Source: Pseudogemmobacter lacusdianii
GTDB lineage: Bacteria > Pseudomonadota > Alphaproteobacteria > Rhodobacterales > Rhodobacteraceae
Length of the DNA: 64,000 nt
Assembly: GCF_030848395.1 (NCBI RefSeq)
Contig: NZ_JAVDBT010000006.1
Location: 1-64,000, forward strand
Direction: 5' to 3'
Shown here: one piece after another, positions 1-64,000 of the stretch
Layout of the letters: each line of letters starts with the position of its first letter
How positions within the stretch are numbered: position 1 is the first letter of the stretch
Notes under the pieces: generated by a model
What the model saw: only the letters and a program-made list of their open reading frames with translations
Told to the model about the DNA's origin: nothing
Databases searched by the model: none
Translations under genes and position numbers: made by a program

Positions 1-60
1 GTGGCCAATCGTGCCGATGTTGACGTGCGGTTTGTTCCGTTCAAACTTTGCCTTTGCCAT
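1..60 (-). CDS. tuf: Elongation factor Tu, N-terminal fragment (runs off the left edge)
   Basis: Only the first 20 codons lie in the window. They read MAKAKFERNKPHVN and then IGTIGH, the invariant start of bacterial EF-Tu just before its GTPase P-loop. EF-Tu delivers aminoacyl-tRNA to the ribosome. An AAGGAG ribosome binding site stands about 9 bases before the ATG at 58-60. It is the last gene of the rpsL-rpsG-fusA-tuf (str) operon and lies 78 bases after fusA, with a stable hairpin in the gap. Identity is secure despite the short length; whether a second tuf copy exists cannot be seen here. Confidence 0.95.
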   Translation of the reverse strand, partial: MAKAKFERNKPHVNIGTIGH

Positions 61-112
61 AGTGGCAACTCCTTAATTCATACGCCGCGACGCGCGCGGC
101 AGCGGTGGGATG

Positions 113-132
113 GGTGGGCGTCACCGCCCACC
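113..132 (-). other. Hairpin between fusA and tuf
   Basis: An 8-bp perfect stem (GGTGGGCG at 113-120, CGCCCACC at 125-132) with a TCAC loop. No U-rich tail follows on the minus strand, so it is more likely an mRNA-stability or processing element, or a weak attenuator, than a terminator. Confidence 0.45.
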
Positions 133-138
133 GCTCTA

Positions 139-2262
139 TCAGGCGTACTTCTTCTGAATCTCTTGCGAGATATTCTCGGGCACAGCGTCGTAATGGTCGA
201 ATTCCATCGAGAACACAGCGCGACCCGAAGACATGGAGCGCAGGTTGTTGATGTAGCCGAACATATTTGCGAGCGGCACCATAGCGGCGATGACGTTCGC
301 GTTGCCGCGGCTGTCTTGGCCGGTGACCATACCGCGACGCGAGGTCAAGTCGCCGATCACGTTACCGGTATACTCGTCCGGGGTCACAACTTCGACCTTC
401 ATGATCGGCTCGAGCAGTTTTGCGCCAGCCTTTCTCATGCCTTCGCGCATTGCTGCACGGGTCGCGATCTCAAAGGCGAGAACCGAGGAGTCGACGTCGT
501 GGAAGGCGCCGTCGATCAGAGCCACTTTGAAGTCGATCACCGGGAAGCCAGCGAGCGGGCCCGAGTCCATAACGGACTTGATGCCTTTTTCAACGCCGGG
601 GATGTATTCCTTCGGAACCGCACCACCGATGATCTTGCTCTCGAAGGAGTAACCTTCGCCAGGCTCGGTCGGCGAGATAACCAGTTTAACGCGCGCGAAT
701 TGGCCCGTACCACCGGTTTGCTTCTTGTGGGTGTAGTCGATCTCGTACTCGGAGCTGATCGTTTCACGATAAGCCACTTGCGGAGCGCCGATATTCGCCT
801 CGACCTTGAACTCGCGACGCATACGGTCGACGAGGATGTCGAGGTGAAGTTCGCCCATGCCCTTCATGATGGTCTGACCGGACTCGAAGTTGGTCTCGAC
901 GCGGAAGGACGGGTCCTCGGCAGCCAAGCGCGCCAGGGCCATGCCCATCTTCTCTTGGTCAGCTTTGGTTTTCGGCTCGACGGCGATCTCGATCACCGGC
1001 TGCGGGAAGGTCATGGTTTCGAGAACCACCGGCTTCGCCACATCACAGAGCGTGTCACCGGTGGTGGTCTCTTTCAGACCGGCCAGCGCGATGATGTCGC
1101 CTGCAAAGGCTTCTTCGATCTCTTCACGCTGGATAGCGTGCATCACCATCATACGGCCCACGCGCTCTTTTTTGCCTTTGGTGGCATTGAGCATCGTGTC
1201 GCCTTTTTTCAGCACGCCCGAGTAGATGCGCGTGAAGGTCAGCGAGCCGACGAAGGGGTCGTTCATGATCTTGAAGGCCAGCGCCGAGAAGGGATCCTCG
1301 TCGCGAGCGCTCCGCTCGATGTTGCGGGTCTCGGTCTCATCGCCCGGGGCGAAGCCGACATAGGCCGGAACGTCGGTCGGAGCCGGCAGGTAATCCACAA
1401 CAGCGTTGAGGACCATCTGCACGCCCTTGTTCTTGAAGGCCGAGCCAGCAAGAACCGGGAAGAAGGCCATCGACAAGGTGCCTTTACGGATCAGGCGACG
1501 CAGCTCGTCTTGCGACGGCTCATTGCCTTCCAGATAGGCTTCCATAGCTGCATCGTCTTGCTCAACGGCAAGCTCGATCATCTTGCCGCGCCATTCGTCG
1601 GCCAGATCTTGCAGCTCTTCACGGATCGGCTGACGCTCCCAGGAAGCGCCGACGTCGTCGCCCTTCCAGACCCACTCTTCCATCGTGACCAGGTCGATCG
1701 CGCCTTCAAGCTTGTCCTCGGCACCGATCGGCAGAGCGACCGGGCAGGGGATGCCGCCGGTGCGGTCTTTGATCATGCGCACGCAGTTGAAGAAGTCAGC
1801 GCCGATCTTGTCCATTTTGTTGACGAAGACGATCCGCGGAACTTTGTAGCGGTCCGCCTGACGCCAAACGGTCTCGGTCTGCGGTTCAACGCCGGCGTTG
1901 CCGTCGAGAAGGCAGATCGCACCATCGAGAACAGCCAGCGAACGCTCAACTTCAATGGTGAAGTCAACGTGGCCGGGGGTGTCGATGATGTTGAAGCGGT
2001 GCTTCTTCGAGGGGTCTGCGGTGTAGTTGGTGTCTACATGGCGCTCCCAAGTGGTCGAAGTCGCTGCGGACGAGATGGTGATCCCGCGCTCAGCTTCTTG
2101 TTCCATGAAGTCCATGGTGGACGCACCGTCGTGCGTCTCACCCATTTTGTGGTTCTTGCCGGTGTAGAACAAGATGCGCTCAGTCGTCGTGGTTTTACCC
2201 GCGTCGATGTGCGCCATAATGCCGAAGTTGCGGTACAGGTTAAGCGGAAACTCGCGTGCCAT
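139..2262 (-). CDS. fusA: Elongation factor G
   Basis: A 707-residue translational GTPase that drives tRNA-mRNA translocation and, with RRF, ribosome recycling in the cytoplasm. The N terminus shows the G1 P-loop [13 protein letters not shown] (about residues 17-29), the switch II motif DTPGHVDFT, and [10 protein letters not shown] for guanine recognition; the domain IV/V region ends with the usual [12 protein letters not shown]. The length is normal for the family (about 690-710). It lies 9 bases downstream of rpsG and upstream of tuf, the classical str operon order. No sign of truncation or fusidic-acid-type paralogy. The long plus-strand frame over it is a codon-bias shadow. Confidence 0.98.
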
Positions 2263-2271
2263 TTGGCCCCC

Positions 2272-2748
<477 letters not shown>

Positions 2749-2762
2749 CTACCTCTCCAGGA

Positions 2763-3134
2763 TCACTTCGGACGCTTAGCGCCGTATTTCGAACGACGCT
2801 GACGACGGTCTTTGACGCCTTGGGTATCCAGCACACCGCGGAGGATGTGGTAACGGACACCCGGCAAGTCTTTGACGCGGCCACCGCGGATCAGAACAAC
2901 CGAGTGCTCTTGCAGGTTGTGCTTTTCGCCGGGGATGTAGGAGATCACTTCGAAGCCGTTGGTCAGGCGAACCTTCGCAACTTTACGCATAGCCGAGTTC
3001 GGCTTCTTCGGAGTGGTGGTGTAAACGCGGGTGCAAACCCCACGTTTTTGCGGGCAGGATTCCAAGTGTTGCGACTTGGATTTCCGCACGTTCGCTTCCC
3101 GGGGTTTCCGGATCAGCTGCTGAATCGTTGGCAT
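2763..3134 (-). CDS. rpsL: 30S ribosomal protein S12
   Basis: A 123-residue protein, [13 protein letters not shown] at its start, that lines the decoding centre of the 30S subunit. The conserved loops [15 protein letters not shown] (around residue 40) and [11 protein letters not shown] (around 75) are present; these surround the lysines altered in streptomycin-resistant mutants, and both look wild type (KPNS and PGVRYH contexts intact). It is the first gene of the str operon: a good promoter is seen at 3352-3380, giving a long leader of roughly 200 bases with a hairpin at 3158-3177. Confidence 0.98.
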
Positions 3135-3157
3135 TAACGTTCCTCGTTTCGATACTC

Positions 3158-3177
3158 GTCCCGCTGCCTATCGGGAC
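3158..3177 (-). promoter_or_regulatory. Hairpin in the rpsL mRNA leader
   Basis: GTCCCG at 3158-3163 pairs with CGGGAC at 3172-3177, 24 bases before the rpsL start. It could modulate rpsL translation or stabilise the 5' end; autoregulation by S7 or S12 is only a guess. Confidence 0.3.
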
Positions 3178-3351
3178 GCTGCTTCTCGACGTGCAATGCG
3201 CGAATCGCAAAACACGCAACCACGCCTCATCCCCTTGGCAGGAAATGACGCGGGTTTATTCAGAGGATCGGGGCGGAAAACCCGGATCGTGACCACTTCA
3301 AGCGCTCTGACCCTAAAAAGAGAGAGAATCCTCCCGTCATAAGGTAGGCGG

Positions 3352-3380
3352 GCTATAGGGGGAGTCGGCCATGATGTCAA
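3352..3380 (-). promoter_or_regulatory. Sigma-70-type promoter of the rpsL-rpsG-fusA-tuf operon
   Basis: On the minus strand a perfect -35 box TTGACA (complement of 3375-3380) is followed after exactly 17 bases by TATAGC (complement of 3352-3357). It lies upstream of rpsL and points at it. This is the best housekeeping promoter match I found in the window. Confidence 0.7.
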
Positions 3381-3463
3381 CGGCGCGGGCCGGAGCCGGC
3401 GCTTGACCAGCGGGGGATGGCGGAGGGTCTCAAAGACCCGTCCCCAACCCATCGAAGCTGCGG

Positions 3464-4357
3464 TCACACCCTTTTGGACGCCATCGCCGCCGCGCGCAAG
3501 CGCCGCTCGCGCAGCAAGGTGAAAAGCCCCGCTGCAACGACGATTGTAGCGCCAATCAGGGTCCAGCCATCCGGCAAGCTGCCAAAGATCAAATAGCCAA
3601 GCACGATCGCCCAAAGCAGCGCCGTATAGCGGAAGGGCGAGACGATCCCGATGTCGCCATGCCGCATTGCGGTGACCGAGCAGATCGTGCCCACAATCAA
3701 GAAGGCACTGGCACCAAGGACATGCGCCATTCCAGAGCCGGTGACCGGCACCCAGCCCTGCCCCAAAGTGACCACGCCGCCCATCACCGTCACCGCGACC
3801 GCCGCCGCCAGCGCCACCAAGGATGACGACACCTCGGCCGAGATCCTCCGCGCCGCAAGGTCCCGGACCACCACGCTGGCAACCGAGGCGAGGCCGAAAA
3901 GGGCATAGCGATCAAAGTTATCTGTGCCGGGCCGGATAATGATCAACACCCCGACCAAACCCACCAAGATCGCCAGCATACGCCGCCAGCCGATCCTGTC
4001 ACCGAAGACCACGGCCGCCCCCAGTGTCACCGCCAAAGGCAGCACCTGCATGATCGCCGAGAGATTGGCCAAGGGCATATGCATCAGGGCCGTGAGGAAG
4101 AAGTACGTCGCAAAGACCTCGGCCAACGAGCGTAGGCCAGTCAGGACGGTATCTTTTCGCGATAGGCTTTGGCGAAAGGCGCCGTTGGCCCGGGCAATCA
4201 CGATCAAGCCAAGGATCGCAAATCCGCCTCGCAAAGCAATGGCCTGGAAGAGCGGCATTGCACTGGTGACCGACTTCATCAAGGTGTCGTTGATGGTAAA
4301 GGCGGCCATCGACAGGCTCATCGCCAGAATGCCACGCAGATTTTCTGAGAGCGCCAC
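3464..4357 (-). CDS. EamA-family (DMT superfamily) membrane transporter
   Basis: A 297-residue inner-membrane protein with about ten hydrophobic segments arranged as two similar halves, typical of EamA/RhaT drug-metabolite transporters. Hallmarks are the N-terminal AAFTINDTLMKSV and PLFQAIALRGGFAI, and in the second half FRYTALLWAIVLGYLIFGSLPDGWTLIGA. The start has a GGAAG ribosome binding site 7 bases upstream. Substrate cannot be told: the family exports amino acids, nucleosides and other metabolites. It is transcribed divergently from the flavin monooxygenase gene at 4510, with a shared 152-base intergenic region that contains an inverted repeat. Confidence 0.85.
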   Translation of the reverse strand: MALSENLRGILAMSLSMAAFTINDTLMKSVTSAMPLFQAIALRGGFAILGLIVIARANGAFRQSLSRKDTVLTGLRSLAEVFATYFFLTALMHMPLANLSAIMQVLPLAVTLGAAVVFGDRIGWRRMLAILVGLVGVLIIIRPGTDNFDRYALFGLASVASVVVRDLAARRISAEVSSSLVALAAAVAVTVMGGVVTLGQGWVPVTGSGMAHVLGASAFLIVGTICSVTAMRHGDIGIVSPFRYTALLWAIVLGYLIFGSLPDGWTLIGATIVVAAGLFTLLRERRLRAAAMASKRV

Positions 4358-4420
4358 GCCGTCTTCCTTCTTTCGCCACAGGCTATCAGGGCAAATGCAG
4401 CGGGGGAAGCCGCATCAACT

Positions 4421-4465
4421 TAGGCAAACCCTAATCCGCAACTAGAGAGATGTTGGTTTTGCCTA
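4421..4465. promoter_or_regulatory. Inverted repeat between divergent genes
   Basis: TAGGCAAACC (4421-4430) and GGTTTTGCCTA (4455-4465) form an inverted repeat with one extra base in one arm and a 24-base spacer. It sits in the divergent promoter region of the EamA transporter and the flavin monooxygenase, a natural place for an operator. No regulator gene is adjacent. Confidence 0.35.
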
Positions 4466-4509
4466 TCCAGCGCCCGCCTTAATCCTTTTGCAGCCAAAAG
4501 GAGCGCGTT

Positions 4510-5733
4510 ATGAGCTTTGAGACCACCCATACGCTGGTGATCGGCGGCGGTCAGGCCGGGATCGCGATGAGCGAACACCTTTCAGATCAAGGCATTGCGC
4601 ATATCGTGCTGGAGCGCGACCGGCTGGCCGAGAAATGGCGCACCGGGCGGTGGGACAGTCTGGTGGCCAATGGTCCGGCTTGGCATGACCGGTTCCCGAA
4701 CCAGACCTTTGAGGGGGTGGACCCTTTTGCTTTCGCCCCTAAGGACCGAATTGTCCAATATTTTGAGGACTATGCGCGGCGAATCAAGATGCCCGTGCGC
4801 TGCGGAGTGACGGTGGAAAAGGTCACTTTGCTGGCGGATGGGCAGTTCCGGGCGGAAACCTCGGCTGGGGTGATCGAGGCCCAGAATTTGGTCTGCGCGA
4901 CGGGGCCGTTTCAGAAGCCGATCATCCCGGCGTTGGTGCCAAATACTGCGGGAATTTATCAAATCCATTCGGCGGATTACAAGAACCCGGCGCAGTTGCC
5001 AGAGGGGGCTGTGCTCGTGGTGGGGGCGGGCTCTTCCGGGGTTCAGATCGCGGATGAGCTTTTGCGGTCGGGCCGCAAGGTCTTCCTTGCCGTGGGGCCC
5101 CATGACCGCCCGCCAATCCGCTACCGAGGACGCGATTTTGTCTGGTGGCTCAGTGTCTTAGGCAAGTGGGACATGCCGGTGAAAGAGCCGGGCACCGAGC
5201 ATGTGACCATCGCGGTCTCAGGCGCGCGGGGGGGGCGGACGGTGGACTTCCGGGAATTGGCTGCAAGGGGCATGGGGTTGGTCGGCCGCGCCAATGGGTT
5301 TTCCGATGGAAAGATCAAATTTGCCAATGACTTGACGAAGAATGTTCGGGATGGGGATGCCAATTACCTCTCTGTGCTGGATCAGGCAGACGCCTATCTG
5401 GCGGCCAATGGCATCGAGCTGCCAGAGGACCCGCAAGCGCGGGTGATCCCGCCGCTGCCGGAGGCGATCTTGCACCCGCCGGTGGAGCTCGATCTGGCAC
5501 AGGAAGGCATCCGCTCGATCATCTGGGCGACGGGATATGGGTTGGATTACAACTGGTTAGACTTGCCCGCCTTCGACGAAAAAGGCCGACCCGAGCATGA
5601 CAAGGGCGTCGGCAATGTGCCGGGGCTCTACTTCGTGGGCCTCAGCTGGCTCAGTTGCCGCGCCTCGGCCTTTATCTGGGGCGCATGGCGCGACGCGCAA
5701 AGACTGGCCGGAGAGATCGCCAAGCGGGGATAA
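4510..5733 (+). CDS. Flavin-containing monooxygenase / FAD-NAD(P) oxidoreductase
   Basis: A 407-residue two-dinucleotide-fold flavoprotein. The FAD Rossmann motif is GGGQAGIAMSEHL (from about residue 12) and the NAD(P) motif VVGAGSSGVQIADELL (about 171-186), followed by a basic stretch; FAD-contacting IIWATGYGLDYNWL lies near the C terminus. The family (putative flavoproteins related to CzcO and YUC-type monooxygenases) oxygenates nucleophilic or carbonyl substrates; the actual substrate is unknown. Unlike the Tmm at 30890 it lacks the FxGxxxHxxx(F/Y) fingerprint in the expected position. A clear AAGGAG precedes the start by 7 bases. It is followed, 13 bases after the stop, by the 11-bp repeat array. 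Confidence 0.8.
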   Translation: MSFETTHTLVIGGGQAGIAMSEHLSDQGIAHIVLERDRLAEKWRTGRWDSLVANGPAWHDRFPNQTFEGVDPFAFAPKDRIVQYFEDYARRIKMPVRCGVTVEKVTLLADGQFRAETSAGVIEAQNLVCATGPFQKPIIPALVPNTAGIYQIHSADYKNPAQLPEGAVLVVGAGSSGVQIADELLRSGRKVFLAVGPHDRPPIRYRGRDFVWWLSVLGKWDMPVKEPGTEHVTIAVSGARGGRTVDFRELAARGMGLVGRANGFSDGKIKFANDLTKNVRDGDANYLSVLDQADAYLAANGIELPEDPQARVIPPLPEAILHPPVELDLAQEGIRSIIWATGYGLDYNWLDLPAFDEKGRPEHDKGVGNVPGLYFVGLSWLSCRASAFIWGAWRDAQRLAGEIAKRG

Positions 5734-5746
5734 TTGTCCGTAAACA

Positions 5747-5801
5747 ACGTCTGCTTTACGTATGGAAAACGTATGGCTGACGTATGTTTAACGTGAGACA
5801 T
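5747..5801. repeat. Five tandem 11-bp direct repeats, copy A (core ACGTATGG)
   Basis: The tetramer ACGT recurs at 5747, 5758, 5769, 5780 and 5791, an exact 11-base period. Units 2 and 3 carry the full core ACGTATGG and unit 4 ACGTATGT; units 1 and 5 (ACGTCTGC, ACGTGAGA) are degenerate ends. A related five-unit array is found at 42945-42999. One unit per helical turn suggests a regulator binding cooperatively on one face of the DNA. It lies about 100 bases upstream of the MurF-like gene. Confidence 0.75.
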
Positions 5802-5902
5802 ATGGCCAAGGTTGTCACCGCCGCCCGTGCCTGCAATTTGCCGCATCTGGGAGGATGGTCTTCAGCCTGCCCAGATCCGGGTGAACTTGCACAGAGGGCT
5901 TG

Positions 5903-7288
5903 ATGGCGCGTTTTTCGATCTCTGATATTGTAGAACTCTTGCCGGATGGTCGTTGGATTGTGCCGCCGAGCGAGCCTCTCCTCTTCACCGGTGTTTCGAC
6001 CTATCTGCCGTCATGGCGTCCCGACGACATCACCTTTCTGCGCCGAGACCGCGAGACCTTCGGTATATCGGCCCGCGCCCTACGCGAGAGCGGCACGGTG
6101 CCGAGGCTGCTCATCACCTCGGGGCCAGAATTGGGTCTGCCGGAGACGGCGGTGCTGCAGGTGCCAGACCGGCAACGCGCACTGATGAAGTTGGCCCGGG
6201 CGGCGCGTGCGCGGCTTCCGGCGCCGCTGATCGGTGTCACGGGCAGCGCGGGCAAGACCTCGACCACGGCTTTGATCGCCCATGCCTTGGGCCAGCTCGG
6301 CCCGGTCTATGCCAGCCGCGTCGGCGCCAATACCGCGCGCGGGGTGGCGTGGAATCTCGCCTCGGCCCGCGAGGAGGACCGGCATATTGTGTTGGAGATG
6401 GCGATTGCTGGAATGCGCGACAGCACGGCAGCGGCCCGCCCCGATGTTGCGGTTTTCACCAATATTCACGCCGCCCATCTGGTCCATCACGGCGATCTGC
6501 GCACGATTGCGGCGCGCAAATCGCGGATGTTCGAAGGGATGCGGCCCGGCGGTAAAGTCATTCTCAACAGCTCGATGAGCGAGCGCGATTATGTGGCCGA
6601 GCTGGCGCACGCCAAAGGGCTGGAGGTGATCTTTTACGGCCGCCGCCCGGAGGATCATGTCCGCCCGACGGGTTATGATCCAGAGCGCGATCTGGTGCGG
6701 ATCGCGATTGGCGAGGCGTTGATCGATCTGCCCAAGTGCAATCGGCATGGCGTGCATATGCTGCATAATTTTCTGGCCGCTTGCGGGGTGCATCTGGCGC
6801 TTGGGTTGTCGCTGGACCATCTGGCGGCGGCTTTCGCGAGCTTTGCCCCCCTGCCCGGCCGTGGCGCGCGCTATGCCGTGCCGCATCCAGGCGGGTTATT
6901 TACGCTTTTGGACCATTCCTACAACGCCAACCCCGCGTCGATGCGGGTGGCTTTGGCCGAGCTTTTGGCGGTACCGGTCGAGGGGCGTCGGATCGCGGTG
7001 CTGGGCGAGATGGCCGAGTTGGGTGAGACAGCAGCGGCCGAGCACCATCGCTTGATGCAAGACATTGCCAAGGTTGGTCTGGACCGGATCTATACGATTG
7101 GGGCGGCCTATCAGAGGCAAGGATCTGTGCCGGGCCATCAAGAGCTACGCGGCCCCGAAGATTTGGCGCAGATCTTCGAGAACGAAATCGCGGCGGGCGA
7201 TGTGGTGATGGTCAAAGGCTCGAACAGCACTGGGCTGAATGCTTGGGTGTCGAAATACATCAAAGATCGGTCAGCTTCGTTGAACTGA
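5903..7288 (+). CDS. MurF-like Mur ligase family protein
   Basis: A 461-residue ATP-dependent amide ligase. The P-loop GVTGSAGKTSTTALIAHAL lies near residue 110, the conserved NIHAAHLVHHGDL follows near 190, and the C-terminal ligase domain shows LLDHSYNANPASMRVAL and RIAVLGEMAELG, the signature region of MurF (UDP-MurNAc-tripeptide:D-Ala-D-Ala ligase). The N-terminal domain is MurF-like but shortened and diverged. It stands alone, outside any cell-wall (dcw) gene cluster, so it is more likely a paralogue with another acceptor than the essential MurF. The start is ATG 5903, preceded by AGAGGG; an in-frame TTG lies just before. It ends convergently with rpoC across a strong terminator. Confidence 0.75.
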   Translation: MARFSISDIVELLPDGRWIVPPSEPLLFTGVSTYLPSWRPDDITFLRRDRETFGISARALRESGTVPRLLITSGPELGLPETAVLQVPDRQRALMKLARAARARLPAPLIGVTGSAGKTSTTALIAHALGQLGPVYASRVGANTARGVAWNLASAREEDRHIVLEMAIAGMRDSTAAARPDVAVFTNIHAAHLVHHGDLRTIAARKSRMFEGMRPGGKVILNSSMSERDYVAELAHAKGLEVIFYGRRPEDHVRPTGYDPERDLVRIAIGEALIDLPKCNRHGVHMLHNFLAACGVHLALGLSLDHLAAAFASFAPLPGRGARYAVPHPGGLFTLLDHSYNANPASMRVALAELLAVPVEGRRIAVLGEMAELGETAAAEHHRLMQDIAKVGLDRIYTIGAAYQRQGSVPGHQELRGPEDLAQIFENEIAAGDVVMVKGSNSTGLNAWVSKYIKDRSASLN

Positions 7289-7314
7289 CGCCGCGCAGAA
7301 TGTGGCAGGCAAAA

Positions 7315-7350
7315 GAAAACCCCCGCCGGTTTGCACCGGCGGGGGTTTTC
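7315..7350. terminator. Bidirectional terminator between the MurF-like gene and rpoC
   Basis: A 16-bp perfect stem, 7315-7330 against 7335-7350, with a TTGC loop. The A-rich left flank and the T-rich right flank give a U-tail in both directions. It lies between two convergent genes. Confidence 0.9.
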
Positions 7351-7407
7351 TTATTCAGCTGACCGAGGGGTCAGGCTGGCCCCGGGACGAAGCCCGAGGC
7401 CAATTCC

Positions 7408-11652
<4,245 letters not shown>

Positions 11653-11691
11653 TTGGGCTTCCTAATCAGGAGGTTGCGGTCAGAGGGGTGC

Positions 11692-11736
11692 GCCGGTTTC
11701 TTTGAAGAAACCGGCACGGAATTTTGGAAAATTCCG
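11692..11736 (-). other. Two adjacent hairpins between rpoB and rpoC
   Basis: The first, 11692-11715, is a near-perfect palindrome with 11-bp arms starting GCCGGTTTC. The second, 11717-11736, has 9-bp arms (CGGAATTTT/AAAATTCCG) with a GG loop and begins one base after the rpoB stop codon. They could be RNase III or other processing sites, or partial terminators that tune rpoC relative to rpoB. No U-tail distinct from the stems follows. Confidence 0.5.
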
Positions 11737-11737
11737 T

Positions 11738-14700
11738 TCACTCCTCCTCCGCATCCAGGAGTTCCATGTTCAGGCCGAGGCCGCGGACTTCTTTCACGAG
11801 AACGTTGAAGCTCTCAGGCACACCGGCCTCGAAGTTGTCCTCGCCCTTGACGATCGATTCATAGACCTTGGTCCGGCCAGCAACGTCATCCGACTTCACG
11901 GTGAGCATCTCTTGCAGGGTATAGGCGGCGCCGTAAGCTTCGAGAGCCCAGACCTCCATCTCCCCAAGACGCTGACCACCGAACTGCGCCTTACCGCCCA
12001 ACGGCTGTTGGGTGACAAGCGAGTACGGGCCGGTCGAACGGGCGTGCAGTTTGTCGTCAACAAGGTGGTGCAGCTTGAGCATGTATTTCACGCCCACGGT
12101 GACCTTACGCTGGAACTTCTCGCCGGTGCGGCCGTCGAAGACATCCGATTGACCGGATTCATCGAAGCCCGCGCGACGCAAAGCATCATTGACGTCAGCC
12201 TCTTTCGCCCCGTCGAAGACCGGGGTTGCGATCGGCACACCACGGGTGACGGTCTTGGCCATCTCGATGAATTCTTCCTCGTCGCGACCCGAGAGGGCCT
12301 CTTCGTAGGTTTCATCACCGTAAGCCAGACGCATCGCCTCACGCACCGGGGTCAGGTCGCCCGAGCGGCGGTAGTCGCGCAGAGCCTCGTCGATTTTCAG
12401 ACCCAGACCGCGTGCGGCCCAACCCATGTGGGTTTCAAGGATCTGACCGACGTTCATCCGCGACGGCACGCCCAGCGGGTTCAGAACCATATCGACCGGG
12501 GTACCGTCGGCGAGGAAAGGCATATCCTCGACCGGCACCACTTTCGAGATGACGCCTTTGTTGCCGTGACGGCCGGCCATCTTATCGCCCGGCTGCAGCT
12601 TGCGCTTCACCGCGACGAAGACTTTGACCATCTTCATCACACCCGGAGGCAGATCGTCGCCGCGGCGGACTTTTTCGACCTTGTCGTCGAACCGCAGGTC
12701 CAGAGCGCGCTTTTGCACTTCGTATTGGTCGTGCAGAGCTTCGACTTCTTTGGCTTGGGCTTCTTCAGCGACGGCCAGCTGCCACCATTGGCCACGGCTC
12801 AGCGTGCCCAGCAGTTCTTCGTCGATCTTCGAGCCAGCCTTGATGCCTTTGGGACCCTTCACGGCTTCGCGGCCGAGGATCAGGGACTTCAGACGCGCGT
12901 AGATGTTGCGGTCAAGGATCGCCTGTTCGTCGTCGCGGTCGCGGGCGAGACGTTCGACTTCTTCACGCTCGATCTGCAGCGCACGTTCGTCTTTGTCGAC
13001 GCCGTGACGGTTGAAGACCCGCACTTCCACCACGGTGCCATAGGCGCCGGGCGGCAGACGGAGCGAGGTGTCGCGGACGTCGGAAGCTTTCTCACCGAAG
13101 ATGGCGCGGAGGAGTTTCTCTTCCGGCGTCATCGGGCTTTCGCCCTTCGGCGTGATCTTACCGACGAGGATGTCACCCGGCTGAACTTCAGCGCCGATGT
13201 AGACGATGCCCGCTTCGTCGAGGTTGCGCAGGGCTTCCTCACCGACGTTGGGGATGTCGCGGGTGATCTCTTCCGGCCCAAGCTTGGTGTCACGGGCAGC
13301 GACTTCATATTCCTCGATGTGGATCGAGGTGAAGACGTCATCCTTGAGGATACGCTCGGAGATCAGGATCGAGTCTTCGTAGTTATACCCGTTCCACGGC
13401 ATGAAGCCGACGATGATGTTCCGGCCAAGCGCCAGTTCACCCATATCGGTGCAGGGGCCGTCGGCGATCACTTCGTTGCGGGTCACGCGGTCGCCCACTT
13501 TCACCAGCGGACGCTGGTTGATGCAGGACGATTGGTTCGAACGCTTGAACTTGCGCAGACGGTAGATGTCGACGCCCGGCTCACCCGGCTCCAGCAGTTC
13601 GGTAGCGCGCACAACGATACGGGTTGCGTCGACTTGGTCGATGATACCCGAACGACGTGCCATGATCGCAGCGCCGGAGTCACGCGCCACAACGGCCTCG
13701 ATCCCGGTGCCGACGAAAGGTGCGTCCGATTGCAAGAGCGGCACGGCCTGACGTTGCATGTTCGAGCCCATGAGAGCGCGGTTGGCGTCGTCATTCTCAA
13801 GGAAGGGAATGAGCGAGGCCGCAACGGAGACCAGCTGCTTGGGCGACACGTCGATCAGGTCGACGGCTTCCGGCGGGTTCAGCATGAACTCGCCCGCTTT
13901 CCGGCTGGAGATCAGGTCGTCGGTGAAACGGCCTTCTTCGCTTTGGGCAGCGTTTGCCTGAGCGACAGTGTGGCGCATCTCTTCGGTCGCCGACATGTAG
14001 ATCACCTCATCGGTGACTTTGCCGTCGATGACCTTGCGGTACGGGGTTTCGATGAAGCCGTATTTGTTCACGCGGGCAAAGGTGGCCAGCGAGTTGATCA
14101 GACCAATGTTCTGACCTTCCGGCGTTTCAATCGGGCACATCCGGCCATAGTGAGTCGGGTGAACGTCGCGAACCTCGAAGCCTGCACGCTCACGGGTCAG
14201 ACCGCCCGGCCCGAGAGCCGAGAGACGACGCTTGTGGGTGACTTCCGACAGCGGGTTGGTTTGGTCCATGAACTGCGACAGCTGCGAGGAGCCGAAGAAT
14301 TCACGCACCGCAGCCGCGGCCGGTTTGGCGTTGATCAGGTCTTGCGGCATGATCGTGTCGATCTCGACCGAGGACATACGTTCCTTGATCGCGCGCTCCA
14401 TGCGCAACAGGCCGACGCGATACTGATTTTCCATCAGCTCGCCAACCGAGCGCACCCGGCGGTTGCCGAGGTGGTCGATGTCGTCGATCTCGCCTTTACC
14501 GTCACGCAGTTCCACCAGTGCTTTGATGCAAGCGGTGATGTCGCTGCGGTCCAGCGTGCGCTGGGTGTCGGGCTTATCAAGGTCAAGGCGCATGTTCATC
14601 TTGACCCGGCCAACGGCCGAGAGGTCATAGCGCTCTTTATCGAAGAACAGCGTGTCGAAGAGCGCCGAAGCGGCTTCAACGGTCGGCGGCTCACCCGGAC

Positions 14701-15871
14701 GCATGACGCGATAGATGTCCATGAGCGCGGTGTCGCGACCCATGTTCTTATCGACCGCCATCGTGTTGCGGATGTAGGGGCCAACGGTGACGTTGTCGAT
14801 GTCGAGAACCGGGATCTCGGTGATGCCTTGGTCCAGAAGGACTTTGAGCGAGCCACCTTTGACATCGCCGTCGCGGTCGTATTCCAGCGTCAGCTCGTCA
14901 CCGGCTTCTGCCCAGATCTCACCGGTTTCTTCGTTGATGATGTCCTTGGCGACATAGCGGCCGAGGATTTGGTCATAGGGAACCAAAAGCTCGGTGACTT
15001 GGCCTTCGTCGATCCAGTTTTTCACCATCCGCGGCGTGGCTTTGTCGCCAGCCTTCAAGATGATTTCGCCGGTGGCAGCATCGACCAGATCGAAGGTCGG
15101 ACGGGTGCCGCGCACACGCTCGGGGAAGAACTTGGAGACCCAGCCTTTGTTCTTCACATGGGTGTAGTTCACCGTGTCGTAATAGGTCGACATGATGGTC
15201 TCTTGATCCATGCCCAAGGCATAGAGCAGCGTCGTCACCGGCAGTTTGCGGCGACGGTCGATACGGGCGAAGACCACATCTTTGGCGTCAAACTCGAAAT
15301 CGAGCCAGGAGCCACGGTAGGGAATGATCCGGCATGCAAAGAGCAGCTTGCCCGAAGAATGGGTCTTGCCCTTGTCATGGTCGAAGAAGACGCCGGGGCT
15401 GCGGTGCATCTGGGAGACGATGACCCGCTCGGTGCCGTTGACGATGAAGGTGCCATTCGGCGTCATCAAGGGCATGTCGCCCATGTAGACGTCTTGTTCT
15501 TTGATGTCTTTGACCGAGCGCGCGCCGGTGGTCTCATCAACATCAAAGACGATCAGACGCAGCGTCACCTTCAAAGGTGCCGCATAGGTCAGATCGCGCT
15601 GCATGCATTCATCAACGTCGTACTTGGGCTTTTCCAGTTCGTAACGCACGAACTCGAGCACCGAAGTCTCGTTGAAATCTTTGATCGGGAAGACCGATTG
15701 GAAGGTGCCTTGGATCCCCTCGTCGTCGAGCGGTTTGTCGGCATCGCCCGACCGCAAGAACAGATCGTAGGAAGATTTCTGAACCTCGATGAGGTTCGGC
15801 ATCTCGAGGACTTCGCGGATCTTGCCGAAATAGCGGCGGATACGTTTCTGGCCAACGTAAGCTTGCGCCAT
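11738..15871 (-). CDS. rpoB: RNA polymerase beta subunit
   Basis: 1377 residues, the usual alphaproteobacterial length. The rifampicin-binding region reads [33 protein letters not shown] (around residue 510-545) with no recognisable resistance substitution. The C-terminal [51 protein letters not shown] motif is intact. With RpoC it forms the core enzyme. It follows rplL after 243 bases that include a hairpin at 16052-16078, a common attenuation point between ribosomal protein and polymerase genes. Confidence 0.98.
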
Positions 15872-16051
15872 GTTGTTCGTAACCTTTCATTTTCCCGCGG
15901 CGGGCTTCCGTCGGGCCACGGAAGCGCGCCACTTGGGCGGAGAGGGGATTTGGTTCAATACCTGCCACCTGTCCCGTCAGGCAGCTCCCGAACCGATCAT
16001 CACACCTGGAAAGTCGCTTTCATCTGAAAGCCCCTATCAAGACGCGATTAA

Positions 16052-16078
16052 GCTGGAGAGGGATGACCCCTCTCCAGC
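16052..16078 (-). terminator. Probable attenuator between rplL and rpoB
   Basis: An 11-bp perfect stem GCTGGAGAGGG / CCCTCTCCAGC with an ATGAC loop, 37 bases after the rplL stop. The tail on the minus strand (TTAATC) is only weakly U-rich, so partial termination or RNA processing, as known at the equivalent place in Escherichia coli, is more likely than a full stop. Confidence 0.55.
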
Positions 16079-16114
16079 CAGAAATCAACGCTGCGGAAAA
16101 ACCCGCAACGGCAA

Positions 16115-16489
16115 TTACTTCAGCTCAACCTTGGCACCAGCCGCTTCGAGCTTTTTCTTCATTTCTTCAGCGTCAGCTTTCGAAACGCCTTCTTTCACCT
16201 TGCCGCCAGCTTCGACGAGGTTTTTGGCTTCAACGAGGCCCAGGCCGGTGATGCCGCGGACTTCTTTGATGACGTTGATTTTGTTCGCGCCAGCGTCGGT
16301 CAGGACGACGTCGAACTCGGTTTTCTCTTCAGCGGCTTCAGCAGCAGCTGCCGGGCCTGCAGCCATCATGACGGCGCCACCGGCTGCCGGCTCGATGCCA
16401 TAGGTGTCTTTCAGGATGGTCTTCAGCTCTTGCGCTTGCAGGAGGGTCAGGCCAACGATTTCTTCGGCGAGTTTGTTCAGATCAGCCAT
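16115..16489 (-). CDS. rplL: 50S ribosomal protein L7/L12
   Basis: A 124-residue acidic stalk protein: N-terminal dimerisation helix [26 protein letters not shown], Ala-rich hinge (about residues 38-55), and C-terminal factor-binding domain with [39 protein letters not shown]. It binds L10 in multiple copies and recruits GTPase factors to the ribosome. It lies 69 bases downstream of rplJ, the standard arrangement. Confidence 0.98.
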
Positions 16490-16558
16490 TTTATGCTTTC
16501 CGTTCTTTTAGATGGGGTTCCAACGACACGGGGGCAAGCCCCGCGCGAGACGCGAAGA

Positions 16559-17074
16559 TTAGGCCGCAGCCTTTTCTTCGATGGTCGACAGGATGCTTGC
16601 GATGTTCGAAGCAGGCGCGCCAATGGCACCAGCGATGTTCGAGGCGGGCGCACCGATGCACGAAACGATCTGAGCGAGAAGCTCTTCACGCGACGGCATA
16701 GCGGCCACGGCTTTAACACCGGCCAGGTCCAGAACCGTTTCGCCCATGGCACCGCCAAGGATCACGAACTTGTCGTTCCCTTTGGCATATGCCTCGCAGA
16801 CCCGGGCAGCTGCCACGGGATCTTCGGTGTAGGACATCACGGTCATGCCCGTCAGGAGATCAGCCATCTTAGCGGCCGATTTGCCTTCCAGAGCAATCTT
16901 GGCGAGCGTGTTCTTGGCAACGCGAACGGACCCACCCACTTCGCGAAGCTTCGCGCGCAGGTCCTGCATCTGTGCAACCGTCATTCCCTCGTAGCGGGCA
17001 ACCACTACGACGCCAGAGCTTGCGAAGATTTGGCCGAGTTCCTCGACCAATTGTTCTTTCTGGGCTCTATCCAC
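16559..17074 (-). CDS. rplJ: 50S ribosomal protein L10
   Basis: 171 residues when started at the GTG 17072-17074, giving [17 protein letters not shown] at the N terminus; GGAG stands about 9 bases before it. An upstream in-frame ATG at 17230 would add 52 residues unlike any L10 and is rejected. L10 anchors the L7/L12 stalk on 23S rRNA. It has the family core [22 protein letters not shown] and the C-terminal helix that binds L12. The Ala/Gly-rich tail contains the short internal repeat IGAPASNIA twice. The 267-base leader is the expected target for autoregulation by the L10-L12 complex. Confidence 0.96.
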
Positions 17075-17341
17075 AGTTTCACTCCAAGTTTGGGGTTTCC
17101 CCCGGCTCACTTCTGCCCCTGCGAGAGCAAGGGCGTTTCGGTCCGTTAGGGTCGAAAGCCAAGATCGCCCGAAAGCGAAATTCGTCTCGTTCCCCATCTC
17201 AGGCAGGAAATTAAGACACTTGCGCGTCACCCACCGTCTCGGACAGGACGAAGGTTTGTGGCCTCCGTCACTCCCGCCCCCCGAATGGGGATTGGGAATA
17301 GCGGGCGGGACAGGCTTAAGCGCCCATCCCGCCGGTGTTCA
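17075..17341 (-). promoter_or_regulatory. rplJ leader region with a hairpin after rplA
   Basis: 267 bases between rplA and rplJ. Just after the rplA stop, GGCGGGA (17304-17310) pairs with TCCCGCC (17327-17333) around an inner GGC/GCC, a possible terminator or attenuator without a clear U-tail. The rest carries no plausible gene and, by analogy with other bacteria, probably folds into the L10-L12 autoregulatory leader; I cannot demonstrate that fold by eye. Confidence 0.45.
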
Positions 17342-18040
17342 TTAGGCCGAAGCCGTCGATGCGAGGTCGAGCGAAACGCCCGGGCCCATCGTCGAGGAGA
17401 TCGACACTTTCTTGACGTAAGCGCCTTTGGCACCCGACGGCTTAGCTTTGGTCACGGCGTCCACGAAGGCGCGCACGTTCTCAGCCAGCTTGTCAGCATC
17501 GAAGGAGACTTTGCCGATACCAGCGTGGATAACGCCGGCTTTTTCGACTTTGAACTGCACTTCGCCGCCTTTGGCCGCTTCGACAGCGCCTTTGACGTCC
17601 ATGGTCACGGTACCGACTTTGGGGTTCGGCATCAGGTTGCGCGGGCCGAGGATCTTACCCAGACGGCCGACGAGCGGCATCAGGTCCGGGGTGGCGATGC
17701 AGCGATCGAAGTCGATCTTGCCCGACTGGATGGTCTCCAGCAGGTCTTCTGCACCGACGATATCCGCGCCAGCAGCCTTGGCTTCATCAGCCTTCGGACC
17801 ACGAGCGAACACAGCGACGCGCACGGTTTTACCGGTGCCGTTCGGCAGCAGGCAAACGCCGCGAACCATTTGGTCAGCGTGACGCGGGTCAACGCCAAGG
17901 TTCATCGCGATTTCAAGGGTTTCGTCGAATTTTGCCGAAGCAGCCGACTTCACCAGATTGACAGCTTCTTCAACCGAGAGGTTGGCCTTGCCGACAAAAG
18001 CTTCTTGCGCCTTTGCGACGCGTTTTGCGATCTTTGCCAT
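17342..18040 (-). CDS. rplA: 50S ribosomal protein L1
   Basis: 232 residues, [15 protein letters not shown] at its start. L1 binds 23S rRNA at the mobile E-site stalk and helps release deacylated tRNA. Conserved segments [55 protein letters not shown] and the C-terminal GPGVSLDL are present. It begins 5 bases after rplK; the two form the L11 operon, which L1 represses in many bacteria. Confidence 0.98.
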
Positions 18041-18045
18041 GGTGC

Positions 18046-18498
18046 TCAGCCCTTCACTTCGATGCCGCAGGATTTAGCAGCACCAAGAATGGTGTTCATC
18101 GCCGCTTCGATCGTGTTGGCGTTGAGATCCTTCATCTTGGTCTCGGCGATCTTGCGGACTTGTGCCACGGTGATCGTGCCAGCAACTTCGCGGCCCGGCT
18201 TGACCGAACCTTTGGCGCGGTTGCGCTTGCCTTGCGGCTTCAGACCAGCGGCCTCTTTCACCAGGTACGATGCCGGCGGAGTTTTCAACTCCATCGTGAA
18301 CGACTTGTCGACGTAGTAGGTGATCAGCGTCGGAGTCGGCGTACCGGGCGGAAGCTCTGCGGTGCGCGCGTTGAACTCTTTCACGAAAGCCATGATGTTC
18401 AGGCCGCGTTGACCCAGTGCAGGGCCGACCGGCGGGGACGGGTTGGCTTGACCCGCTTTAATTTGCAGCTTGAGGCTGCCAGCTACTTTCTTGGCCAT
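18046..18498 (-). CDS. rplK: 50S ribosomal protein L11
   Basis: 150 residues beginning [32 protein letters not shown]. It organises the GTPase-associated centre of 23S rRNA and is needed for RelA activation. The Pro-rich N-terminal domain that thiostrepton contacts is intact. Located 105 bases after nusG and 5 bases before rplA. Confidence 0.98.
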
Positions 18499-18603
18499 CT
18501 GGGCCGCTCCTTCTCACTGCGCCGATCCGTGATTGGATCAGGGGCGCGGTTTAGTGGTCGGGTCCACCAGCCCTAGGGCCAGCTCGCCTCCCACGGCATC
18601 ACC

Positions 18604-19137
18604 TTAGAGTTCTTTCGAAACCTGGGTGAATTCCAACTCGACCGGGGTGGCCCGGCCAAAGATCGAGACCGAGACTTTGAGACGGCTGTGCTGCTCATCC
18701 ACTTCCTCGACCATACCATCGAAGCCCTCGAAGGGGCCGTCGGTGACTTTGACTTTCTCGCCGATCTCGAAGCGGATCAGGTTGCGCGGCTGCGCCTCAC
18801 CCTCCTCGACGCGGTTCAAGATCGCATTCACTTCAGCGTCGCGCATCGGCATCGGCTTGCCCTGCGGACCAAGGAAACCGGTGACGCGGTTGATCGAGGA
18901 GATCAGATGATAGCCACGGCTGGTCATTTCCATGTGAACGAGCACATAGCCCGGCATGAAGCGACGCTCAGAGGTGACTTTCTTACCGCGACGAACCTCG
19001 ATCACCTCTTCGGTGGGCACGAGCACTTCGTCGATTTCATCCTGCAGACTGGCGTCTTCCACGGCAGTCTTGATCTGTTCGGCGATCTTTTTCTCGAAAT
19101 TCGAGAGAACGCTCACCGAATACCAGCGCTTTGCCAT
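18604..19137 (-). CDS. nusG: Transcription termination/antitermination factor NusG
   Basis: 177 residues: an N-terminal NGN domain (MAKRWYSVSVLSNFEKKIAEQIK, then MPGYVLVHMEMT and VTGFLG) and a C-terminal KOW domain (EIGEKVKVTDGPFEGFDGMVEEVDEQHSRLKVSVSIFGR). It couples RNA polymerase to Rho or to the leading ribosome. It normally follows secE in one transcript, but here 179 bases and a strong hairpin with a U-tract separate them, so part of its expression may need read-through or its own promoter. Confidence 0.98.
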   Translation of the reverse strand: MAKRWYSVSVLSNFEKKIAEQIKTAVEDASLQDEIDEVLVPTEEVIEVRRGKKVTSERRFMPGYVLVHMEMTSRGYHLISSINRVTGFLGPQGKPMPMRDAEVNAILNRVEEGEAQPRNLIRFEIGEKVKVTDGPFEGFDGMVEEVDEQHSRLKVSVSIFGRATPVELEFTQVSKEL

Positions 19138-19197
19138 GGGTCTACTACACCTTCTGCCTTAGCGAGGCCGTTGCGCCCCGTCGTCTTTCTCCGGAAC

Positions 19198-19230
19198 AAA
19201 AAACAGCGCGCACCCCGAATCGATGCGCGC
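19198..19230 (-). terminator. Intrinsic terminator between secE and nusG
   Basis: On the minus strand a 7-bp GC-only-ended stem (complement of 19224-19230 with 19206-19212, GCGCGCA/TGCGCGC) is followed two bases later by six consecutive U residues (complement of 19198-19203). This is the best-formed one-way intrinsic terminator in the ribosomal block, yet nusG lies 60 bases downstream. Confidence 0.7.
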
Positions 19231-19316
19231 CGGTTGTCCTCTGGTTGCTCGGGAATTATCCGTTGGCGACCAATTGATCAAGAGGCAAGCAAAGAGATGC
19301 GGTGTTTTTAAGCGAT

Positions 19317-19508
19317 TTACGCGCCGAAAATCAGCCGAAGCCCTGTGCGGATGCCCAGATCGACCAGACTAAAGAAGGTCGCGGCCAGGGCAGCCATGAT
19401 GAAGACCATGATCGTGGTCAGAACAACTTCACGCCGGGCCGGCCAGTGGATCTTGCCCACCTCGGACCGGACCTGTTGCATGAACTGAAGAGGAGTGGTG
19501 CGGGCCAT
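19317..19508 (-). CDS. secE: Preprotein translocase subunit SecE
   Basis: 63 residues with one transmembrane segment (about VVLTTIMVFIMAALAATFFSLVDLGI) after an amphipathic helix FMQQVRSEVGKIHWPARREV, the conserved cytoplasmic clamp of SecE. It stabilises SecY in the inner membrane. The single-span form is the usual one outside enterobacteria. The gene heads the secE-nusG-rplKA group, with a possible promoter at 19541-19569. No tRNA-Trp gene, often found before secE, is present. Confidence 0.95.
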   Translation of the reverse strand: MARTTPLQFMQQVRSEVGKIHWPARREVVLTTIMVFIMAALAATFFSLVDLGIRTGLRLIFGA

Positions 19509-19540
19509 GACAGGGGCTTTCAGAAATCCGGATCGCTGCG

Positions 19541-19569
19541 GACATACGGAATGCTGGCGCAGAATTCAA
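19541..19569 (-). promoter_or_regulatory. Possible secE promoter
   Basis: On the minus strand TTGAAT (complement of 19564-19569) is followed after 17 bases by TATGTC (complement of 19541-19546), about 33 bases before the secE start. The -10 box is weak, so this is tentative. Confidence 0.35.
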
Positions 19570-19589
19570 GCGCTCTGCGCAAGCAAGGG

Positions 19590-19618
19590 GATCGGGCGGG
19601 CGTTGTGCCAGCCCGATC
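19590..19618 (-). terminator. Hairpin after tdm
   Basis: GATCGGGC (19590-19597) pairs with GCCCGATC (19611-19618) and the stem continues with GGC/GCC after one mismatch. It lies 17 bases after the tdm stop, separating the amine genes from secE. The tail is only mildly U-rich. Confidence 0.55.
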
Positions 19619-19634
19619 GGTGAGCTGAGGCGGT

Positions 19635-22010
19635 TTAGCTTTGCGGCCGGGTCTTCTTCGGATCATAGGCCGAAAGCGTGGTGATCACCGCCGGCAGGCG
19701 CTTTTGCTGGCCGTCGAGCTTGCCCACTTCCACCGCGGTGCCGGGCTCGGCATGGGCAAGGTCCACACGCGCCAAGGCGATCTGTTTGCCAAGGAGCGGT
19801 GAGCGCATGGCGGAGGTCACCACCCCCACCTGCGCGCGGCCGATGCGGATGCAATCGCCGTGACCGACATCGACATTGGCATCGATCTCAAGCCCAACGA
19901 ACTTGCGGCTAGGGTGCTCTTTGCGGCGGATGAGCGCGTCGCGGCCGATGAAGTCATCGGGCTTCGACTTCAAGGGCACGGTGAAGCCGATGCCAGCCTC
20001 GAAGGGGTCGGTCTCATCGCTGAAGTCATAGCCGGCGAAGATCAGCCCGGCCTCGATGCGCACCATATCCAAGGCGGCAAGGCCCATCGGCTTCAGCCCC
20101 AGATCGCCGCCATTGGCCCAGACCGCGTCATAGACCGCCGCGCCGTCTTTGGGGTGACAGAAGATCTCATAGCCCAACTCGCCGGTATAGCCGGTGCGCG
20201 AGACCACCACCGGCGCGCCGGTGGGTCCGCCAAGCCGCCCCACGGTCAGACGGAACCAGCCCAGCTCTTCGATGGTCGGTTGATGCGGCGCGGTCCAGAT
20301 CATCCGGCGCATGATCTCGCGGCTGTTCGGGCCTTGCACGGCAAGGTTATGCAACTGGTCGGTGGAGGACCGCACCATCGCGTTCAAGCCCAGCTTCTGG
20401 CCCTGCTCGCGCAGCCATTCGCCGGAATAGTCATCGCCGCCGATCCAGCGGAATTGGTCGCGGCCGAGCCGGAAGACGGTGCCATCGTCGATCATGCCGC
20501 CGTGCTCATAGCACATGGCGGTATAGACCACTTGGCCCTGCGAGAGCTTTTTCATGTCGCGGGTGACGCACCATTGCATCAAAGCCTCGGCATCGGGGCC
20601 GGTGACTTCGAACTTGCGCAGGGGCGACAGGTCCATCACCACCGCCGCCTCACGGCAGGCCCAATATTCGTCGATCGGGCCGACGTTATAGGCCTGCGGC
20701 AGCCAATACCCTTTGTATTCCACGACATTCCGCGTGCGTTCCGAGATGGGGGAATGGAACGCGGTTTCCTTGGTCATCTTCGGCTCCGACTCTGGGGTGG
20801 TGCGATGGGCGATGGCGCGCGAGAATTTCTCTTGGCCGGAATAGGTGCGGACATGGATGTCCGACAGATACCAGCCATTGGCGGGTGAGGTGTCATCGGG
20901 GCAGGCCGAGTTCACGCAGACGATATCGGTTAGCGCGCGGAAGAGCACGTAATCGCCGGGGCGGCTCCACGGCTCATCCGCGATCAAGACGCCATGCGCG
21001 TCGATCTGGGTGTTGAAGAAGAGGTTAACGGCCATCCAGCCCGGCCGCGCGGTGACGCCGTAGGGCGAGAGGGCGGCGTTGAAATTGTCCGAGCAGTTGA
21101 CATGGCCGGGGTAGCCGATCTCGTCATAATATTTCGAGGCACAAGCCATGGCGAAGGCGTCATGGCGGCCAACGGTGTCTTGTACCACCTCGACCAAAGG
21201 CACCCAGTCTTGGTCGAAATATTTCGAATGCAGGCCCGGCATCGAATAGGCATGGCCCATCAGCGTGCGGCTGGTGGTGACGTCCAGCGCGTGCTGCAGG
21301 CCCTTTTCCAACTTGCGGGCGTCAAAGCATTGGAAATCGGTGCATTGGCGACCATCGACATCGAGGATCTGAATGTAGTCACCGGCTTTGACGAAATAGC
21401 TTTCTGCCGTTGCCGATTTCACCCGCAAATCAAGGATCGGATCGGCAAGCGGATCGGGCAGATCGAAATGCCCGACCATCCGCGGCGTGGCGCGCTGGAT
21501 GTGCAGGGTGATCGGCGTGGCCGTGTCTTGGTTTTCGGGCACCATCGGCAGGCCGGGAGCGGCGAGGATCAGCCAGCCCGCCTCAAGCACAGTGAGTTCA
21601 GCCCGCGCCCCGGCGGCAGTGTCGGGGGCGAAAAGCCGCAAGGCACCGGCGCGGGCAAGGTCGATCTGCCGCGCCTCAAGCCCGCGACGCAGGCGCGAGA
21701 GCCCCTGCCCTGCCGCATCGCCCAAAGCCAGCATCGCTTTCAGCCCATCGGCTTGCGAATTGGACGCCTGCCCAAGCAAAGCGGCATCGATCCGGCCGTC
21801 GGGGCGGGTGGCGATCAACTCGGCCGGTTGGCCGCCCTCGTCATTGATCACCGTCAGCCGGTCGCCGGCGGCGATTTGCACCATAAGCGCGCCGCCTCCG
21901 GGGATCACATGCCGCTCAAACCCGTGATGCGGCGAGACCGTCTGCGGGGTCAGGATGCGGCTCGGGCGCGGCGGGCCGGGGGGAACTTGGCGGTAAGGCA
22001 GATCAAGCAT
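19635..22010 (-). CDS. tdm: Trimethylamine N-oxide demethylase (DUF1989-GcvT fusion)
   Basis: 791 residues in two parts. Residues 1 to about 390 are a DUF1989/urea-carboxylase-associated fold; Cys290 (FAMACASK), Cys306 (HVNCSDNF) and Cys370 (VNSACPDD) have spacings of 16 and 64, the same as I recall for the zinc triad of the Methylocella silvestris Tdm. Residues about 410-790 are a GcvT-type tetrahydrofolate-binding domain (VVSRTGYTGELGYEIF, ALDMVRIEAGLIF). The enzyme splits TMAO to dimethylamine and formaldehyde, the latter probably captured on the folate domain. The length and fusion are those of characterised Tdm proteins. It is transcribed last in the amine block, from its own 155-base upstream region with an inverted repeat. 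RBS AAAGG precedes the ATG. Confidence 0.9.
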   Translation of the reverse strand: MLDLPYRQVPPGPPRPSRILTPQTVSPHHGFERHVIPGGGALMVQIAAGDRLTVINDEGGQPAELIATRPDGRIDAALLGQASNSQADGLKAMLALGDAAGQGLSRLRRGLEARQIDLARAGALRLFAPDTAAGARAELTVLEAGWLILAAPGLPMVPENQDTATPITLHIQRATPRMVGHFDLPDPLADPILDLRVKSATAESYFVKAGDYIQILDVDGRQCTDFQCFDARKLEKGLQHALDVTTSRTLMGHAYSMPGLHSKYFDQDWVPLVEVVQDTVGRHDAFAMACASKYYDEIGYPGHVNCSDNFNAALSPYGVTARPGWMAVNLFFNTQIDAHGVLIADEPWSRPGDYVLFRALTDIVCVNSACPDDTSPANGWYLSDIHVRTYSGQEKFSRAIAHRTTPESEPKMTKETAFHSPISERTRNVVEYKGYWLPQAYNVGPIDEYWACREAAVVMDLSPLRKFEVTGPDAEALMQWCVTRDMKKLSQGQVVYTAMCYEHGGMIDDGTVFRLGRDQFRWIGGDDYSGEWLREQGQKLGLNAMVRSSTDQLHNLAVQGPNSREIMRRMIWTAPHQPTIEELGWFRLTVGRLGGPTGAPVVVSRTGYTGELGYEIFCHPKDGAAVYDAVWANGGDLGLKPMGLAALDMVRIEAGLIFAGYDFSDETDPFEAGIGFTVPLKSKPDDFIGRDALIRRKEHPSRKFVGLEIDANVDVGHGDCIRIGRAQVGVVTSAMRSPLLGKQIALARVDLAHAEPGTAVEVGKLDGQQKRLPAVITTLSAYDPKKTRPQS

Positions 22011-22089
22011 GCGGTGCCTTTGAGGTTTGGGGCGCGACGTCTTTGGATCTGACCGGCGCGGGATTTAGTGCAGGTAAACTTTGTTCATT

Positions 22090-22111
22090 AAAGAGAATAT
22101 CAACTCTCTTT
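22090..22111. promoter_or_regulatory. Candidate operator upstream of tdm
   Basis: A perfect 7-bp inverted repeat AAAGAGA-N8-TCTCTTT in the AT-rich 155-base gap between the regulator gene and tdm, about 80 bases before the tdm start. It could be an operator; no U-tail supports a terminator reading. The adjacent GlxA/AraC-type regulator is the obvious candidate to bind here, but that is inference. Confidence 0.4.
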
Positions 22112-22165
22112 GACGATACAAGCTCTGTTGCGGCCGCTCCGCGCGCAATCCCGCGTGAGCAAGCT

Positions 22166-23245
22166 TCACTCTGCCGCCTCAACCCGGGGCGGCGACATGC
22201 GAGCCTGCCGCATTGATAGGGTCAGGCGACGTTCGTCCTTGGGCGATACGCCGAAAAGCTCGGTGTAATGCCGGATCATCGGGCTGGAGGTGAGATAGCC
22301 GACCGAGGCCGCGATGTCGCGCAAAGAATCATTGGTATAAAGCACCCTTTGCCGCGCCTTGGAGAGCCGCAGGTGATGGTAATAGCGCAAAGGGCTTTGG
22401 CCGGTTTCACGCTTGAAAAGCCGCTCAAAATGCCGCCCGGAGAGGCCGACCGCCGCCGCGACATCGGGAATGCGCAGCGGGTCTTCGACATGGGTCTCAA
22501 AAAGGCGAATCGCGTCGCGGATCTGCGGCGGCAGGTTGTCGGCGGTATTGGCCGCCCGCGCGACCGGCACCTTTTGCGAGGCATCGGCGTCGCGCAGGAA
22601 GGGGTGTTGGAACCAACAGGCCACTTCCGTCATGCAATCGCGGCCCAAACGCTCTTCCACCAGTCGCAGCATCAGATCAAAAACCGCGCCGGAGCCTGCC
22701 ACGGTGTTGCGCCGCCGCTCGGTATGGATGGCGGTTTCAAGCGCGGTCACATCGGGGAATTCGGCTTTGAAAGCGGCCTCATAGCACCAATGGACGGCGC
22801 AGCCCCGGCCTTCCATCAACCCGGCACGGGCCAGCGGGAAGATGCCACCCGAAAAGGCGCCCAAGGTCACGCCGGTGCGGTCGAGCCACCGCAACCGCGC
22901 CGGACTGCGGCGCGGATCGGCAAATTCGGCATCGGGTGGGGCCAGAAGGTAAAGTTGGTCCAAGCCCGCCACATCTTGCAGCGTCACGTCGGGGTCAAAG
23001 CCGATCTCAGCCGATGAGCGCACCGGCTGCGCCGTCTCGGCCACGAGTTGCCAGACAAACTCACGCCGGCCGACGATTTCATTCGCGGCGCGCAAAGGCT
23101 CAATCGCTTGGGTGAGGCAAGCCATTGGAAAGCCGGGGAACATCAAGAACCCCAAACGCAGAGGCGTCGGGGTTCCCGATTGTCCGCTGGCGCCCTCAGG
23201 CCTCTTCAGGCCACCAGCCGGGGGATGTTGGTTTGCCGTCGTCAT
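22166..23245 (-). CDS. GlxA/AraC-family transcriptional regulator of the amine block
   Basis: 359 residues. The N-terminal half is a DJ-1/PfpI (class I glutamine amidotransferase-like) domain (LRLGFLMFPGFPMACLTQAIEPLRAAN; GAFSGGIFPLARAGLMEGR), used as a ligand sensor in the GlxA subfamily; the last 100 residues are an AraC-type double helix-turn-helix (VAAAVGLSGRHFERLFKRETGQSPLRYYHHLRL then DIAASVGYLTSSPMIRHYTELFGVSP). Relatives activate choline, carnitine and glycine-betaine genes, which fits control of methylated-amine genes here. The chosen ATG at 23243-23245 overlaps the end of the N-demethylase gene by 50 bases; a start some 30 codons later would remove a disordered Pro/Gly-rich tail and the overlap. 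Confidence 0.85.
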   Translation of the reverse strand: MTTANQHPPAGGLKRPEGASGQSGTPTPLRLGFLMFPGFPMACLTQAIEPLRAANEIVGRREFVWQLVAETAQPVRSSAEIGFDPDVTLQDVAGLDQLYLLAPPDAEFADPRRSPARLRWLDRTGVTLGAFSGGIFPLARAGLMEGRGCAVHWCYEAAFKAEFPDVTALETAIHTERRRNTVAGSGAVFDLMLRLVEERLGRDCMTEVACWFQHPFLRDADASQKVPVARAANTADNLPPQIRDAIRLFETHVEDPLRIPDVAAAVGLSGRHFERLFKRETGQSPLRYYHHLRLSKARQRVLYTNDSLRDIAASVGYLTSSPMIRHYTELFGVSPKDERRLTLSMRQARMSPPRVEAAE

Positions 23246-24269
23246 ACTTGGAAAGCCACTCCACCATCGCGGGCTGGTTGCGGATAAAGCCCTTATAGGT
23301 TGCCAAGTCCGGATGGATATCGCGGACCACGCGGTGCAGGCGACGGGCCCATTTCGGCACCGTCATCAGCTCATCGAAAGAGGCCAAATAGCAGCGGATG
23401 TCAAAGGCGATCGCGTTGGAGCGCGGCAGGCGGTAAAGCGTCTGCAGCTCGACCCGCAGATGCTGTTTCTGGCCAAGGTTCTCTTGCGTGAGGCTGGTCT
23501 TGGTCGGGCCCCATTTCGGATAGGTCTCGGGCGCGGTATCGAGGAGCGGGTTGACCGTCATCGTCCAGTTGAACCGCCGCACCGGGGCCCCGTGTTGCAG
23601 CTTCAACAGAAACTTCAACGCACGGTCGAAGATGCCCATCTCATGCGCCAAAGGCACCGGGGCGTGCCACTCATGCCAGCTCATCCCAATGTCGAAATCA
23701 ACCGACCAATCGGCCTGAGAGGTGGCGATCCCGGCATCCATCCAAAGCGTGCCCTCCCGCTCATCTTGCAAGGTGAAATCGCCTTGGGTCTGACGGGTGA
23801 TATATTCCATCGGGCCGTAAGGCAGGGTCGCTTCATCAAGGAAGGTAAAGCTGTGATCGATGCCGAGCGGGCGGTTGATCCAGCGCCAGCGGTTGCCGTT
23901 CTTCTCAAGGCTGAACCATTCGGGGTAGTCGCGGGCCTTGGACTCCATGATGAGTTCCAAAAGATCCCAGCCCGCCAGCGTCATATGCGGCAAGGATTGG
24001 CAGCGCAAAGGATCATCGGCCAGCACTTTGGCGCGGTCGATCATCTCGGCGACGTAATGCTCATCCACATCGAAGGTCTTCTCAAAGACCGAGCCGATCC
24101 GCCCCGGCACATGCGGCTCCATATTGACCGCATACATGTAATCGTCGCGGTCAAAGGGGAAGGGGAAGCGGCGGATGTTATGCGGCGAGTTTCGATAGGT
24201 GAAATCGCCGCGGAAGGTTTCCTCCCGGAAGAAGTCATTGAAAGCGCCGGGTTTAAAATCAAGGCTCAT
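23196..24269 (-). CDS. Heme-dependent oxidative N-demethylase family protein (DUF3445), probable dimethylamine monooxygenase subunit
   Basis: 357 residues of the DUF3445/HODM alpha-subunit family. Recognisable blocks are RNSPHNIRRFPFPFDRDDYMYAVNMEPH at the N terminus, the central GMSWHEWHAPVPLAHEMGIFDRALKFLLKLQHGAPVRRFNWTMTVNPLLD and the family signature RVELQTLYRLPRSNAIAFDIRCYL. These proteins bind heme and oxidatively remove an N-methyl group as formaldehyde. With the reductase and the zinc-ribbon protein upstream it corresponds to the dmmDABC dimethylamine monooxygenase of roseobacters and pseudomonads; I am not certain which dmm letter belongs to which subunit, so no symbol is given. Start ATG with AGGAG 7 bases before; 9 bases after the reductase gene. 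Confidence 0.82.
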   Translation of the reverse strand: MSLDFKPGAFNDFFREETFRGDFTYRNSPHNIRRFPFPFDRDDYMYAVNMEPHVPGRIGSVFEKTFDVDEHYVAEMIDRAKVLADDPLRCQSLPHMTLAGWDLLELIMESKARDYPEWFSLEKNGNRWRWINRPLGIDHSFTFLDEATLPYGPMEYITRQTQGDFTLQDEREGTLWMDAGIATSQADWSVDFDIGMSWHEWHAPVPLAHEMGIFDRALKFLLKLQHGAPVRRFNWTMTVNPLLDTAPETYPKWGPTKTSLTQENLGQKQHLRVELQTLYRLPRSNAIAFDIRCYLASFDELMTVPKWARRLHRVVRDIHPDLATYKGFIRNQPAMVEWLSKYDDGKPTSPGWWPEEA

Positions 24270-24278
24270 TCGTGGCTC

Positions 24279-25238
24279 CTAGCGGTCAAGGACAAGGGTT
24301 TTGCCCGCAAAGCGGCTGACGCAGGGCATGATCTTGCAGTTGGAGGCTTTCTCTTCATCGGTGAGCCAATGGTCGGCATGTAGGATCTCGCCCTCATGGC
24401 GCAGGACATTGGTCTCACATTGGCCGCAAGCACCACCCCGGCAAAGGTAGGGAGCATCGACGCCCGCCGCCTCGATCGCCTCCAAGAGCGATTGCGCGGG
24501 GCCGACGGTGATGGTCTTGCCCGAGGCGGCAAGCTGCACCTCGAAGGGCGCGCCGGTGGGGGGCGCGATGAACTCTTCGGAATGCAGCGCTTGCGGCGGC
24601 CAGCCCATAGCGGCGGCGGTCTTCAGCACCCAAGCGATCATGCCCTTGGGGCCGCATACATAAAGATGCGTGCCGATCGGCTGGGTGGCCAAAAGGCGCG
24701 CAAGATCGATCTTGTCGCCCTCTTCGTCAAAGTAGCAATGCACCCTGTCGCCGTAAGCCCCGGTCAGCCGGTCCATATAGGCGCCCAAGGCGCGGTTGCG
24801 GGCGGCGTAATGCATCTCCCACTGGCCGCCTTGGCGGGCAAGCTGGGCTGTTTGCGACAGGAAGGGCGTGATGCCGATGCCGCCGACGATCATCAGGTGC
24901 TTCTTGGCGCGGGTATCAAGGCCGAAGAGGTTGACCGGGTTCGAGATCACCATCTCCATCCCCGGCCTCACATGCCGGTGCATGAAGAGCGAGCCGCCCC
25001 GGCCCTGATCATCGCGGCGGACCGAGATTTCATAGCCGCGGGTGTCGGAAGGGTCCGACATCAGCGAATAGGGGTTCATCCGGCGGGTGCCGTGATCCTC
25101 CATCTCGACCACGGTATGCGCCCCGCCCGAGAAGGCGGGCAAAGGCGCGCCGTTGCGGCTGACGAAACGGAAGCGGGTGATCAGCTCATTGACGGGGACG
25201 ACCTCTTCGACCCGGACCTGGAGTTTGGCGACGCTCAT
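24279..25238 (-). CDS. Phthalate-dioxygenase-reductase/VanB-type oxidoreductase of the dimethylamine monooxygenase
   Basis: 319 residues from the ATG at 25236-25238 (MSVAKLQVRVEEVVPVNE). Order of domains: flavin-binding barrel (RMNPYSLMSDP, about residue 53), NAD(P)-binding fold (MIVGGIGITPFLSQ, about 112), and a C-terminal plant-type [2Fe-2S] ferredoxin with Cys in CRGGACGQC and a fourth Cys in NCKIMPCVSRF. It passes electrons from NAD(P)H to the heme oxygenase component encoded next. Its start overlaps the stop of the preceding gene (ATGA), so translation is probably coupled. A longer in-frame extension to 25673 overlaps that gene fully and is rejected. Confidence 0.88.
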   Translation of the reverse strand: MSVAKLQVRVEEVVPVNELITRFRFVSRNGAPLPAFSGGAHTVVEMEDHGTRRMNPYSLMSDPSDTRGYEISVRRDDQGRGGSLFMHRHVRPGMEMVISNPVNLFGLDTRAKKHLMIVGGIGITPFLSQTAQLARQGGQWEMHYAARNRALGAYMDRLTGAYGDRVHCYFDEEGDKIDLARLLATQPIGTHLYVCGPKGMIAWVLKTAAAMGWPPQALHSEEFIAPPTGAPFEVQLAASGKTITVGPAQSLLEAIEAAGVDAPYLCRGGACGQCETNVLRHEGEILHADHWLTDEEKASNCKIMPCVSRFAGKTLVLDR

Positions 25239-25852
25239 TTGAACCTCACCACGCTGGGCGGCACATCGCCGGGGTCTTCTGCATCGATATTCACCCCTTG
25301 GAAGGCGGCAAGGCGGCGCGAGTAATGATCGCGCACGAAAAGGCTGAGGCCGCAATGGCTGCATTGGAAGGGATCGGTGGCGACATTCTCGGTGATGCCC
25401 TTGCAATGCACGCATTGCACGCGGCGCACGGTGGAGCCGCGATGTTCTTTCTGGATGGCAGAAGCCGGGAAGCCGGTCTGCATGATCGCGGTTTCCGCTT
25501 GGCCGCAAAGCCCTTCGGTCCCGGCAAGGTAGAATTGCGAGCCCATATGGGCATCGACCAGCACCCGCTTCAGACGCGGCAAAAGCGCTGGGATCGTGGG
25601 GGCGCGGAAGAATTGCAAAGCGCCCAGCGCGCGGAGCCTCTCGGTCAGATCGGTGCCATTCGGGCCGGGGCAATACATCAGATGGGCGCTGGCAAGCAGC
25701 TGCCCGGCATCAGAGGTTTTGGCCAGCATATCGGTCACGGCATCAGCACCCTCACCATCGGCGATGATGAGATGCAGATGGCCGGGACGCGGCTCAAGCG
25801 GCGCATAGACCGGCCGGCTTTTGATGGTCGGCTCAACAGGAGTTAGGGTCAT
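25235..25852 (-). CDS. DmmA-like small subunit of dimethylamine monooxygenase
   Basis: 205 residues. The N-terminal two thirds (about 25-150) resemble a degenerate flavodoxin/reductase-like fold (LHLIIADGEGADAV; MGSQFYLAGTEGLCGQAE), and the C terminus is a zinc-ribbon/rubredoxin-like knuckle with CVHC (about 162-165) and CSHC (about 181-184). This matches the family named DmmA-like in public annotation, as far as I remember. It probably acts as an electron-transfer or docking subunit between the reductase and the heme protein. Start at ATG 25850-25852, within the N-terminally longer open frame to 26062, which runs into the GcvT gene and is not used. Confidence 0.72.
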   Translation of the reverse strand: MTLTPVEPTIKSRPVYAPLEPRPGHLHLIIADGEGADAVTDMLAKTSDAGQLLASAHLMYCPGPNGTDLTERLRALGALQFFRAPTIPALLPRLKRVLVDAHMGSQFYLAGTEGLCGQAETAIMQTGFPASAIQKEHRGSTVRRVQCVHCKGITENVATDPFQCSHCGLSLFVRDHYSRRLAAFQGVNIDAEDPGDVPPSVVRFK

Positions 25853-25922
25853 AGGGGCTTCCGGTGGGCTGAGGCGTGAACCGCGGGGCCCGGTCAGAAG
25901 CCCCGCGGCTTGATCGGTCAGA

Positions 25923-27062
25923 TCAGTCCTTGGCGGTGCGGCGCTTTTTCTCGATGTCGTAGAAGGGCATCGAATGGCTGGTGGCCGCGATCGGGCCATG
26001 GGTGCCGCAACGCACCTCAAGCTTGGTGCCGTTATTGGCGCAATCGACCGGCAGGCGGGCAATGGCGACGGTCCAATCGTTCAGCGGCGAATACATCGCT
26101 TGCGTCACAACGCCGACCTGCTTGCCGTCTTTGAAGACCGGCGCGCCATTGCCGGGGGCATTCTTGCCCTCAAGCTTCAGACCCCAGATCTTGAAGCGCT
26201 CTTTGCCCTTGCGGCGGTAATGCTCTTCCGCGCCGCGGAAGCCGACCTTGTCCTTCGAGACGGTGAAATCGAGGCCCAGCTCCCAAAGCGTATCGCCGGG
26301 GCCTTCGTTGTCGTAGGGGTACATCTCGGAGTTGTCGTAGGGGAAGAAGAGCAAGTAGCTCTCGGCCCGCAGCATATCGAGCGTGGTGAAGCGGCAGGGG
26401 ATGATGCCCATGTCTTTGCCGTCTTCCAAGATACGGTCCCAAACCTCGCCCGCATCTTGGCCGCGCACGAAAATCTCATAGCCGCGCTCGCCGGTATAGC
26501 CGGTGCGCGAGATCATCACCGGCTTGCCAAAGAGGCTGGTTTGCATATGGGCAAAATAGGGCAGCTGGCGGATGCCGGGGACGTGTTTTTCAAGGAAGTC
26601 GACCGAGGCCGGGCCTTGCAGCGACAGATCATGGGTGTTGTCGTCAAAGCGGATCGAGACATCGCGGCCTTCGGCGGCCATGGTCAGCGATTCATAGCCC
26701 GAACCTGCGCCATGCACCAACATGAAGCTGTTGGGCGCCAAGCGGTAGATCACGCAGTCATCGATGAATTTGCCCTGCTCGTTCAACATGGTGGCATAGA
26801 CCGAGCGACCCGGCATCAGCTTTTCCATGTTGCGGGTGGTGGCGCGCTCGATCACATGGCTGGCCCCTGCCCCGGTGATATGCACCTTCTTCAGGCCCGA
26901 GACATCCATCAGCCCGGCTTTGGTGCGGATCGCCATATATTCGGCATCGGGATCGCCGGAGGTATAGGACCAGGCCGTGCCCATGCCGCTCCAGTCTTCC
27001 AGATCAGAGCCAAGCGCGCGGTGGCGGTCACCAAGGGCGGAAAAACGCCAGGAGTTGGTCAT
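25923..27062 (-). CDS. GcvT-like aminomethyltransferase family protein of the amine block
   Basis: 379 residues of the GcvT/DmdA/sarcosine-dehydrogenase C-domain family, which bind tetrahydrofolate and carry off a methylene group. Motifs are VMISRTGYTGERGYEIFV and FTTLDMLRAESYLLFFPYD, near the middle, and the N-terminal RTKAGLMDVSGLKKVHITG. Sequence and length also resemble DMSP demethylase, but the neighbours all belong to N-methyl amine breakdown, so a role in loading formaldehyde from dimethylamine demethylation onto folate is more likely. A GGGAG ribosome binding site precedes the ATG. 70 bases separate it from the DmmA-like gene. Confidence 0.8.
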   Translation of the reverse strand: MTNSWRFSALGDRHRALGSDLEDWSGMGTAWSYTSGDPDAEYMAIRTKAGLMDVSGLKKVHITGAGASHVIERATTRNMEKLMPGRSVYATMLNEQGKFIDDCVIYRLAPNSFMLVHGAGSGYESLTMAAEGRDVSIRFDDNTHDLSLQGPASVDFLEKHVPGIRQLPYFAHMQTSLFGKPVMISRTGYTGERGYEIFVRGQDAGEVWDRILEDGKDMGIIPCRFTTLDMLRAESYLLFFPYDNSEMYPYDNEGPGDTLWELGLDFTVSKDKVGFRGAEEHYRRKGKERFKIWGLKLEGKNAPGNGAPVFKDGKQVGVVTQAMYSPLNDWTVAIARLPVDCANNGTKLEVRCGTHGPIAATSHSMPFYDIEKKRRTAKD

Positions 27063-27076
27063 GATAGTCTCCCTGT

Positions 27077-27101
27077 AGACTTATTGTTTGGCAGGAAGTC
27101 T
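27077..27101. promoter_or_regulatory. Inverted repeat upstream of the GcvT-like gene
   Basis: AGACTT (27077-27082) and AAGTCT (27096-27101) form a perfect 6-bp inverted repeat with a 13-base spacer, 15 bases before the start codon. Short enough to be chance; noted as a possible operator. Confidence 0.25.
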
Positions 27102-27186
27102 GGGTCGATTCCGATGCGAAATCAACATTTATAAGCAACTTTTTTTCTTCGCAGGGAAATAGCCAGCGGATGCGGGCCGAAATGCG

Positions 27187-27210
27187 AAAGGGCCGCGAAA
27201 GCGGCCCTTT
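27187..27210 (-). terminator. Terminator after the APC permease gene
   Basis: A 10-bp perfect stem AAAGGGCCGC / GCGGCCCTTT with a GAAA-type tetraloop, 22 bases after the permease stop. The stem's own A/T end supplies UUU on the minus strand. Confidence 0.75.
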
Positions 27211-27231
27211 GCAGGTTGATTTGGGGATTTT

Positions 27232-28995
27232 TTACGAGGGCAGGACGAAGAACCAATTCGCCCAAAGCACCACGCAGACCCCCAAAACCAGCACCAGATA
27301 GGGCTTGATGCCCGCCTTGCGCGGCCCCAGCTCACCATAAGGCATGCCAAGGTCGTCATAGGCCTGTTTGGGGAATTTGCCGCCATCGGTGATGTAATGG
27401 CGATACCAGAACACCGGGAAGATCATCGCGGCGAAGATCGAGCCGTGCCAGAGCGCGTTCTCATAGCCCCAGACCTTGGCCCCGGCGCCAAGGAACATCG
27501 CGTTCACGAAGGCAAGGCAGGTGTTGAAGCCGATGAGCCAAGTGGGGGCGCGGAATGGGCGCTCCATATGGGCGGAATCGACGCGGTGGATCCAACCGGC
27601 GTTGAGGTTGAGGAAGTTGAAGATGATGTAGCCAACGTTCGAGATCGCCAGCACGTAGAAATAGCCCGTCGCATCCGAGGCCAAGGCCAGCAAGAAGATG
27701 TTGAAGACTACATCGGTCCACATCGCCTTGGACGGCGCGCCGTTCTTGTTCACATCGCCCAAGAACTTCGGCAGCCAGCCATCCCGCGAGCCTTGGTAGA
27801 GCGTGCGCGAAGAGCCGGCCATTGCGGTCATGATGGCAAGGAAAAGCGCCATGATCATCAAGATCACGAAGATCTGGGTGATCACCGGGCCACCGCCGAT
27901 CATCGCGCCCAAAGCCTCGCCAATGCCGGTGCCATCAACGATGCCCGGCTCAAGCATACCATGGGCGCCGTAGACGCCTTGGAAGGCGAAGGGGATCAGG
28001 AAGTAAAAGACCGCGCAGAGAAGGCCCGTGTAGAAGATGGCGCGGAAGGTGTCGGTCTTGGGGTCTTTCAGCTCGCGGGTGTAGCAAACCGCAGTCTCAA
28101 AGGCATAGGTCGACCAAGCGGCGATATAGAGACCGCCCAAGAAGAGCGTCCAGCCGCCGATGTTCCATTCGCCATCGACGCCGGAATAGGCGGCGGTGGG
28201 TGGCAAGAGGTTGGTGACGTTCATCCAATTGATCGAACCGGTCAGAAGCGGCACGAGGCCGACCAGCAACAGCGGGATCAGCACGATGATCGCCAGCCAT
28301 TTCTGCGCGGCGGCGGTTTGCGCCACGCCACGCTCTTGGATCAGCAGAATGGCGAGCATGAGCGCCACGCCGATCAGGAAGGTCGAGTTGAAATGCAAGG
28401 TGCCGAGGCCGGGAATAACGATGGTAAAGGCCTCAAAGGTGCGGAACCACGGGGTCAGCGCCGAGATCGCATCGGCCGAAGCCACGGCTTGGATCGCCTG
28501 ATCGGCGGTCGAACCGGCATTGGCGGCAAGGTATTCGACCACCGCAGGGGTCTCGGCCGTGTAGCTGGCTAGGTTGGCCGCGATCCAATCAAGCACCGGC
28601 TGGCTTTCCGCCATCGGGATCGGGAAGAGCGCGTTGAGGATATAGCCCGCCGCAATCGCACAGCCCAAAGACAGCACCGGCGACCAAGCGAACCAGTTGC
28701 ACCAGACCGAGAGGGGCGCGATCATCTTGCCATAGCGCAGCCAAGCCGTGGCGCCGTAAACCGAGGTGCCGCCCGACTTGTTGCCGAACATCCCCGCCAT
28801 CTCGGCATAGGTGAAGCTTTGGATAAAGCCCATGCACATCGAGATGATCCAGACCAAGAAGGCCAATTTGCCCGTGGTCCCGGCGATGCCGCCGATCGAG
28901 AACAGCACCAGAGGCGGCACACCGGCCGCAACCCAAAAGGCGCCCTTCCAACTTAACGCGCGGACCATCTGGCCCGAACTGGTTTCCGTCGTCAT
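27232..28995 (-). CDS. APC-family amino acid/amine permease
   Basis: 587 residues with about twelve to fourteen hydrophobic segments, starting with PPLVLFSIGGIAGTTGKLAFLVWIISMCMGF and SFTYAEMAGMFGNKSGGTSVYG, the substrate-binding helix 1 region of the amino acid-polyamine-organocation superfamily. The C-terminal end WANWFFVLPS is hydrophobic. A permease of this kind sits in roseobacter trimethylamine clusters, so methylamine or a related organic cation is a likely substrate; that is inferred from context. Strong GGAG ribosome binding site before the ATG; flanked by hairpins at both ends, suggesting its own transcript. Confidence 0.8.
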   Translation of the reverse strand: MTTETSSGQMVRALSWKGAFWVAAGVPPLVLFSIGGIAGTTGKLAFLVWIISMCMGFIQSFTYAEMAGMFGNKSGGTSVYGATAWLRYGKMIAPLSVWCNWFAWSPVLSLGCAIAAGYILNALFPIPMAESQPVLDWIAANLASYTAETPAVVEYLAANAGSTADQAIQAVASADAISALTPWFRTFEAFTIVIPGLGTLHFNSTFLIGVALMLAILLIQERGVAQTAAAQKWLAIIVLIPLLLVGLVPLLTGSINWMNVTNLLPPTAAYSGVDGEWNIGGWTLFLGGLYIAAWSTYAFETAVCYTRELKDPKTDTFRAIFYTGLLCAVFYFLIPFAFQGVYGAHGMLEPGIVDGTGIGEALGAMIGGGPVITQIFVILMIMALFLAIMTAMAGSSRTLYQGSRDGWLPKFLGDVNKNGAPSKAMWTDVVFNIFLLALASDATGYFYVLAISNVGYIIFNFLNLNAGWIHRVDSAHMERPFRAPTWLIGFNTCLAFVNAMFLGAGAKVWGYENALWHGSIFAAMIFPVFWYRHYITDGGKFPKQAYDDLGMPYGELGPRKAGIKPYLVLVLGVCVVLWANWFFVLPS

Positions 28996-29200
28996 TCCCT
29001 CACTCCTGTCGAGAGCGCTGCAGGTTCGGGGCGACCTTTGGGGTCATTGCGCCGTCCGGCAGCATCGTTGATCTGTCGCATGACTGCGCATTTCCTCCGG
29101 CGGGGCGACCCGCTGGCCACTCGTCAATGGTGGTGAACCCTTCTTTTGAAGGCGGCCCGCCGGATGTCTCCGACGGGCCTATTCAAACGTTGCTAAGAGA
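28996..29200 (-). promoter_or_regulatory. Upstream region of the permease gene with a shared 12-mer
   Basis: 205 bases between amt and the permease gene. It carries the amt terminator (29154-29179) and, at 29072-29083, TCTGTCGCATGA, whose exact complement occurs upstream of amt at 30648-30659. No reading frame of interest. A promoter for the permease should be here but no convincing -35/-10 pair was found. Confidence 0.4.
29154..29179 (-). terminator. Hairpin after the ammonium transporter gene
   Basis: A 10-bp stem with one G-U pair (GGCCCGCCGG at 29154-29163 against CCGACGGGCC at 29170-29179), 21 bases after the amt stop. The downstream minus strand is not U-rich, so strength is uncertain. 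Confidence 0.55.
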
Positions 29201-30556
29201 TCATGCCCGGCGCTCGGGGTAGTCATCCTCAAGGCCCCAAAGCGCTTTGTCGAAGCCCTCGACCAGCTCTTCTTCGCTGACCCGCAGGCCGATGACGGCA
29301 TTCAGGATCAAAGCGGTGACTTTGCCGACCACGAAGCCTGCACCAATACAGGTGACGACCCCGGCGATTTGCATCAGCAAGCTGATCTCACCATGCTGGA
29401 AGGCATATTGGCCTTCGGTGATGCCGACATAGCCGCCGCGCGGCGTACCCGCTTTGAAGATGCCCAAGAGCAGCATCCCATAGACCCCGGCACCGACGAA
29501 AAGCGGCGTCAGCTTATGCTCGTCAAACTTCCGCTTCAGGGTTAATTCATAGACGAGGTAGCTGACGACCGGAGCGGACAAGGCCAAGAGGAACATCTGC
29601 CACGGCAGATAGACATCGAAGCCCGAAGCCCCGGCGACATAACCCGCCAGCGGACCGAGCAGGAGATAGGCGTATTTCTTGGTGGTATAAGAGATGATCC
29701 CGCCGCCAATCGCGCCCCCGGCCCAAGCCAAAGCGTAGTTGTTCAGCGTGATGCCGACCGAAGTGTCCGCCATCGTCACCGACACGGCCATCGCCTCGGG
29801 GTCGATGAAGAACAGACAAGACATGATAACCATCGGCAGGCCTGCGAAGATGGTCAGCAGCCCCCCCGCCGCAAGGCCGATGCTGGGCGCATAATAGCCC
29901 GGCACTTTGGGATGCGGCTCAAACATGCCCGGACGCCGTGCCAGCATCGGCGTCACCGCCAAGGCCATGCCCGCCGGGAACATATAAACAAAGCCCACGC
30001 CGAAGAAGTCGTGGAAGCCCGCATTGGTGAGCGGCCCAACCGAGCCCCAAGTCACAAGGCTTAGCGCCGAAGAGGCCACCGTGGCGACCACGGCGAAGAT
30101 GTAATAGGCCGAGGCCTTCATCCGCTCGGCCACCGCGAAGTGGAAGAGGATGTTCAAGATCCCGGCAAAGCAGGCCAAGAAGAAGACGAAGATCTGGAAG
30201 GTGTTAAGGCCCGGGAAGATCGCGGGATCAACCTGATGCGCCTTGGCATTGACCAGATTGCCGCCAATCCACCAATCCTTGATGCTGTCCATCAAAGTTG
30301 CGTCGGCGATGAAGTAATATTGCGCGGCCCAGAAGCCAAAGCCGATGCAATAATAGGTGGTGAAGCCGATGAAGAAGCCCAAGGTCTTCTCGATCGTCGA
30401 ATTATAGTGATTTTTGCGCCGCGTGGTGGCGGCGTCAATCAGCAGCAGGCCAACCGCAACCATGATCGCCCCGACCGTGCCTGAGGCATAGACGAGGTTT
30501 TGGACCAGTTGGTTGAGTGTCACCTGTTCTGCAAAAAAAGGTGCGGCAGTTTCCAA
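29201..30556 (-). CDS. amt: Ammonium transporter
   Basis: 451 residues from a TTG start (30554-30556) that has GGGAG 7 bases before it; the open frame extends to 30697 but the extra residues are not Amt-like. Eleven to twelve hydrophobic segments are visible, with Amt/Mep blocks GTVGAIMVAVGLLLIDAATTRRKN, TYYCIGFGFW and ALSLVTWGSVGPLTNAGFHDFFGVGFVYMFPAGMALAVTPML. It takes up or recaptures ammonium, the nitrogen product of methylamine breakdown. It is an unusual member: the classical DFAGG and HFAFG-like segments are altered, which is typical of the divergent amt found beside tmm/tdm in roseobacters. It could therefore carry a methylated amine. Confidence 0.8.
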   Translation of the reverse strand: METAAPFFAEQVTLNQLVQNLVYASGTVGAIMVAVGLLLIDAATTRRKNHYNSTIEKTLGFFIGFTTYYCIGFGFWAAQYYFIADATLMDSIKDWWIGGNLVNAKAHQVDPAIFPGLNTFQIFVFFLACFAGILNILFHFAVAERMKASAYYIFAVVATVASSALSLVTWGSVGPLTNAGFHDFFGVGFVYMFPAGMALAVTPMLARRPGMFEPHPKVPGYYAPSIGLAAGGLLTIFAGLPMVIMSCLFFIDPEAMAVSVTMADTSVGITLNNYALAWAGGAIGGGIISYTTKKYAYLLLGPLAGYVAGASGFDVYLPWQMFLLALSAPVVSYLVYELTLKRKFDEHKLTPLFVGAGVYGMLLLGIFKAGTPRGGYVGITEGQYAFQHGEISLLMQIAGVVTCIGAGFVVGKVTALILNAVIGLRVSEEELVEGFDKALWGLEDDYPERRA

Positions 30557-30889
30557 AGTACTCTCCCTGTTCGGTATCGCCGCCCGGTCAGTGCCGACGG
30601 CTGATTTGGAGGAGCGCCCGGAATAAGAAAGAGAGTGTGGTCGCCCATCATGCGACAGACTGACGCAGTTCAGACCCGCTACAAAGGAGAAATTCACCCC
30701 AGAAGAAAGAAAATTTCCCCTTAGTCGTCAGAATCCGCCATCAATGTGCTGAAATGCGCCTTCCGGCAGCTGCGGGCGCATGCAGCACAAGATCACCTGC
30801 GCGCATGCAAAAGGCCCCGGTTTACACCGGGGCCCCTTTGATATCTGGCGCTGGGTGCCGCCCGAAGCCTAGGCCTCGGGTCGCGGCGA
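30557..30889 (-). other. Intergenic region between tmm and amt
   Basis: 333 bases. From the tmm side it holds the tmm terminator (30813-30834), an A-rich stretch around 30700-30720, the 12-mer TCATGCGACAGA at 30648-30659, and the amt ribosome binding site. No gene. I found neither a clear sigma-70 nor a sigma-54 (TGGCAC-N5-TTGC) promoter for amt. Confidence 0.5.
30813..30834 (-). terminator. Terminator after tmm
   Basis: A 9-bp perfect stem GGCCCCGGT / ACCGGGGCC with a TTAC loop; four A residues at 30809-30812 give UUUU on the minus strand immediately after the stem, a good intrinsic terminator. Confidence 0.85.
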
Positions 30890-32233
30890 TTAATTCTTCA
30901 GATAGCTTTCCATCGTATCTTCCAGCGCATCCTTCCACGGCGTGTGATGCACTGGCGCCATCGTCCCGGTGATGACCGAGCGGTAAGCATTGTCGCGGAA
31001 GGTCATGATATTGGCCTTCTTATGGTCCTTCCATTCGAAGAAGGCCTCGCAAGCGCCATCGACGTCGAAGGACGGGTAGTCGGTCTCGGCGATCAGCTCT
31101 TTGACGTATTCGCCTTGGTAGTGGATCGCATCATGGGCATCGGCCCCGGCATCCTCGGCGGCGACGCGGTCGACCACGTCTTTCTCAAGCACCGCCTTAT
31201 CGGCGGGAATGCTCAGCCGGCCCATGATCGCATCGCGCACCCACCACGCTTGGGCGTCGAACATGTTGAAGGTGAACCACTGGTCTTGCATGCCAAGGAA
31301 GAAGATCTTGGGGTTATGCACATAGGCGACACCCTTATAGAGGTCTGCCGTCGCCAGCCGGTTCTTGGTCTTCAGCCGCAAGTCATCGGGCAGGAAGGGG
31401 AAGTGGTGCTTGTAGCCGGTGCACAGAATGATCGCATCGACCTTCTTAGAAGAGCCATCCGCAAAATAGGCGGTGTTCTCATCCACCCGCACAAGCTGTT
31501 GAACCTCTTGCCAATTGTCCGGCCATTTGAAGCCCATCGGCGCCGAGCGGTAGCAAGTGGTGATCGATTTGGCGCCGTATTTCCAGCATTGCGAGCCGAT
31601 ATCCTCGGCCGAGTAGGACGCGCCCAGGAGCAAGAGATCCTTGCCGGCAAATTCGCGCGCATCGCGGAAGTCATGCGCATGCAGCACGCGGCCGTTGAAG
31701 CGGTCAAAACCCGGATATTCCGGCACATTCGGCACCGAGAAATGGCCCGAGGCGACGATGACATTGTCGAAATCCTCGGAATACATCCGGTCATTCTTCA
31801 GATCATGCGCCGTGATGGTGAAATTGCCGCGATCTTCGTTATAGGTGACCATGCGGATCGTGGTCGAAAAACGGATCAGATCGCGCACCCCGGCCTTTTT
31901 CACCCGGCCTTCGATATAATCAAAAAGCACAGCGCGCGGCGGGTAGCTGGCGATTTGCTTGCCGAAATGCTCTTCAAAGGAATAGTCGGCGAATTCCAAA
32001 CCCTCTTTCGGGCCGTTCGACCACAGATAGCGATACATCGAGCAATGCACCGGCTCACCATGCTCATCCAAGCCGGTGCGCCATGTGTAGTTCCAAAGCC
32101 CGCCCCAGTTCGACTGCTTCTCGAAACAAACGATCTCGGGGATGTCGGCTCCTTTGGCCTTGGCCGATTGGAACGCGCGCAATTGCGCAAGGCCCGAGGG
32201 TCCGGCCCCGATGATCGCCACTCGCTTGGTCAT
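30890..32233 (-). CDS. tmm: Trimethylamine monooxygenase
   Basis: 447 residues starting [21 protein letters not shown] at the ATG 32231-32233, which has an excellent GGAGGAA site. This class B flavin monooxygenase oxidises trimethylamine to TMAO with NADPH and oxygen. Seen in order: FAD motif GAGPSG (about 9-14), the FMO fingerprint [11 protein letters not shown] (F-x-G-x3-H-x3-F), NADPH motif [10 protein letters not shown], and [12 protein letters not shown]. Length (about 445) and context (tdm, dimethylamine oxygenase, permease, amt) agree with bacterial Tmm rather than a general FMO. It heads the block, with a promoter at 32293-32321 and a terminator right after it. Confidence 0.93.
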
Positions 32234-32292
32234 AAATTCCTCCGCATCCTGTCGTACTGACTGGCAATCCATAACTGTTGCCTTGGGCGAGA

Positions 32293-32321
32293 GCGTAAGA
32301 GACGGCTTGCGCCTCTGTCAA
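32293..32321 (-). promoter_or_regulatory. Probable tmm promoter
   Basis: On the minus strand a perfect TTGACA (complement of 32316-32321), a 17-base spacer, then TTACGC (complement of 32293-32298). The -10 box is poor, which fits an activator-dependent promoter. It lies about 60 bases before the tmm start. Confidence 0.5.
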
Positions 32322-32494
32322 ATATTCTTCCTGTAAGGAAACGTCATTCCCCAGACATTCCGCAGCCGCCCCGCAGATGCAGGTGTGGTTGGGCAAAGAT
32401 CCGCTGAATAGGAAAAAGCTGCGGCCCCGGTTTCAGGGGGCTTTGCTGGAAAAGAACGCGTGGAGCGCTGGCGTGGTGGGTCCAGTTGCGACGT

Positions 32495-32695
32495 TTACCA
32501 ATGTGGCGGGCGAACATTGGCGGCAGGAGCTTCGGCGGCGATCGCCTCTTCCTCGGCCGCGCGCTCCATCAAGAGCCGAACCCGGCGCTCCAGCACCTCA
32601 ATCTCGCGCGCTTGGCGGGCTGCAACGTCAGAAAGATCCTCGACCGCCCGCATCAAATGCGCCATCCGCTCTTCCAGCGCCTCGATCCGTTCCAT
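32495..32695 (-). CDS. slyX: SlyX family protein
   Basis: 66 residues: MERIEALEERMAHLMRAVEDLSDVAARQAREIEVLERRVRLLMERAAEEE followed by an Ala-rich stretch and the C-terminal VRPPHW. The long amphipathic helix is a coiled coil and the PPHW/Y ending is the SlyX hallmark. The function of SlyX is unknown. The ATG at 32693-32695 is chosen because upstream residues in the same frame lack any family similarity. It is divergent from hisS, 74 bases apart. Confidence 0.82.
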   Translation of the reverse strand: MERIEALEERMAHLMRAVEDLSDVAARQAREIEVLERRVRLLMERAAEEEAIAAEAPAANVRPPHW

Positions 32696-32769
32696 AGTTT
32701 TCGCCTCTGACTTGCCCGCAGGTGGCCCATCCGCTACAGGAAAGGCCGTTCGATGCAAGGCTTCTCCCC

Positions 32770-34239
32770 ATGTCTGATGGTAAAATCCGCCGCCCGCGCG
32801 CTGAAACCCCCAAAGGGTTCCGCGACTATTTTGGCCCCGAGGTGACCGAGCGCAAGGCGATGCTCGATCGCATTGCCGAGGTTTACCATCGTTATGGCTT
32901 CGATCCGCTGGAGACGAGCGCGGTGGAAACGGTTGAAGCTTTGGGCAAATTCTTGCCCGATGTGGACCGCCCCAACGAAGGCGTTTTCGCTTGGCAAGAT
33001 GAAGATCAGGATTGGATGGCTTTGCGCTATGACCTGACCGCGCCCTTGGCGCGGGTCGCGGCACAATATCGCAACGACTTGCCCTCGCCCTATCGCCGCT
33101 ATGCAATGGGCCCCGTGTGGCGCAATGAAAAGCCCGGCCCCGGTCGCTTCCGTCAGTTCTATCAATGCGACGCGGATACGGTCGGTTCGGCTTCGGTTGC
33201 GGCAGATGCCGAGATCTGCGCGATGCTGTCGGATGTGTTCGAGACTTTGGGCCTTGGCGGCGACTATGTCGTGAAGATCAACAACCGCAAAGTGCTGAAC
33301 GGGGTGATGGAAGTCGCCGGTTTGGCGGGTGACGACAAAGCCGAAGAGCGCGGCATCGTTTTGCGGGCGATCGACAAGATTGACCGGCTGGGAGAGACCG
33401 GCGTGCGGGCTTTGCTTGGCGCGGGCCGCAAGGACGAGTCGGGCGATTTCACCAAAGGCGCTGGTCTGACCGATGAGCAGGCCGAGGTGGTGATGGGCTT
33501 CACCTCCGCCCGCCGCGACACCGGGGCCGAGACCTGCGCACGGTTGCGCGAGTTGGTCGGGTCTTCCGCCGTCGGTGCCGAGGGTGTGGCCGAGTTGGAG
33601 ACGATGGCGCGGCTTTTGGAAGCGCAGGGCTATGGCTCGGACCGGATCATCTTGGATCCGGGTGTCGTGCGCGGTCTTGGCTATTACACCGGCCCCGTGT
33701 TTGAAGCCGAGCTGACCTTTGAAATCTTGGACGAAAAAGGCCGCAAGCGGCAGTTTGGCTCCGTCGCGGGCGGCGGGCGTTATGACGGTTTGGTCAAGCG
33801 CTTCACCGGCCAAGACGTGCCAGCGACCGGCGTTTCCATTGGTGTGGACCGGCTCCTGGCGGCTTTGCGCGCCAAGGGCCGCGTCGATGCCGACACCACC
33901 GGCCCGGTGGTCGTGACCGTGATGGACCGCGACCGGATGGCCGATTACATGGCGATGGTGGGCGAGCTGCGTCAGGCTGGCATCCGCGCCGAGGCCTATC
34001 TTGGCAATCCGAAGAACTTCGGCAACCAATTGAAATACGCCGATAAACGCAACTCTCCCGTGGCGGTGATCCAAGGTGGCAATGAAGCGGAAGCTGGCAA
34101 GGTGATCCTCAAAGATCTCATCCTTGGCGCGAAAATCGCCGAGAATGCCACGCTTGAGGAATGGAAAGATCGCCCGGCCCAGATCGAGGTGCCGCGGGCG
34201 GATTTGGTTGCGGCTGTACGCAAGATGTTGGGGCAATGA
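32770..34239 (+). CDS. hisS: Histidine-tRNA ligase
   Basis: 489 residues from ATG 32770 ([24 protein letters not shown]); the open frame begins 16 codons earlier without family support. Class II motifs are visible: motif 2 [32 protein letters not shown], HisA box [14 protein letters not shown], motif 3 [15 protein letters not shown] and [19 protein letters not shown], then the anticodon-binding domain. It charges tRNA-His. The protein is longer than the about 425-residue bacterial type, as is usual in alphaproteobacteria. Its stop overlaps hisZ (ATGA). Confidence 0.96.
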
Positions 34240-35330
34240 CCGCGAAATCCATCATCCGGGCCGAGGCCGAGCAGCTGCATGCCGCCCTTCTGGCCGCTGG
34301 CGCCTCGGCGATTGAGGCCGATATCCTGCTGCCTGCCGGCACTTTGCTGGACCTTTACGGCGAGGATATCCGCGCCCGCGCCTATGTCACTGCCGACCCG
34401 TTGAACGGCGAGATGATGCTGCGCCCGGATTTCACCGTACCGGTGGTGCAAGCGCATATGTCGGGCGGCGCCGACCCCGCGCGCTATGCCTATATGGGCG
34501 AGGTTTTCCGTCGCCAAGAGCATCTCGACGGTCGCGCCCGCGAATATATGCAGGTCGGCTATGAGGTCTTTGACCGCGATGCCTCCAAGGCGGATGCCGA
34601 GGTTTTTGCCTTGTTTGACAAGCTCTTGGCCGGGTTGAACCTGCGCCCTGAGACCGGCGATATCGGCATTTTGATGGCCGCTGTGCGCGGCCTTAGCACC
34701 ACCGAGCGGCGCAAAGCCGCCTTGCTGCGCCACATCTGGCGGCCGCAACGCTTCCGCGCCTTGCTTGACCGTTTTGCCGGGCGCGCCCCGATTTCGGCCA
34801 CCCACTCGGGCCTTTTGCAGCGCCTTGCGGCGGGTGATCCTTTGGATCTGGTGCAAGCCGCTGGCCCGCTGGTCGGTCTGCGCAGTGCCGAGGATATCGC
34901 CGCCCGCGCCGAGGCGCTCTTGGAGGATGCCAAAACCCCAGCGATCGCCGCGCCCGAAGCGGCTCTGCTCTACGATCTTCTAAGCTTGGAAGCCCCGGCC
35001 CGCGCTGCTTTAGAGCATCTGCGTGGCATCGCCCCAATGCTGCCCGCCATTCTACCCGCGGTCGAGGCCTTCGCGGCCCGGCTCGATGCTTTGGCCAGCC
35101 GCGGCATCGACGTGACCCGCCTGCCCTTCGCGGCCAGTCACGGGCGCAGCACCTTGGAATACTACGACGGCTTTGTCTTTACATTCCAAGGCCCTGCAGG
35201 GCTGCCCGCCATTGCCAGCGGCGGCCGCTACGACGCGCTGACGGCGGTCTTGGGCGCCGGCAAGTCGATCCCGGCTGTGGGCGGCATCATCCGCCCCGGC
35301 CTTGTCGCGCGGTTGCGGGGGGCTTTGTGA
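34236..35330 (+). CDS. hisZ: ATP phosphoribosyltransferase regulatory subunit
   Basis: 364 residues, a HisRS-core paralogue without tRNA charging function. It retains [24 protein letters not shown] (motif 2-like), [12 protein letters not shown] and the C-terminal [24 protein letters not shown], but has no anticodon domain. HisZ is required by the short HisG to form the active hetero-octamer that starts histidine synthesis. Overlaps hisS by 4 bases and hisG by 1 base, so the three are translationally coupled. Confidence 0.93.
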
Positions 35331-36034
35331 TGCTGAAGATCGGTGTGCCCTCTAAGGGCCGGTTGATGGAAAAGACCTTCGACTGGTTTGGCCAGCGCGG
35401 CGTGACGATGTCGCGCACTGGCAACGAGCGCGAGTATTCCGGTGCCGTCGACGGCGTCGAAGGCGTTGAATTGGTTCTGCTTTCTGCGGGAGAGATCCCG
35501 CGAGAGCTGGCCGCAGGGCGGATCCATCTGGGCGTCACCGGCTCGGACCTGGTGCGCGACAAGCTGGCCGATTGGTCGGCGCAGGTCGTCGATTGGGCGG
35601 CGATGGGCTTTGGCCATGCCGATCTGATCATCGCGGTGCCCTCGGCTTGGATCGATGTCGAAACCTTGGACGATCTTGACGCAGCCGCGGCGGCTTTCCG
35701 GGCACGCCACGGCCACCGGCTGCGGATTGCCACCAAATATCACCGGCTGGTGCGCGAGTTTCTAACCGCGAATGGCGTTGCCGATTACGCGCTGGTCGAC
35801 AGTCAGGGCGCGACCGAGGGCACGGTGAAGAACCTAACGGCTGAGGCGATCGCCGATATCACCTCGACCGGCGAGACGCTGCGGGCGAACCACCTGAAGA
35901 TCCTGTCGGACGGGTTGGTGCACCAAAGCCAAGCGACGTTGTTCTTGTCGCAGACAGCTGTTTGGTCGGCAGCCGAGCAGGCGGTCTTGGCGCGTTTGGC
36001 GGGACTTATGGGGCTGACGGCGCCCGCGCTTTAA
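35330..36034 (+). CDS. hisG: ATP phosphoribosyltransferase catalytic subunit (short form)
   Basis: 234 residues: [24 protein letters not shown] and the periplasmic-binding-like catalytic fold, with GVTGSDLVRDKL and the PRPP loop segment LVDSQGATEGTVKNLTAEAIADITSTGETLRAN. It lacks the C-terminal regulatory ACT-like domain of long HisG, consistent with dependence on HisZ encoded just upstream. It condenses ATP and PRPP, the first step of histidine synthesis. The ATG at 35330 overlaps the hisZ stop (TGATG); a GTG three bases earlier is also possible. Confidence 0.95.
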   Translation: MLKIGVPSKGRLMEKTFDWFGQRGVTMSRTGNEREYSGAVDGVEGVELVLLSAGEIPRELAAGRIHLGVTGSDLVRDKLADWSAQVVDWAAMGFGHADLIIAVPSAWIDVETLDDLDAAAAAFRARHGHRLRIATKYHRLVREFLTANGVADYALVDSQGATEGTVKNLTAEAIADITSTGETLRANHLKILSDGLVHQSQATLFLSQTAVWSAAEQAVLARLAGLMGLTAPAL

Positions 36035-36071
36035 GCGCTGACTTTGCACTTATGCCCGTAAAATCAATACT

Positions 36072-36095
36072 TTGCAGCGCCTACCAGCGCTGCAA
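36072..36095. terminator. Hairpin between convergent hisG and moaE
   Basis: TTGCAGCGC (36072-36080) and GCGCTGCAA (36087-36095) form a 9-bp perfect stem whose loop includes the moaE stop codon. It may act as a bidirectional terminator; no strong U-tail is present on either side. Confidence 0.4.
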
Positions 36096-36521
36096 GGCTG
36101 CCTCATCACTGTCTTTTGCAGCCACCCATTCCGCGCCGTCCGCGCCGATTTCTTTCTTCCAGAACGGCGCGCGGGATTTCAGGTAATCCATCAAATATTC
36201 GGCCGCGGCAAAGGCATCGGCCCGATGCGGCGCGGCGGTGGCGACCATCATGATCATCTCGCCGGGGACAAGCCGGCCATGGCGGTGGATCACCAGCACA
36301 TCGCTGAGCGACCAGCGCGCCTGCGCCTCGGTGGCGATGGAGGTCAGCGCCTTTTCGGTCATCCCGGGGTAATGTTCGATGTCCATCGCGGCGAGGCGTT
36401 GATTGGTGTCGCGCACAATGCCGGTGAAGGTGACGATGGCCCCGGCCCCAGATGCGGCGGATGCGAAGGCTTCGGTCTCGGCGCCCAGTTCGAAGGGCTG
36501 AGACTGTACCGCGATGCGCAT
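36081..36521 (-). CDS. moaE: Molybdopterin synthase catalytic subunit
   Basis: 146 residues with the MoaE core AIVTFTGIVRD, IEHYPGMTEKAL, VLVIHRHGRLVPGE and the C-terminal YLKSRAPFWKKEIGADGAEWV, which contains the catalytic lysines. It inserts two sulfurs into precursor Z using MoaD thiocarboxylate, making molybdopterin. One base separates it from moaD. The product is needed by the molybdenum formate dehydrogenase encoded at 46140. Confidence 0.95.
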   Translation of the reverse strand: MRIAVQSQPFELGAETEAFASAASGAGAIVTFTGIVRDTNQRLAAMDIEHYPGMTEKALTSIATEAQARWSLSDVLVIHRHGRLVPGEMIMMVATAAPHRADAFAAAEYLMDYLKSRAPFWKKEIGADGAEWVAAKDSDEAALQRW

Positions 36522-36522
36522 C

Positions 36523-36771
36523 TTAGCCGCCGGTCATCGGCGGGAAGAAGGCCACTTCCCGCACCCCGGCCAAAGGTGCATCGAAGCTGGAAAGCTCTTG
36601 ATCCAGCGCCACGCGCAAGGCCGCAAGGTCCGCAAAGGCCAAAGCGTAACGCTCTTCCCGTGCAACCAGCTCTGCCACAAGCTCGGCCACAGTGGTGGCA
36701 GAGCTTTGCAATGTTTCGCGCGGCAATCCGATCCGCTCACGCACCCAAGCGAAGTAAAGCACCGTAATCAC
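36523..36771 (-). CDS. moaD: Molybdopterin synthase sulfur carrier subunit
   Basis: 82 residues of ubiquitin-like fold starting at GTG 36769-36771 (MITVLYFAWVRERIG) and ending in the obligatory Gly-Gly (VAFFPPMTGG) that becomes the thiocarboxylate. Overlaps the end of pgsA by 4 bases and precedes moaE by 1 base. Confidence 0.94.
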   Translation of the reverse strand: MITVLYFAWVRERIGLPRETLQSSATTVAELVAELVAREERYALAFADLAALRVALDQELSSFDAPLAGVREVAFFPPMTGG

Positions 36772-37436
36772 TTGGCTTCATCCCGCAGGAAGGGGAGTGA
36801 TTTGCGGAAGTAATCCCAGCCGGTGATGGCCGTCAGCAAGGCCGCAATCCAAAGAAGCGCGATCCCGCCCAAAGTTGCGAAAGAGGCGCAATCGCGGCTG
36901 CCGCAGCCCAAGATCGGACGAGCCGTGCCGGCGGCGACCGCTTCGGCATATTGATCGGGCGTCATATTGTTCATCGCCGCGACGTTCATCACCTCAAGCC
37001 CCGTGCCGAGGAAAAGTACCGCGATTGCAACCATTTGCGCGGTGGTTTTCCATTTTGCCAGCTTGGTCACTTTCAGCAAGCTGGCTTTAGCGCCGAGAAA
37101 CTCTCTGAGGCCCGAAACGAAGACTTCGCGGAAAAAGATCACCGTGGCGGGCAGGATGAGCCAAGGATTCATCCCGCTGTAGCCGGTGATCACCATGATC
37201 GCGATCAGCACCATTGCCTTATCGGCAATCGGGTCGAGCATGGCGCCGAACTTGGATTCTTGCTTCCACAAACGGGCGAGGTAGCCGTCAAACCAATCGG
37301 TGATTGCCGCACCGACAAAAAGCGCCAAGGCGAACCAATCAGCCATCGGCCGGTGGAAATAGAGGAACATGATGGCGACGCCCGGGGCGGCCAACAATCG
37401 CAAAATCGTCAGTGTATTCGGGATCGTCCACTTCAT
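36768..37436 (-). CDS. pgsA: CDP-diacylglycerol-glycerol-3-phosphate 3-phosphatidyltransferase
   Basis: 222 residues, start MKWTIPNTLTILRLLAAPG at 37434-37436. It carries the complete CDP-alcohol phosphotransferase motif DWFDGYLAR, then G and two Asp at the canonical spacing (D-x2-D-G-x2-A-R-x8-G-x3-D-x3-D). About five membrane segments. It makes phosphatidylglycerophosphate in the inner membrane. An insertion near residue 165-195 (QYAEAVAAGTARPILGCGSRDCASF) before the last membrane span makes it longer than the about 185-residue standard. Forms an operon with moaD and moaE. Confidence 0.93.
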   Translation of the reverse strand: MKWTIPNTLTILRLLAAPGVAIMFLYFHRPMADWFALALFVGAAITDWFDGYLARLWKQESKFGAMLDPIADKAMVLIAIMVITGYSGMNPWLILPATVIFFREVFVSGLREFLGAKASLLKVTKLAKWKTTAQMVAIAVLFLGTGLEVMNVAAMNNMTPDQYAEAVAAGTARPILGCGSRDCASFATLGGIALLWIAALLTAITGWDYFRKSLPFLRDEAK

Positions 37437-37556
37437 AGGGCATTGGTAGCCCAGCCCCCCGAGCTTTGGAAGGGCCAAAGCTGAACAGGCGAAGGCGCGA
37501 CGACAGCGCTGATGCTGCGGGCCTCAAAGCTATGTGAGCACAGCCTAAACCCCGCA

Positions 37557-38810
37557 TTATTCAGCAGCGACTGCGACCAAAGGGCGCTGCAACATCGACA
37601 GTTGAGCGTGGATCGCCGAGGTGAGGTCATTCAGCTCTTTCAGACTGACCGAGATCTGGCCCTGGACCTTATCGATCTGGTCGATCGTCGCCGACATCGA
37701 GGATTCAGACATAAGGTCGCGTCGGCTTTCGACGCGGCCCAGAATGCGAATCGTATCGAGGCCCAGCACCATGCGGCGCACATCATTGGCGGCATCGGTG
37801 AGATCAAGCGCGATCCGGCCCGCTTGTATCAAAGCGTCCTGCGCCTGCCGCCCACAGCTTTGCGCCACATCATGCAAGATCCGCGATTCGTTGCGGCGCT
37901 CGGCCTCATTCAGCGCTTCATCCTCATTATTGCCGCGGGCAACAACCTCGGCCTGCAAGCGGGCGCAATGGGTGAGCACCAGGCTGCGACGCACCCCCGC
38001 CGCCATCCGCAACGAGAGATTCGCCTCACCCGAGACGAAGCTGGAAAGCCGGCCTGCAATTTCATCCGATGCGGTTTTGTAATTCATCGAAATCTGGCTG
38101 ATCGGACCGCCTTGCGGTTCAAGCCGGGCGGCGATGAGCCGCATGTTCACCGGCAAAAGCATCAACGCTTGGAACTGTGCGACCAGCCGCGTTTGCACTT
38201 TTTGCGCGTCGACCAAAAGCGAGACCAACTTGGAAAGATAATCCCCATCTGCATCGTCCAGCCGTCCAAGCGCTTGATTGCGCGCGCGAATCTCGTCGGC
38301 AATCGCTTGCGCCATGAAGCTGTGGTAGCTGTCGAAGCCCAATTCGGCCAAGCGGGCCAGAAGGATTTCGGCCGATTGGGCAGGCGTCAACTCTTCCGCA
38401 AGCTCGCGCCGGCGCAGGGCGGCGTATTCGTCGCGCACGGCCGAGAACAAAGGCGAAGAGGCGCGGATGCGGATTGAGAAATAGCCGCCATCACAGACAA
38501 TCGCGCAGGCCAAAATCCAATAGTAACTGCCGTCTTTGCTACGGTTTTTCACATAGCCCACCGCAGGTTCGCCGGATTTCAACAGCGACCAGAACTGGTG
38601 GAAGAAGCCCCGCGGCATATCAGGGTGGCGGATGATATTATGCGGCGCGCCGCGCAGTTCGGGCAGGTCATAGCCCGCCAACTGGCGAAACAAGGTATTG
38701 GCCGAGAGCATCAGGCTGCTCGGGTCCGTGCGGGAGTAAATCAGCCCATCCGCAGGCACGGTCAATTCGCGCCCCGAACCGGGGCTGATCTCTGTGGCGG
38801 CTCTTTGCAT
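37557..38810 (-). CDS. PAS-domain protein, Aer-like sensor without a recognisable output domain
   Basis: 417 residues from ATG 38808-38810 (RBS AGGGG); an in-frame GTG 16 codons upstream is less likely. Residues about 25-130 form an Aer-type PAS domain: LMLSANTLFRQLAGYDLPELRGAPHNIIRHPDMPRGFFHQFWSLLKSGEPAVGYVKNRSKDGSYYWILA, with the HPDMP and KNRSKDG motifs used by FAD-binding Aer PAS domains. The rest is helical, with no transmembrane segment and no methyl-accepting hairpin tip (no EIGxIV-like core), kinase, GGDEF or EAL. It may be a soluble redox sensor in a taxis or stress pathway. Lies 113 bases after uvrC on the same strand. Confidence 0.7.
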   Translation of the reverse strand: MQRAATEISPGSGRELTVPADGLIYSRTDPSSLMLSANTLFRQLAGYDLPELRGAPHNIIRHPDMPRGFFHQFWSLLKSGEPAVGYVKNRSKDGSYYWILACAIVCDGGYFSIRIRASSPLFSAVRDEYAALRRRELAEELTPAQSAEILLARLAELGFDSYHSFMAQAIADEIRARNQALGRLDDADGDYLSKLVSLLVDAQKVQTRLVAQFQALMLLPVNMRLIAARLEPQGGPISQISMNYKTASDEIAGRLSSFVSGEANLSLRMAAGVRRSLVLTHCARLQAEVVARGNNEDEALNEAERRNESRILHDVAQSCGRQAQDALIQAGRIALDLTDAANDVRRMVLGLDTIRILGRVESRRDLMSESSMSATIDQIDKVQGQISVSLKELNDLTSAIHAQLSMLQRPLVAVAAE

Positions 38811-38923
38811 GGTTCCCCTCTGGCCAAACTGCCACCAGTAAGAACCCCAGAAGTTCACAAAGCGTTAGCGCCGCCCGGTTCTGCGCAAAATTTTGCACCT
38901 CCTCGCGCGCGCGGGCGGGTGCC

Positions 38924-40777
38924 TTAATCGCGGTGGAAGAAATTATAGACGGTCTCGGCCATCGCCGCCGAAATCCCGTCCACCGCCAACAGATCCGGCA
39001 AAGCCGCGCGGCTGACCGCCTTGGCCGAGCCGAAATGCGCCAAAAGCGCGCGTTTGCGGGTGGCGCCGACGCCGGGGATCTCATCCAGCGGGGTCACGCC
39101 CACGGCTTTGGCGCGTTTGGCGCGGTGGGCGCCGTTGGCCCAGCGGTGCGCCTCATCGCGCAGGCGCTGGATGAAATAGAGAACGGGATCATTGCGTTGC
39201 AAGGCGAAGGGCCGCATGCCGGGACGGTGGAATTCCTCCTTGCCGGCATCGCGATCGATACCCTTGGCCACACCGATCACCGGGATATCCTCAAGCCCCG
39301 CCTCGGCCATGATGCTGGCCACAGCCGAGACCTGCCCGGCGCCACCGTCGATCAACAGAAGGTCCGGCCAGCTGTCAGTTTTGCGGTCCGGATCTTCCTT
39401 TTGCAGCCGATCAAAGCGACGGCCCAGCACCTCTTTCATCATGCCGAAATCGTCGGAATTGGCCCCCGCAGCCGAGCGGATGTTAAACTTGCGGTATTGC
39501 GATTTGATGAAGCCTTCAGGGCCCGCAACCACCATACCACCCACGGCATCCGCGCCTTGGATATGGGCGTTATCATAGATTTCAATGCGTTGCGGCGGGC
39601 CGTCGAGGTCGAAAGCCTCGGCCAATCCGTTCAGAAGTTTGTTCTGCGTGGCACTTTCCGCCATGCGACGGGCAAGGCTTTCGCGGGCGTTGCGGGCGGC
39701 GTTCTCCACCAGTTCAGCCTTTTCACCGCGTTGCGGCACGTTCAGTTCGACCTTACGACCCGCCCGATCTGACAGCGCCTGCGCCACCAGATCGGGGTTC
39801 TCGACCGCATGTGACAGCAGGATCAGCTTCGGCGGATCCTTATCGTCGTAGAACTGCGTCAGGAAAGCTTCAAGGATTTCAGGCTCTTCCGCGCCCGAGC
39901 CCGTGCGGGGGTAGAAATCCCGATTGCCCCAAGATTGGTTGGCACGGATGAAGAAAACCTGAACGCAGGCCTGACCATGCTCAAGATGCAAGGCGACAAC
40001 ATCCGCCTCGGCCACGCCGCGTGGGTTGATGCCTTGCGCGGTCTGCACCGCCGTCAGCGCCTTGATCCGGTCGCGCAAAGCGGCGGCGCGCTCGAATTCC
40101 ATCGCTTCCGAGGCTTCGGCCATAGATTTCGCCAAATCGGCCTGCACAGAAGTGGTTTTGCCCGACAAGAACCGCTCGGCATCGGCCACCAGCTCGGCAT
40201 AGCCAACTTCCGAGATCTTGCCGACGCAAGGGGCCGCACAGCGCTTGATTTGATATTGCAGGCAGGGGCGCGTCCGCCCCTCAAACATGGAATCGCTGCA
40301 ATTGCGCAGCAAGAATACCTTTTGCAACTGGTTGAGCGTGCGGTTCACCGCGCCTGCGCTGGCGAAGGGACCGAAATAACTGCCCTTTTCGGTCTTGGCA
40401 CCACGGTGCTTTTTCAGCTGCGGGAAGCTGTGGCTTTTGCCGATCAGGATGTTCGGAAAGGACTTATCGTCCCGCATCAAGACGTTATAGCGCGGCTTCA
40501 GCTGCTTGATCAGGTTCTGCTCCAAGAGCAGCGCCTCGACCTCGGTCCGGGTGGTCAGGAACATCATGCTGGCCGTCTCGGAGATCATCCGGGCGATCCG
40601 CGCCGAATGCCCCATCGGGCGAGCGTAATTCGACACACGCGCGCGTAGGTTGCGCGCCTTGCCGACATAGAGCACCTCGGAGGCGGCGTTCAGCATCCGG
40701 TAAACGCCGGGCGAGGCGTCCAACGTACGCAGGTGATCCTGGATCACCTCATATCCGGTGCGAGGCTTGTCGGTCAT
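38924..40777 (-). CDS. uvrC: Excinuclease ABC subunit C
   Basis: 617 residues from ATG 40775-40777. Order of domains: GIY-YIG nuclease ([30 protein letters not shown], residue about 25-55) making the 3' incision, cysteine-bearing region ([15 protein letters not shown]), UVR motif (about 205-240), RNase H-like C-terminal nuclease ([32 protein letters not shown]) making the 5' incision, and a double helix-hairpin-helix end ([21 protein letters not shown]). Complete and normal length. No strong ribosome binding site is visible; an in-frame TTG lies two codons earlier. A perfect DnaA box is found about 95 bases upstream. Confidence 0.96.
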
Positions 40778-40867
40778 GGTCAATTATCTATTTCACATAC
40801 CGCGATTCTGCCGGGGTGCCTGCAATGAACCACGCGTTAGGGCAAGAGGAAAGCTTTCCACCGTTTC

Positions 40868-40876
40868 TGTGGATAA
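40868..40876 (+). promoter_or_regulatory. Single perfect DnaA box
   Basis: TGTGGATAA, identical to the consensus (complement TTATCCACA), upstream of uvrC and next to an AT-rich stretch. Only one box is seen, so it is a possible DnaA-controlled promoter or titration site, not an origin. Confidence 0.45.
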
Positions 40877-41078
40877 GCTTGCGGAGAAGTTTTGCCAGAT
40901 GCCGAAATCTCGTTGTTTTCAGCGGCGTTCACCCACCTGCTTAATTTTTAGGCAGATGTATAAACTGCTGAAAACGAACATAAGATTCTTTCGGGCCGCG
41001 CAAAGCTCTGAGAAATCAGGCCTTTTGTAACGAAAGGGTGAAGCGAAGGTTAAAAGTGGACAAGTCAGCGGCGAGACA

Positions 41079-41121
41079 GCGCGAAGGGCCGTGTTTGCGC
41101 GCCAAAACCGGCCCTTCGCGC
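41079..41121 (-). terminator. Long hairpin after the SDR gene
   Basis: A perfect 13-bp stem (41079-41091 against 41109-41121, GCGCGAAGGGCCG) with further pairing inside the 17-base loop. It lies 32 bases after the SDR stop. No U-tail is seen beyond it. Confidence 0.5.
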
Positions 41122-41152
41122 GGGTTTCGGCGCGCTTTCACGCAGCAGCGTC

Positions 41153-41926
41153 TTATTCAACCCCCAGCACGTCCGGCGTCTTCCAACCCAAGTGCTGACC
41201 GCCATCCACAGCCACCATCTGGCCAGTGACCGAGGGGCTGTCGAGGAAAAAGCCAAGCGCCGCAACGATCTCATCGGGGTTGGCGCCGCGTTGCAGCACC
41301 GTATGCGCGCGCTGGCGGGTGAAATGGCTGTCGCTTTGCCGCGCGCCTTGCAGCGTGGGGCCGGGGCCGATGCCGTTAACCCTGATATCGGGGGCGAGCC
41401 CTTGCGCTGCGGTTTGGGTCAGCGCCCAAAGCCCCATCTTTGCAATGCTATAGGTGGAAAACTCGGGCGTGAGCTTCCAGACCCTTTGGTCGAGCATATT
41501 CACCACAAGCCCCGAGGCGACCGGCTGGCCGTCAGCCCCGGTCTTCGCCTTAGGACATTGTTTAGCAAATTGTTGGATCAACACATAAGGCGCGCGGAGG
41601 TTGGATTCGATATGCCGGTCCCAATTGCGCCGGGTCGAGGTGTCGATCCGGTCATATTCGAAGATCGAGGCGTTGTTGATCAGCACGGTCAGCGGGCCAA
41701 GCGCCTCATGCGCGCGCGGGATCAGGGTCTCGACCTGCGCCTCATCCAGAAGGTCGGCTTGCAGGGTGACGGCGCGGCGGCCAAGGGCGCGGATTTCCTC
41801 GGCCAAGCTTTCCGCCTCATCGGCAGAACTGGCATAATGGATCGCGACATCATGGCCGCGCTGCGCGAGATAAAAGGCCATGGCCCGGCCAAGGCGGCGA
41901 CCAGCGCCGGTGACAAGCGCGCTCAT
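41153..41926 (-). CDS. SDR-family reductase, FolM/pteridine-reductase-like
   Basis: 257 residues from ATG 41924-41926 (MSALVTGAGRRLGRAMAFYLAQRGHDV). The TGAGRRLG cofactor motif with arginines points to NADPH and to the pteridine reductase/FolM branch; NNASIF (about 88-93) and the catalytic YSIAK (about 158-162) follow. FolM reduces dihydromonapterin or dihydrofolate; the assignment beyond short-chain dehydrogenase is by motif resemblance only. Its start overlaps the stop of the small zinc-ribbon gene (ATGA), forming an operon with that gene and sppA. Confidence 0.75.
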   Translation of the reverse strand: MSALVTGAGRRLGRAMAFYLAQRGHDVAIHYASSADEAESLAEEIRALGRRAVTLQADLLDEAQVETLIPRAHEALGPLTVLINNASIFEYDRIDTSTRRNWDRHIESNLRAPYVLIQQFAKQCPKAKTGADGQPVASGLVVNMLDQRVWKLTPEFSTYSIAKMGLWALTQTAAQGLAPDIRVNGIGPGPTLQGARQSDSHFTRQRAHTVLQRGANPDEIVAALGFFLDSPSVTGQMVAVDGGQHLGWKTPDVLGVE

Positions 41927-42096
41927 GCTTTCCCCTTGCAATTACAGGTTTTTCCGATCTGCGGACGCCCGCAATCCGGGCAATATTTGCCCCTGCGCCG
42001 GGTCAGTTTGGCGGCGGCATTTGGGAACAACAGCTTGCCCACCATGCCCAGCAAGACCATGGCGAGCAGGAAGAGAAGGATGACTTTGACCAGCAT
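41923..42096 (-). CDS. Small membrane protein with a C-terminal zinc ribbon
   Basis: 57 residues from ATG 42094-42096. An N-terminal hydrophobic helix (VKVILLFLLAMVLLGMVGKLLF) is followed by a basic linker and a cysteine cluster CPDC-x8-CNC ending in a Lys-rich tail. I know no function for it. It begins 1 base after the sppA stop and overlaps the SDR start by 4 bases, so it is surely translated. Similar short membrane zinc-ribbon proteins are common in Rhodobacteraceae but uncharacterised. Confidence 0.7.
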   Translation of the reverse strand: MLVKVILLFLLAMVLLGMVGKLLFPNAAAKLTRRRGKYCPDCGRPQIGKTCNCKGKA

Positions 42097-42097
42097 C

Positions 42098-42889
42098 TTA
42101 AAGCCCGTATTGCGCCCAAAGCGCGCGATCCTCGACCGCGCCAAGGGTGCTGTCCATCAGCGAGACGCCAAAGCGTTGCAGGAATCCGCGTTTGGGACCA
42201 AAGGTTTGCAGACGAATTTTCGCGCCGTAAAGCTCGGTCAGTTTTGGCTTCAGATGGCCGATGCCATCGGTCACGCCCAAGAAGGCCGCCTCATCCCCCA
42301 GCCAGATATCGGCGTTGTAGAAGTCATGCCCCGGAGCAAGCTTACTGGCGCGGCGGGACTGCACATGATCGATGAAAATCTGGTGCATCGGCGTCAAAAG
42401 CGCATGGATCCGGGCGCGGTCTTCCTCGGTTTGCGGGCGGAAGGGATCTGCGAAACTCTTTGATCTTCCAGCCGTTTCCACCCGCCGCTCGATGCCGTGG
42501 CGGGCAAGGAAATCGGGGAAACCAAAGCCTGCGTGGATGACACCGATGGAGCCGAGGATCGAGGCGCGGTCGGACCAGATGTCGTCGGCGGCGGTGGCGA
42601 GCCAATAGCCCCCGGAGGCGGCGATGTCTTCGACGAAGGCGTGGACGGGGATCTTGGTCTCATCGGCCAAACGCCGGATGCGGCTGGCGATCAGGCTGGA
42701 TTGCACCGGCGAGCCGCCGGGCGAGTTGATCGCAAGCGCCACTGCTACAGGCTTAGAACGAAAGGCTTTTTCGATCTGCGGTGCCAAAGCTGCATCGTTA
42801 AGACTGCGGGCAGAAGTGCCGATCGTGCCAGACAACCGGATCACGGCGATGCGGGGCGGGCGTTTGAGAAAGCGGCGGAGTGTTTTCAT
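42098..42889 (-). CDS. S49 family peptidase (SppA/SohB-like)
   Basis: 263 residues from ATG 42887-42889, with TGGAGG directly before it. Catalytic residues of the Ser-Lys dyad are visible: Ser92 in DIAASGGYWLATAAD and Lys144 in ETAGRSKSFADPF; the substrate-facing strand AINSPGGSP lies at 54-61. No membrane anchor is seen, so it is the short SohB/SppA-36K type, probably degrading signal peptides or membrane-protein fragments from the cytoplasmic side. First gene of a three-gene operon with the zinc-ribbon protein and the SDR. Confidence 0.85.
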   Translation of the reverse strand: MKTLRRFLKRPPRIAVIRLSGTIGTSARSLNDAALAPQIEKAFRSKPVAVALAINSPGGSPVQSSLIASRIRRLADETKIPVHAFVEDIAASGGYWLATAADDIWSDRASILGSIGVIHAGFGFPDFLARHGIERRVETAGRSKSFADPFRPQTEEDRARIHALLTPMHQIFIDHVQSRRASKLAPGHDFYNADIWLGDEAAFLGVTDGIGHLKPKLTELYGAKIRLQTFGPKRGFLQRFGVSLMDSTLGAVEDRALWAQYGL

Positions 42890-42944
42890 GCCTCCAGAGG
42901 TAGGCGCTGCGCCCCCAAAGGACAAGCGAAACGGCGGCAAAAGC

Positions 42945-42999
42945 GGGTCTGTTTCACATATGGCTTAGGTATGGCCGACGTATGGTTTGCGTCTGGCAC
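42945..42999. repeat. Five 11-bp direct repeats, copy B (core ACGTATGG)
   Basis: Units start at 42945, 42956, 42967, 42978 and 42989. The middle three read ACATATGG, AGGTATGG and ACGTATGG, each followed by three variable bases; the outer units (GGGTCTGT, GCGTCTGG) are degenerate in the same way as in copy A (5747-5801), where unit 1 is ACGTCTGC. It occupies the centre of the divergent region between sppA (start 42889) and the LysR gene (start 43057). Confidence 0.72.
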
Positions 43000-43056
43000 C
43001 CCGTCAGCCCCTACGGCCCCTTGCTCCCCCTGCCCGCTCAGGGCAGTTTGGGCCCT

Positions 43057-43947
43057 ATGATCGACAAATTGGAAATGTTCATCGCCCTCGCCCGCGAGCG
43101 CCATTTTGGCCGGGCTGCGGAAAGCTGCGGCGTCACGCAACCCTCGCTCTCCAGCGCCATCCGGCAGCTGGAGGATCAGCTGGGCGTGCAGCTGGTGTTC
43201 CGTGGCAGCCGCTTTCAAGGCCTGACGCCGGAGGGCCAGCGGGTGCTGGACCGCAGCCAGAAGATCGTCGCCGACACACGGGCCTTGCGCGATGAGATGC
43301 GCTCGGTTCGGGCCGGACTTTCGGGCAATCTGCGGTTGGGCGTGATCCCGACCGCGCTGCCGATGGTGGCCGAACTGACCGCGCCTTTCACCGCGCGGCA
43401 TCCGAATGTGAAGGTCACGGTGCTCTCGCGCACCAGTGCCGAGATCTTGGCACAGATTGAATCGCTCGAGCTCGACGCCGGGATCACCTATCTCGACAAT
43501 GAACCCTTGGGCCGGGTGTTTCAGGTGCCGCTTTACCCCGAATTCTATCGCTACCTTTGCGCCCCCGGCACCGCCTTGGCCGACCGCGCCCATGTGACTT
43601 GGGCCGAGGCGGCCGAGCAGCCCTTGTGCCTTTTGACCGCCGATATGCAAAACCGGCGGATCATGAACCAGCATCTGGGCGAGGCGGGCGCGCAGGCGGC
43701 TCCGCAGATTGAATCAAATTCATCAATCGCGCTGATTTCGCATGTGATGACCGGGCATTGGGCCTCGATCGTGCCGATGCGTCTGGCGCGGCTTTTTGCC
43801 GAAACCGGCCGCTTGGTGGCGGTGCCGATTGTCGATCCTGAGGCGGAGCATGTCGTGGGGCTGATTGCAGCACGGCGCGAGCCGCAAACCCCCGTTCTTG
43901 CAGCCCTAATCGAGCAAGCACAGCGCGGGGCGAGAAACTTCACCTGA
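43057..43947 (+). CDS. LysR-family regulator of the formate dehydrogenase operon
   Basis: 296 residues from ATG 43057 (MIDKLEMFIALARERHFGRAAESCGVTQPSLSSAIRQLEDQLGVQLVFR), a textbook LysR winged helix-turn-helix, followed by a periplasmic-binding-like effector domain starting near residue 90 (GNLRLGVIPTALPMVAELTAPF). It stands immediately upstream of, and in the same direction as, fdsG; a LysR gene called fdsR has this place in other formate dehydrogenase operons. A LysR-type T-N11-A site lies between its stop and fdsG, which supports control of fds expression in response to formate or a related acid. An open frame starting at 42982 runs into the repeat array and is not used. Confidence 0.87.
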   Translation: MIDKLEMFIALARERHFGRAAESCGVTQPSLSSAIRQLEDQLGVQLVFRGSRFQGLTPEGQRVLDRSQKIVADTRALRDEMRSVRAGLSGNLRLGVIPTALPMVAELTAPFTARHPNVKVTVLSRTSAEILAQIESLELDAGITYLDNEPLGRVFQVPLYPEFYRYLCAPGTALADRAHVTWAEAAEQPLCLLTADMQNRRIMNQHLGEAGAQAAPQIESNSSIALISHVMTGHWASIVPMRLARLFAETGRLVAVPIVDPEAEHVVGLIAARREPQTPVLAALIEQAQRGARNFT

Positions 43948-43953
43948 ACAGGG

Positions 43954-44007
43954 TTGATAGCCAACGCCTATCGTTTAACGGCATATTGGAATTGAATTGG
44001 CTATCAA
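43954..44007. promoter_or_regulatory. LysR-type operator upstream of fdsG
   Basis: A perfect 11-bp inverted repeat: TTGATAGCCAA (43954-43964) and TTGGCTATCAA (43997-44007). Within the left part, ATAG (43957-43960)-N7-CTAT (43968-43971) forms the T-N11-A motif typical of LysR recognition sites, and a third CTAT lies at 44001-44004, as expected for an activation half-site near the promoter. It is 42-95 bases before the fdsG start. Confidence 0.6.
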
Positions 44008-44048
44008 AGGCGCGCATGCTTCGCACCAGCTAGCTGAAGGCCGCCCGC

Positions 44049-44510
44049 ATGCTCGATTCCATCGACCTAGAGACCCGTATTCGTGAGATCCTTGACGCCC
44101 ATCGCGGGCAAGAAGGCTCACTCCTGCCCATTTTGCATGATGTCCAAGAGGCTTACGGCTATGTGCCGGAAGCGGCCTTGCCGATCATCGCTGCCGATTT
44201 GCAGATCACCAAGGCCGAAGCGCATGGTGTGATGACCTTCTACCACGATTTCCGTGAGAAGCCGGCGGGCCGTAAGGTCTTGAAATTGTGCCGTGCTGAA
44301 TCCTGCAAATCGATGGGCGCCGATGCTTTGGCGGCCGAGGTTCAGGCCAAGCTGGGTCTGGATTGGCATGAGACCTCTGCCGATGGCGCGGTCACTTTGG
44401 AGCCGATTTTCTGCCTTGGCCTTTGCGCCTGCGGTCCTGCGGCCATGGTCGATGGCAAGCTGGTCGGTCGGGCGACGGCTGAAGCTCTGGTTGCGAAGGT
44501 GAAGGCATGA
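44049..44510 (+). CDS. fdsG: NAD-dependent formate dehydrogenase gamma subunit
   Basis: 153 residues, homologous to NuoE of complex I. The [2Fe-2S] cluster ligands are CRAESC (about 84-89) and CLGLC (about 125-129, CLGLCACGPAAM). It relays electrons within the soluble, cytoplasmic FdsABG complex that oxidises formate to CO2 with NAD+. GAAGG stands about 9 bases before the ATG. Overlaps fdsB by 4 bases. Confidence 0.94.
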   Translation: MLDSIDLETRIREILDAHRGQEGSLLPILHDVQEAYGYVPEAALPIIAADLQITKAEAHGVMTFYHDFREKPAGRKVLKLCRAESCKSMGADALAAEVQAKLGLDWHETSADGAVTLEPIFCLGLCACGPAAMVDGKLVGRATAEALVAKVKA

Positions 44511-46012
44511 AGATCTGGCTCCCTCTTGATTCCGCCGCTGTTGCGCTGGGTGCTGACGAGATTGCGACCGCGCTGGTGGCTGAAGCTGCGCGCCGTGGTG
44601 TGACGCTGGATCTGGTGCGCAATGGCAGCCGGGGCATGATCTGGCTGGAACCTTTGGCCGAGGTTGAAGTGAATGGCGTGCGCCATGGCTTTGGCGCGAT
44701 GACTTTGGACGATGTGGCGGGGCTGTTCGGCGATCTGGCCGCGCATCCCAAAGCGCTGGGTCCGGTGGATGAGCTGCCTTGGATGAAGGCGCAGACCCGT
44801 CTGACCTTTGCGCGTTGCGGCGTGATCGATCCCTTGTCGATTGCCGATTACCGCGCACATGGCGGTTTTGAAGGGCTTGAGCGCGCCAAGACCATGTCGA
44901 AGCCCGAGTTGGTGGCGGAAGTCACCGACTCCGGTCTGCGCGGTCGTGGTGGTGCGGGCTTCCCGACCGGGATCAAATGGAAGACCGTCTCGGAAGCGCC
45001 GGGCGAGAAGAAATACATCGTCTGCAATGCGGACGAGGGCGACTCGGCGACTTTTGCTGACCGGATGATCATGGAAGGCGACCCCTTCGTGCTGATCGAA
45101 GGCATGGCGATTGCAGGCCTCGCCTGTGGTGCGACCCAAGGCTACGTCTATATCCGCAGCGAATATCCCATTGCGATCAAGGTGATGCGCAAGGCGGTTG
45201 AGATTGCGCGCTCGGTCGGCGTTTTGGGTTCGCAGTTCGACATGGAGATCCGGGTCGGTGCCGGGGCCTATGTTTGCGGCGAGGAAACCTCGCTTCTGAA
45301 CTCGCTTGAGGGCAAGCGCGGCGTGGTGCGGGCGAAACCGCCTTTGCCCGCGTTGCAGGGCTTCATGGGCCGCCCGACCGTGGTCAATAACGTGATCTCG
45401 CTGGCCTCGGTGCCGGTGATTTTGGCCAAGGGTGCGGCCTTCTACAAAGGCTTTGGCCTTGGCCGGTCGCGCGGCACGATCCCGTTGCAGATTGCGGGCA
45501 ACGTGAAGCATGGCGGTTTGTATGAGATCGCTTTCGGTCTGACCCTGGGCGAGATCGTTGACGGGATCGCGGGTGGCACGGCCTCGGGGCGGCCCGTCAA
45601 AGCGGTGCAGGTGGGCGGGCCTTTGGGCGCTTACTTCCCGCGCGCGCTGTTCGACACGCCCTTTGGCTATGAAGAATTCGCGGGCAAGGATGGTCTGATC
45701 GGCCACGCCGGTCTGACGATCTTTGACGACACCGCCGACATGCTGGGCATGGCGCGCTTCGCGATGGAATTCTGCGCCATCGAATCCTGCGGCAAATGCA
45801 CGCCTTGCCGGATCGGCTCGACCCGTGGGGTGGAGACTTTGGACCGGCTGGCGCAGGGCGATGCCTCGGCGATGCCGGTGCTGACCGATCTGTGCAACAC
45901 GATGAAACTGGGCTCGCTTTGCGCTTTGGGTGGCTTCACGCCCTATCCGGTGATGTCGGCCGTGACGCATTTCCCCGATGATTTCGCCCGGGCCAAGGAG
46001 GCGGCGGAATGA
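44507..46012 (+). CDS. fdsB: NAD-dependent formate dehydrogenase beta subunit
   Basis: 501 residues, NuoF-like. An N-terminal thioredoxin-like domain (about 1-110) precedes the FMN/NADH site RGRGGAGFPTGIKW (about 146-159) and NADEGDSATFADR; the C terminus has the [4Fe-4S] motif ESCGKCTPCRIGSTRG plus a later Cys. It carries FMN and reduces NAD+. Overlaps fdsG at its start (ATGA) and the 44-codon frame at its stop (ATGA). Confidence 0.94.
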   Translation: MKIWLPLDSAAVALGADEIATALVAEAARRGVTLDLVRNGSRGMIWLEPLAEVEVNGVRHGFGAMTLDDVAGLFGDLAAHPKALGPVDELPWMKAQTRLTFARCGVIDPLSIADYRAHGGFEGLERAKTMSKPELVAEVTDSGLRGRGGAGFPTGIKWKTVSEAPGEKKYIVCNADEGDSATFADRMIMEGDPFVLIEGMAIAGLACGATQGYVYIRSEYPIAIKVMRKAVEIARSVGVLGSQFDMEIRVGAGAYVCGEETSLLNSLEGKRGVVRAKPPLPALQGFMGRPTVVNNVISLASVPVILAKGAAFYKGFGLGRSRGTIPLQIAGNVKHGGLYEIAFGLTLGEIVDGIAGGTASGRPVKAVQVGGPLGAYFPRALFDTPFGYEEFAGKDGLIGHAGLTIFDDTADMLGMARFAMEFCAIESCGKCTPCRIGSTRGVETLDRLAQGDASAMPVLTDLCNTMKLGSLCALGGFTPYPVMSAVTHFPDDFARAKEAAE

Positions 46013-46143
46013 TCTTGTCGCTGCATTTGAGCAAGACCGCGACTATGCGTGAGGCCCTGCGGGGCCTGCGCTTGACTGATGAAGCCAAGGGGCAAGCCGT
46101 GCTTGCCCACCAGCCCGCCGCGCAGAAAGGTGCCCAGAGATGA
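46009..46143 (+). CDS. Possible 44-residue protein between fdsB and fdsA
   Basis: The frame MILSLHLSKTATMREALR...HQPAAQKGAQR starts at an ATG overlapping the fdsB stop (ATGA) and ends with a TGA overlapping the fdsA start (ATGA). AAGGAGG lies 7 bases before its start, stronger than the site before fdsA. The predicted peptide is basic, partly helical and has no membrane segment or motif known to me. Two exact four-base overlaps and the strong binding site argue that ribosomes translate it, either for the peptide itself or to deliver ribosomes to fdsA. It could still be a chance frame in a spacer. Confidence 0.5.
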   Translation: MILSLHLSKTATMREALRGLRLTDEAKGQAVLAHQPAAQKGAQR

Positions 46144-49031
46144 AAGATTTTATCATCCCCGACCGCGATTTCGGCACCCCTGCCGCGAAATCGAAGGCCA
46201 TGGTCACCCTGACCATCGACGGCTTTGACGTGACGGTGCCGGAAGGCACCTCGATCATGCGGGCAGCGGCAGAGCTGGGGATCTCGGTCCCGAAGCTTTG
46301 CGCAACGGATTCGGTTGATGCTTTCGGCTCTTGCCGGTTGTGCTTGGTCGAGATTGAGGGCCGCAATGGCACTCCGGCCTCCTGCACCACGCCGGTGGCA
46401 CCGGGGATCAAGGTCCAGACCCAGACCGGCAAGCTGAAGACGCTCCGTAAGGGCGTGATGGAGCTTTACATCTCGGACCACCCGCTGGACTGCCTGACCT
46501 GCGGCGCCAATGGCGATTGCGAGTTGCAGGATATGGCCGGGGCCGTGGGCCTGCGCGATGTGCGGTATGAAGCGCCGAAGGGTGGCGAGTTGGCCAACCA
46601 CTTCCTCGCCCGCAACACCAGCGGCGAGAAGAACCCCGAATGGCTGCCGAAAGACCTGTCGAACCCCTATTTCGCCTATGAGCCGTCGAAATGCATCGTC
46701 TGTTCGCGCTGCGTGCGGGCCTGTGAGGAGGTGCAGGGCACTTTCGCGCTGACGATCTCGGGCCGTGGCTTTGAGAGCCGGGTCCATGCCGGCGGCAAGA
46801 ACGACAGCTTCCTGACCTCGGATTGTGTGTCTTGTGGCGCTTGCGTGCAGGCCTGCCCGACCGGCACTTTGACCGAGAAATCGGTGCTGGATATCGGCAC
46901 GCCGGACCGCGCTGTGGTCACCACCTGCGCCTATTGCGGCGTGGGTTGCCAGTTCAAGGCCGAGATGCGCGGTGATGAGCTGGTGCGGATGGTGCCTTAC
47001 AAGCACGGCAAGGCCAACCGGGGTCACTCCTGCGTTAAGGGCCGCTTCGCTTACGGCTATACCACGCACAAAGACCGTATCCTGAAGCCGATGATCCGCG
47101 AGTCGATCAACGACCCGTGGCAAGAGGTGGAATGGGCGGAGGCGATGGAATTCGCCGCCAACCGGATGAAGGGCATCCAAGAGAAATACGGCCGTCAGTC
47201 GGTTGGGGTGATCACCTCCTCGCGTTGCACCAACGAGGAAACCTACCTCGTGCAAAAGCTGACGCGCGGTGTGTTCATGAACAACAACACCGACACCTGC
47301 GCCCGCGTTTGCCACTCGCCCACCGGTTACGGTCTGGGCCAGACCTTCGGCACCTCGGCTGGCACGCAAGACTTTGACTCGGTGGAAGAAGCCGATGTCA
47401 TCATGGTGATCGGCGCCAACCCGCATTCGGGCCACCCGGTCTTTGCCAGCCGCATGAAGAAACGTCTGCGTCAGGGTGCCAAGCTGATCGTCGTCGATCC
47501 GCGCCGCACCGAGACGGTGGAGGGCCCGCATTACAAGGCCGCGCAGCACCTGAACCTGACCCCCGGCACCAACGTCGCCGTGGTCACGGCTCTGGCGCAT
47601 GTGATCGTGACCGAGAAGCTCTACAATGAAGAGTTCATCCGCACCCGTTGCGACTGGGATGAATTCCTTGATTACGCAGAGTTCGTCTCGAATGAGAAAT
47701 ACTCGCCCGAGGCCACCATGCTGGTCACCGGCGTGATGCCCGATGCTCTGCGCGACGCGGCCCGGATCTATGCCACCGGCGGCAATGCGGCGATCTACTA
47801 TGGTCTGGGCGTGACCGAGCACAGCCAAGGCTCGACCACCGTGATCGGGATTGCCAACTTGGCGATGCTGACCGGCAACGTCGGTCGTCGCGGCGTGGGT
47901 GTGAACCCGCTGCGCGGTCAGAACAACGTGCAAGGTTCGTGCGACATGGGCTCGTTCCCGCATGAGCTGCCGGGTTATCGCCATGTGAAGAACCCGGAAG
48001 TCCGCGCGATCTATGAAAACCTCTGGGGCGTGAAGATCGACCCAGAGCCCGGCCTGCGCATCCCGAACATGCTGGATGCGGCGGTTGAGGGCACTTTCAA
48101 GGGCCTTTACTGCCAAGGCGAAGACATCCTGCAATCGGACCCCGACACCAAGCATGTGGCGGCGGGTCTGGCGGCGATGGAATGCGTGATCGTTCACGAC
48201 CTTTTCCTGAACGAGACCGCAAACTACGCGCATGTCTTCTTCCCCGGCTCGTCCTTCCTTGAGAAGGACGGCACCTTCACCAACGCCGAGCGCCGCATCA
48301 ATATGGTGCGCAAGGTGATGGCTCCGAAGCAGGGCTATGCCGATTGGGAAGTCACCCAGATGTTCGCCCAAGCCATGGGTGCCAACTGGAACTACACCCA
48401 TCCGAGCCAAATCATGGAAGAAATCGCCATGACCACGCCGAGCTTTGCCGGTGTGAGCTATGAGAAGATCGAGACCTTGGGCTCGGTGCAATGGCCGGTG
48501 AACGATAAGGCGCCGGAAGGCACGCCTTTGATGCATGTGGACGGTTTCGTGCGCGGCAAAGGCAAGCTGATCCGCACCGAATATGTCGCGACCGATGAGA
48601 AGACCGGCCCGCGCTTCCCGCTTTTGCTGACCACAGGCCGCATCCTGTCGCAGTATAACGTGGGCGCGCAGACGCGGCGCACCGAGAACGTGGTTTGGCA
48701 TGACCAAGACGTGCTGGAAGTGAACCCGCATGACGCCGAAAATCGCGGTATTCGCGATGGCGACTGGGTGCGTCTGGCCAGCCGTGCCGGTGAGACGACC
48801 CTGCGGGTCACGATCACCGACAAAGTCTCGCCCGGGGTGGTTTATACGACCTTCCACCACCCGGACACGCAAGCCAACGTTATCACCACCGATTTCAGCG
48901 ATTGGGCGACCAATTGCCCGGAATATAAGGTGACGGCGGTGCAGGTCTCGCCCTCGAACGGGCCCTCGGAATGGCAAGAAGAGTATAATGCTCAGGCGGC
49001 CAATTCGCGGCGGATCTTGGCGGCGGAATAA
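46140..49031 (+). CDS. fdsA: NAD-dependent formate dehydrogenase alpha subunit (molybdenum)
   Basis: 963 residues. In order: an N-terminal [2Fe-2S] domain (Cys54, Cys65, Cys68, Cys82), the His-Cys3 cluster HPLDCLTCGANGDC (114-127), two ferredoxin-type [4Fe-4S] sites CIVCSRCVRAC (185-195) and CVSCGACVQAC (229-239), the [4Fe-4S] at CAYCGVGC (263-270), then the bis-molybdopterin domains. The molybdenum ligand is Cys391 followed by His392 (ARVCHSPTG), equivalent to Cys386-His387 of the Rhodobacter capsulatus enzyme; a cysteine, not selenocysteine. It oxidises formate, here possibly including formate from the methyl groups of methylated amines. Confidence 0.95.
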   Translation: MKDFIIPDRDFGTPAAKSKAMVTLTIDGFDVTVPEGTSIMRAAAELGISVPKLCATDSVDAFGSCRLCLVEIEGRNGTPASCTTPVAPGIKVQTQTGKLKTLRKGVMELYISDHPLDCLTCGANGDCELQDMAGAVGLRDVRYEAPKGGELANHFLARNTSGEKNPEWLPKDLSNPYFAYEPSKCIVCSRCVRACEEVQGTFALTISGRGFESRVHAGGKNDSFLTSDCVSCGACVQACPTGTLTEKSVLDIGTPDRAVVTTCAYCGVGCQFKAEMRGDELVRMVPYKHGKANRGHSCVKGRFAYGYTTHKDRILKPMIRESINDPWQEVEWAEAMEFAANRMKGIQEKYGRQSVGVITSSRCTNEETYLVQKLTRGVFMNNNTDTCARVCHSPTGYGLGQTFGTSAGTQDFDSVEEADVIMVIGANPHSGHPVFASRMKKRLRQGAKLIVVDPRRTETVEGPHYKAAQHLNLTPGTNVAVVTALAHVIVTEKLYNEEFIRTRCDWDEFLDYAEFVSNEKYSPEATMLVTGVMPDALRDAARIYATGGNAAIYYGLGVTEHSQGSTTVIGIANLAMLTGNVGRRGVGVNPLRGQNNVQGSCDMGSFPHELPGYRHVKNPEVRAIYENLWGVKIDPEPGLRIPNMLDAAVEGTFKGLYCQGEDILQSDPDTKHVAAGLAAMECVIVHDLFLNETANYAHVFFPGSSFLEKDGTFTNAERRINMVRKVMAPKQGYADWEVTQMFAQAMGANWNYTHPSQIMEEIAMTTPSFAGVSYEKIETLGSVQWPVNDKAPEGTPLMHVDGFVRGKGKLIRTEYVATDEKTGPRFPLLLTTGRILSQYNVGAQTRRTENVVWHDQDVLEVNPHDAENRGIRDGDWVRLASRAGETTLRVTITDKVSPGVVYTTFHHPDTQANVITTDFSDWATNCPEYKVTAVQVSPSNGPSEWQEEYNAQAANSRRILAAE

Positions 49032-49034
49032 GCG

Positions 49035-49850
49035 ATGATCGGCGCACGGCCCATTCCTCGGCTGGCATTCGGCCCTGCCCCCTTGGCGGGTGAGCGCATG
49101 CTGTCTGAAGAGCGGGCCGTGGCCTTGTCTTTCAACGGCTCAACCCAAGCGGTGATGATGGCGACGCCGGCGGATCTGGTTGATTTCGCTTATGGTTTCG
49201 CTTTGACCGAAGGCATTGCGGTGCCGACTGAGGTTGAGTCGGTTGAGGTGGTCGAGACCGAGGGCGGCATTGATGTGCAATGCTGGCTGGTGCCAGAGGC
49301 CGAGGCGCGCTTGGCCGCGCGGCGGCGGACGATGGCGGGGCCGGTGGGTTGCGGGCTTTGCGGCATTGATTCCATTGCCGAAGCGGTGCGCGAACCTGAG
49401 CCGGTGCCGCATGGCGGTTTGCGGATGACGCCAAGCCAAGTGATGGCCGCGATTGCCGCTTTGCCGCAGTTTCAGCCTTTGCATGATGTCACCCGTTCGG
49501 CCCATTGCGCGGGCTTTTGGACCGGCGGCGCTTTGGCGGTGACGCGTGAGGACGTGGGCCGCCACAACGCCTTGGACAAGCTGGCTGGTTGGGCTTTGCG
49601 TTCCGGCGCGGATTGCGCCCAAGGCGCGGTGGTGCTGACCTCGCGCGTCTCGATCGACCTTGTGCAAAAGGTCGCAGCTTTGCGCTGCGGCATCGTGATT
49701 GCCGTCTCGGCCCCCACGGCGGATGCTGTGGCTTTGGCCGAGCGCGCCGGCATCACCCTGATCGCTTTGGCCCGCCCCGATAGGTTCGAGGCCTTTACCC
49801 ATACCGATAGAATTGTGACGGAGCCCGCCCATGTCGGCCACCCCCGCTGA
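49035..49850 (+). CDS. fdsC: Formate dehydrogenase sulfurtransferase FdhD/FdsC
   Basis: 271 residues of the FdhD family, with the sulfur-carrying motif CGLCG (VGCGLCGIDS, about residue 103-107) and TREDVGRHNALDKLAGWAL. It transfers sulfur from a cysteine desulfurase to the bis-molybdopterin cofactor and inserts it into FdsA. Begins 3 bases after fdsA; a second in-frame ATG 21 codons later is possible. Overlaps fdsD by 20 bases. Confidence 0.92.
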   Translation: MIGARPIPRLAFGPAPLAGERMLSEERAVALSFNGSTQAVMMATPADLVDFAYGFALTEGIAVPTEVESVEVVETEGGIDVQCWLVPEAEARLAARRRTMAGPVGCGLCGIDSIAEAVREPEPVPHGGLRMTPSQVMAAIAALPQFQPLHDVTRSAHCAGFWTGGALAVTREDVGRHNALDKLAGWALRSGADCAQGAVVLTSRVSIDLVQKVAALRCGIVIAVSAPTADAVALAERAGITLIALARPDRFEAFTHTDRIVTEPAHVGHPR

Positions 49851-50061
49851 GAAAATCATCCGCATGGCGAACCAGATTTCGCAGTTCATGGAGTCAAAGC
49901 CGCATCAAGAGGGGCTGACGCTTTTGGCCGCGCATATCAATGACTTCTGGGAGCCGCGCATGCGCACGCATCTCTTTGCGGTGCTGGATAATGGTGGCGC
50001 GGGTCTGCGCCCCTTGGTGGTGGAAGCCGCCAGCCTGATCCGCCGCCCGGTTGCGGCCTGA
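49831..50061 (+). CDS. fdsD: Formate dehydrogenase delta subunit
   Basis: 76 residues of the FdsD family (KIIRMANQISQFMESKPHQEGLTLLAAHINDFWEPRMRTHLF), a small protein needed for cofactor insertion or stability of FDH rather than catalysis. GGAG precedes the ATG. It is the last gene of fdsGBACD and its stop codon directly abuts the stop codon of the convergent phosphopantetheinyl transferase gene, with no intervening base. Confidence 0.92.
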   Translation: MSATPAEKIIRMANQISQFMESKPHQEGLTLLAAHINDFWEPRMRTHLFAVLDNGGAGLRPLVVEAASLIRRPVAA

Positions 50062-50700
50062 TCAAAGCGCAGCGGCGGTCAGGATGTGACCGCTTGCGAG
50101 GCCCCAGCGGCCCTTGATCGCATCGCCTTTCCGAAAGGGGGCGATGTTTTCGTTGAAGCTTGCCGTGAAGGCCTCGCCCGTCACGGTGATCTTTAGGCTC
50201 TCGAAACCGAAAAGCTGGCCGGAATGGCTGTATTGCGCTTTGTAGGCCGCCTCTTTGGCGCAGAAGATCAGCTTGGCAGCAAGGCCCGGATCGGGTTGGT
50301 CATAGGCCCAAAGCTGCTCACTTTCACTAAGGATCGAAGGCCAGAGGTCGCGCTCTAAACCTTCGGCTTCCTCCAGATCCAAGCCGATCCCCGCCCCATG
50401 CCGCACCGCAGCAAGACAAGCGCTGCGGCTGTGGGTGATCGTGCCGGAGATCCCCAAAGGCCAAAGCGGCGAGCGGTCTGCATGGGCCGGAATGGCGCGG
50501 CCCGGCAGGCCCAAATGCTGCAAAGCTTGCCGCGCAGCATGGCGCCCGGCGGAAAACTCGGCGCGCCTTGCTGGCGTTGCTTGCGGCAATGTCTCGCCCG
50601 GCAAGAGCGGGTAATGCTGGCGCGGATCGGCGCAGGCCAGCGCCACACCACCCAGCAAAAGCCTTTGCGCGAGGGATAGAAGCTCAGCGTTTTCAGACAT
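50062..50700 (-). CDS. 4'-phosphopantetheinyl transferase (EntD/Sfp type)
   Basis: 212 residues. Magnesium and CoA motifs are seen: GIGLDLEEAEG (about 104-114) and FCAKEAAYKAQY (about 149-160), preceded by the EntD-like SGTITHSRSACLAAV. It converts apo-carrier domains of the adjacent NRPS and PKS to the holo form. Its start overlaps the NRPS stop by 8 bases, so it is the last gene of the biosynthetic operon. The length is near the usual 210-230. Confidence 0.9.
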   Translation of the reverse strand: MSENAELLSLAQRLLLGGVALACADPRQHYPLLPGETLPQATPARRAEFSAGRHAARQALQHLGLPGRAIPAHADRSPLWPLGISGTITHSRSACLAAVRHGAGIGLDLEEAEGLERDLWPSILSESEQLWAYDQPDPGLAAKLIFCAKEAAYKAQYSHSGQLFGFESLKITVTGEAFTASFNENIAPFRKGDAIKGRWGLASGHILTAAAL

Positions 50701-53700
50701 CTACACCACGCCGCGCCAAGCGCATCGCGCGGCGCCGCTCCATCGCATCGGCCAAGGTTTCGCCCTGCGGCTGGGGTGGGGTTGCTGCAAAGACTTGCGG
50801 CTGCACAGTCGTAATTGGTGCGGCTTTCGGTCCTTCGATATGCGCCGCCAGCTGTTCGAGCACCGGGAAGCGGAAGATGTCGGTGATCGAAACCTTCGCC
50901 CCTGCAAGGCTTTCACGGATTTCACGATGCGCCTGCACGGCCAAAAGCGAATGGCCGCCAAGGGCAAAGAAATTATCTTTGGCCCCGACCTTCGCCACCC
51001 CCAAAACCCGCGCCCAGATCGCGGCCAAATCCTCGGCCACCGAGGATTTCGGCGCCTCAAAGCCTTGCGCCGCCGGGGCCCGGGCGGCATGCGGCGCGGG
51101 CAAGGCTTTGCGGTCCACCTTGCGGTTCGGCGTCAGCGGCATCGCGGCAAGGGTGACGAAATGCTGCGGAATCATATGCTCAGGCAGCGCGGATTTCAGC
51201 GCTTGGCGTAGTGCAGGATCTGCCGCATGACCGGTCAGATAGGCCACCAAGCGCAGATCACCCGGCGTGTCTTCCCTAGCGATAACAATGGCTTGGGTCA
51301 CACCCGGCTGCTGTTCCAGCACGGCCTCGATCTCACCCAACTCGATCCGATAGCCGCGCAGCTTGACCTGATGATCGGCGCGGCCAAGGAAATCAAGCTT
51401 GCCATCCGCCCGCCGCCGCACGAGATCACCCGTGCCGTAAATCCGGCCCTCGGCGAAGGGATTGGGGCGGTAACGGTCGGCGGTCAGCTCCGGCCGCTGC
51501 CAATAGCCGCGCGTCACGCCCTCACCGCCAATCCAAAGCTCTCCCTCGGCGCCCGAAGGCACCGGCGCGCCCTGCGGGTCGAGCACATAGAGCTGCTGAT
51601 TGGCGAGAGGGAGGCCGATATTGGTCACCGGCTCGGTCTCGGTCACCTCTTCGACCGAGGACCAAATCGTGGTTTCAGTGGGCCCATACATGTTGAAAAG
51701 CTTTTTCACACCTGCCCGGCGCAGGTCTTCCACCAGCCCACCCGAAAGCGCCTCACCGCCCACCAACATGGCCTGAAGATTGGACAAAGCGCTGCGGCTG
51801 TCGGCATTCATCGCCAGCATCCGCGCCATGGAAGGCGTGCATTGCAGATGGCTGACGGAGTGGCGCGTGATCTGCGCGGCGATCGAGAAATCGTCGGCGG
51901 CGAGCCCACCCTGATTGGCGCGGCGCACCACCTCGGCCAAGGCGGGCAGGCTTTGCATCACCGCTTCGGGCGCGATGCCGAAATCGATCAGGCAGGCGAC
52001 TTCAGCCACACCAATGCGCTTCAGCTCTTCCACCCGCGCCAGCGCCTCTTCGACCGTGCCGAAGAGGCCCGAATCGTCGAAATAGCGCTGGAAGGCGAAG
52101 TCGAGAATCGCCGCATTCTCTTCATCCGAGAGCGCCGCAAGGTCGATATCCATCGGATTTGATGCATTTTGCGGCTTTTTGAACGCCGGGAAGGCCCAAG
52201 CGTATTGCTTGACCAAAGCGGCGGCGCTGGCGAGATAGGCTTTCATCGGCGCTTCCGCCAATTGCCGCACCGCAGCGCGGCTTTCACCAATGCAGCTGTG
52301 CAGCATCAAAGTGACCTTGTGGCGCGCCGGATCATGCCCGGCGGCGCGCAAAGCCTCATGGTAAAGCGTGACCTTTTGTCCAACCTCTTCAACGCTTTGA
52401 CCCAAAAGATGCGTCAGCACATTGGCGCCCAAAGCGCCCGCTTCCTTCCAAGTCTCGGGGTTGCCAGCGGTGGTGACCCAAATATCCAACTCGGCGGAAA
52501 CCGGGCGCGGCTGGGTCTTTACGGTGAAAAGGCTGCCATCGGCTTTGGGGAAATCCACCCCCTCCCCGCGCCAGAGACGCCGGACCTGATCGGCGGCGGC
52601 ATACATCGCGGATTTGTTCTGCGGCGGGGCATTTTCGGGCCGCAACACAAAGTCATCGGGGTGCCAGCCCGAGGCGATGGCGATGCCGGACCGGCCATTC
52701 GTTAAGTTATCAATGACCGCCCATTCCTCGGCAATCCGCGCCGGATGGTGCAGCGGCACGACGCAAGATCCGGCCCGAATGGCAAGGTTTTTGGTCACTG
52801 CCGCCACCGCAGCCCCGGTCACGGAAGGGTTGGGATAGGGGCCACCAAAGGCGTGGAAATGCCGCTCGGGCGTCCAAAGCGCGGTGAAGCCATTGCGGTC
52901 GGCGAACTTGGCGCCTTCGAGCAAAAGCTCATATTTCTTGGGGCCTTGGCCATCGTCATTGCCCCAGTAATAGAGGGAGAACTCCATGCCTTGGGCGGAG
53001 GTGATCGGGCCAGAGGAGACTAGGCTTCGGGTCTCATCCGAGGCGATGACGACCTTGAACCCCCGCGCAAGAGTCCAGAACAACTCAAGCACCGAGATGT
53101 CGAAGGAGAGCGAGGTGACGGCGAGCCAAGTGCCGGGTTCCGTGCCGACGCGATCGTCGATTCCGGTGAAGAAATTAACCACGTTGCGGTGTTCGATCTG
53201 CACGCCTTTGGGCCGCCCGGTCGAACCGCTGGTGTAGATCATATAGGCGAGGTCTTGCGGCTGCACCGTGGTTTGCGGGTTGGTCTCGGGCAGCGCGGAG
53301 AGGTCATCATCCAGCGCCAAAAGCTGGACATTGCGGGGCAGTTGTGGGGCGAGGTCGCTTTGGGTGACAATCACCGGGCAGGCGGAATCCTCGGCAAAAA
53401 GCGCAATGCGATCAGAGGGATAGGCGGGATCCATCGGGACATAGGCGCCGCCTGCCTTCAGGATCGCCAAGGCGCCTGCCACCAGATCAAAGCCGCGCCG
53501 GGCGCAAAGGCCGACCAAAGTGCCGGGCGTCACGCCCATCGCGACCAGCCGATGCGCGGCGCGGTTGGCACGGGCGTTGAGCGCGGCATAGCTGAGGCTT
53601 TGGTCCTCAAACACCAGCGCCGGGGCGTCGGGGGTGCGGGCGACCTGCGCCTCAAAGGCTGTGTGCAGCATCAGGCTGCGGTCATGGTCGCGCGGGGTTG

Positions 53701-55204
53701 GGTTCCAGCGGGTCACGGCCTCGTTCAGCTCGGCCTCGGTCAGGGGCGAGAGGGTTGAGAGCTGGGTTTCAGGCGTGGCGGCGGCGATCTGGCTGGCGAT
53801 GTGGTCGAGGCGGGCGGCAAGAGCGCGGGCCTCGGCCTCAGGCAGGCGGGTCGCGTCGAAATGCAGCTTGCCGGGGGCAAGGGTCAGCGCGGTTCCGGGG
53901 ATAAAGCCTTGATCGGAAAGGCCGATTGGCGGGGTTTGCAGTCCCTGCAGGGCGGGGTCGCGGGTGAGGAGGTCCAAGGCCCAGCCTCGAGGTTTCGTCG
54001 CAAGGGCGGCGGTGAGCGTTGCAAGCGCGGGGCCGATCGCCTCGGCCCGCAAGGTCAGCGGCGTCCAATCCGCAAGATAGCCCGGCAGCGGCTGTGCGGC
54101 GCGGGCGATGTCTCCAGAGACCTGCCGCGAGACCCGCAGCATCGCCAAGGCGAGATGCGGCAGAGCGCCCGTGAGCGGCAGGCTTTGCCAATCGGCGGGC
54201 TGCGTCGGGCTGGTCGCCGCGAACGGCAGCGGGTCAAGCGTGGCAAGGGCGTGGCGCTGCGCGCCGTCTTGCGGGGCTTGGGCGCGGTGGGCGGCGGTGA
54301 GGGCGGCCCGCGTTTCGGCATCCAAAGCTGAAAGTTGGCGGGTGGTGACAGTAGTGGGGCAGATCGCGCCGCCAAGGCTTTGGCAGCTGAGGCCGCTCAG
54401 CCGCACCGCACCGCTGCCGCAGGCCACCTCAAGGCCTTCCGCACTGGCGGAAAGCACGGCCCCCGGCGCGCCCTGCCCCAGTGCCTCGGTGGCGCTGCCA
54501 ACGTTCAGGACACGGGTGCCGGTGTCGATCTTTGCCGTGGTCAAAGGGTTCCAATAGCGGCCGTGATCCAGCGCGCGCACCAGCCGGACGACCGAGGCTG
54601 AACTTTGGGTAAAGTCAATCTGGCCAAAGGCTTCTGGGCGGTCGGCCCTGCGGTGCAACTGGCGCAGGCCGGGGGATTGTGCGCGTGGCGTCAGCCCGTT
54701 TTCCAGCTGTGTGAGCACCGCCGGAAAGCTCTCCAACCCCGCCTCGAAGCAGCGGGTGTTGAGGGTCAGCGCCGTCTCGCCCTCGGCGATGGCGAAGCGG
54801 CGCTCCTCAAGAATGCGGCCCTGATCGACGCCGTCTTCGATCAGATGCCAGGTGATGCCATGCTCCGCCTCAGCCGCCAGAAGCGCCCAGACCGGGGCGT
54901 TAAGGCCAGCGTGGCGCGGCAGCGGGCCGTCGTGGAAATTGACCGCGCCTTTGCTCGCGCGGGCCAAAACCGCAGGCGGCAGAACGGTGAGATTGGCGAT
55001 TGAGAGCAGCCAATCGGCCTGCGGCAGGCGGCTGGCGAGATCGGGGCCGGGGGCCTCAACCGCCACGCCCTGCGCCGCAGCCCAAGCGCGGATATCGGGG
55101 GCATCGCTGACGACAGCCGCGATGCGGTGGCCGCGCGCCAAAAGCTGCGCGCCGCATGCGCGGGTCAGGGTTTCATTGCCGATCAGCAGGGCCGAAAAGC
55201 TCAT
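50693..55204 (-). CDS. Nonribosomal peptide synthetase: formyltransferase - degenerate C - A with inserted luciferase-like monooxygenase - PCP
   Basis: 1503 residues from ATG 55202-55204. Residues 1-280 are a methionyl-tRNA-formyltransferase-like domain with catalytic Asn89, His91 (NFHDGPLP) and Asp127 (VDQGRIL). Residues about 330-500 resemble only the C-terminal part of a condensation domain; no HHxxxDG. The adenylation domain has A3 YTSGSTGRPKG (657-667) and A4 FDISVLELF (701-709), is interrupted by an FMN-dependent luciferase-like monooxygenase (about 738-1100), and resumes to A5 NMYGPTETTI (1171-1180), A7, A8 and A10. Pocket residues read by hand, D-I-L-S-L-G-M-I-W-K, are close to the glycine code. 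A PCP (Ser1419 in LGGHS) and a 45-residue tail end the protein; there is no thioesterase. Best read as a loading module for the PKS. Related MupA/Atu3671-type insertions are known. Confidence 0.9.
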   Translation of the reverse strand: MSFSALLIGNETLTRACGAQLLARGHRIAAVVSDAPDIRAWAAAQGVAVEAPGPDLASRLPQADWLLSIANLTVLPPAVLARASKGAVNFHDGPLPRHAGLNAPVWALLAAEAEHGITWHLIEDGVDQGRILEERRFAIAEGETALTLNTRCFEAGLESFPAVLTQLENGLTPRAQSPGLRQLHRRADRPEAFGQIDFTQSSASVVRLVRALDHGRYWNPLTTAKIDTGTRVLNVGSATEALGQGAPGAVLSASAEGLEVACGSGAVRLSGLSCQSLGGAICPTTVTTRQLSALDAETRAALTAAHRAQAPQDGAQRHALATLDPLPFAATSPTQPADWQSLPLTGALPHLALAMLRVSRQVSGDIARAAQPLPGYLADWTPLTLRAEAIGPALATLTAALATKPRGWALDLLTRDPALQGLQTPPIGLSDQGFIPGTALTLAPGKLHFDATRLPEAEARALAARLDHIASQIAAATPETQLSTLSPLTEAELNEAVTRWNPTPRDHDRSLMLHTAFEAQVARTPDAPALVFEDQSLSYAALNARANRAAHRLVAMGVTPGTLVGLCARRGFDLVAGALAILKAGGAYVPMDPAYPSDRIALFAEDSACPVIVTQSDLAPQLPRNVQLLALDDDLSALPETNPQTTVQPQDLAYMIYTSGSTGRPKGVQIEHRNVVNFFTGIDDRVGTEPGTWLAVTSLSFDISVLELFWTLARGFKVVIASDETRSLVSSGPITSAQGMEFSLYYWGNDDGQGPKKYELLLEGAKFADRNGFTALWTPERHFHAFGGPYPNPSVTGAAVAAVTKNLAIRAGSCVVPLHHPARIAEEWAVIDNLTNGRSGIAIASGWHPDDFVLRPENAPPQNKSAMYAAADQVRRLWRGEGVDFPKADGSLFTVKTQPRPVSAELDIWVTTAGNPETWKEAGALGANVLTHLLGQSVEEVGQKVTLYHEALRAAGHDPARHKVTLMLHSCIGESRAAVRQLAEAPMKAYLASAAALVKQYAWAFPAFKKPQNASNPMDIDLAALSDEENAAILDFAFQRYFDDSGLFGTVEEALARVEELKRIGVAEVACLIDFGIAPEAVMQSLPALAEVVRRANQGGLAADDFSIAAQITRHSVSHLQCTPSMARMLAMNADSRSALSNLQAMLVGGEALSGGLVEDLRRAGVKKLFNMYGPTETTIWSSVEEVTETEPVTNIGLPLANQQLYVLDPQGAPVPSGAEGELWIGGEGVTRGYWQRPELTADRYRPNPFAEGRIYGTGDLVRRRADGKLDFLGRADHQVKLRGYRIELGEIEAVLEQQPGVTQAIVIAREDTPGDLRLVAYLTGHAADPALRQALKSALPEHMIPQHFVTLAAMPLTPNRKVDRKALPAPHAARAPAAQGFEAPKSSVAEDLAAIWARVLGVAKVGAKDNFFALGGHSLLAVQAHREIRESLAGAKVSITDIFRFPVLEQLAAHIEGPKAAPITTVQPQVFAATPPQPQGETLADAMERRRAMRLARRGVDV

Positions 55205-55205
55205 C

Positions 55206-56204
55206 TCAATGGTCCTTACCCATAGCTTTCGCGCTGCCACTCCGCCCCACATTCCGGCGCAGATGCCGCAGATGATGCGCTGTAAGGTCTCGCAAATAGC
55301 GCGGCGGATCGCCCCTGTCCTTGGCTTGGATCAAAAGCCGCAGCCGCCACAAAGCGCCGCCCGCAAGCGTTGCAAGGCTAGCCCCCGCCGCATAGGCGCG
55401 CCCGTGGTTCTTGGTGAAATAATGCAGTCGCGAGTCGAGCCAAAAGCGCGGAATGCGCGGCCAGCTTTTCATCCCCGTCGAGACCGAACCGATGTGCATC
55501 ACCCGACTTTCCACAACGTAATCTGTGGGATAGCCAGCCAAGGCCGCACGGCGGCAAAGGTCGGTTTCCTCGAAATAGAGAAAGAAGCGCTCGTCAAAAA
55601 GGCCGATCTGATCCAGCACGGATTGGCGCATCATCAGGCTGGCCCCGGCAAGCCAATCGACACGGGTCGTCTCGGTTGGGATCGGGCGTGCCACGATATG
55701 GCGGGCCAGCAGCTTTGAGACCGGGCCGAAGCGAATTTGGCCTTCGAACTCGGAGAGGATCGAGGGGAAGCGGAAGGCAGTGCGATGCGGATCGCCCTCC
55801 GGCCCGTGGATATAACTCCCGGCAAAACCCGTGGCGGGGTGGGTTTGCAGATGGGTCAGCAGCGCGCGGATCGCATCCGGCGCGGGGAAGGCGTCGGAGT
55901 TCAAAAGGTAGACATAGTCGGGCCTGCTGCCATCGGGCATCCCGGCGCGGATGCCGTGATTGTTGCCCGCCCCAAAGCCGCCGTTGCGGCCCGATTGCAG
56001 CACCCGCACCGCCTGCGGCCCCTTGTCCCAACCGCGCGCCACAACCTCGGCGCTGAGCCGCTCGAACGAGCCATCGCCGCTGTCATTATCAACGATGGTG
56101 AGCGCGCCTTCCACGCCTTGCAGGGCGGTCAGCGCCGCCTCGGCCGCGCGCAGGGTCATCTCGGCGGTGCGCCAATTGAGGATGATCGTCAGAAGGCCCG
56201 CCAT
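55206..56204 (-). CDS. Family 2 glycosyltransferase inside the PKS-NRPS operon
   Basis: 332 residues of the GT-A fold: LTIILNWRTAEMTLRA at the N terminus, IVDNDSGDGS, NGGFGAGNNHGIRAG, the metal-site equivalent LLNSDAFP (about 99-106), GASLMMRQSVLDQIGLFDERFFLYFEETDLCRRA as acceptor/catalytic region. The branch resembles rhamnosyltransferases. A C-terminal basic helical stretch may associate with the membrane. Directly abuts the PKS (0 bases) and lies 1 base before the NRPS, so it is translated with them and probably glycosylates their product, or links the product to a surface glycan. Confidence 0.87.
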   Translation of the reverse strand: MAGLLTIILNWRTAEMTLRAAEAALTALQGVEGALTIVDNDSGDGSFERLSAEVVARGWDKGPQAVRVLQSGRNGGFGAGNNHGIRAGMPDGSRPDYVYLLNSDAFPAPDAIRALLTHLQTHPATGFAGSYIHGPEGDPHRTAFRFPSILSEFEGQIRFGPVSKLLARHIVARPIPTETTRVDWLAGASLMMRQSVLDQIGLFDERFFLYFEETDLCRRAALAGYPTDYVVESRVMHIGSVSTGMKSWPRIPRFWLDSRLHYFTKNHGRAYAAGASLATLAGGALWRLRLLIQAKDRGDPPRYLRDLTAHHLRHLRRNVGRSGSAKAMGKDH

Positions 56205-59200
56205 CTATTCCGCCGCCTGCGCCATGGGGGCCGGGGTCTCGGCCCGCTCGATCACGCCGCGCATCTTGGTGGCAAGGACGCGGACATTGGGTTCCAGCAC
56301 CATGGAATCGTGATCTCCGGGCACTTCAAAGACCTGCAAAGCGGGGGCAAAGCGGGTGAGGTCATTGTCTTCAAAGACATATTCCTTGGCCGAAGAGACC
56401 CATGCCCCGCCCGAGACCTTCCAACGCAGGTCCAGCGGCGGGCGGAAGAGCACGGTGGCGCCTTGGCGCAGGCGCAGATCATAGCGCGGCAAGGCACGGC
56501 GGAAGGCGGCCTCAATCGCGGCATCGTGGAAGGCAACCTCGGCTTGCGCCTGCGGGGCTTCAGCCTGTTGACGCTTCCATGCGGCGCGGGCACGGGCCCA
56601 TTCCAGCAGATACCCCGGCCCCTTGGCGCGCAGCTCTGCCAGTTTAATCAAGGCCTTATCCTTGCGGCTGAGACTGGGCCGCAGCGGCAAAGGCGTGTCG
56701 AGCAAGATGACCAAAGGCACCTCTTCGCCTGCGGCTTCCAACTGCCGCGCGATCTCCCATGCGATCAGCCCGCCCCCCGAGAAGCCACCCAAGAGATAGG
56801 GGCCTTGCGGCTGCACCTGCCGCATCTCGGCGATATAATCGCGGGCGGCGGCGGTGAAATCGTCATGCGGGGTGTCGTCGCCCAAAAGCCCGCGCGCTTG
56901 CAGCCCGTAGAAGGGCCGATCGCCGCCCAAAAGCTGGGCGAGATGGCGCAGGTTCAGCACATTGCCGAACATGCCCGCGACCAAGAAGAAGGGCGCTTTC
57001 GCCCCGCCCTCGCCCCGGTGCATCGGCACCAGATGGGTGAAGCGGCGCGCCGGGGTCGTGGGACGCTCGGCCTCATCCTCGGGCGTGCCGATCTGATCGG
57101 CGATCAGCTTGGCACAGGCGGCAATGGTCGGCGCCTCGAACAGGATCGAGATCGGGAATTCGACGCGGAAGGCCTTTTTCACCATCGAGAAAAGGCGCAC
57201 CGCGATCAGCGAATGACCGCCAAGGTCGAAGAAACTGTCCTCAACCCCGACGCGGGAAACGCCGAGGAGCTCTTGCCAGAAGCCAACCAACCGGCGCTCA
57301 ATCTCAGTCTTCGGCTCGACATAGGCGCTGTCGAGATCGGGGCGCTCGAAGCTTTGGCTTTCCGCGCGCGGGGCTTCCGCCCCAGCGGTTTGGCGCACCA
57401 AAGCGGGCAGGTCGAGCGAAGAGAGGATGACTTGCGGGTTGCTGAGGCCAAGCGCGCGGGCAAAGGCGCGGGCGCCCTCATCAGGCCGGATGCCTTGGCT
57501 GAAACTGTGCATCAGCCGCTCTTCCGCTGGGGAAAGCGGGCGGGCGGTCTCATCAAATTCCAAAGCGCGGGCGTCCGGCGCGGGGAAGGAAAGCGCACCC
57601 TCCAAGCGGCGGATGGTGAAGCCTTTGATCTCAACGCAGACCTCGCCCTCTGGCGTGGCAAGGGTGATGTCAAAGCTGGCGGTGGGGCGATCCGCGCTAT
57701 TGGCGGCGGCATTGCGGATATGGCTGAGGATGCGCGCGGGCAAGGCGCGATAGGCGCGCAGGCTGGTGTAAGAGACCGGCACCCAAAGCGCATCGGGGCG
57801 GTAGCCTTGGATCAGATCCATCGCCCAGCCGGTGGCCAGATCCATCAGCGCGGGATGCAGAAGCCAGCCATTTTCAGGCTCTAAATCAAAGGATTCGGGC
57901 AAGGAGAGCTCTGCCAGCCCTTCCCCTTGGCCTGTCGTGCGACTGGTCAAAACCCGCCAGCGCGGGCCGAAGCTAAGATGCGCTTCCTGCGGGCTTTGCA
58001 GCCCCTCGCCCCGCTCGGGCGCGGGCAGACGCGCCGCAATTGCGCTGGGATCGATGCTTGGCGCAGCCGCGCTTAGCGGCAAAAGCCGGGCCGAGGCATG
58101 CTGCATCCAGCCCCGCCGACCTTGCAGCTCTTGCGCGGAATGCAGGTCGAAACCATAGCCCTCATCGCTGCGCGTCAGGCGGGCGCGGATCTCGCGGGCC
58201 TCGCCCTCGGGGATGTTGAGCGCGCGGAAGAAGGTCAGATCGCGCAGCTCAAAACCGCCCGCCTCGCCTTGGGCGCGCCAAGCCTCGGCGGCGAGTTCCA
58301 GATAGCCGGTGCCGGGGATCAAAGCGGTGCCGTCCTTGGTGCGGTGGCCGTCCAGCACCCAGCGGTCAAAGCCGATCTTGGCGGCGAAGATGCGGTTGCC
58401 AGCGGCGTCAAAGCCCGCCTCATCCAGCATCTGCGCCTTGATCGGCAGGCGCGGGGCCAAGGGGCGACCGACGCGATCGGCAAGGCTTTCTGCCGCCATG
58501 CCAACCCCGGTCCAAATCCCCCAATTCAGCGCCAAGACCTTGGTTTTGCAGCCCTTCCGGCTTTTGGCATAGGCATTGAGATATTCATTCGCCGCCACAT
58601 AATCGATCTGACCAGCGGGGCCGGTGACGGTGGAAGTCGAGGCAAAAAGGATCAGATGGGCCAGCGTTCCATCCGGGAACAGCCGCTCAAGCACTTGAGT
58701 GCCGTGGAGCTTTGGCGCAAAGACCTCTTCCACCTCGGCCGGGGTTTTCGCCAGCAACGGCCCGTCATCGACCACGCCCGCGGCATGGATCACCATATGC
58801 ACCGGGCCAAACCGCGCCTCGCCAGCGTCGCGGGCGGCCTGCATCTCGACAAGGTTCGCCACATCGGCCTGCGCGATATGAAGCGTGCCACCAAGCGCTT
58901 CCAGCCGTTGCAAAGCAAGGATGCGGCGGGCGGTGGGATCATCGGGGCCGAGGTTGGCCAGCAGACGCGGCCAGTCTGCGCGGTCGGGCATCGCACGGCG
59001 GGCGATCAGGGTGATTTTGACGCCGTGGCGGCGGATCAGATCCTCGGCCAAAGTCAGGCCAATGCCGCCAAAGCCGCCGGTGATCAGCACATGCGCGCCT
59101 TGCGGCAGATCGGTTTCCGCCTTTGGCAAGGGCGCGGGCCGCAGGGTCAGCCCGTAGCGCCGCTCGCCGCGCAATGCGGCGAAGGTCGGCGTCGAGATCA

Positions 59201-62200
59201 GCTCTTCAAGGATGCGCTCGACAAGGGGCGCTTGGTCCTTCGGCAAGGGGCCAAGGTCAAGACTGCCGGTCACCAGCCCCGGCACCTCGCGCGGGATCAC
59301 CCGCAGCGGGCCAAGCACCATGGCCTTTTCAGGATAGGGCAGCGCCTCGGCCTTCACCTGAGCCGCCCCGGTGGTGAGGGTGGTCAGATGGATCGGGCCA
59401 GAAAGCCCTTCATCAGCAATGGCTTGGGCCAAGAACATCAGGCTGTAAAAGCCCTGCTCAATGTTGCGATGCAGAAAGCTTGAACCGGGGCGGAAGCTTT
59501 CCCGCGAAGTCACCAGCCAGAAATGCGCAATCCGTTGCGGCGTCAGATCACGGGCGACAAGATCGCGGATCAGAAGGTCATAGCCCTCCCGGCCCCGTTC
59601 GGGCGAAAGGATGTAATCGCTGCCCTTGCGGGCGAAAGTGTCGCCAGCATGGACAAGGGTGACTTTATGCCCAGCCTGCCGCAGCCGCGCGGCGCTGGCG
59701 GCGGCAAGGCCGGTCTCATCGGCAAAGAAGAGCCAGTTTTGAGGCGCTAGTTCGGGCAAATCTTCCAGCTCGGCGCTGGTGGTCTCGGGCTTCCAATGCG
59801 GCCGCCAACCCCATTGGCCAAGATCCTCGATCCGCTCGGGCAGAGGGTCTTCCTGCGGGGCCGAGGCCACACTCGGCTCAATGAAATAGGGTTTCTTTTG
59901 AAAGGCATATGTCGGCAAAGGCACCCGCAGGCGACGTTTGCCGCCCCAGATCGGCGCCCAGTCCACCTTGACGCCGCAAGCCCAAAGCCGCGCGATCGTG
60001 GCGATGTGCCACGCATCATCGGCCATCTTCTGCTCGGGGTGCCGCAGCGCCGCGATCACTTGCCCCGCCGCAAGACCATTCGCCTGCGCCAGCGACGACA
60101 GCGCCCGGCCCGGGCCCATCTCCATAAAGACCCGGCCGGGTTGGGAAAGGCTCTCCATGCAGGCGCGGAAATTCACCGTATTGCGCAGGTGCTGCACCCA
60201 ATAATCGGGGCTGGTCGCCTCCGCCGCCGTGAGCGGCTGGCCGGTGCGGTTGGAGACAATCGGCAGCTGCGGTGCGTGCAGGGGGATCGCCCGCAGATAG
60301 GCGCCGAAGCGTTCCAAAATCGGCTCTAACATGCGGCTATGGGCGGCAATGTCGATCGCGATGCGCTGCGTCTCAACCCCTTCGGCGCTGAGCTGCGCGG
60401 CCAAGGCCTGCAAGGCAGCATCGGGGCCAGAGACCACGCATAGCCCCGGCGCATTGACCGAAGCCATGTCGAGATCCGGGTTTTCGGCCATCCGCTCTCG
60501 CAGCACGCTTTCCTCCAGCGGGACCGAGAGCATGCCGCCCGGCGCTATGCTGTCGAAAAGCTGACCGCGCAGAAGCACAAGGCCGATGCAGTCTTCAAAG
60601 TTCATCACCCCCGCCAAGGCGGCGGCGGTGTTCTCGCCCATCGAATGGCCGACCAAAGCGCCGGGCGTCACGCCCCAGCTTTCGTAAAGCTTGGCCAGCG
60701 CAAATTCTGTGATCATGATCAGCGGCAGCTGAACGGAGGGGCGTTTCAGCGCCGCATCCGCCGCAGCCTCGGCCCCCGGCTCAGGCAGCCAAAGCGCGCG
60801 GATGTCATAGTCAAGCTGCGGCTCTAGCACCGCCAAACCCCGGTCCATCCAATCGGCAAAGACCGGCTCGGTCTCGTAAAGGTCGCGCGCCATGCCAGCA
60901 TATTGCGCGCCGCCGCCGGGGAACATGAAGATGACCTCGGGCGCGGTGCCGAGATGGTCATGGTTAAAGACCCGGCGCGGATCGGCCCCTTCCAGAAGGC
61001 TTGCGGCCTGCCTATGGCTCTCGGCCACGATCACCCGGCGCTTCTCGAAAGCGCGGCGCCCCTCTTTCAAGGTCCAAGCCACATCGGCCAAGCTTTGGTC
61101 CGGATGGCTGCGCAGATGCGCCGCAAGCCGGGCGGCTTGGGCATCAAGCGCCGCTTTGGAGCGGGCCGAGATCACCAAGGGCTGGAACGGCCAATCGCTG
61201 TCCTCGGACGCCGCCCGCAAAGGTGCCTCTTGCAGCACCGCATGGGCATTGGTGCCGCCCACGCCAAGGCTGTTCACCCCGGCGCGGCGCAAGGGCGCAT
61301 GCCATTCCGTCAGGCGATCATTGACCCGGAAAGGACTGGTCTCGAAATCAATCGAAGGGTTCGGCGCTTCATAGCCCAAAGAGGCCGGGATCTGCCGATG
61401 ATGCAGCGAGAGCGCCACTTTGATCAGGCTCGCCACCCCGGCGGCGGTGTCGAGATGCCCGATATTGGTCTTGACCGAACCAATGCGGCAGGTGCCGACA
61501 GTCTCGGCGCTTTCGGCAAAGGCTTGGGTCAGCGCGGCGACCTCAATCGGGTCGCCCAGATAGGTGCCGGTGCCGTGGCATTCGACATAGCTCACCGTAT
61601 CCGCGCTTACCCCGGCGATCATCTGCGCCTCGGCGATGCAAGCCGCCTGACCATCGACCGAAGGTGCGAGATACCCCGCCTTCGCCGCGCCATCATTGTT
61701 GATCGCCGAGCCCTTGAGGATCGCCCAGATATGGTCGCCGTCCCGCACAGCATCCTTGGCGCGGCGCAAGACCACACAGCCCGCGCCGGAGCCGAAAACC
61801 GTGCCTTGGGCGCGGTGGTCGAAGGCGTGGCAATGACCATCGGGCGACAGGATCTCGCCCTCTTGATGCAGATAGCCGCGCGCATGGGGCAGTTCGATCG
61901 TCACGCCCCCGGCCAAAGCCATATCGCATTCGCCCGAGAGCAAAGCCTGCGCCGCGTAATGCACCGCCACAAGCGAGGTCGAACAGGCGGTCTGCACATT
62001 CACACTCGGCCCCTTAAGGTCAAGGATATGGCTGACGCGGGTCGAGAGGAAATCCTTGTCATTGCCGGTATGGCGCAGAAGGAACATGCCGGTCTGATCG
62101 ACCAGATCGCGGTTTGAACAGAGGTTGAAGTAGAAATACGACCCCATGCCGCAACCGGCATAGACGCCAATCGCGCCCTTAAACGCCTCGGGCGGGTGGC

Positions 62201-62540
62201 CCGCGTTCTCCAATGCCTCCCAAGCCACCTCGAGGAAATGCCGGTGCTGGGGATCAAGGATCGCGGCCTCTTTTGGCGAAAAGCCAAAGAACTCGGCATC
62301 GAACTCTTTGAACCCCTCAAGCACCGCCGCCGAGGGGACGTAATTCGCCCGCCGCATCCGGGCCGGAGTTTCCCCCGCCGCCAAAAGCTCGGCCTCGCTC
62401 AGCACCCGGATCGATTCAACGCCCCCAGCAAGGTTCTGCCAATAGGCCGCGATATCCGGCGCCCCCGGCAGATGCGCCGCCATGCCGACAATCGCAATGT
62501 CGGTCTCACTCAGGCCGGAAACATCGGTCGTCGGGGTCAT
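56205..62540 (-). CDS. Type I polyketide synthase, KS-AT-KR-DH-ACP-TE
   Basis: 2111 residues from ATG 62538-62540. KS about 12-440 with Cys186, His322, His362; AT about 535-860 with Ser633 (GHSMGE) and IAAHS near 731; KR with its structural half about 905-1145 and the NADPH motif TGGFGGIGL (1154), Tyr1314 and Asn1318; DH about 1385-1650 with His1399 (LDGHR) and Asp1567 (HPALMDLATG); ACP Ser1777 (LGGHS); TE Ser1921 (GFSGGG), Asp1948, His2077. KR before DH is unusual. No ER or methyltransferase, so one round should give an alpha,beta-unsaturated thioester released by the TE. It probably extends the aminoacyl unit loaded on the NRPS. First gene of the four-gene operon. Confidence 0.92.
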   Translation of the reverse strand: MTPTTDVSGLSETDIAIVGMAAHLPGAPDIAAYWQNLAGGVESIRVLSEAELLAAGETPARMRRANYVPSAAVLEGFKEFDAEFFGFSPKEAAILDPQHRHFLEVAWEALENAGHPPEAFKGAIGVYAGCGMGSYFYFNLCSNRDLVDQTGMFLLRHTGNDKDFLSTRVSHILDLKGPSVNVQTACSTSLVAVHYAAQALLSGECDMALAGGVTIELPHARGYLHQEGEILSPDGHCHAFDHRAQGTVFGSGAGCVVLRRAKDAVRDGDHIWAILKGSAINNDGAAKAGYLAPSVDGQAACIAEAQMIAGVSADTVSYVECHGTGTYLGDPIEVAALTQAFAESAETVGTCRIGSVKTNIGHLDTAAGVASLIKVALSLHHRQIPASLGYEAPNPSIDFETSPFRVNDRLTEWHAPLRRAGVNSLGVGGTNAHAVLQEAPLRAASEDSDWPFQPLVISARSKAALDAQAARLAAHLRSHPDQSLADVAWTLKEGRRAFEKRRVIVAESHRQAASLLEGADPRRVFNHDHLGTAPEVIFMFPGGGAQYAGMARDLYETEPVFADWMDRGLAVLEPQLDYDIRALWLPEPGAEAAADAALKRPSVQLPLIMITEFALAKLYESWGVTPGALVGHSMGENTAAALAGVMNFEDCIGLVLLRGQLFDSIAPGGMLSVPLEESVLRERMAENPDLDMASVNAPGLCVVSGPDAALQALAAQLSAEGVETQRIAIDIAAHSRMLEPILERFGAYLRAIPLHAPQLPIVSNRTGQPLTAAEATSPDYWVQHLRNTVNFRACMESLSQPGRVFMEMGPGRALSSLAQANGLAAGQVIAALRHPEQKMADDAWHIATIARLWACGVKVDWAPIWGGKRRLRVPLPTYAFQKKPYFIEPSVASAPQEDPLPERIEDLGQWGWRPHWKPETTSAELEDLPELAPQNWLFFADETGLAAASAARLRQAGHKVTLVHAGDTFARKGSDYILSPERGREGYDLLIRDLVARDLTPQRIAHFWLVTSRESFRPGSSFLHRNIEQGFYSLMFLAQAIADEGLSGPIHLTTLTTGAAQVKAEALPYPEKAMVLGPLRVIPREVPGLVTGSLDLGPLPKDQAPLVERILEELISTPTFAALRGERRYGLTLRPAPLPKAETDLPQGAHVLITGGFGGIGLTLAEDLIRRHGVKITLIARRAMPDRADWPRLLANLGPDDPTARRILALQRLEALGGTLHIAQADVANLVEMQAARDAGEARFGPVHMVIHAAGVVDDGPLLAKTPAEVEEVFAPKLHGTQVLERLFPDGTLAHLILFASTSTVTGPAGQIDYVAANEYLNAYAKSRKGCKTKVLALNWGIWTGVGMAAESLADRVGRPLAPRLPIKAQMLDEAGFDAAGNRIFAAKIGFDRWVLDGHRTKDGTALIPGTGYLELAAEAWRAQGEAGGFELRDLTFFRALNIPEGEAREIRARLTRSDEGYGFDLHSAQELQGRRGWMQHASARLLPLSAAAPSIDPSAIAARLPAPERGEGLQSPQEAHLSFGPRWRVLTSRTTGQGEGLAELSLPESFDLEPENGWLLHPALMDLATGWAMDLIQGYRPDALWVPVSYTSLRAYRALPARILSHIRNAAANSADRPTASFDITLATPEGEVCVEIKGFTIRRLEGALSFPAPDARALEFDETARPLSPAEERLMHSFSQGIRPDEGARAFARALGLSNPQVILSSLDLPALVRQTAGAEAPRAESQSFERPDLDSAYVEPKTEIERRLVGFWQELLGVSRVGVEDSFFDLGGHSLIAVRLFSMVKKAFRVEFPISILFEAPTIAACAKLIADQIGTPEDEAERPTTPARRFTHLVPMHRGEGGAKAPFFLVAGMFGNVLNLRHLAQLLGGDRPFYGLQARGLLGDDTPHDDFTAAARDYIAEMRQVQPQGPYLLGGFSGGGLIAWEIARQLEAAGEEVPLVILLDTPLPLRPSLSRKDKALIKLAELRAKGPGYLLEWARARAAWKRQQAEAPQAQAEVAFHDAAIEAAFRRALPRYDLRLRQGATVLFRPPLDLRWKVSGGAWVSSAKEYVFEDNDLTRFAPALQVFEVPGDHDSMVLEPNVRVLATKMRGVIERAETPAPMAQAAE

Positions 62541-62754
62541 CCAAAACGTCCTTGCGGTCTGCCTCAGCGGCGCGAATCTCAAAGGCACGGCCGCGCCTTA
62601 GTTCAAAGAGCCAAGAGGCCGGGGCAAATTAACTTATTTTAACTCAATGCGATACCCAAAGCCCCCCGCCTAGGTGATCTTGCCTAAAGCGAAGACAATG
62701 CCGCTTTGGCACCGCAAGATGCAGGGGGATGCCTGTGCAGAATGGGCAATAGAG
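62541..62754 (-). promoter_or_regulatory. Upstream region of the PKS operon with a CtrA-like site
   Basis: 214 bases, the only gap of note in the biosynthetic block. At 62629-62643 TTAA-N6-TTAAC resembles the CtrA box (TTAA-N7-TTAAC) with one base less spacing, in an otherwise GC-rich setting. A start point for the PKS operon should be here; no strong -35/-10 pair was identified. Confidence 0.35.
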
Positions 62755-63720
62755 CTACCAAAACCCCGCGCCGCCGCCGCGCATCATGCGGATTTGCGCC
62801 TTTATGTAGACAATCAAATCAAAGCCAAAGCCGATGACCGCGATGGGAAGTCGCTTCAAAGACGCCCGCGCAAGCCGCTTGACCAAGAAATGCAGCGGCA
62901 CATAGCCTTGCGGAAAGCGCGGCAGGCGCGCGGCCAAAACCCTGCCAAGCGCCTGAGGGTCACTGGCCAAAAGCCGCGCCTCGGCCCTTGGCTTTGACGC
63001 CTCGGTCAGATGGGCAAACAGCGCCGCATTGACCGCCGAGCCGATCACGATCCGCTCTTGATGGCGGATCAAAGCGCCAAGGCTGCGCTCTGAGGCATAG
63101 ATGTGACGCACGCCTTCGGCGCCGTCGATCCGGAAGACATCCTCGGGCGCGGTCAAGTTATCCGTCAGCACCATCGCGCGCAGATAGCCATCCTCGACCG
63201 GCAGGCCGATCGGCAGACGGAAGCGGCGGGCGCGGGCGGCTGGCATGGCGTAAAGCTGGCCACAAATCGCTGTGCGCCAATCATCAAGCCCGCCCGAGGC
63301 TTTCAACGCCAGCTTCTCGACCAAGGTCTTGGCCCCGCGCAAAGCGGTGTCTTTGACGGGCTGGCTGCTCAGCACCCAAAGCTCAGGCCGCGCGCAAAGG
63401 CCTTGGATCAAGCGTGCCAGAACATCGCGCTCCAGCATCTCAATGTCGGCATCGGCGAAGATCAAGATCTGTGCATCTCGCCGCGCAAGCCCGCGGGTAA
63501 AGCGGTTCCAAGTGCGGCTTTTGCCGCCCTCGGCCAGCTCGGCCACCTCGGCTCCGGCGGCGCGCGCCTGCGCGGCGGTGTCATCACGGCAACCATTGGC
63601 CAAGACCAAGATCCGCAGATCGACCCCATCGGGCAGCCTCTGCGCCTGCACAAAGCCCAGCATCTGAGCGATGCCCGCGGCCTCATTATGGGCAAAGATG
63701 CCAAGATCCACTTTGATCAT
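62755..63720 (-). CDS. Family 2 glycosyltransferase
   Basis: 321 residues from ATG 63718-63720 (MIKVDLGIFAHNEAAGIAQMLGFV). GT-A fold: nucleotide-binding VLANGCRDDTAAQARAAGAEV, metal-binding IFADADIEM (about residue 93), acceptor region LPVEDGYLRAMVL. A hydrophobic stretch near the C terminus (LPIAVIGFGFDLIVYI) suggests membrane association. Start overlaps the stop of the preceding membrane-protein gene (ATGA). It could belong to the natural-product pathway or to an exopolysaccharide locus that continues to the right. Confidence 0.83.
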   Translation of the reverse strand: MIKVDLGIFAHNEAAGIAQMLGFVQAQRLPDGVDLRILVLANGCRDDTAAQARAAGAEVAELAEGGKSRTWNRFTRGLARRDAQILIFADADIEMLERDVLARLIQGLCARPELWVLSSQPVKDTALRGAKTLVEKLALKASGGLDDWRTAICGQLYAMPAARARRFRLPIGLPVEDGYLRAMVLTDNLTAPEDVFRIDGAEGVRHIYASERSLGALIRHQERIVIGSAVNAALFAHLTEASKPRAEARLLASDPQALGRVLAARLPRFPQGYVPLHFLVKRLARASLKRLPIAVIGFGFDLIVYIKAQIRMMRGGGAGFW

Positions 63721-64000
63721 CGCAGCACCGCTTGCACCGGCACCAAGGGCGGCACGGCGGCTTTGCGCGCGGCCCGCATCTGCTCGGCCTGACCGAGAAG
63801 CGCGCCGGCCATCAGCCAAGTCAGCGGCACCATCGTGCCATTGGGCAACAAATCCAAAAGGTTGCAGGCGAAGATCAAAGCGAGGCCCGCCAGCTCAAGC
63901 GAAAAGCGCGCGCCGCGTGCCAAGGCCTCGCGGCCCAAAAGCGCCAAGGGCAGGCACAAAAGCCCAAAGGCACCGATATAGCCAATCCAGCCGAAACTGC
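63717..64000 (-). CDS. Membrane protein, O-antigen ligase-like, C-terminal part (runs off the right edge)
   Basis: About 94 residues are visible and the frame stays open to the window edge. Three hydrophobic segments (GYIGAFGLLCLPLALLG; FSLELAGLALIFACNLLDLLPNG; MVPLTWLMAGALLG) end in a short basic cytoplasmic tail. The NLLDLLPNG-x-PLTWLMAGALLG pattern resembles the last periplasmic loop and helix of O-antigen ligase/polymerase proteins; with so little sequence this is tentative. Coupled by a 4-base overlap to the glycosyltransferase that follows. Confidence 0.5.
   Translation of the reverse strand, partial: SFGWIGYIGAFGLLCLPLALLGREALARGARFSLELAGLALIFACNLLDLLPNGTMVPLTWLMAGALLGQAEQMRAARKAAVPPLVPVQAVLR

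Follow-up and report, generated by a model that had tools for sequence, protein, structure and literature searches.

A PKS-NRPS operon beside a Wzx/Wzy-type exopolysaccharide locus in Pseudogemmobacter lacusdianii and its possible role in decorating the polymer

The window analysed here comprises 64,000 nucleotides of contig NZ_JAVDBT010000006.1 of Pseudogemmobacter lacusdianii. Between positions 50062 and 62540, it contains four codirectional open reading frames on the minus strand, which encode a type I polyketide synthase (PKS), a family 2 glycosyltransferase (GT2), a nonribosomal peptide synthetase (NRPS) and a phosphopantetheinyl transferase (PPTase; Table 1). Inspection of the DNA confirmed the predicted tight packing of these genes: the ATG of the glycosyltransferase gene directly follows the TAG stop codon of the PKS gene, a single base separates the TGA of the glycosyltransferase gene from the ATG of the NRPS gene, and the PPTase gene opens with an ATG within the NRPS gene, overlapping its last 8 bases. 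In all four genes, the GC content is highest at the third codon position. A set of 80 related loci, some of which are partial and which include the Roseobacter-group genomes Roseovarius, Shimia and Salipiger, contains the PKS in 77, the glycosyltransferase in 78 and the PPTase in 71 cases. The three loci without a PKS lie on contigs no longer than 8.7 kb, and four of the nine loci without a PPTase end at or near a contig end, while the other five do not. The glycosyltransferase gene precedes the PKS gene in one locus, and similarly tight spacing, with 2-base gaps and a 4-base overlap, is found in the annotated relative Ruegeria conchae. Since the four genes also occur together elsewhere, their grouping is more than chance. 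As a further GT2 gene (GT2a) and a Wzy-like gene are located upstream on the same strand, the unit may extend beyond these four genes. Promoter scans found none; terminator-like sites number two upstream (1.2 expected) and one downstream (0.2 expected).

Table 1. Positions of the operon genes, their domains and the adjoining genes in the window
Feature	Position	Strand	Evidence and remarks
PPTase, Sfp/EntD-type	50062-50700	-	ORF; PF17837 + PF01648
NRPS (formyltransferase - degenerate linker - A(Gly) interrupted by monooxygenase - PCP)	50693-55204	-	ATG at 55204; longest ORF from 55252
NRPS, PCP	50837-51031	-	PF00550; S1435 invariant
NRPS, A domain, C-terminal part	51101-51901	-	code DILQLGMIWK
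NRPS, luciferase-like monooxygenase, inserted between a4 and a5	51929-52981	-	TIGR04020, 471 bits (cut-off 244)
NRPS, A domain, N-terminal part up to a4	52985-53656	-	PF00501
NRPS, formyltransferase (F) domain incl. C-terminal part	54329-55201	-	N105/H107/D143 invariant in 79/79 rows
GT2 family glycosyltransferase of the operon	55206-56204	-	ORF; PF13641/PF00535
Type I PKS (KS-AT-KR-DH-ACP-TE)	56205-62540	-	Pfam; examined catalytic residues invariant in 69 aligned PKS; ATG at 62540, alternative GTG start open at 62588
PKS, type I thioesterase (TE; C-terminal limit approximate)	56289-56987	-	PF00975; S1937, D1964, H2093 invariant
PKS, ACP	57105-57293	-	PF00550; S1793 invariant
PKS, DH	57597-58400	-	PF21089 + PF14765; H1415, D1583 invariant
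PKS, KR, before DH	58509-59093	-	PF08659; S1317, Y1330, N1334, D1275 invariant
PKS, AT	60111-60932	-	PF00698; GHSMGE; AAHS at specificity motif
PKS, KS	61371-62504	-	PF00109 + PF02801; C202, H338, H378 invariant
GT2a of the EPS locus	62755-63819	-	PF00535
Wzy/O-antigen-ligase-like membrane protein (P0005), 3' end	63717-64000	-	whole gene at 63717-65132 of the contig

Alignments of the PKS (69 rows) and the NRPS (79 rows) both include the window protein and were freed of rows outside the length limits. The AAHS sequence of the AT domain is neither HAFH nor YASH, the usual motifs at this site, and D1275 of the LDD-type motif in the KR domain suggests a B-type ketoreductase. The N-terminal part of the NRPS matches Formyl_trans_N and Formyl_trans_C, as do all 26 NRPS members searched with Pfam. 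An AlphaFold2 model covering this F domain has a mean pLDDT of 91.3 and superimposes on ArnA/Fmt with Z values of about 26 and an rmsd of 2.5-2.9 over 280-282 aligned residues; the Foldseek and VIA-align rows mainly cover the F domain (about model residues 1-292) and give no fold for the region behind it. The A domain and the monooxygenase were modelled with intermediate confidence (mean pLDDT 79.6, pTM 0.62). Within the monooxygenase insert, 166 of 351 positions are conserved in at least 98% of the rows, and all 79 rows, including the window, have the glycine-type code DILQ[MLFY]GM[IV]WK, save one undetermined residue in one row. The DILQLGMIWK of the window is the published code of glycine/monooxygenase (MOX) domains (PMC12283262). 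Neither the window NRPS nor the 26 members have a Condensation match in Pfam, and the HHxxxD motif is found in none of the 79 middle regions, but the last ~75 residues there are similar to the terminal part of a C domain (8hlk, E 7.6e-7). Judged from its sequence, the NRPS has the appearance of a loading module composed of an F domain, a glycine-type A domain with an embedded monooxygenase and a PCP. It combines features of F-A-PCP loading modules, namely an N-terminal formyltransferase with an intact N/H/D site and a glycine-type code, with the position of the luciferase-like monooxygenase known from MtaG/MelG. The domain content agrees with the original prediction of a minimal unit that comprises a starter and one extension step, releases its product through a thioesterase and brings its own activator; overlooked were the F domain, the glycine code, the monooxygenase within the A domain and the KR and DH domains of the PKS. 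The operon GT2 shows a weak match to the rhamnosyltransferase model TIGR01556 (30.5 bits, cut-off 200.55), and the PPTase is one of two matches to this superfamily in the genome.

An exopolysaccharide (EPS) locus begins at position 62755 and extends past the window edge. It encodes a Wzx flippase, a Wzy-like polymerase, Wzz, an autokinase-like protein, an initiating sugar transferase and several glycosyltransferases, and thereby unites the features of a Wzx/Wzy-type pathway. The assignment of the Wzy-like protein is weak, as it has no Pfam or NCBIfam match in this genome and its homologue in a related locus matches PF04932 only below the cut-off. No Poly_export match lies in the EPS locus, the two matches of the genome being located on other contigs, and the neighbouring protein P0006 has no match in Pfam, NCBIfam or PDB. 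An exosortase-linked EPS was ruled out for this genome, which has no PF09721 match. The Wzz protein and the kinase of the locus weakly resemble XrtA-type models. It had been stated that neither an exporter nor a regulator is near the operon. The first statement arose because the window ends inside the EPS locus and is corrected by the Wzx flippase and the EPS genes; as to the second, a LysR-type regulator is encoded about 6 kb downstream (42982-43947). This regulator gene adjoins formate dehydrogenase genes. The accompanying suggestion of a surface-attached product is strengthened.

The NRPS is present in 160 of 390 sampled Rhodobacterales species genomes (~40%). For 40 of the 65 positive genera, one genome each was picked for assembly quality, not randomly, and at least one non-GT EPS marker (Wzy, Wzx, WecG, Wzz, autokinase or initiating transferase) is located within 20 kb upstream in 39 of them; at least two kinds are found in 26 of 40. 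In this count, each place was given to its best match and only non-GT markers were used; raw GT2 markers had matched the glycosyltransferase of the operon itself. The sole exception lacks a marker in these 20 kb, and the upstream side was the only one considered for this genome. The downstream 14 kb contain an EPS marker in 12 of 20 genomes, whereas control regions of 20 kb, located ~80-120 kb away on the same contigs, contain markers in 2/20 and 0/20. The Wzy-like protein is found in 159 of 160 NRPS-positive and in 40 of 230 NRPS-negative Rhodobacterales genomes, counts that are not independent since the genomes are related; in one genome it co-occurs with the NRPS at a distance of some 370 kb. 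The 40 genomes with a Wzy-like protein and without the NRPS indicate that the polymer does not need the NRPS everywhere. Among NRPS-less genomes of NRPS-holding genera, at least seven are Wzy-negative and at least nine Wzy-positive, in a comparison for which 20 of the 191 Wzy-negative genomes were listed with their genus. The named neighbour families recurring in the 40 genera are Wzx, Wzy, Wzz, WecG, the kinase and glycosyltransferases; apart from the P0006 family, each unlabelled family occurs in at most eight genera. No named acyltransferase recurs among the neighbours (an Acyl_transf_3-type family occurs in 10 of 81 loci), which leaves the transfer step without an obvious general enzyme except the thioesterase.

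Relatives were also found outside the order and on plasmids. Of six loci outside the order, only G641 and G535 have non-GT EPS markers, in other gene orders; G417 has GT1- and RmlB-like matches only, and no EPS markers of note are found around G681 (40 kb), G704 and G669 (20 kb each). The NRPS relatives of G704 and G669 lack the F-domain triad. In G681, the gene after the one for F-A-LLM-PCP encodes a PKS to which C-A-T-TE is fused. On a Ruegeria conchae plasmid, rfbABCD and a sugar transferase gene adjoin the cluster. Plasmids of Aminobacter and Shinella have other gene orders and carry an export-family gene inside the locus, accompanied by an O-antigen ligase and a flippase beside the operon relative in Aminobacter, and by a flippase, WecB/TagA/CpsF and a glycosylphosphotransferase in Shinella. 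In Hydrogenophaga flava, the same locus additionally encodes another NRPS, part of which is fatty-acyl-ligase-like; it has two AMP-binding stretches, a Condensation domain, two PP-binding stretches and a TE.

Given its place in an EPS locus, the operon probably supplies the polysaccharide with a small chemical group. With a probability of roughly 55%, we read it as an acyl-group assembly line dedicated to a Wzx/Wzy-type EPS pathway. According to the best reading, the product would be an N-formylglycine-derived, once-extended acyl group that is used in the EPS; its structure and attachment are what we infer from the domains and their neighbourhood. Going by the domain signatures and their precedents, the PPTase would arm the carrier proteins, the NRPS would load glycine onto its PCP, the F domain would N-formylate the glycine using formyl-tetrahydrofolate, and the embedded flavin monooxygenase could hydroxylate the alpha carbon, as monooxygenases placed between a4 and a5 of glycine modules do (PMC10204066). 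The starter would then be taken over by the KS of the PKS, a polarity suggested by the gene order in G681, and elongated with one extender, probably malonyl, supplied by the AT, followed by reduction and dehydration by KR and DH. The TE would release or transfer a C4-type acyl group (4-formamido-but-2-enoyl or a related hydroxylated group), which would be attached to a sugar within the EPS repeat; the operon GT2 may help to build the same repeat. The broader proposal, which we regard as tentative and hold with somewhat less confidence, is that of a widespread EPS class whose repeat unit carries a hybrid peptide-polyketide acyl group, made by an assembly line in its own Wzx/Wzy locus that decorates the polymer and does not yield a free product.

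The operon could instead produce a free secreted molecule, such as a signal, an antimicrobial or a metal binder, and its position in the EPS locus would then reflect co-regulation or an exchange hotspot. Its natural-product-cluster form, listed by antiSMASH (PMC5014874), would fit, as would a TE that merely hydrolyses, the copies on plasmids with polysaccharide genes, and the distant relatives G681, G704 and G669, which have no clear EPS neighbours. However, the link to EPS genes is seen in 39 of 40 genera and reappears, with the genes arranged otherwise, in certain lineages of another order, the Wzy-like protein co-occurs even when distant, and the recurrent neighbours that can be named are those of EPS synthesis, so that we consider a free product unlikely. 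A further possibility is a lipid-carrier-like or chain-end group (a primer, cap or anchor), as opposed to a decoration of the repeat unit. A possible analogue is the FAS/PKS-like RkpA of rhizobia, which belongs to their capsular polysaccharide loci, is considered to serve a lipid and is not known to have an NRPS partner. It resembles the present system in that a surface-polysaccharide locus encodes a type I PKS-like enzyme. The chain termination by a TE and the second NRPS of H. flava point in the same direction, but one extension module with a glycine starter predicts a short polar group and not a lipid, which makes a chain-end role slightly less probable still.

Least probable in our view is that the monooxygenase cleaves glycine to give a glyoxylyl starter, as in myxothiazol, or N-hydroxylates it to an N-formyl-N-hydroxy metal-binding group. 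In myxothiazol and melithiazol, glycine that has been hydroxylated decomposes into an amide and a glyoxylyl group (PMC10204066). The insertion site between a4 and a5 is the same here, and the DILQLGMIWK code is identical to that of Gly-MOX domains described as cleaving the glycine backbone (PMC12283262). Such a breakdown, if it took place here, would mean the loss of the nitrogen. In myxothiazol and melithiazol, this nitrogen bears the upstream chain, whereas the sole N-acyl donor here is the F domain, and discarding the nitrogen makes little sense given an F-domain active site that does not vary across the 79 rows. N-hydroxylation by this monooxygenase family was not found in the accessible literature on these domains. 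If the preferred reading of an EPS acyl group is correct, it would tie the chemistry of assembly lines to polysaccharides on the surface of bacteria that are common in marine and freshwater habitats. For an orphan cluster present in ~40% of the sampled Rhodobacterales species genomes, placement in an EPS pathway means that the polymer, not the culture extract, should be searched, and that short acyl groups labelled from glycine and formate are the target.

The layout had been thought to match no characterised cluster. This view was abandoned, and with it the idea of a new layout: the same PKS, GT, NRPS and PPTase genes were described by Collins et al. (2015, PMC4337385) as occurring together in 28 of 57 Roseobacter genomes with an orphan product, and the same four-gene orphan cluster is listed by antiSMASH in PMC5014874. 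The operon is therefore apparently the roseobacter orphan PKS/NRPS cluster, widespread in this lineage, as matched by the described gene content. The references given for this cluster are Martens 2006 in Collins et al. and Martens 2007 in the JC1 paper; Inhi_1972 (PKS) and Inhi_1974 (NRPS) of PMC4062626 have a spacing that fits it, and the accessible parts of PMC4511512 and PMC7989816 contain nothing on it. In contrast to the findings here, the accessible descriptions of the roseobacter cluster do not mention a polysaccharide locus, a formyltransferase or a glycine monooxygenase; the words exopolysaccharide and polysaccharide have 0 occurrences in PMC4337385. Among titles and abstract openings, no report linking the cluster to a polysaccharide locus was found. 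New here, with no earlier report found, are the place of the operon in a Wzx/Wzy-type EPS locus and the NRPS as an F-A(Gly, monooxygenase)-PCP loading module. The glycine domains of myxothiazol and melithiazol share the code and the a4-a5 insertion (PMC10204066, PMC12283262); their module, however, acts on a handed-over chain and releases an amide, whereas no condensation domain was recognised in the present NRPS, which would begin the chain itself. The closest precedent for such a start is PtxE, an F-A(Gly)-PCP protein proposed to make a formyl-glycyl starter and, as far as described in the accessible text, free of an embedded monooxygenase (PMC5764310). The oxazolomycin, phthoxazolin and conglobatin clusters make longer polyketides and have an oxazole-forming ATP-pyrophosphatase partner (PMC5764310), a cyclase domain (OzmP/CongE clusters) for which the four proteins of the operon have no Pfam match. 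In the loading modules of all three, an F-A(Gly)-PCP starter feeds a PKS (PMC5764310), as is proposed for the operon described here.

The operon consists of four minus-strand genes, which lie where the original prediction had placed them. Its junctions could also be confirmed on the DNA: the genes for the PKS and the glycosyltransferase (GT) abut, with TAG directly followed by ATG, one base separates the GT stop from the NRPS start, and the NRPS and PPTase genes overlap by 8 bases. Pfam assigns the domains KS-AT-KR-DH-ACP-TE to the PKS, a GT2 fold to the second protein, a formyltransferase (F), a split AMP-binding domain, a luciferase-like monooxygenase and a PP-binding domain to the NRPS, and a PPTase to the fourth protein. 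One further PF01648 match was found in the genome, in a 153-aa open frame on contig C47, which is probably AcpS-sized; the operon PPTase therefore looks like the only Sfp-type enzyme of the genome. None of the remaining ketosynthase matches genome-wide has an open frame of more than 503 aa. The layout had been taken as unrecognised; however, it is not new, because Collins et al. described in 2015 a cluster made up of just these four genes, which is conserved in the Roseobacter lineage and present in 28 of 57 genomes (PMC4337385), and which also appears in the Leisingera JC1 paper (PMC5014874); both papers describe its product as uncharacterised. The operon itself is known and common. At E <= 1e-100, 160 of the 390 Rhodobacterales genomes examined, from 65 of 139 genera, have the NRPS, with one match each. 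Across the phylum, 16 of 398 sampled genomes are positive (E <= 1e-150): ten are family members already contained in the Rhodobacterales set, a further four from the same class match over nearly the full length, and two match in part only. A scan of genome contigs found 283 relatives, 80 of which were kept, mostly Rhodobacteraceae together with Hydrogenophaga and a few MAGs with other labels.

The operon is a member of a polysaccharide locus, inside which the window ends. The genes next to the PKS on its upstream side encode a GT2, a Wzy-like membrane protein, a transferase of the WecG/TagA/CpsF type and another GT2; an autokinase-like protein, Wzz, the initiating sugar transferase and RmlA/D/B come next, and beyond these an ORF at the expected place of RmlC, a Wzx flippase and more GTs. 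Linkage to exopolysaccharide (EPS) genes was analysed across 40 NRPS-positive genera, each represented by a single well-assembled genome. The regions compared were the upstream 20 kb next to the NRPS, the downstream 14 kb in 20 of the genomes and, as controls, 20 further 20-kb regions about 80-120 kb away on the same contigs; each place was assigned to its best marker, and non-GT EPS markers were counted. At least one such marker was present upstream in 39/40 genera and downstream in 12/20, versus 2/20 controls, and at least two kinds were found upstream in 26/40, versus 0/20 controls. Two main layouts recur, Wzx-PHPT-Wzz-kinase-GT2-WecG-Wzy-[operon], of which often just GT2-WecG-Wzy is in view, and GT2-Wzx-[operon]-Wzz-kinase-GT2-GT1-WecG. 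Rml markers occur upstream in only two of the 40 genera. Marker-free clustering of the called neighbour genes returned the same EPS genes as the most frequent families, together with P0006, and the Wzy-like protein of this locus is encoded in 159/160 NRPS-positive versus 40/230 NRPS-negative genomes (Fisher p ~2e-69, which overstates the association because the genomes are related).

The conserved neighbour protein P0006, whose family occurs in 21 of the 40 genera with a median called length of 957 aa, has no Pfam, NCBIfam or PDB match; by eye, parts of it look like a glycoside hydrolase. The genes downstream of the operon encode subunits of formate dehydrogenase, FdhD and a LysR-type regulator. 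FdhA and FdhD accompany the operon in 14 of 80 loci, all from the closest relatives, and apart from one FdhA match they do not recur in the flanks of other genera. Formate metabolism next to a formyltransferase is suggestive, and the arrangement may reflect shared descent.

Coordinates of the features discussed
Feature	Sequence	Position
PKS gene (minus strand)	window	56205-62540
GT2 gene (minus strand)	window	55206-56204
NRPS gene (minus strand)	window	50693-55204
PPTase gene (minus strand)	window	50062-50700
Formate dehydrogenase subunits, FdhD, LysR regulator	window	42982-49850
Wzx/Wzy-type EPS locus with RmlA/B/D dTDP-rhamnose genes	window and L089 (C46:62501-82000)	62755-64000 (window)
P0006	L089	17546-19498
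Outgroup version (G681), PKS fused to a further C-A-T-TE module	L184	6268-15504
78-codon hypothetical gene and transposase remnant, Ruegeria sp. SCSIO 43209 plasmid	L190	23673-24459
Separately annotated formyltransferase and the A-monooxygenase-PCP gene it overlaps, Paracoccus marcusii plasmid	L191	12954-17545
Second assembly line, Hydrogenophaga flava	L040	16598-22609

Six relatives outside Rhodobacterales were examined. Two from other families of the class (G641, G535) carry a divergent PKS/NRPS pair with Wzx, WecG, PHPT and GT1, in G641 also with Wzz and a PPTase; neither locus has a match to the operon's GT. Nearby matches in G417 are GT1- and RmlB-like only, and clear EPS markers are absent within 40 kb in G681 and 20 kb in G704 and G669. 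On an Aminobacter plasmid, PKS, NRPS and PPTase are followed by a GT, an O-antigen ligase, an export protein and a flippase; a Shinella plasmid carries a flippase, PKS, NRPS, PPTase, WecB/TagA/CpsF, a glycosylphosphotransferase and an export protein; about 12 kb away, the same stretch also holds a 43% homologue of the operon's GT. Given these loci, EPS company is kept in Rhodobacterales and some Hyphomicrobiales despite changed gene order; it was not seen in the most distant relatives examined. The whole unit can be plasmid-borne, since the 787-kb Ruegeria conchae replicon NZ_CP081104.1 (L192) carries the intact four-gene operon by rfbABCD and a sugar transferase; exosortase XrtD is encoded on the same replicon. 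Plasmids with PKS, GT and NRPS amid polysaccharide genes also occur in another Ruegeria, in Parasedimentitalea and in two strains of Paracoccus. The PPTase may have been lost from the SCSIO 43209 plasmid copy, because the annotation shows nothing in its place except a hypothetical gene and the remnant of a transposase. The separate formyltransferase gene of one P. marcusii plasmid overlaps the A-monooxygenase-PCP gene, and a frameshift is possible, since both form one gene on a second P. marcusii plasmid (L196). In H. flava, a second assembly line with two AMP-binding stretches (DIP2-like AMP domain), two PP-binding stretches, Condensation and TE shares the polysaccharide locus of the four genes; an XrtA/PEP-CTERM-type ATPase match upstream of it is below its cut-off.

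The examined catalytic residues of the PKS are invariant in 69 sequences, including that of the window. KR precedes DH, in which the H-to-G spacing is one residue longer than in the usual motif, and the AT carries AAHS (AAH constant, S in 68/69 rows) where HAFH or YASH is usual. In G681, the NRPS gene precedes a protein with KS, AT, KR, DH, Condensation, AMP-binding, PP-binding (two such stretches in total) and TE, which supports the order NRPS first, PKS second; the family therefore also makes longer products. N105, H107 and D143 of the F domain and the PCP serine are constant in 79 aligned NRPS, including that of the window. The adenylation code, whose positions we take from GrsA numbering, reads DILQLGMIWK in the window; over all rows it is DILQ[MLFY]GM[IV]WK, one residue being undetermined in one row. 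The monooxygenase (TIGR04020, 471 bits versus a cut-off of 244) contains the best-conserved stretches of the NRPS, with 166/351 positions at >=98%. An AlphaFold2 model of residues 18-530 (mean pLDDT 91.3) shows a full formyltransferase, which aligns with ArnA and Fmt over some 280 residues (Z ~26). Between F and the A domain, Pfam gives no Condensation match and HHxxxD occurs in 0/79; the tail of this region is similar to the final part of a C domain.

In the simplest account, to which we assign a probability of about 0.55, the assembly line would supply EPS with a short acyl group derived from N-formylglycine and extended once. No acyltransferase recurring beside the operon was found, so that transfer of the acyl group to the sugar would fall to the TE or to an unlinked enzyme; a free small molecule as the product is an unlikely reading, and a carrier or end group is somewhat less likely still. 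The weakest chemical step of the acyl-group account is the fate after alpha-hydroxylation, because hydroxylation leads to cleavage in precedents; other chemistries of the monooxygenase are improbable. No report of the operon's EPS membership or its F-Gly-monooxygenase starter logic was found in the literature searched, and, as far as this literature shows, both are new here; they make a long-standing orphan cluster a directly testable hypothesis.

The module can be compared with known systems. The window's adenylation code is the one shared by all four monooxygenase-containing glycine domains in a specificity-code survey (PMC12283262). Its monooxygenase is inserted between a4 and a5 of the A domain, as in myxothiazol and melithiazol biosynthesis, where the enzyme hydroxylates the alpha carbon of glycine (PMC10204066). 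The NRPS further resembles the F-A(Gly)-PCP module of phthoxazolin biosynthesis, which feeds a PKS and for which an N-formylglycyl starter was proposed (PMC5764310).
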